NCBI GenBank assembly: GCA_003024175.1
Contig: MDYQ01000283.1
Coordinates: forward strand, 1 to 31,573
DNA from: Planoprotostelium fungivorum
Taxonomy: Eukaryota > Evosea > Variosea > Cavosteliida > Cavosteliaceae
Direction: 5' to 3'
DNA length: 31,573 nucleotides
In this document: positions 1 through 31,573 of the stretch, in pieces
Layout of the letters: every line of letters starts with the position of its first letter
How positions within the stretch are numbered: position 1 is the first letter of the stretch
The notes under the pieces: model-generated
The model's input: only the letters and a program-made list of their open reading frames with translations
What the model was told of the DNA's origin: nothing
The model's database searches: none
Translations under genes and position numbers: made by a program

Positions 1-1966
1 TGATTCAGACTTGATTCAAAACAACGCCACGGGCAGTGGTGGAGCTGTGTACGTCATATCTGGAGGCGGGGTTTCGAACAAGAGGACGAATACTGCCACG
101 ATGAATCTGTACGGAGAGAAATTTCGCGGAAATGTGGCGGGAAACTTGGGAGGAGCTATGAGTGTGGGAGGAGGAGCTACGGTGAAGATGAATGAGGGAT
201 CTATGTCTGGCAATACGGCCGCGGAGGGAGGTGACAGTGTCGTCACGTCATCGAGCGGCTCTCTACAACTATCGGGTGTGGAGAATTCAGGGACGGTATT
301 GATCGAATCATCTTCCACCGTGAGTCGGATATCTGTGATGCGCATTCGTGTCACTCATTCGATGTCTATCATCTCAATATAAAAAACAAATCGTCATCCA
401 TCTTTTGATCATCCCGATGATGATCTGATCAACCAACAGTTGATCGTGAACGACGGTACCACTGGAGCAGACGTAAGATGTAACACCGGAGAGGCACAGA
501 AATCTTCAGACGGCTCCTACTCTTGCGTCGTTCACCCCACGAAGAACACAGGACTCATCGTGGGCCTAACCCTCGGCCTTCTCTTCCTCGTCACGCTCGT
601 CACCGTAGTCACTCTCTTCGTTTGGAGGTGAAACATGAATATTTCGACATCATAACTCGTTCACATCTGAAACGTCAAACAGAAACACGGTGAACCAGAG
701 GAGAGAAGAAGAACAGAGCATATTGGCCCTCACGAGCGCTCTGGGAAGAGATAGAGAGGGCGTCATCGATTACGAAGAGTTGAAGAACGTGACGGAGACC
801 CCTCTGACGAAGAGAGGAGGAGTCATGGTGGCAGAATGGAGGGCCATCCGTGTGTCCGTCAAACAGATCGACGGGAGATTCGGCTTCGAAGAGTTATCGG
901 CCTTTCTGAAGCAAGTGGCGGTGCTGAGAGATATGAAAAGACATCCGAATGTCGTTCTGTTCTTGGGAATCACCGTACCACCGCAGATTCTGTCAATCAT
1001 CACGGTGGGAGAATACATCACAAACATGATGATCACCACGATCATCACGATGATGACGTCATCGTGTGTCTCATCATGGACGTTCTCATGTGATGATAGG
1101 AATTCGCTGACGGAGGAAATCTTCGTGATCTATTGAGAGACGATCGTGAGATCGATTACAAGATCAAGTTACAATACATGGCCCAGATTGCATTGGGAAT
1201 GAATCATCTACATTCAGAAGGAATCGTCCACAAGTGAGATCCTCTCTATCACACTCTCGCCTCACACTTCATGAGAGAGCTATCTGCGGAGAACATTCTC
1301 ATCACAAAGTCCACGGTGAAGATCTCTGGGTTTGGCTTGTCTCAGTTGAAGCCAAAGAACAAAATGGAGAGACTCAAGACATCCGCGAAATATATGGCCC
1401 CCGAATGTGAGCAGACGAACACATAATGATGGAGATCATGAGATGATGAGATGATGGAGATAGAATTGAACGATGCCAGGTATATCGAGCGAGATATCCA
1501 ATCGTGAGACCGACGTCTATTCCTTCTCTATATTGGCGTGGGAGATCCTCCACGGCACGGAGCCGTACGCATTCTCTTCACCGATCGAGATCGCCGTGAG
1601 CGTATCGCAGGGTGGAAGGCCTCCAGTGGATGATTCACTTCTAGGGATGCTCTTGGCGGGTGAGAGTCTATCTGCTTTCTCTTCGTCTCTCACTGATGGC
1701 CGTCAGACTGCTGGGCCGACAGCCCCAACGTGCGTCCCACATTCAACGTGAGTCGTAAATCACGAGTCTTCTCTTAGATTCTGACATTAACTCTGCAGGA
1801 CATCTGCGTAGCATTAGAGAGGATGGGAACGATATCGAGAGAAGAGAGAGACGATGATGTGGAGATGATGACACCAGAGAGGGGCCATTATTCTGGAATC
1901 CGATACAATAGCAGTTTCCGCACGAAGAGTGTCATCGTAGAGACACCTTACCAAGAAGAATCGTAA
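1..1966 (+). CDS. Receptor-like TKL-type pseudokinase, 5' partial
   Basis: The 3' part of a single-pass receptor. The first exon (to about 319) encodes Gly/Asn-rich repeats of the type GGAxxxxxN, as in beta-helix polymorphic outer-membrane-type repeats. The next exon (440-627) has a Cys-containing juxtamembrane stretch and one membrane segment (GLIVGLTLGLLFLVTLVTVV). Exons from 683 carry a tyrosine-kinase-like domain: VSVKQI (lysine present), an alphaC Glu in FEELSAFLKQ, HSEGIVHKELSAENIL, KISGFGLS, MAPE, ETDVYSFSILAWEIL and DCWADSPNVRPTF. Introns lie at about 320-439, 628-682, 1005-1099, 1234-1275, 1407-1479, 1660-1696 and 1749-1799. The tail ends PYQEES, stop 1964-1966. The HRD Asp reads Glu and the DFG Asp reads Gly, so phosphotransfer is doubtful. 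The start lies outside the window. The membrane topology and family are clear; ligand and pathway are unknown. Confidence 0.85.
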
Positions 1967-1996
1967 TTTCATTTATAAAGCACATTTATTTCGCCT
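1967..1996. terminator. Shared 3' end of two convergent genes
   Basis: Only 30 bp separate the receptor stop codon (1964-1966, plus strand) from the glucanase stop codon (1997-1999, minus strand). The strip is A/T-rich and holds ATTTATAAAG and CATTTATTT, so 3' processing signals of the two transcripts must overlap each other or the neighbouring coding ends. No canonical AATAAA was identified here. Confidence 0.4.
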
Positions 1997-3490
1997 TCAA
2001 CATTTGCTGAAGAGTGTGGTGTTCATGCCGGCGTACAATCCAGCTTGTAAGTTCCAGCCACCACCGCTTCCTTTCCACGACCAGAAGGACCAGGCATCAG
2101 CGGCAGCGTAGACGGCAGTCTGAGCGTCGACGAAGCCGATGACGTTGTTGTCTCCAAAGTTGTTGGCGCCGGACCATTCACCGATGAGGAGCTTCTTGTT
2201 GGGCTGAGCGGCACGGTAGGCTTGGATCTGGCTGACGCGTTCGGTTTTGATGTAGTTGATGGCATCGACAGAGTTGTTCTTGTCGGCGGGACCTAGCACA
2301 AGTCAGCCACGTTGATGATGATGATGACGACAGCGATGTCACTGACCTCCGAAGCAAGAGTAGAGGTGGAGGTCGAACCACACGTTGGTGTACTGGCTGC
2401 CTTGCATGAATGAAGTCCAGATTGGCTCCATGGCGGATTCGAAAGGAACGATTCTTGGGTTGAGAACGATGGGCTTGGTGGGAACAAACTTGCGTACGGC
2501 AGCGTAAGCGTTGAGGTAGTAGCGAGTGAGAGAAGTCAGCTGAAAAAGAGTCAGATACGATGTGATGATAATGAAGACGAGTGACGTGTGGATGATGTGA
2601 TGGATCAGACTCACGGAACCTCTGGGCTCGTTGAGGAGAGAGATACCCCACAGAGCGGTGCTGTTGGCGTATCTCTTAGCATACAGAGCGATGGAATCGA
2701 CTGTGGCGTCCTGGTTGTTCTGGTATGCGTCCCAGTAGTACTGACACCTTCGTCAGCCATCACAGAAGACACGTTAGACACTCACGGCACCAGAGTTGTT
2801 GGGAGGGCTAGAGTTATCGGTACCTCCCTGGCTGCCGGGTGCTGCGTGCATGCACAACAGAATACCTTCCACTCGTCAGCCTCACACACACTCTATCGAC
2901 ACCTACCGATTCCATACTTGGCTCCCCAGGCGAAAGCCTTGTCGATGTAGGCGAGTCCTCCGAACTGATAGTCGACGGGGGAGACACTGTTGTTGAGCTT
3001 GGCGGTAGCGACGCCACCCTGAGCGTCGTAGATGTGCCACCAGCCGACGGGCAGTCTGACAAAGTTGATGCCGTTGGTGGACATCTTTGCAAAGTCGGCT
3101 TCGGTGATGAAGGTGTTCCAGTGGTTGTTCATCACGCTCTGTCTCTTTCCCCAACTGAACGCGATTAGTTCATCGCAGATCGGATCACATATGATCTTAC
3201 AATTTGAGGCACTGCTCCAACAAGTATGAGCCAGGGTACTGACTCGTGCTGCAACCATTCTGGGACCAGGGAAGAGGAGACATCCAGCTTTCAAGGACGA
3301 ACCAACTGCCGAGGTTCACACCTTCTCATGTTAGCATGCGCGACGGACACGTGTATGTCGAGCTGCACGCACCGAAAGGCTTGGACTGACCGCTCATGAG
3401 ATTGTTTAGACGGGCCGTCTGGCAGGCATTCTGAGAAGCAACCATGCCGAAGCATAGGAGGAGGAGTAGAGCCTGAGCGGTGACCGCCAT
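1997..3490 (-). CDS. Secreted GH5 glucanase (exo-beta-1,3-glucanase-like)
   Basis: A glycoside hydrolase of about 400 aa in seven exons. The chosen start (3490) has a CACCATGG context and begins an apparent signal peptide, MAVTAQALLLLLCFGMVASQ; an in-frame ATG lies 18 nt upstream at 3508. Later exons give GVNLGSWFVLESW, NGINFVRLPVGWW, ILLCMHAAPGSQ, WGISLLNEPRGS, WFDLHLYSCFGG, LLIGEWSGA and DAWSFWSWKGSGG, matching the order of motifs in fungal-type GH5 exo-1,3-beta-glucanases. By family knowledge the Glu in LNEP is the acid/base and the Glu in IGEWSG the nucleophile; both are present. Introns are short (about 40-70 nt). A role in digesting fungal or algal beta-glucan, or in remodelling the amoeba's own wall, is inference. 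Exact substrate is not readable from sequence. Confidence 0.9.
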
Positions 3491-4680
3491 GGTGAATAAT
3501 GAATTCATCGCCGCGGACGAACGAGATCCTCCCGCACTGACTTGTGTTCTACGGACATCTGACATCAAGGGTGGCTTAAGCACTTCTGCGCGACGAGAAG
3601 TAGCAACGCTTTCTTGAGAGATGGGCAGTAGCTTAACATCGTCTACGGTTCAGAATGGGCTCGACAGCTCACTTGTGCTTTAAGAAGACGAGGTGGTCCA
3701 ATCGCAGCCACAAGAACAGTAGGAGGAGCTCGCACGTCACCTGTTGACTGAGAGTTGTCACGAGGACCATATCTTTAACGGAGAAAGGTATGTGAGAATG
3801 CGAGGCTGTGGAAATATGCTTAGGCGTGCATCCTTCCTTTTCCGCTCTGATACAGCCACATCACACCGTGATGGACTCTAAAAATAGGTGAGAAGCTAAG
3901 CGTTGAGACGCTCAGTGCACCTTTGTGAATACTGCATGACTGACCGAACTCAACCGTGGAAAATGCCACCACCATGACAATTAGGAAGAAGAGAAGATGA
4001 CAGACAGTTGATATGTTGTTGAACGAGATGCCGAAAATCTACATCGAGTCAGGAGCATAAATTTAACACCACGAGAGGACGACAAATGTATTTTGTTAGA
4101 AGTGGAAATGACTTCGATGATAAAGCTTGATTGTAGCGTGTTGTGGAAGATTATATTGAAACATAACATTCATCTTATTGGTAGCATTCATTTGGTCGGA
4201 AAACTTGCATTCGAGATCTCCAGCCGAGTCACCGAGATTCCAAAGTTGAACCCGCTCGTCGGGTGCTGATCTTGCCATGAGACAGCTTCTTTATTGCTGC
4301 TGCACTCCTCCACCTCTTCCTCTGTGAATCGATTGACATACGACACATTCGATGTCGTACTGCCTCATTGTAGTTCGGAGAATCGGAGGCAGTTCTCCCG
4401 GCTTCCGAAAATTCCGTTCCATCACAAATCACAAACCCCAACAACAGACAACCGCTCATCATCATGTTCTCCACTCGTGCTCTCTTTCGAAAGCTGAATG
4501 ACAGTGTCACATTAGACGAGACGAATCGAATCAAGAGCAAGGCTCATCGTCTGAGGCGTCACGTTTGGTGATGGAACATCATTCGTAGGTAGCTCATCTG
4601 CCTTCAGCACTTGTGCTTCTGTGTCTCAGACTACCTGCAGTCGTCAGTCGGTCGATGTTCAATCACCTCGAAGACAGACC
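3491..4680. other. Divergent intergenic region, no supported complete gene
   Basis: About 1.2 kb between the glucanase (leftward) and PanB-PanE (rightward). Only short overlapping ORFs on both strands are visible, none with recognisable motifs. It should hold both promoters. One candidate exon is worth noting: an ATG at 4463 opens a 35-codon stretch beginning MFSTRALFRKL that could splice in frame into the PanB-PanE first exon (see findings). Confidence 0.5.
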
Positions 4681-7369
4681 ATGGGATCCAGTCGTCCGCG
4701 AAGTCTGACGCCATCTTCTTTCTCTCATTCCGATGGGATCAGAAGAAGGTAAGAGATACCTGTTCGTGTCATCGTTCCTCCCTCTCCATTGTGATTGTGG
4801 ATTGCCCGTGTTCCCATGTTACGTGTCCATTTTCCATCGCGATGGAGGTGTCACCTCTGATCCGAACAGAGGCTACTCCACCCATGCAGACAAGCCACAG
4901 AAGAAGGGTCTACCCGACCTTATGAACAAGTATCAATCTCACACTCCCATTACAATGGTCACAGCATACGATTACACCGGCGCCTACAACGTTGATGCCG
5001 CGGGTATAGACATGCTTCTGGTGGGTGACTCTCTCGCAATGACTATGATGGGTCACGATTCGACACACCACGTCACTATGGATGAGATGTTGCACCACTG
5101 CAAGGCCGTGGCAAACGGTGTCCATTCTTCATTTGTCGTGGGGGACATGCCATTCGGATCCTATGAAGTATCTCCTCAAGAGGCAGCCCGTAACGCCATT
5201 CGATTAGTGAAGGGTGAGTCTAATCTTCTCCCAATTTTGTTCAATCACATCCTCACATCGCTCATCCATCAATTCATTCTCAATCATGGACAGAGGGAAG
5301 AGTAGATGCCATCAAATTAGAGGGAGGAAAGAGAGTCGTCGAGTCCGTTCGTTCCATCGTCGCCGCTGGCATCACCGTCGTGGGTCACATCGGGTTGACG
5401 CCACAGACAGCCACGGCATTGGGAGGCTTCAAAGCTCAAGGCAGGACTGCCAACGAGGCCAAGAGACTGTTAGAGGATGCATTGGCTTTACAAGAATCTG
5501 GTGCTTCCTTCCTCGTCATGGAGTGTGTGCCGGAGATATTGGCCAGTCACGTCACGAAGCAGCTGCAAATTCCAACCATCGGTGAGAATTCCTCATCTCA
5601 TCTTTTTCTTTCGCTCATGATATCAATATATTCCCGATTTTATTTCATTTTCAAGTCACACACCTTCCATTGAACGATTTCCAGGCATCGGCGCTGGCTT
5701 AGGCTGTAGTGGTCAAGTGTTAGTGTACCACGATATGCTTGGAATTTATCCCAAATTTACTCCAAAATTCAGCAAGCAGTACGCCGACCTGGGTAGTCAA
5801 GTGAGGAAGGCCCTCACAGAATTTAGAAACGAAGTAACCAATCGAACTTTTCCCGCCAAACAACACACGTTCAACATGAAGACGGAGGAGTTCTCCGCGG
5901 CTTTTCCAGAGGTGGAGGTAGCCAATCAGAAGCCAAAGAAGGTGAAGCCGGCCGCTCCTCTGTTCATCACCCCAGAGCCAAAAAAAGTGAGTTATATCCA
6001 TCTACAACGAGCCATCATCGATCAGATAGATGTGGAGGGAGAAATTCGGAAGAATGACGGAAGAATAGGTCATCACGGTGGTAGGTGGTGGTGCGATGGC
6101 CTCGCTCGTGTGTGCACGTTTGGCTGCCACAGGTCAACACGATGTGTGGATGATCTCATCGTGGGCTGAGCACATGGACATCATCAACCGATCGGGTCTC
6201 ATCATCCAGAACACCGACAGGTGATCACATCATCATCATCACTCCATCACAATCATCATCACATCATCACATCATCACTCGACCGGAAAATTGACGGAAG
6301 AATTCAGATCGACCCAGAGAGTCCACTTCCGCGCCACAGCCACACCCGATGAGGTGAGGCTCCACCTCATCTTCACCTCGCTCATGATTTCTATTTTTAG
6401 GTCCTGCAGACCTCCGGACCTTCCGACTTGACCATCGTCCTCGTCAAATCGCCTCAGACCCAACAGGCCGCGCAAGTGGCCGCACGGGTCACACGGTGTG
6501 GCACGGGAGCCGTGTTGACCCTGCAGAACGGCGTGGGCAACCGCGAGATACTCTCTGAGGCCGTGAGCGACCCGGAAATGTGAGTGACGATCTACAACGA
6601 GCCGAAGATAGTGACGATCTACAACGAGCCAATGACTATTTTTAGGGTGGTACAGGGTGTGACCAGCCAAGCTTCTTACGTGGTTCAGAGTGGGTTGGTG
6701 TGGCACACGGGCCACGGCCCCACGACTATTTCTGGGAATCATCGATCTACAACGCTCATCGCGGACGTACTGACGAGGGCGGGAATACCGTGTGGAATGA
6801 GTGATAACTTGGACAAGATGCTGTGGAGCAAGTTGATCGTCAATGCCGGTATCAATCCGCTCACCGCTCTGCTTCGTGTCAAGGTGATGAGGAATTCTCA
6901 TCGTCATGAAGCATCATCGACATCACCATCACGAGCATCTCCATCATCTCCATCATCTCCATCATCTCCATCATCTCCATCATAACAAATCAAATGAACT
7001 GCGATGACGATCACCTCATGTCTCCCATCTCACCCCACTCAGAATGGCGTCATCGCAGAGAACACTCGCGCCCTCGGTATCCTTAGAGAGACCGTCCGAG
7101 AGGGAGTAGAAGTCGCACACGCACGCGGTATAGACATTGCGGGCCCAGAGCAGTCTCTCGAGAACGTCTTGGCTGTCGCCAGAGCTACACGTGACAACAC
7201 ATCCTCCATGCTGGTCGATCTGATGAGGGGTGCGACGACCGAGATCGAATCCATCAACGGGGCCATCGTTAGAGATGGAGAGAAGTACCATGTGCCCACG
7301 AAGACGAACCGCATGCTGTGCGATCTCGTGTCGATGGCGGGGGGAATATCGACTCCTCTGTTGATTTGA
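4681..7369 (+). CDS. Fused ketopantoate hydroxymethyltransferase / ketopantoate reductase (PanB-PanE)
   Basis: Nine exons (4681-4748, 4870-5213, 5294-5581, 5685-5986, 6069-6220, 6308-6353, 6401-6579, 6646-6883, 7043-7369) join in phase to 647 aa. The start has a GACCATGG context; the first about 25 residues are Ser/Arg-rich and end RRRGYST, like a mitochondrial presequence. The N-terminal half is PanB: MVTAYDYTGAY, MLLVGDSLAMTMMGHDST, VVGDMPFGSYE, DAIKLEGG, VGHIGLTPQT, LVMECVPE, TIGIGAG. A Lys/Pro-rich linker (about residues 310-335) leads into PanE: VITVVGGGAMAS (nucleotide-binding loop), LTLQNGVGN, and MLWSKLIVNAGINPLTAL with the family's conserved Lys and Asn. Together they would convert 2-oxoisovalerate to ketopantoate and then to pantoate for vitamin B5 and CoA synthesis. 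No domain lacks a recognised core motif. Confidence 0.92.
5999..6013 (+). repeat. Intronic repeat motif, copy in PanB-PanE intron 4
   Basis: The intron 5987-6068 holds CATCTACAACGAGCC. The same core occurs twice in intron 6580-6645 of the same gene, and the left half (TCTACAACG) is shared with the palindromes seen in other introns of the window. Confidence 0.5.
6584..6630 (+). repeat. 20-nt direct repeat, two copies within one intron
   Basis: In the intron 6580-6645 a 20-nt unit starting GTGACGATCTACAACG occurs at 6584-6603 and again at 6611-6630. Each copy starts with a GT that resembles a splice donor, so the repeat may have duplicated the intron's 5' part. Confidence 0.8.
6936..6983 (+). 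repeat. 9-nt tandem repeat (CATCTCCAT) in an intron
   Basis: About five tandem copies of a 9-nt unit inside the 159-nt intron 6884-7042 of PanB-PanE. It accounts for much of the intron's extra length over its neighbours; a simple microsatellite-like expansion. Confidence 0.85.
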
Positions 7370-7557
7370 AGAGGGAAGTGCCAGAGAACTCCATTAGACG
7401 TACGTCACATGTGATGTGGTGCTTGAAGAGAAGGAAAAATAGAAATAAATAGATTTGTAGACGGTCTCAGAAATTTCGGAGATTTTCACCCACCTTCTTC
7501 ATCTAGAAGCGACAACCATCACGAGACAATCATACGCGCACGAATCTACGATATAGA

Positions 7558-10500
7558 ATGACGTCAATTCAAGCTGAGTTGACTCCTGTTCAAGCTCATT
7601 ATCTGAAGAAGAAACTCATTCAACTCCAATTGAATCAAGAGTTGAACAAGCTACAACAGTCGGGTGGCTTAGGGAAACTGGGTCATCCTTTCCGAACAAA
7701 AGAGGTCGACCCCGTGCCCATCAGCTCGTACATCTTTCAGAATTTTGTGTTGACCTTCCCCTTCTTGGATGGTGCCACTCAGAATTTCTGGACGGACAAA
7801 GTTCAGGTGACGTCACAGTCACTCGACGATCGAATCGTGTGCCGATTTCTAAAGATTACATTCGTGTGTCACATCACGAGTCTCACTTTGCACAGACTTT
7901 CGTGGACAATTTCTTCGACAGAAATATCTCCAGCTCCGACGACAGAGAGGAAGCCACCAAGAGGAGCCGCTTGATGAACCGATTGGAGAGGCACTGTGTC
8001 GGTTTTCTGAACGCTTCCATCAAGTGCGAACAGAAGGAATCCACGGTAGAAGTTCAAGAAGTCGAAGGAGAAGCCATGAGTGACGAAGAGAGAGACATGA
8101 TCAACGGCTACGACATCAATGTCGTGGCAGTGAGAGTTGTAGAAGAGAAGGGAAGGTTGAATCTGAGGACGCACACGTGGCCGGTGAGATATTTTACACA
8201 CGACATCACCATCTGATTTGTCCATCCAGGAGTTCATCATCAGAACAGCTAGACCAGGCAAAGACCCCATTTACGTCTGCAAGCGTTACGAAGACGTAGA
8301 GACCCTCCGAAAAGAGGTATACCCTCATCATCATCTCACACCGATCGCACCTGATCGACCCAAACAGCTGCACAGCGAATACCCTGAGGTCAACTTACCT
8401 TCCATTCCATCCAAAGAGCAAGGAGACGTACACTTGCAAGAGTCGAGCGGCTCGAAAGGTGAGGAGATTTCCTCGAGATTTCACACTCACACGCAAGAGT
8501 GTACCCATTCGAGAAGAATCGAATTACCATGAGATCTTTTCTGAGGCAGCTGGTATTGAAGGCGACACTGGCCGGTTCCCCGGAACTGGACCATTTCCTG
8601 GAAAAGAACCCCATACAGCTGACGGGCTGGGACAGAGATGACGTGGCCGATCGCATCCACGCTGATCGCGCCAGAGCCGAAGAAGCGAAGAGGTGAATGT
8701 CATCGAAATTTCACGTTACGTACGAATTTGTCCGTCTCCACCTTCATCTTGTGTACTACTCTCGTTTTACCCTCATCCATCTACACTGCGATTGTAGATG
8801 AACATCGCGTAGGTTCGAAGAAGAAGCCAATCGACTGACGGAGGACTTGCAAGAGCACTGGAACGCCTTCAAGGTGATATTCCACCGCACCACTGTCCCT
8901 GATCTTCCCAGGACGAACTCCTCCACTCCACCGAGAACGTCATTCGAAAGATCGGAGAATGTTCTACGGTGGAGCAGCTCCCCCTTCGCTATCGCAAGGT
9001 ATTAGACTGTGGCACGGTATCCCTCGCCTGGACCCTCTACAGCTTCTTCATGGGAGAAGACAACAGCTCGGAGCTCTTCAGACAATTGAAGAACATGCAC
9101 AGCTACACGCCCTACTTCCTCTTCAAGAATGCAATGAAGATATCGAACCCAATGGGTATCGTCAGGGGTGAGATATAGATGATATATCTCATACATCAGA
9201 TATCAAAAGTAATTCACATATGCTAGAGATATTTCATCTCATGTTCTCCGTGTATGTAGAGCTAAGAATAGAGTGATGACGTCATCAGGTATGTTGGACA
9301 TCCTCTTAGCACAACCGTTCGGTCAACGCAGTCTCATCCAGAGGTGAAAATCATTTTCATCTCGAAAATCGATGGTCTACAACGTTGTAGATTGACACAC
9401 TCAGGATGTTCGGTTGGACGTTGAACGACGAAGTGAAGGCCATAACGAAGGACGTAGAGGCTCTATTGGAGAAGGGGGCATCCACACGTTACCGTCTCAA
9501 ATTAGTCAACTTTGTCCATCTGCCTGCAGAATATCAGAGAGGAATGAGACAAGCGGCAGCCAAGAGTGGAGAGCCTCTCGTTCTGTGCATCTTAACCAGC
9601 GACAATCTGGCTCCCATCTTGTCCTCCGAAGAGATGAAGGTGACCCAAACGGACGATGGAAAATTCTCGTACGTTTCTGAGAAAATTCCAGGAAGTGGAG
9701 ACGATGAGACTGACGTGTCAGTTGAAGAAGGAAGGAAAGAAGTTGACCATTCTGTATCGATCGATACACGAGAAGTATGAGATGTACCACAAGATATTTC
9801 AATTGGAGACGAGAAAGAGGGACAAGACACAATTATCCGAGCTCGTGTTCGAGGTGAGTTCGCAGATTCGCGGATTCGCGGATTCGCGGATTCGCGTTCG
9901 CAGATTCGAGAGATTGACTGGTGTAGGGAGTCACGGCGGAGTTGTTAAAAGAGACGTTGACGATTTTCTATGAACCACTGGCGAGAGTGTACAAGGCAGC
10001 TGACATCTCTGGCTGCGTCGACGACTTTAAGAACTTTGCAGAAGATCTCATTCAGACCGTAGAAGCGGTGGGAATCTTCTCTGATCTTTTCTCGAGATTT
10101 CCACGAATATTCCAAGAAAATCTGAGAAAAATCTGAGAAATATAGGTGGAGAAGAGAGGGGGAGGACTCAGCTCAGGCGACACAGTCAGGATGTTCGTTG
10201 ACTTAGTCAAGAGACACCAATCTGCATTCTACCGTTTCATCCACGAAGGTATTCCATCTACAACGTTGTAGACGACTCATCCTCTCAGTCTACACGCACG
10301 ACAACGGGCTCTTTGTAGAGGTCGTCGGCTGGATGAAGAGGTTCTTAGATCTATTACGATCTGGATTCCCGTCCCAAATACATCTGGGAGATCTCATCCA
10401 AGAAACTTCTCAGAAGACGGGTGGGATATTTCCTGGTAGTTTCCTGGGAAAGATCTGAGAAATTCTCAGATGTAGACGTTGGAGAGTTGATGTGGGAGAT

Positions 10501-10955
10501 CGAGACGTTGATTCGATGGAACGCAGAGAACAAGAGGAGACAGATGCTGAAGATGAAGAGAATCGGCAAAGTTTCATCCGATTCTTCTCAGATGGGAAAG
10601 AGTCTCGTTGGAAGTGAGGAGTTTTTTATTTCTATTTCATCCCACTGTTTATTATTTTATGATTTCATATCATCTTGATATTTATTTCTTCGAATTGGAG
10701 AAAAGAATCGAATGTGTCAGAATTTATTTAATTGGGATTTATCGATAGATGTGAGATTGACTCGTTGTAGATGCTGGATGGGATTTCATAGAGGAAGAAG
10801 ACAGCAGTGACTCGGAGGACAGTGTGGAAGAGGAACACCTTCAAGATGGATCGAAGAAGAGACCGGAGCCTCCTGTGGAAGAGATGAAGAAGCTCCTGCC
10901 CTTCTTTGAGAAGAAGGTGTCCACGGTATTGCAACAACAACCGACGAAGAAATAA
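7558..10955 (+). CDS. PX-domain / DUF3818 protein (yeast Lec1/YPR097W-like)
   Basis: Fifteen exons (7558-7806, 7896-8183, 8230-8316, 8368-8458, 8500-8692, 8813-8873, 8912-9167, 9289-9343, 9405-9639, 9692-9853, 9927-10067, 10146-10248, 10289-10420, 10470-10613, 10771-10955) join in phase. The N-terminus LTPVQAHYLKKKLIQLQLNQ and YIFQNFVLTFPFLDG match the PX-associated (PXB) domain. A PX-like segment follows (VVAVRVVEEKGRLNLRTH, EFIIRTARPGKDPIYVCKRY). The C-terminal half matches DUF3818: KNRITMRSFLRQLV, ISNPMGIVRG, LDILLAQPFGQRSLIQRMFG, YEPLARVYKAADIS. An acidic tail precedes the stop. In yeast this family acts in lipid-dependent endocytosis and membrane trafficking; a phosphoinositide-binding role here is inference. 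The last intron (10614-10770) is A/T-rich and the longest. Confidence 0.88.
9866..9898 (+). repeat. 8-9-nt tandem repeat (GGATTCGC) in an intron
   Basis: The intron 9854-9926 of the PX gene contains several tandem GGATTCGC units with flanking GCAGATTCG variants, another local expansion confined to an intron. Confidence 0.8.
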
Positions 10956-11228
10956 AGAACAGAGTTCTTGGTGGCATCTTGCATGTAGTTGGTGAGCTTG
11001 ATAAAAGAGGTTTTTTGTTGATCGCTCAACTCACGGGAGGCGTACTGCTGCGAAGCGGAGACATACAAGCCGCCAAAGTCTCGTTCGGTGATGAGTACAC
11101 GAACAGTCTCCATTTGGAACATATACAATAGCCATCCTCTCACCATGTCTTTATCTTTATGATCACACGTGTTGTGACCGTGCAACACAGACACCTTGCA
11201 CCTCAACTGAAGGTTGAAGGTGGAACAT
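10841..11228 (-). CDS. Small unrecognised protein, 3' end antisense to the PX gene
   Basis: Two exons (11195-11228 and 10841-11154) with a 40-nt GT-AG intron (11155-11194) splice in phase into a 115-aa product. The central part (VRGWLLYMFQMETVRVLITE, then GGLYVSASQQYASRELSDQQ) looks protein-like, with an amphipathic character and no signal peptide. I do not recognise the family. As written the last 115 nt overlap the final PX-gene exon on the other strand, so either the two coding regions truly overlap or another intron or stop ends this gene earlier. The 5' end faces the lactonase gene (start 11357) with about 130 bp between them, which would be a shared promoter. Confidence 0.5.
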
Positions 11229-11356
11229 GATATTCGGCTGTCACCCGTTCTCGTGTTCAGGCGAACTTGTCAATACATCGATCCGAACAAGAAGATGGCA
11301 ACTACTTTTCACTTTCCATACAACCGCTACACGAGCAGTATTTTAAAGACGAGATC

Positions 11357-13305
11357 ATGAGGACGGCTGGTGTCTTATTGGGACTTCTCTCCATCGTCCT
11401 TGCGAGGAACGTCTACATCGGCTCGCTCAACAGTGGCATCTGGATCTTCCAGCAGAATGGAGACGGATCTCTCAGTCAAGTGGGCAACCCTGTGACGAGT
11501 GAGTTCTATCGCTCGATAGGGGAGTCGTCCATAGCTGATCCGATATGTTCAGGCAGCTCTGGATTTGTAGCTCTTCACCCCAATGGACAGAACCTCTTCG
11601 CAACGGGTGCGATCCATTACTCCATTGACCTCGATTGACGATGGAATCAGGAGCAGGCGACCAATATGTGTCTTACGGAATGCAAGGAAACAATCTCGTC
11701 TAGTGAGAGCCCATATCAGACATCCCATCCTGACTTTTACAGCTACAACTCGCTCCCTGGACACGATGGACAGGAGTGCTGGACCACTCATGTCAGCGTT
11801 CACCCTGATGGAAAGACCTTGTTCGGTGCCAACTACAAGGATGGATCCTTCGTCGCATACAGCCTCTGGGATAATGGTGCTCTCAACAGGAGAACCTTCT
11901 TGAACGTCCCTGGAACGGGAAGTCACGGAGACAAGACCGACCAACACAGACAGGTATTTGCATTCCGTCTCCATACATCGACATATCATCATATCCCATT
12001 TCACATGTCACAAATCACCATCTCATTTCGACTCCGTCTCACCTCCTCCAGGACGGTCCCCACGCCCACATGATCGTCACATCCCCCAACCCCAAATTTG
12101 TCGTCGGCATGGATCTCGGTGCCGATCGCATCTGGGTGTGGAAGTACAACAGCCAGAACAATTCTCTCACCCCCAACCGTCCCCGCTCCTTCTCCACCCC
12201 CCTGGGAAGCGGTTCCCGCCACATCGCCTTCGGTCGAGACGGTAATTACGCTTACGTCGTCAACGAGATCGCCTGCACCCTCTTGGTCCTCAAATTCGAC
12301 CAGACGAACGGTATATTCTCTCAGGTGATGCATCGCACGTAGCGTACGTACGTACGCTACGTGTGGGAGGGTGGGACTGACACGGTATCAGGTGCAGCTC
12401 ATTTCGAGTCTGCCGCAGGACCAGCAGGGACAGACCTCCATCTCTGCCGGAGAGATCAGAGTCCATCCCAGTGGAAACTTTGTGTACGTAACCAACCGTA
12501 ACACATGGGCGGGTGACATGAACAACATTGGAATCTTCAGCATCAACACCACCACTGGAATGGTCACCCCGGTTGCCTGGGAACCCTCTCGATCTCGCAG
12601 CCCCAGAGGTAATCCATCTACATCGTTGTAGATCATCCTCTCTCCTTTTATTCTCTTTTATTCTCACCTCACCTTTTATCTTCCCTTTATTCTCTTTTAT
12701 TTACGTCTTCCAGGAATGAACGTGTGTCCCAGCGGCAATTACCTCTACGTCGCCAACGAAGAGGCCGACAACAACGGCAACAACCTCTTCGCCTTCAATG
12801 TGGACACCTCCACCGGCAGGCTCTCCCTCTTTGGAAGCTACAGCACAAAGGGCTCGGCCTCTGACGTGGAGTTTACCTACGAGAAACTTTCACCCGTCCC
12901 CCAGCCCACTACCAGCCGCACCTTTTCGTCTACAAGCCGCCACAGTACGTCCACGGTGACTCCGTCTACAACGACCAGCGTGGGAGATATTTCTCTCGGC
13001 ATGGATCGATGGGGAGGAGACATGGACAACATGCCCGTGTGGGCAGATGGACCTCAGGGATGTCAACAGCAGTGCTACTCTACATCGGGTGAGCTTCATC
13101 ATCGTAAAGACGATGACCATCGCGATGGACTTCAACATGATGACGAGCATCATCTTCTTGTCTTTTAGATGCTGAACAGAGAGCAGGTTGTGTCGCGTGG
13201 GCTTACAACACCTGCGATGGAGGTAACTGCTGGCTCAAGAATTCAAACTCTTCTCCTTACTCTTCCAACTGCCGCGCCACCGGCACTATCTTTGGTAGAG
13301 TCTAA
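11357..13305 (+). CDS. Secreted lactonase-type beta-propeller with C-terminal PAN domain
   Basis: Eight exons (11357-11498, 11553-11606, 11651-11702, 11743-11953, 12052-12324, 12392-12608, 12714-13088, 13169-13305) join in phase to 486 aa. A signal peptide (MRTAGVLLGLLSIVLA) is followed by repeated propeller blades of the 6-phosphogluconolactonase/YbhE type: ALHPNGQNLFATG, VSVHPDGKTLFGANY, DGPHAHMIVTSPN, FVVGMDLGADRIWVW, GSRHIAFGRDGNYAYVVNE, VHPSGNFVYVTNR, CPSGNYLYVANEE. After a Thr/Ser/Pro-rich linker (about residues 365-400) comes a PAN-like module: GDMDNMPVWADGPQGCQQQC, GCVAWAYNTC, NCWLKNSN. A cytosolic pentose-phosphate role is unlikely because of the signal peptide; a secreted lactonase or a carbohydrate/protein-binding propeller is more likely (inference). 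Confidence 0.88.
12336..12363. repeat. 28-nt perfect palindrome inside an intron
   Basis: CACGTAGCGTACGT followed directly by its exact reverse complement, ending GTG at 12363. It fills the middle of the 67-nt intron 12325-12391 of the lactonase-PAN gene and could fold into a hairpin in the pre-mRNA. Confidence 0.9.
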
Positions 13306-13988
13306 ATTCGATTCTATAAAGAGAACGATCTTCTTGCGAGTTGTATTCGACGTGTCTTCTCTCGACAAACTGAGATCGTATGATACGGAGTAGAACAGAT
13401 ACGTGGAAGAGAATTCCTCTCATGTGTTGATCTGATCGAGTCAACCTGAAGAGGATTCTGGTAGCAGCCTCGTCACCTCACATCACCAACTCAGGGACAA
13501 CAGTGTGATCATCCTCGAAAGGAGAGCAGAAGCTACTTGTGATCACTGTCGTTTGAGAGGGTCGTTGGAGGTGGCTATAGACACGTTCTTGTCTTGTCTC
13601 TCGTGCAAAAGAGGGTCCTGTTGTCTGCCGACTCTGCGGACCTATGATGGTCTTTTCAACGTTCTTGTCGAGAATTCAGAATGTAGTCAATGTCTTCTAG
13701 CATCGCCTTGGAAGGTTGCGCGGAACATCCTTCCACTCGTTTGAAAGGCAGACCTCGAAAGTTGCAATGCCATAAGATCGGTGGGTCATCTGTTGACACG
13801 GTCACTTGGATTGGGCGAGAGCGGAACCACTGTCAGAAATTAGAGGCAGATAAGAGTGGAGCCTGATGATCTGCACTTGGAAGCAGCCAATAAGATATAT
13901 TCGACCGAAATTTCTACTGTACTTTTTCGTGGGCAGCATGTAAAGATGATGTTACCCCTGTTCGTCACGCACAAATCCCCGCTCGACC
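13306..13988. other. Intergenic stretch without a supported gene
   Basis: About 680 bp between the lactonase-PAN stop and the next chosen start. A 79-codon ORF (13505-13744, plus) with several Cys residues and a 70-codon ORF (13856-14068, plus, GTG-opened) are present, but neither has recognisable motifs and neither splices convincingly into the following gene. It probably holds the next promoter and 5' UTR. Confidence 0.45.
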
Positions 13989-15186
13989 ATGCAAGAGATA
14001 CCGCCTATCCACATCACAGCCGAAGATCCTCTTGTGACGAGATACAAGAGTTTCATCGAGTGATGTAATTCGTAACGTTAGTCGCTGTTTGATGCAGTCG
14101 TTTGGCCAAGTTAAATGGACTTCTCGACACAGAATCAAGCGTCATCGAGTTTGGCGACCGTTTCCCGACAGATGGATCAGCAGAACATCCATTCACTCTC
14201 CAGTGCCGTCTCCGCGATGGGTGGCGTAACATTCGACCTACGTCTGACTCACCGTGATACAGACGTTACGTCCTTTATATTCTCTGTAGAAGATATTCAA
14301 AGCATCCATTCAGTAATGGTGGTCGATTCACTTATTCTCCAACTGGAGATGTCGTTGTGGCTGGTACCACCGCTCTGGAGGGCCCCAAGTACACAGGAGC
14401 CGATCAATCAACGCAGCTGGTGATCATCATCACCTTCCTCTTATGGTTTCTCAGTAGCCCCGTCAAACGCAGTCTTGGAGTGAGAAGGATCATGTCCGAA
14501 ACGACTGAATGAAGCAGACGCAAGATCTGAGGGGAGAGACCATACGTAAGATGAAGGAGAGCATAGACATCTCGATCGAAACATTCTGGGGGGCTCAACC
14601 CAGGCAAGATCACATCTCATGTCTCATTCTGAAATGGAACAGAGAAGATGGCATGACACTCGATGAGGGTCAAATGAAGCCGTTGTTCGAAGAAGTAGAC
14701 AAGCACACCAACGTGGGAGCGTTTGTGACTCCAGAATCGACGAGGTGATGATCATCGTGATCTCATCCAAATTCTCACGTGACCCAGTGTCTTCATCCTC
14801 CACAGGGACCGTCTCATGCTCTTGGCTCTGACGGCTCCAGCCGTTCGCCACCTGAGAGAACGTCTCAGAGAACTCCGCTCATCTTTCCACCTTCGCGACC
14901 GCGAACAAGTGCTGATGTGCATGCCCCATTCTGACAAGAAGATCGTGATCTTGGGAGTACTCTTACTCATGCAGATGGAAGCGGATTCAGAGTACACGGA
15001 ACAGATGTGTATTGTCAGGACGCCTTTCATGTGAAGAACTGACGTCTGCAGAGATATCACAGAGGCACGACCGAGGGAGACGAAGCTACCTTCAGAGCCA
15101 TTCGCGAATGGATGTCATCGCTGGTCTCCATCAGAGATTCCTTCATCGCAACCAAGAAGAGGAAGCACTGCCTTGCCTCTGATTGA
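13989..15186 (+). CDS. Unrecognised multi-exon protein
   Basis: Start ATG at 13989 (CGACCATGC context; an in-frame stop lies upstream). Exons 13989-14059, 14098-14241, 14290-14479, 14518-14744 and 14806-about 15028 join in phase through introns of 38, 48, 38 and 61 nt; the last junction (about 15029-15060) is uncertain. The product is about 330 aa. Visible features: an N-terminal part with VIEFGDRFPTDGSAEH and FTYSPTGDVVVAGTT (beta-rich), a hydrophobic stretch TQLVIIITFLLWFL, then helical segments (HLRERLRELRSSFHLRDREQ) and a C-terminus with REWMSSLVSIRDSF. If the 14480-14517 intron is not removed, the protein stops at 14512 as a 145-aa tail-anchored-like protein. I do not recognise a family. 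Confidence 0.6.
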
Positions 15187-15217
15187 GAGATGAAGGACAA
15201 TGCAACTGTAATGATTG

Positions 15218-15661
15218 TTACATAATACACACGAACAAGTGTTGCGTTCCCTTCTCCTCTCTCCTCTTAAGCGTCATCAAGTCTTCTCTCGTCGAAACGT
15301 TGTCTAAAGTAGAGCACAGGCAGCCGAGTGACGTTCCGTCTCTTGTCTGGTGACGGCAGTATTGACCCACGACCGTGATCACGTTCGAGGATAGGATTCC
15401 ATTCGTAGTCTCATCGCGGAAGCACACGTGCGCATCAATCACCTCACGCATTCGCACCCAGCGCATTCGAAATAGAACGGTATTGCTGAACTGAGGCGAA
15501 AGCCACCGAAAACCGAAGCCGTAAGCACCTGAGCTGCTGTCAAAACGGTTCATTTGAGACCAGGACTGATCTTGCGTAAGTCTGAATCCCCCACAAATTT
15601 CGCAATCAGGAGTACTCAGGAGGTTCAGCAGGTGTGAGTACCACGTCCGTTCATCGCGCAA
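15218..15661 (-). CDS. Possible 147-aa hypothetical protein
   Basis: A single uninterrupted reading frame of 147 codons, longer than most chance ORFs in this window, containing GAYGFGFRWLSPQFSNTVLF and several Cys residues (CEICGG, CLCSTL). It lies in the gap between the unrecognised gene (stop 15186) and the kinase gene (start 15679). If the first ATG is used, only 17 bp separate two divergent starts, which argues against it; an internal ATG near 15552 would leave more room. No family was recognised. It may be chance. Confidence 0.3.
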   Translation of the reverse strand: MRDERTWYSHLLNLLSTPDCEICGGFRLTQDQSWSQMNRFDSSSGAYGFGFRWLSPQFSNTVLFRMRWVRMREVIDAHVCFRDETTNGILSSNVITVVGQYCRHQTRDGTSLGCLCSTLDNVSTREDLMTLKRREEKGTQHLFVCIM

Positions 15662-15678
15662 CCGACCGACAAGTGCGA

Positions 15679-16724
15679 ATGGCGAAGAGATGCATCGGTG
15701 ATTACTACATACGAGACACCATTGGACAGGGGACCTTCTCGAAGGTCAAGATGGGGGTTCATATGAAGACAGGAAAGAGGGTAGCTCTCAAGGTGTGACG
15801 TGATGCGACATGTTCGAGTCGTAACCGCTAATTGTGATGTTAGTTCATCGATACAGATGTGGCAGAAAAGACAGTTGGTATGACTCAATTAGAGAGGGAG
15901 ATCGACATCCACTCAAAATTAGACCACCCCAACGTCGCCAAGCTCATCGAAGTCATACGACAAGACGATCGAGGGAGGATCTGCCTTGTCATGGAACACG
16001 TAGAAGGAACCGACCTGTTAGACTTGATGCTAGATTCACCCAAAGGCAAATTCTCGGAGAAGGAGGTGAGGTCACCGTCGTTTGTTGTGATTGATGGATC
16101 TCAGGCTGCCTTCTATTTTTCACAAATCACATCCGCTGTATCATACATCCACGAGAGAGACATCGCTCACAGGTGTGATGTCTTCCTCCATGCAACCTCA
16201 CATGTGACAGAGACATCAAACTAGAGAACGTCATGGTCGCAGCGAACGGTCATTGTAAACTCATCGACTTTGGTTTCTCTCGAAAGATCAGCATTCAAAG
16301 TCCAATCATGCGAACACCGTGTGGTTCCAGCCTCTACTCTGCACCGGAGATCATGTTGAGAAAGAAATACTGTGGCAAACAGACCGACATGTGGAGTCTG
16401 GGCGTTCTCCTCTATTCACTCGTCTCTGGCTCTGTGAGTAGTTCTTCTGATGGACGATCGACTCATGTATCATTGCAGGTGCCGTGGGCGGGTGCAGATA
16501 TCCATAAGAAGCGATGTCACGCGGTGAAGGGAGAATATGTACCATTAGAAGAGGCGTCTCCTGCACTCCAGAATCTCATCATGGGCTGTCTGTGTGTGGC
16601 TCCATCAGATCGAATGACTTCAATGGAGGCATCATCACACGAATGGACGAGAGCCAGAGAAAAGGGGATGAAACGGAAATTGAGTGGGAAATTAACGAGA
16701 ATTATAAAGAGGATGATGACGTAG
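15679..16724 (+). CDS. Ser/Thr protein kinase, CAMK/SNF1-like, complete
   Basis: Five exons (15679-15792, 15844-16065, 16105-16172, 16211-16433, 16479-16724) give 290 aa, nearly all kinase domain. Motifs in order: IGQGTFSKVKMG (Gly loop), RVALK (catalytic Lys), LEREIDIHSKLDHPN (alphaC Glu), CLVMEHVEGTDLLDLM (hinge), YIHERDIAHRDIKLENV (HRD; an intron splits the Arg codon), LIDFGFSRK (DFG), CGSSLYSAPEI (activation loop to APE), DMWSLGVLLYSLVSG, and SDRMTSMEASSHEW near the end. All catalytic residues are present, so it should be active. The basic tail MKRKLSGKLTRIIKRM could bind membranes or a regulator. There is no UBA or KA1 domain. It resembles the broken kinase at 25.9-26.6 kb. The 44-bp gap to the convergent hydrolase gene implies overlapping 3' signals. 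Confidence 0.92.
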
Positions 16725-16768
16725 CCGCGCGGCGATGATGTGATGTCCATGATTACACGACGATGTCT

Positions 16769-18050
16769 TTAATGACTTCCGTTCTGCAGTGCACTCTCCT
16801 TTTCTCTCCTGAGGAAGAAAGGCACGAGCAGCTCTACCAATTGGCTCGACTTTTCAAATTGAATGTTGTGGTTACCAGAGGGGATTTCAGCTCTGACCAA
16901 GACACCAGCAGTGGTTCTCGGTTTCTTTAGACGTTCTACGAGTAAGTTGATGTCGGAAATGGACACCAGTCTGCAAAGGGAGATCAGATGATGGAATCGC
17001 TGATGTGTGATGGAAATTGGATGATGAAGGTAATTAGCGACGTCATGTTCTTCAGTCCAGAAAAACAAAATAAAATGTATGCTGAAATTTAAAAGATGAT
17101 CGGTGATGATGATCTCCACCTGTCGTGCTGTCCTCTCACGATGAGAGTGGGAACGTTGACGTTGAGGTTCGTGTTGATGAGAGGGTTGTCCGTTAAGAAC
17201 TTGAGTGCTGATAGTGAGAAGTTGACCCAACCCATCTGAGCCCACATGCAGAGGTGACAAAAGTTGAACAAGTGGCTCTCACTCATGGCATTCTGCAGAG
17301 ATGTGAGTGATGTCCACGTGCACGTCGATGGTGGTCGGCATCACCTTGATCGTGTTGAGGAAATACTCTAGAAAGGTATGATTCTGGCCCATGGTGGGGC
17401 TGATGAGTACCATGCTGGCTGCCATCTCTGGGTAATGATTGATGAAAGATAACACGACCTACGAGTGTGAATGACAGACGAGGTGCTTCTATCACTTGGC
17501 ATCCTGCAGAAGCTCCCACGATGTGTGCCTTTGGAATGTTCAATGCTTTCATGAATTGGGATAGCCACTCGGACATTTCATTGATTGAATGTCCTGTACT
17601 GAGTCTTCCTCTGGACTTGCCAAAGCCTGGAAAATCGGGAGCGATGACAACTGGGGTCTATGAATTCAAGTCGTAGAACATGTGTAGTGTTTGTGTTGGC
17701 ATCGCGTGAAACTCACGTGGCTGATGTGCCTGATTTTCACTCCTCTTCAAGAAATCTCTGAGTGTGGGGTGGAAATCAAATGAGGACTTTCCAATGCCGT
17801 GAACGAGGATGATGGGATAATGTGTCGTCTCTGTGGAGTCGTAACTGAGCGTCGAGTGGATCCTGTGATGAAGTGCGCTCCTCTGTTCGTTGGCTGATTG
17901 CGCCTCACGCTTCGAGCCCTTCACATATCGAAAGTTGGCCAATCGATTTGCCACTTTGATTCGCTGAGAGGATACTCTTCCTCCTTTGAAGAGGACGTAT
18001 AAGGTCTCTATTGTCCATAAGATGAAGGAGCAGATGTAGTAGAGGACCAT
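16769..18050 (-). CDS. Membrane-anchored alpha/beta hydrolase
   Basis: The chosen start (18050, ATGG context) opens with a hydrophobic segment, LYYICSFILWTIETLYVLF, a likely signal anchor; an in-frame ATG lies upstream at 18227. Downstream exons give PIILVHGIGKSSFDFHP (oxyanion loop HG), VVIAPDFPGFGKS, AHIVGASAGCQVIE (nucleophile elbow G-x-S-x-G), VVLSFINHYPEMAASMVLIS, VPTLIVRGQHDR (acid Asp) and AEIPSGNHNIQFEKS (His). The Ser-Asp-His triad is therefore complete. Exons are separated by short introns near 17660-17716, 17463-17513, 17285-17310, and 16970-17115. The family covers esterases, lipases and epoxide hydrolases; substrate cannot be told from sequence. The C-terminal exon ends 44 bp from the convergent kinase stop. 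Confidence 0.85.
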
Positions 18051-18397
18051 GATGAGTTTTCTGTGATCAACACGCGCGGAAAAGTGACCACTACAACCTG
18101 TGGTCGATGCAGTGCCCAACGAGGGGGAGACAATATCTTTCGAGGTAACAGCATAATACAAAACAAGGTCGAAACAAGATGGGCGTCTGCGTAGGCTCAT
18201 CTCCGCCAAACGATCGATCTCAGGCAAATCGATGAGAATAATGAATCTATAAAGAATGCGAGCGTTGATCTATCGTTCACGCCGACGTGAGCATGAGACC
18301 TGTTGGGTCTGCTACGTGTCTGGCGGGAAATTATTTTACGTAACGATTACAACGACCAACATCATCAGATCACCGACAGGTGCATCGACATCTTCCA

Positions 18398-19630
18398 ATG
18401 GCAGCGGAGATACCAGAGGATCTGACCTCTCTCTTACAGAAGTGCAGCCAAGCAGTCGAGGAATTCGTAAATCTAGCCACCGATTATGATGCATTTGTCA
18501 TCGGCTTCAACAAGAACCCAGATCGTGAGAGACATTCGACCTGACTCCAAACTCACGCTATCAGCTCCTCCTAACGACAAGCAATGGACCAAACTGATCA
18601 AAAAGATCAAAGAGTCTAGAACCAGCGCGGGGAATTGTGAGAGGTAAGAGACACACGCGATCACTCCTGACCTATTTAGACTCCTCACAACGGGTCTAGA
18701 TGGTCTATCGAAAGTAGCCGCGGACGATAAGAAGCGTAAGAAGGGTATTTTATTCATTTTATTCTTCTTCTCATGCGGTGCAGCTACGGGACCAGCGGCA
18801 CACCCTACCGTGGGAGCGAAGAGGTTTAAAGGAGACTCCACCTTCTCCATTCCTAAAGGGAGACAAGTGGCTGCACGAGTTACAAAAGACAGGGAAGACC
18901 CCGAAGCTTGGATCTTGGCAGCTATCGTTTCTTACGATGAACACAAACAACAGTGAGGGAGTGGATGGAGGATGAGATTGTGATGGTCATTACAGGTATG
19001 AGGTAGAAGATGAAGACCCCGGAGATGAGAGTGAGCCCAATCCATATAGAAAGTGAGACCCTCCGACCTCGTGATGGAGATGTTCACATGAGCAGGCACT
19101 ATTTCTTACCATGTCACTGTCTCATTCCTCTCCCAGCTGAAACGGACAAGGTGATTAAATCTATTTTCTGTCGATTTTAATTCACGTAGTTGAAAGAGAT
19201 ACCCAAAGGCACGAAGGTCCTGTCGATGTTTCCAGACACCACGTCTTTCTACGTGGCAGAGGTGGTGAATCCACCGAAGGGGGTGAGAGTTTTACATGAG
19301 ATCACGTGTGGGTGACATCACCAGAAGAAAAATCCAGAATACACCGTCAAGTTTGAAGATGATGATGATGAGACGGGAGAGACTCCAGAGAGGAGAGTGA
19401 AACCAAAGTACGTGTGTCTGCGAGAGAACACTGCAAAATCTTGAGAATAAATTGGAGTTGTTGTGGTTATCGCTGTCGTATCTCTCTGCCCAAGGAAGGT
19501 ATGGATGTCTTCTTGTCGACAACGTCAGATGCAAGAGAACGAGTGCTCAAACCTTTGCACATCATGATCTCACCCTCTCAAAGTCTGCTGTGTAACACAC
19601 ATCCGATCACATCATGCCGCGTGACTTAAG
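18398..19630 (+). CDS. SGF29-like SAGA/histone-reader subunit
   Basis: ATG at 18398 starts a short helical N-terminus (LTSLLQKCSQAVEEFVNLAT). Exons 18398-18524, 18565-18643, 18680-18735, 18784-18952, 18996-19052, 19096-19150, 19190-19282 and 19325-about 19412 join in phase. The C-terminal half matches the double-Tudor SGF29 domain: GRQVAARVTKDREDPEAWIL, AAIVSYDEHK, YEVEDEDPGDESEP, CHCLIPLPAETD, IPKGTKVLSMFPDTTSFYVA, EVVNPPKG, YTVKFEDDDDE and RRVKPKYV. In yeast and animals this domain reads H3K4 methylation and anchors SAGA or ATAC acetyltransferase complexes; the acidic YEVEDEDP and the F/YVAEVV strands are the family's core. The last exon is uncertain: a frame through 19,460-19,629 (CRISLPKEGMDVF) or an earlier stop are both possible. 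Confidence 0.88.
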
Positions 19631-20063
19631 ATGCTATTTGAATACGAAGGAGGCTCACTCGATAGCTTCCTCACGCCCATTCTATTAATATGAACCGGTA
19701 TACCCTACTTCACTTCTCTTACTCCATCTGTGATACATCCATCGACTTGAAGGGAGAGATCTACCCCACTCGAAGCGACACAGCTCTATCTATGGTACCA
19801 TAGACGTTATACACCTTTCACTCAACGGCTCTTCCATCAGGTGCATCGTCGGGGGTTTTCAATCATTCTTCAGAATAGTTCGAAGCTTCTCTCCAGGGTT
19901 CTGGGCTCCTTCACGGTATGAACCGTGTCTGCAGGGCGACACGAGGCGGGACCATTCACTCACTCTTCCATCACCTTACACGTACCTAACCTAATAGGGA
20001 AGCTGTTCCGAAGCTCTTCTGCAGAAGCAAAAATCGAAACCGCCAACAGCCTCAAGAGGGAAG
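19631..20063. other. Intergenic stretch upstream of the GARP-like gene
   Basis: About 430 bp with no ORF of note on either strand. It would contain the 3' end of the SGF29 gene and the promoter of the next gene. No tRNA-like fold was recognised. Confidence 0.5.
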
Positions 20064-20650
20064 ATGCAGGACACAGACGTGAGCTCGAGCTGGGGTGATG
20101 CCTTCATTCAGTCACCAGATGAAATTGGGGACTGGGTCAGCGAAGTGATGGCTGAGTCATCATCGCCACCGATGACTCTCAGCTCCCCGCTTTCTACAGC
20201 CACCACACCACAGGGTGAGAGGGATGTCATCTCTTTTCCGCAGCTGAGAGATATGACTCAGGCTACGTGGAGGGGACATGCAATTTCTGCCACTGCGTGA
20301 TCAGACTGGCCGTACCTCAGAGACGAAAACAGAAGAAGCCGAACAACGAAAAATGGGCCTGGACAGAAGATCTCCACGCCATGTTTCTCGCCGCCTTCGA
20401 TGACTGCAAGGCGAGACATCCGAACAAGAAACCAACCGCCACGAGCATCCTTCAACGCATGATCGAGTTGGGAGCACCACCATCTCTAAAAAGGACGGCG
20501 ATCGCTTCGCATTGTCAAAAGTTTGAGAAGAAATTGGCACAGAGAGAGGGAGGCATGGACAGAAGACCTCTCTCCGTCCAAATGGGGGACGCTTACTTTG
20601 GAAGGATGATATCGACCAGCGAACCTGTTAATATTGCGCCTGATAAGTAG
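20064..20650 (+). CDS. GARP/Myb-SHAQKY-type DNA-binding protein
   Basis: Two exons (20064-20214 and 20244-20650) around an unusually short 29-nt intron give 185 aa. The acidic, Ser/Thr/Pro-rich N-terminus (EIGDWVSEVMAESSSPPMTL) could be an activation region. A Cys cluster (GTCNFCHCVIRLAVP) precedes a basic patch (RRKQKK) and a Myb-like three-helix domain: KWAWTEDLHAMFLAAFDDC, ATSILQRMIELGAPP, then TAIASHCQKFEKKLAQ. The WTxDLHxxFxxA start and SHxQKF end match the GARP/SHAQKY class best known from plants, with an insertion (KARHPNKKP) where plant members have a short loop. A transcription factor role is inferred from the domain. Confidence 0.78.
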
Positions 20651-20772
20651 TTCCCTGTTTGAACCCGCGGTATGATGACGCGAAATCACTATGGGAACTC
20701 GTCTTCTTAACGCACCTTTTTGCAAGGTGACGATTGAATACAAGTTACACAAAATAAAATTCCTTGGAATTT

Positions 20773-21420
20773 TTATTCTTCATCGTCTTCGTAGTCTTTC
20801 GACACCATAACATCATACAGAAACATCCCAGTCATGTGTCCCGAAATCGGCACGAACAGGGCGATAGCCCAGTAGGGGTTTGACCACAGTCCTTTGTAGT
20901 AAGCCGTGAGACCTTCGTGTTGAATCCATTCAAGGACTTTGGACCTCGTGTGGTGAGTTTGCATGAGACGATGGAAGATGAGCTGATGGTGGTGCAGTAA
21001 CACGAAGGTCGTCCATCCGAAGATGTTCGCGATGACAAACACGGCGGAGCCAACGATGAAAGGTGCCGCCTTGATCGATGCGAGAGGGTGTTTCAGGTCA
21101 GTCAGAGCTGCCACCATAAAGACGAAGATGGTGGAGCCGAGAAACTCGTTCGCTATGAGGTGACCGCTGGACCACATGGCGGAGGGAGAATTTACAAAGA
21201 GGGCACCGGTTGCATGCGTTCGAGATGGATCGAGGAGGTCGACTGGATGCCGTAGAAACAGATGACGGCGAAGATGGCGCCGGCGATTGGGCGAGGAGAT
21301 AAAGAGGACTGGAGATGGCGTTGGTGTTTGATGGAAGGAGTTGGACTCACACTGCCTTCCAAGGGAAACCTCTCCAGACGGCCAGTGTGATGGTCATTGC
21401 GGAAAAGTGTATGCTTTCAG
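20773..21420 (-). pseudogene. Aquaporin/MIP-like gene remnant without NPA motifs
   Basis: Minus-strand exons align in order with the major intrinsic protein fold: IHFSAMTITLAVWRGFPWKA (where the family has H-x-NPAVT), PIAGAIFAVICFYGIQS (helix 3), NEFLGSTIFVFMVAALTD (helix 4), APFIVGSAVFVIANIFGW (helix 5) and WSNPYWAIALFVPISGHMTG (helix 6), followed by an acidic tail ending at 20773. The first NPA is replaced by SAM and no second NPA is found; a neighbouring frame reads LTTRGPKSL where NPARDxGPRL is expected. Between helix 3 and helix 4 (about 21190-21245) the frame changes with no AG acceptor in between. Helices 1-2 were not found. Most likely a decayed aquaporin gene; a very divergent functional channel is less likely. 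Confidence 0.65.
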
Positions 21421-23575
21421 TGCCTCGTACCAGCATTCTAAGTCTGTGGGATTGATCATGTTGTGTTTGCTGAGTGGGTGGCTGTGTATGAGTTCTTCCC
21501 CTGTTCGCTGAACGTGTTTGAGCACCTCTACAAATAGACACCCACCACCTAAATTTCACACATTTTGAGGCACATCATCGGCATGGGAGTAAGTCCATAC
21601 TGACCGTAGGTGCGTGATGTATCACCGATCAAATCATTCTCCTGATCGTCTCAGACAACTTGTACCTAGATCTCAATGGAGTCTTTCATCGCAGCCGAGA
21701 GGTGGTCAAGGTGACTGAACACGAATAGATTATCAACGTTATGAACCCTAATCAGAGGGTTGTATCTTGTAATCGATGGTGTTCATCCAGCAACCAAGAT
21801 CAGCCAACAGAGACAAAGATATTCACAATATGTATCAAAATGCAAGCAGAGGGGACAGGGTGTGCACCTGACTCATAAGCAGACGATCGTCGGAATTGAT
21901 GAGATCAGGTTTCGAAATCGATAGAGGCAATGCAAAAAAAAAACAAATGAACAAATGAGACGTTAATATCCATCAGTCACCTGGATTGATTCTATTCAGA
22001 TCGATGAAGAATCACAGACGGATGACCTCGATTCCTTCTTTCACCGGGAGTCTTTCTCTTTAGAGGAGTAAGTGATATCCATCGCGACCACCATCATCCA
22101 TCGTCTCATGTGCCTACCAGATGGAGATATGGAGGTGGCCATCACTCCCGGAAGCGGCTTCATGTATCGATTGTCTTTGAGAATGACATCGTGGATTCAT
22201 CACAAGATCATGTCTGATGAAAGAAGGAAGAAGCCAAAGATATTCTTCTCCGGCGTTGAAGGTCTATCCGTACACAAAGACCGATGTATGGTGCTAAGAG
22301 AATGTCCTTTCCAGCGTCACAATCCATCTCAGGTCTCATCGCGGCTCGTTATAGATCGACTGAACTTCGCAGTTTATGACGAGAGAATTATTCCAATTGG
22401 TCGACTTTTCTATTCTGAGGACTTATATCGATGAAAAAGTGAGGAGCAAGTATCGTGAGATATTGAAGGAGGGAAGATGAGCAACAGAATGCGGAAAGTT
22501 AGAATAATACAACGCGGAAAAGATCGTGGACGATTTCATACTCACTCTGTTTGTGGAAATGATTTCCTTCCCGCAGTTCCCACTCTGGACATCCGAGAGA
22601 GTGAGATCGTCTACAATGTTGTAGATTGACAAAGTCAGGTGCCCTACATTATTTCTTCGGACTGTACGCGGACGTACTGAGTGAGAGTATGAACGGTTAC
22701 ATCACGGACAGGTATCTCTTCTGCAACGAGACAAATCTGACAAAGATAGAAGGAGGGCTGAGATCCATTGGCTCAGAACTTTCATGGAAAAGTTGGCAGT
22801 TTTGGAGGAAGCGGTGCTGAAGGAGAGACTGGTACAATTGAAGCAAAGGTAAATTAATGCGAAATTTCGACGCAAATCGATCTAAATTTTATCAGTTTTC
22901 CCAAATGGAAAAATGTACTCTCTAGACCTGAAACTGCTCGATCCGATCTACAACCAGCCACGTCTCAATCAATTAAGACGACAGATGAGCCCCTCACGTT
23001 ACCAGTGGGATATGTGATGGTACAAAGATGGACGAAAATTGACCGAAATTTCAGGTCGGCATACATTGATACTGGTAAGAGTGAGATCCTTGGAGTTAAA
23101 TCTTCGCAGATTGTCCTTGAACACTTAATGATGGGAACGGATGAGACGCAGATGATCAGCAGTGATGCAGATAATCAGATCCTCATCAGATCGGCATGAC
23201 ACAAAAGGTGTGATCGTCGAGATATCACACGTCATTCCATGCGATATCATGGCAAGATGCGTGGGTCTCTTGTGTCGTGTTGATGAGAAATTCTCATCAT
23301 CATCATGAAGACTGATGGAAGCAGATGAAACTGCACACGATCTATTTAGATTGTCCAAGTGACCAATTACCATACAGAATGTAAATCTACATAAATCGTC
23401 CGGTGAGTAAAGTATCTACATCGTTGTAGATGGACTGATGACTCTAGAACATTAGATTCTCAGATCTAGGTCAACTCTCAACAGAGGTTGTCATTGTAAT
23501 TCCAAGACAATTCAGAGAATTGTTCCCGCTCGATTTCGTGAAGATGCAGAACGTCAGTCACGTGACTGTGAGTTC

Positions 23576-23625
23576 CTCATCACATCATCACATCATCACA
23601 TCATCACATCATCACACCATCATCG
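23576..23625 (+). repeat. 9-nt tandem repeat (CACATCATC) in an intron-like stretch
   Basis: About five copies of CACATCATC between a GTGAGTTCC donor and an acceptor near 23650 within the XRN-type pseudogene; similar CATCATC runs occur in PanB-PanE intron 6221-6307. Confidence 0.75.
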
Positions 23626-24058
23626 AACGACACGTGCATTGATCTCTTCAGATTCTATGAACAGAGATGGACGTGACGATGAGATCACATCAGGTCGATC
23701 CATCATCTTGTTCGGTCTCCCTACCGCCGGTTTAGACCTCCAAATTGAAGAGAGTCCCACGCAAAAGATGGAAGAAGAGGAAGCATCACACACAGACGAC
23801 TCTTCGAGGACCCTCTAAGAGAGAGATACAGGTGACATCCGACATCAGATGACGAAGTTGAATGAGACAGATTCGACCAGAGACACTCTTCACACGTGTA
23901 TAGATGGGGAAGTATTTCGATTCGATTCGTGGAAGAATAAATATCGCGAAAAATGTGGAGTGAAAGGTGAGGCGACATGTGATCTGATCTCACGAGAAGA
24001 GTAGATGATGCACAGAAAGAGGAGATGGTGAAGACATATCTGAGGTGAGGATGCAGAT

Positions 24059-24087
24059 GACATCAGATCATTGGATGATCTGATGTC
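24059..24087. repeat. Perfect 13-bp hairpin inside an intron
   Basis: GACATCAGATCAT, a 3-nt loop (TGG), then ATGATCTGATGTC, all between a GTGAGG donor (24044) and the acceptor at 24093-24094 in the XRN-type pseudogene. The stem occupies more than half of the intron. Confidence 0.85.
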
Positions 24088-24639
24088 GAACAGAGGCCTA
24101 AGTTTGGAATTATCAGTATTATTGTAGAGGATGCATCTCTTGGAATTTCATCTATCCTCACCATTACGCCCCGACCGCATCAGACATCGTCGAATACCTG
24201 AATAATTCGAGTGGTCCATCTCAAGGTGAGTCATCGGTGATGTCTATATCAACATCAGATGATGATGCATCGTAGAGTTTGAGTTGAGCAATCCTCTTAC
24301 ACCTCTCGCTCACCTGTTGGTGGTTCTTTCGAAGAAGAATGTAAAACAATTGCCCGGCGTTAAGACAATGGGTCGAATCTGGACATGCAGATGTGATCTC
24401 AACCGATGAAGATGCATTGGACCTCGATGTGGAGGGTGCTAGATTTCCTTGAGAATGTAAGATCCTCTTGTAATTTATAGACGTTAAGGGGTGAACTGCT
24501 CTGATGTGATCATTAGACGCTGAAGAATGAAGAGCACAAGATATGGTGGGATCATTAGAGTCCAAGATGACGGAAGAAGAGAGAAGACTGAACCAAACTG
24601 GTTCTCAAATCAACTTTTGATCTCTCGTAAACTCTTTTA

Positions 24640-25760
24640 TCCAATCCGGGCAGAGAGAGAAGGCTGCAGCCATCGCCGATGCATCCATAGCTGCCTCACC
24701 CGACGCCGTGACCACCCTATCAATGAAGTACGTAAAGTGATGAGTTTTCCACGAGATCTCGATGACACATCAATTGACACGCCCAGATTGGCATTCAGCG
24801 AACGGAGAAGGAAGTAATCCATCCGATTTGAGATCATTGTACAGGAGAAGAGCCAATTAGAACAGTAGCTGGCCATCCTAGAGGAGACATTTCAATCGGA
24901 GAGGGCATAAGTGGCCTCTGAACAGAAAAGAAGGCCACCAGCAACGAGAGGCGAGACACGGATCAGGCGCAGCTGATGGAACAAATTGAGCAACTGAGCA
25001 TCATGAGAAGCAATCTCATGTTCAGAGAGTAGAGCGAGAAGGCCGCACAAGAGAATGGCACAGCTGGAGGAAGAATCCGAAGCTCTGAATCGAAAAATGT
25101 AGCCCATCAACACGGAAAGAGCTTCTGGTGAGAGTGATGATTTTGAAATGGGCTGAAGAAGGATGGGTATCAAAGGATCGATCCCTCGACACATCAGATG
25201 TTAGTGGACAAGCGTGCCAAGCTGGAAGAGAGCCACCAGACGCTGAGCTCGAGGCTGACTTCCCTTTAGATGTCTTACAAGTCGGTAGGGCAGAAGATGC
25301 AGTCGTTGGATACTCTGTCTGTGGAACAGAAGTTGGCGTCCTCTTGATGTGATGGCTCGTTCTTCTCAGAAGCAGATCGATCAATTGGAAGGAAAGTGCA
25401 GCAATTTAGAAGATTAGTTGGGTGAGATGACCAAGTCCAAGGAGGCTGCCAACAAAGTGAAGAACATGAAGAAATTAGCCGAAGCACAAGAAATACCAAG
25501 GTGACGTCATAGAGAAGAGTCAGCTGAGGGAGCCAATGGTAGTGCTCCCGGTACCACCCCTGCTACCACTCATACTCCACAAGTACACCAACGCCTACAC
25601 CTGCTGCCGCACCCATAGCTACACCTTCTGCCGCTCCCTCACTGGCTACCGCTTGTCGGTCAAGACCACCGTTATCGTCAAAACATTGTCTCCAGCCGCT
25701 GCCACCCTAGCCCAGCAGTACATCCAACGGCTACAGCGACAAGGCTCTCCCTAGCCCCCG
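24640..25760 (+). pseudogene. Broken coiled-coil gene with Ala/Pro-rich tail
   Basis: Heptad-like pieces rich in Glu, Lys, Leu and Gln appear in changing frames: REKAAAIADASIAASPDAVT (about 24655), LAILEETFQSERA, MAQLEEESEALNRKM (about 25055), VDKRAKLEESHQTLSSRL (25204), MSYKSVGQKMQSLDTLSVEQ, QKQIDQLEGKCSNLED (about 25368) and LGEMTKSKEAANKVKNMKKL. Each piece ends at or runs through an in-frame stop (for example after RKM, after RLTSL and after NLED). A Pro/Ala/Thr-rich region follows (25536-25760). The parent was probably a long coiled-coil protein; whether it was fused to the preceding nuclease or the following kinase cannot be told. Confidence 0.6.
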
Positions 25761-25956
25761 TGGTTGTTCTCCGTTACAACACCAGTGGCCTCTCCAATGA
25801 CGGGTGTTGACTCACCTGCCGTCAAGAGAGCAGAACTAAGACAGCAACACCACCGGCCAGGCGGCAGAAACCCAAAGACTCATCAAGGGATGGAAGATAG
25901 GCATGATGGTATGTTGTCATGATCCATTTTTGGCTATGACTGATGAAAAGACAGAT

Positions 25957-26630
25957 AGATCATCGATGACAAAAAACTGAAGGAGAGTCTATACTGGACC
26001 ATATTTCGGAGGGAGATGGCGATCCACAAAAGATGTTGGATGACCCCAGTATTGTCAAGATGATAGAGGTCGTACAAGTCCCAAAACACGGCTACACTTG
26101 TCTCGTCCCGGAATGTTTGGAAGACATCGATCTCTTAGACTTGTCCTGTCCCAACCCCAGGCCAGATTTAACCCCAACTATCGCAGGGAAGATCTTTGTC
26201 AAATTGGAGAACATGCTGGTCAATCTCCCAATCTCATCGACTTGGGCCTTGCCAACCGAGTCGAGGCCAATAAGCTCTCCAAAACACCATGTAAGCGTCA
26301 AGCATAATACGGTCCTTTGACATCTGGAATCTTGGAGTTGTTTTGTATTGTAGTCATCTTCATCATCTTCCAATGTCCATCTGATTACATATGTAGCCAT
26401 CATCACTGTAATGATTCCGTGGATGGGAGAGAGTGGCCCAGAACAACTCTGCAACACTTTCTACGGTAGCTGGTTAGACAACGTCATCACTGGGGTCTCC
26501 GTCAAGCACATCTTGACGCAATACTTGACGGTCGATTACCAAGTGAGAGCCGCCGTTCAGGAATGAAAGGCTGATTTGAAGGAAGAGCAACCGTATTAGT
26601 ACCATTCCTCACTATCTCCTTTGGTACATC
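25957..26630 (+). pseudogene. Broken Ser/Thr protein kinase
   Basis: Kinase motifs in the correct order but in different frames: IIDDKKLKESLYWTIFRREM then AIHKR (alphaC), LDDPSIVKMIEVV, CLVPECLEDIDLLDL (hinge), KLENMLVN (catalytic loop, HRD missing), LIDLGLANRVEANKLSKTPC (DFG region reads DLG), FDIWNLGVVLYC, IPWMGESGPEQLCN, and LTVDYQVRAAVQE followed by a stop. The pieces match the intact kinase at 15679-16724 (REIDIHSKLDHPNVAKLIEV, DLLDLM, IKLENV, DMWSLGVLLY, VPWAG), and an apparent intron sits at the same place before PW. A decayed relative rather than a direct recent copy. Confidence 0.75.
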
Positions 26631-26639
26631 ATCTCTGTG

Positions 26640-29223
26640 ACATCTCTCATTATTTACAGTGTACAACGTCTTGAACAACTTTTACATGCCCAATTCCTGT
26701 TCGTTCATGGGTGCGTGCCTCTTACGTGAACCCTTCGATCTCTTGGCTCTGGTCAATCTACAATTATCTCCACCTTTTCCCGCCAATAACACTGCCCTTC
26801 CATCACGGCCGACCAGAGTATTACAAATTAATCTTCTCATACACAGGTGATCATTATCGTCTCGATCGTCATTCACATACAAGTGATTCCCTCTTTCTCT
26901 TTCGCTCTGGTCGATTGTCTAGAAGGCACAGTCACGGTGAACTGAATATCATGAACGCTACCGCTGGAAGCATCGATGGCAACGCTCTCACCCGTCTCCT
27001 CAGAACTTACGTTCCTCAGGTTTACTTTCTCAGCCGTTCTCAGCTCACCTGCCCCCGTCATCCAGCTGACCATGGATAACATTTACACGTTCATCGGCTC
27101 TTATCAAGGTGAAGATTAACCGATTGATATGAAAACTAATTCGTTAAGCTCCCACACTGAAGACGGCTCAATTTACACGAGCAAGTTCCTCCCTCACCTT
27201 CAATTCTGCCCCTCTCGTCAGTAACAGCAGAGTCTACCGTCTTTCACTCAGCCTGCACCAACCCCTGGATCTATCGTACGGCCAGCGGCAGCCACTACGA
27301 CCTGCGTCAATTGTTCAGTACTGGACCAGTCAACGGAGATTACATCACCACCGGATCAGGCTACGACTACTACCTCTCTTTCGGTTCAATGATCAACGGT
27401 CACGAGCAATGTTGGGTTGTACGTACGTCGCCGGGTAGAACTGTTCGCATCAACATCTACTGTGGAACATCAGACAGTCTCATCGCTCCTCCCGCCGACA
27501 CTCGCAATTACACTCTGAGCTCTTCGTTCTTATTTCCTGCGGTGCGAATCATCTCAGCCACGTCTGTCGATTCAAAATCCGTTTCCGGTGCCAACTGTAT
27601 ACACGAACAGAGCCGCTCTTTTCTACTCCCTCACCATGTCCAACGCCAGCCCGTCTGGGTGAGCCTCCATATTTTGGCGGGAACGAATTGACGTCGTACA
27701 GTCCCCACCGCGTCGAACCTAACCCCCGTCAACACTTCGGGAGGGTTGCTCACAATTACGGGAATAAACTTTGGTACCGTGGGCTCTCAGCCCAACATCC
27801 GCCTGGGAGATTACTACTTCGAACCGGACATGGTCAACAAGGAGACTTTGCCAGCAAGAGAGTCGACATAATACAAGAGTGTCTCAACCTCTGCGCGGTG
27901 ACTGCAGGTGAAATCTACCGTGGAGCATCCGTGGGACATTCTGACGCGTAGTCAAGTTGTAAATCAGTCTCATACTATTACAAGCAGGCGTGCCTCGTAC
28001 CCTGCTACATGAAGAACATCGCAATTCTGTCTCCCATCCCCAACGAGGCTGGTTCTCTGTACATCGTCATGGGAACTGCCTGCGCCAACCCGAGCGTCAC
28101 TGCACCGGCGGTCGATGGAACGCAGAACTTGCAGTGTCAATTACCAGCCGAAGGTTCTGCCACACCGAGTCAGCATCGATGAGGTCTACCCCCTTACCTT
28201 ACCCAACCCTTATGCAGGTGAGACCTTCGATGACGTTATGATGACGTATCTCAGCACCCATATTGTCTAATTTTCCACTTGGACCAGCGGTAATTTGCTG
28301 TTGGGGGTGTACAACATCTACGACGTTCACCTTCAGCGGTGGATGCACCATCGCTTACTCCGAGATCGTGCTCGTCTGATCTACCATCCCCGCCATCGGC
28401 TCCAAGCTGACCATCACGGCGAACGCAAGATCTTCCACTGTTACCTTATCTTACGACAGTGAGTCGCGTTCCAATCTCAAAACAATCTAATGATATACAG
28501 CTCCCGCGCAGAGATCAGCACCGTGTCCATCAGTGCGGCCGGTTTCGCTACCATCACCGGTTTCAATTTCCTCACCAATACCACGGGCATGACCGTGGAT
28601 AACGTCGCGTGCCCCGTCGTCAATCAGAATCCGGGACAGATTTGTGGTTTCAACTCTTCGATCTCTTTCGGTAGCCCCGTGGTCAGATTCAGCATCGGAA
28701 CGTACGCAGTGAATGCTACTGGTATCTTGGCTGGTGTGTATCTCTTCAGCCTTCCTCTTTGTTGATCGATTTTCAGCTCCTGTCTTCTAACGTGCAGTAC
28801 AACCGCGGTGATTCTCTGGTCACGTTCAATGCCGATGGTTTCATCATCGATTCCACTCAATATCGTCTGACCGTCAAGCTACCCTCGAACCCCTGGATCT
28901 ATAACGCGCCATCCGGAAAGATCTACGATTTCCGTCGCCTCGCTTACACCGTCAATCCCCATAGAGGCATCAAGGAGAACGGAAGGTACGTCGGTTGTGG
29001 AACTGATCCTTATGATTTGGGCTGGAGAGTCTGCGTTGTTTCTTCTACAACCGAAATACCCTCACAAACAAGCCCAAAAACCGACTCGCCTGTCAACAAA
29101 CGTAGACGAAACGCGGACGAAGTTTGTGCCGGATGGAGGAGGATGCAAAATCAAAAGGCAGAAGAGAGCCGAACAGACACGGCGATCGGTGATGGATCCA
29201 TCAGCAGTAACACCTCTGTGTGA
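26640..29223 (+). pseudogene. Decayed extracellular IPT/TIG plus MRH-like repeat gene
   Basis: Two similar modules are visible. Each has a strand RVYRLSLSL or QYRLTVKLP, then NPWIYRTASGSHYDL (about 27260) or NPWIYNAPSGKIYDF (about 28890), and the first continues GDYITTGSGYDYYLSFGSM, the pattern of mannose-6-phosphate-receptor homology domains. IPT/TIG-type pieces lie between: TPVNTSGGLLTITGINFGTV (about 27722), SIGTYAVNATGILA and STVSISAAGFATITGFNF (about 28512). Neighbouring pieces are in different frames without good splice sites (for example at about 27250), and stops occur within modules (28378). The last open segment ends at 29223. Likely a once secreted or receptor-type protein; the N-terminal third (26640-27110) is hard to interpret. 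Confidence 0.6.
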
Positions 29224-29307
29224 GTCATCACCTTTGCATTCATCACAAACAGCCGGACAAGTCCCTCTTACCACGTTGGGTGCGCGTCATCAATCGTCAT
29301 CAAAGTC

Positions 29308-29740
29308 CATAATGCTGGTGGGCCTCAGTCAGAGTGGAAAGAGCTTGATTGGTAATGATGTCCTCTGCTCCAAGTCAAAAAGTGGAGCCGAATTTCAAGT
29401 AGGAACTGAATCTTGCACTACGAAAGCATACATCCTGACAAAGAGACGAAAGACTATGACGATCTGACGAAAGAAGAGATGTTGGATGTAGTGAGAGGCA
29501 GAGAGGAACTGTCAGTCGTGCAGACAAAGCACAAGATGAAGGTGATGGTCGTTGTAGACGGACAGTCACGTGACCACAGATAGATTGGACTGGCGGGATT
29601 AATCCTAGGCGATAGTGAAGCTAGAGAATGCATGGTAGATCTTGGCAAGATGCTGAAAAAATGCAAGCCCATCTCTTGTGTTGTGCTCTGTTCAAGTATC
29701 CCACACTTCTGGATGATGACCGGGATATCTTCTCACAAGT
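29308..29740 (+). pseudogene. AIG1/GIMAP-like GTPase fragment
   Basis: IMLVGLSQSGKSLIGNDVL contains a P-loop (GxxxxGKS) followed by the GND seen in AIG1-type GTPases, and FQVGTESCTTKAY matches the switch I region. After a frame change at about 29430 the product continues YDDLTKEEMLDVV, KMKVMVVVDG (G3 strand, without a clear DTPG), a stop at 29581, then SEARECMVDLGKMLKKCKPI and SCVVLC. No G4/G5 motif was found. A real P-loop start but a broken reading frame, so annotated as a remnant. Confidence 0.5.
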
Positions 29741-29881
29741 GATGAATGGATAATTGAAATCTATTGGTTGAATCTTATCCGTAGAGATCACCACGATCTG
29801 TCCTCTTCCTTTCATTGCCTTCAGCCATCATCTTATCATCATCTTATCATCATCTTTCCATCCACCATCTCACCTTGTCAG

Positions 29882-30187
29882 ATATTATATAAGAGTGTAG
29901 CTCTCACTGTGAATGGTTTGGCAGGAAGGACCTTGTTACATTGTGGTACTATCTTTTACTATGCAACCCAAGTGAATGTCAATGATGGTGTTGCGTTTAG
30001 CTTCTCTCGAGTTTCTTCTATAGGAACTCTTTCAACTCATCCTGCATTGGCAATATCGACTTCTACTAATCTGCAGCCTACATCTCTAATGCATTTAGCG
30101 GTCGTTATCAACCTGAATTCTGCTTTGATCACCTGGGCGACCGGCGAGCTGACGGTCGGCCTCATTTTCGCTGGAGTTGGGGTCTAA
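29882..30187 (+). other. Unrecognised exon-like open segment
   Basis: A pyrimidine-rich tract and CAG acceptor at about 29881 open a frame of about 100 codons to a stop at 30185-30187, with TQVNVNDGVAFSFSRVSSIG and LITWATGELTVGLIFAGVGV. It resembles a beta-rich C-terminus. No partner exon or family was recognised. Confidence 0.3.
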
Positions 30188-30383
30188 GTGAGGGTGCAGT
30201 CGGTCCACGTCTATTGGTCCCTTCTGTTCGTGTCAGTCGGTGATCTCCTCTTCTGTGAGTGGTCGCTGTGAGTCGAATTATCTCATCACACGTTATCACC
30301 CCTGACTGTGCATCTTTAGTATCACTTGCAGCGGCCTGGACGAGATCCTTGTCGAGCCCATTGTCAACACTTGACTATGCACT

Positions 30384-30680
30384 GTGAGGGGAAAGCATAT
30401 GACAGAGGATCAACAGTTTCTCTTCCACCTAACGGAAGACACACTAGACTCACCCGCCCAGCAATTGTACATCATGCTCAGGAAGATGAGACTGCTGGGA
30501 GGGCCAATGGTTGATCCGGATTACCAACGAAGGAAGAGAGCTGGAAGAAGCTCTTGCACAGACAGCTCAATGCTCCACCTACTTAGGAAAGCGAAGAACC
30601 AAGTGAAGATATCGATGGGAAGGAACAGACAGTGGACCTCTGATGCCCGATTAATGAGAGAAGTGAATGTCACCCGCTGA
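30384..30680 (+). other. 98-codon open segment, charged, unrecognised
   Basis: The frame contains MTEDQQFLFHLTEDTLDSPA and a basic C-terminal half. A second frame over 30535-30608 reads ELEEALAQTAQCSTYLGKRR, coiled-coil-like. It may be another decayed piece of the preceding GTPase-type gene or of a helical protein. No confident assignment. Confidence 0.25.
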
Positions 30681-30689
30681 ACTCACCCT

Positions 30690-31490
30690 TTTGATACCAT
30701 AGTCAGCGGGCTACCATGCTAGGAAGCCAAGAGGGATCTGCACCCCTGAAATGAGACATCACACGGAGGAAATTGAAGGCGGTTACAAATATTTTGGCGG
30801 GTAAATGGTGATTGTAGATGAAAGATTTAAATAATAAACGCACCATTCGAGCGCCATTCGCGATCGCGGATCCGCTGTCTTTGTTCTTTTGAGTAGAAGG
30901 GTAGTGAGAGCTCCGCAGGAGGTCATTACAAGATCTGTTTAGGAGTCTTACACCAGAATACATATAATTGAGAGGATGATTTTGGTACCCCTAAATCACA
31001 TCAACCGTATGTCAAACTTGAAAGGTGAATGACGATGAAATCCATCTTCACCTTCTCATCACTGCGCAGGACAAGCATGACATCCTTGACATCCTGAAGG
31101 AGAGCAAATGAACCCACCACAATCAAGTTTGCTGATGTCTCTGGTGCAGTCAATACGACAGTCGTCAGCCAGAGTAGGCTTTCAGAATCACGCAGACCCT
31201 TTTATGTCCGTCACATGTCCCCTAGCGCTCAATGCATTCTGTCCTTTGCCATCACTATCCAATCTTTATGAGAACAAGAGTCACCTCCTCAGCGCCTCCA
31301 TTCTGACCTCCATCCAGTACGGTGATAACACATGGGCTGGTCCATTGGTAACGATATGCCAATGATAAAGTCAGATGTCGGATCTTGTAGCCAACCTTGG
31401 GAGGCAGGAACAAAGGACTCAATGTTGAACGTCAGCTCAGCTGAAGGGATCTCAGCCACAATGCAAGCCAATTAAATTGAATAAAATATT
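30690..31490. other. Stretch without a supported gene
   Basis: Only short ORFs on both strands. A short helical piece, ITAQDKHDILDILKESK (31059-31109, plus), ends at a stop. Low-confidence ORFs at 31108-31365 (plus) and 31289-31471 (minus) overlap one another. Confidence 0.4.
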
Positions 31491-31496
31491 TTGAAA

Positions 31497-31573
31497 ATGA
31501 GGGACTCTCGTCTCTTTGTCCAGTTGGTTAACCTTGAGAGTGATAAAATATGAGGGACTCTTGTCTCTTTGTC
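31497..31573 (+). repeat. 24-nt direct repeat spaced 53 nt at the window end
   Basis: ATGAGGGACTCTYGTCTCTTTGTC occurs at 31497-31520 and 31550-31573 with one mismatch (C/T). A tract AAAAT/AAAATAT precedes each copy. The array may continue beyond the window. Confidence 0.85.

Follow-up and report, generated by a model that had tools for sequence, protein, structure and literature searches.

Two consecutive enzymes of pantoate synthesis, PanB and PanE, are encoded side by side at this locus, which raises the question of whether they form one bifunctional protein or two separate ones, and of how such an arrangement could have arisen. The window (the whole 31,573-nucleotide stretch of DNA analysed) contains a nine-exon gene model on the plus strand, spanning 4681-7369, with the following features.

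4681..4748 (+): exon 1, ATG start of the nine-exon model and a basic, Ser-rich N-terminus
4870..5213 (+): exon 2, PanB domain (Asp76, Asp115)
5294..5581 (+): exon 3, PanB domain (Lys145, Glu147, Glu214)
5685..5986 (+): exon 4, end of the PanB domain and the linker (about residues 298-334)
5987..6068 (+): intron 4, 82 nt, phase 0, donor GTGAGT, at the PanB/PanE junction
6069..6220 (+): exon 5, first PanE exon, with VITVVGGGAM, nucleotide-binding loop
6308..6353 (+): exon 6, PanE
6401..6579 (+): exon 7, PanE (Lys416, Asn443)
6646..6883 (+): exon 8, PanE (catalytic Lys522, Asn526, Asn530)
7043..7369 (+): exon 9, PanE C-terminal domain (Asn540, Asn591, Ser594, Glu606) and TGA stop
7444..7449 (+): AATAAA, candidate polyadenylation signal about 75 nt 3' of the stop

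Gene model and enzyme domains

The first-pass annotation had proposed a nine-exon frame of 648 codons with the core motifs of both enzymes intact. The frame holds: the exons total exactly 1944 nt, or 648 codons including the stop (647 residues), and all eight introns, 47-159 nt long, are of the GT..AG type. The donor of exon 1, GTAAGA, scores 10.0 in a matrix of all eight introns, itself included, and 6.8 when left out of the matrix. Reading by eye, we also observed abundant CATCATC and CATCTC repeats in introns 5 and 8, and a word, ATCTACAACGAGCC, that recurs in introns 4 and 7.

Both enzyme families are recognized over nearly their full length. Residues 37-291 match PF02548 with 370.2 bits (E 6.9e-111), covering profile positions 4-258 of 259, and the PanE half spans residues 336-636, made up of PF02558 (residues 336-489, E 1.2e-27) and PF08546 (residues 514-636, E 6.1e-35). 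The NCBIfam panB equivalog TIGR00222 scores 318.2 bits against a cut-off of 207.55, and apbA_panE (TIGR00745) 215.7 bits against 141.35, with both PanE Pfam subdomains present.

Catalytic residues were compared by alignment to E. coli K-12 PanB and PanE, with 11 and 14 positions inspected, respectively. E. coli PanB Asp45, Asp84, Lys112, Glu114 and Glu181, which we take to have metal-binding and catalytic roles, are kept as Asp76, Asp115, Lys145, Glu147 and Glu214; one of the 11 positions is changed (Ile212 to Val245). In the PanE half, Lys72, Asn98, Lys176, Asn180 and Asn184 are kept as Lys416, Asn443, Lys522, Asn526 and Asn530, and Asn194, Asn241, Ser244 and Glu256 as Asn540, Asn591, Ser594 and Glu606. 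With five catalytic or substrate-binding residues retained in PanB and nine in PanE, the annotated core motifs are indeed intact. Three of the 14 PanE positions are changed, namely Gly12 to Ala345, Arg31 to Ser365 and His120 to Gln468. Arg31 of E. coli PanE presumably contacts the NADPH phosphate, and only 13 of 73 bacterial relatives have Arg at this position. Because these three positions differ from E. coli, the cofactor used by the PanE half is uncertain. Roles in PanE are described, in the portions of the sources available to us, for Asn98, Lys176, Asn184, Asn194, Asn241 and Ser244 (PMC10127515) and for Lys72, Asn98, Lys176, Asn180, Ser244 and Glu256 (PMC3478992).

Other genes in the window were surveyed with a domain scan that covered the minus strand except 4683-9499 and 24799-31573. 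Upstream lies a tyrosine-kinase-like kinase gene (PF07714, about 1064-1628, plus strand), split over at least two frames, and directly downstream a gene of several exons with PX-associated PXB and DUF3818 domains (about 7570-10070, plus strand). Further along the plus strand are a seven-bladed propeller lactonase (PF10282, about 11780-12610) spread over several frames, a second protein kinase and an SGF29 tudor-like domain (about 15709-16646 and 19088-19414), and pieces of an XRN exonuclease (about 22135-24194); an alpha/beta hydrolase lies on the minus strand (about 17385-17816). Judged by these domains, the neighbourhood would fit a eukaryote.

The PanB/PanE junction

The junction had been placed at 5985-6070, behind a Lys/Pro-rich linker. 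Intron 4 occupies 5987-6068, in agreement with this placement, and the linker (about residues 298-334, some 37 residues) is Lys/Pro-rich toward its end (QKPKKVKPAAPLFITPEPKK). The splice junction falls between residues 334 and 335, and the ApbA Pfam match begins directly after it, at residue 336. In the alignment to E. coli PanE, Lys334, the last residue of exon 4, pairs with Met1, and Val335, the first of exon 5, with residue 2, which puts the phase-0 intron within one residue of the ancestral PanE start. By a rough, post hoc estimate, there is a chance of about 0.8% that one of eight randomly placed introns would lie directly before or after that codon.

The first PanE codon, in exon 5, is directly preceded by a TAG in the PanE frame. 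Within that exon no in-frame ATG occurs before residue 344, which already lies in the nucleotide-binding loop; initiation at this ATG would be predicted to cost the protein the first strand of its nucleotide-binding fold. Since the TAG lies directly upstream and the first ATG comes only at residue 344, PanE lacks a start site at the junction, and on this sequence a start there would need an unseen upstream exon. These features bear on the possibility that two tandem genes, panB and panE, have been wrongly joined. Such an arrangement would resemble that of bacterial relatives, in which panB and panE are separate neighbours, but the TAG, the late ATG and an ApbA match that begins right after the splice junction make it very improbable.

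A different alternative is that two products are formed, the fusion and, by retention of intron 4, PanB alone, with the cell setting the ratio of the two activities. If intron 4 is retained, the PanB frame stays open from exon 4 through the intron to a stop at 6167-6169, giving a tail of about 60 residues, and the acceptor of intron 4 scores only 0.8. However, its donor, GTGAGT, is strong (8.1, leave-one-out) and its length is like that of the other introns, and we consider regulated retention improbable. One bifunctional PanB-PanE protein is the best reading of the sequence, and one we hold with considerable confidence; predicted splicing joins both domains continuously, as expected from the initial description of two consecutive enzymes in one frame.

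N-terminus, proposed function and known fusions

The first-pass annotation had further suggested mitochondrial import from the N-terminus. The first 25 residues from the ATG at 4681 carry a net charge of +4, and the stretch R-G-Y-S-T within RRRGYSTH fits the R-2/R-3 processing motifs described in the available part of PMC7723863. The basic charge and the putative processing site agree with the suggestion, but the hydrophobic moment is no higher than that of shuffled sequences (531 of 1000 shuffles as high). Import into mitochondria is plausible on these grounds, though weakly indicated.

The gene model may begin too late. Enumeration of splice-site scores yields one candidate upstream feature.

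4464..4567 (+): possible further upstream exon, or upstream ORF, beginning MFSTRALFRKL...

A peptide opening of this kind is typical of many presequences. The exon would join exon 1 in frame through a GT..AG intron at 4568-4607 or 4568-4640, and if the ATG at 4464 is the true start, the part before the RG site, 24 residues in the nine-exon model, would have 72 or 83. The donor at 4568 (GTGATG) is fair, with a score of 4.9, and combines with exon starts at 4608 and 4641 to scores of 5.2 and 3.1. The two acceptors are weak (0.3 and -1.7), although poor acceptors are also found in the accepted introns 5 (-1.3) and 8 (-1.8). Against this start, the extra intron would be merely 40 or 73 nt long, the first 25 residues again have an unexceptional hydrophobic moment (413 of 1000 shuffles as high), and the 4464 frame may be an upstream ORF. 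A missed first exon is a serious but distinctly less probable possibility than a start at 4681.

From the sequence and the general properties of these families, we infer a single nuclear, spliced gene, transcribed as one mRNA, whose product would be an active bifunctional ketopantoate hydroxymethyltransferase-ketopantoate reductase. By family resemblance, the N-terminal, Mg-dependent PanB half would add a hydroxymethyl group from methylene-tetrahydrofolate to 2-ketoisovalerate, and the C-terminal PanE half would reduce ketopantoate to pantoate with NAD(P)H. The site of action is probably the mitochondrion, where 2-ketoisovalerate arises. The protein is most likely a conventional bifunctional enzyme for making pantoate, with a probable mitochondrial location, and the host organism would be expected to make its own pantoate.

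PanB commonly forms a decamer. Among the five PDB PanB sequences matched, ten chains are present in a single entry for three, ten are spread over two entries for a fourth, and the fifth has five. The PanB core of the fusion would probably be a large oligomer as well, around which the PanE halves could be carried on linkers of about 37 residues that are probably flexible. Such an assembly might keep ketopantoate production and reduction in a fixed ratio, with channelling only a hypothetical benefit. Stand-alone structures correspond to each half separately: PanB chains (1m3u, 1oy0) match the protein from residue 37-51 to 296-297, and PanE chains (1ks9, 5ayv, 3hwr) match the other half, 3hwr, for example, over 336-637. 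None of the 27 matched PDB sequences, which are 264-335 residues long, is a fused PanB-PanE chain.

The first-pass annotation had also mentioned similar pairings in other protists, and these are confirmed by the available portions of two papers. A bifunctional KPHMT-KPR is reported in Toxoplasma gondii (TGME49_257050) and other coccidia, as well as in Perkinsus marinus (PMC8764084, PMC8717973), and a trifunctional KPHMT-KPR-PBAL in the chromerids Vitrella and Chromera (PMC8717973). As far as these texts go, the T. gondii protein resembles that of the window in carrying both enzymes in the same named order, although the tagged protein is predicted at 144 kDa, compared with 647 residues here. 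The chromerid protein likewise includes both enzymes of the window protein, which, unlike it, lacks a PBAL/PanC domain (Pfam matches of the 647 residues, E 0.001). According to the parts of PMC8764084 available, the T. gondii enzyme is localized to the mitochondrion and, in cultured tachyzoites, is expressed but apparently inactive; deletion of its gene strongly reduces brain cysts in mice (PMC8764084, PMC8717973, same portions). Because that enzyme is reportedly inactive although expressed, intact motifs are no guarantee of flux.

The PanB-PanE fusion as such is therefore already known, and this gene adds another, compact case to those of alveolates. In the literature searched, mostly titles and the openings of abstracts, no PanB-PanE fusion outside alveolates was found, which is not proof of absence. 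If the host is amoebozoan, the fusion lies outside alveolates, which would imply great age, transfer or convergence. Being small, this fused enzyme might also serve as a convenient model for the larger Toxoplasma enzyme.

Prokaryotic relatives and possible origin

What is new here is a possible origin from two adjacent genes whose spacer turned into intron 4, a route that fits the data but is not proven. In a scan of a genome collection, considering the best 80 of at least 592 relatives, Chloroflexota rank first, and their panB and panE are adjacent. In all, 201 loci were collected, picked for similarity and including repeats of one locus; the groups of coded genomes were inferred by way of the named locus on which each search was centred. 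Directly adjoining genes in the order panB-panE occur at 58 of the 201 loci (36 Chloroflexota, 12 Desulfobacterota, 9 Bacillota and 1 labelled Proteobacteria), and panE directly precedes panB at 12 (4 Archaea, 4 Desulfobacterota, 3 Bacillota and 1 Chloroflexota). The reverse order is seen, for instance, at the Thermoproteota loci L025, L026, L045 and L055. No panB-panE pair was found at 34 alphaproteobacterial, 15 further pseudomonadotal (3 of them fetched for PanE) or 35 actinomycetotal loci, where a very divergent panE would escape detection.

In contrast to the window, the linked genes of Chloroflexota, Desulfobacterota and Bacillota encode two proteins, mostly in the window's order and with a short spacer. 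Stops separate panB from panE at all 15 junctions inspected, among the 21 loci that carry the pair, and none of 181 loci has both in one open frame. Large open-frame figures (e.g. 661 for G848) had suggested bacterial fusions, but none was found: 20 fetched regions show stops between the halves or long PanB-only frames. Among the matches listed, all eight search rows spanning both halves (one from the Chloroflexota search, four from that of Desulfobacterota and three from that of the Peptococcaceae phylum) likewise contain at least one stop.

Linked bacterial pairs include the highest-scoring prokaryotic PanB (up to about 60% identity) and are among the highest-scoring PanE (up to 44%). Among the matches listed, the best PanB reaches 341 bits in Chloroflexota (151 genomes, cut-off 1e-3) and, at a cut-off of 1e-40, 333 bits in Desulfobacterota (198 genomes), 332.5 in the phylum of a Peptococcaceae genome (149 genomes), 298 in Actinomycetota (198 genomes) and 264.6 in Pseudomonadota (249 genomes). 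The best PanE alone, again among the matches listed, scores 209 bits in the Chloroflexota search and 199 in the Peptococcaceae-phylum search; in Pseudomonadota it scores 106.2 bits, and a cut-off of 1e-25 is passed by 3 of 120 genomes.

The PanB tail offers a further comparison. The window's NMKTEE follows a pattern, xMxxEE, found in 15 of 28 readable linked Chloroflexota (2 of 30 unreadable), 4 of 7 linked Bacillota (all readable) and 3 of 8 readable linked Desulfobacterota (2 of 10 unreadable). It occurs in 6 of 24 readable Actinomycetota (9 of 33 unreadable), and in none of 25 readable Alphaproteobacteria (9 of 34 unreadable) or 10 readable other Pseudomonadota (2 of 12 unreadable). Two unlinked Chloroflexota, two unlinked Bacillota, two reverse-order Desulfobacterota and one reverse-order Chloroflexota also have it. 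As a sign of kinship, the shared tail is only suggestive.

Trees were built from the window and prokaryotic rows only. Quick trees used all 74 PanE rows and 131 of 177 PanB rows, and more careful ones 70 of the 74 PanE rows (four long rows dropped) and 81 of the 177 PanB rows (seven loci dropped, groups capped). In the careful PanE tree, the window groups with nine Chloroflexota with support of 98/85. Eight of these nine do not directly adjoin panB; these eight had been sampled for high PanE scores. For PanE, AU tests used groups defined once a tree had been inspected. They disfavour a clade uniting the window and two Pseudomonadota rows (p 0.033), and one uniting it and eleven from the linked-Desulfobacterota set (p 0.035), but do not disfavour a position just outside Chloroflexota (p 0.34). 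The window's PanB lies near Bacillota, without support, in the quick tree and has no supported place in the careful one; AU tests leave room for a clade with Chloroflexota (p 0.44) as well as for one with Pseudomonadota (p 0.25). Because PanE groups mostly with unlinked rows and PanB is unplaced, a single donor for both halves is not established. Descent from the mitochondrial ancestor appears disfavoured, since both halves find clearly weaker matches in Pseudomonadota, but is not rejected, given the p of 0.251 in the PanB test.

A eukaryote might have acquired a bacterial panB-panE pair, from a Chloroflexota-like or wider group, and fused it by intronization. In this scenario the short intergenic stretch carrying the stop of panB and the start of panE would have become intron 4, which would still mark the old PanE start. 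This fits the position of intron 4 within one residue of that start and the neighbourhood of the best distinct PanB rows, 14 of 18 of which adjoin panE (in Chloroflexota, Desulfobacterota or Bacillota). The other four do not; one of them, the row with the best PanB identity (L153, 61%), has no panE beside panB in the fetched stretch and speaks against an acquired pair. We judge the scenario unlikely, slightly more so because panB is not directly adjacent in eight of the nine rows with which the window's PanE clusters. Even so, a junction intron together with bacterial gene pairs suggests a specific way, open to testing, in which two genes could become one protein. If alveolate fusions share the intron or ancestry, one event would have spread among protists; if they do not, the event would be a repeated one, eased by an inherited neighbourhood.

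Additional panB copies were also observed. Six Chloroflexota genomes (G029, G066, G075, G083, G107 and G131) have two panB each, one beside panE and one distant, and six rows of distant copies (L165, L196 and L198-L201) form one tight set in the quick tree. A panB of 38% identity (L182:3001-3936) lies on a 192-kb contig of a viral collection, adjoining genes for a thiamine-pyrophosphate enzyme, an epimerase and an aminotransferase; it is perhaps part of a sugar cluster, or the contig is mislabelled.
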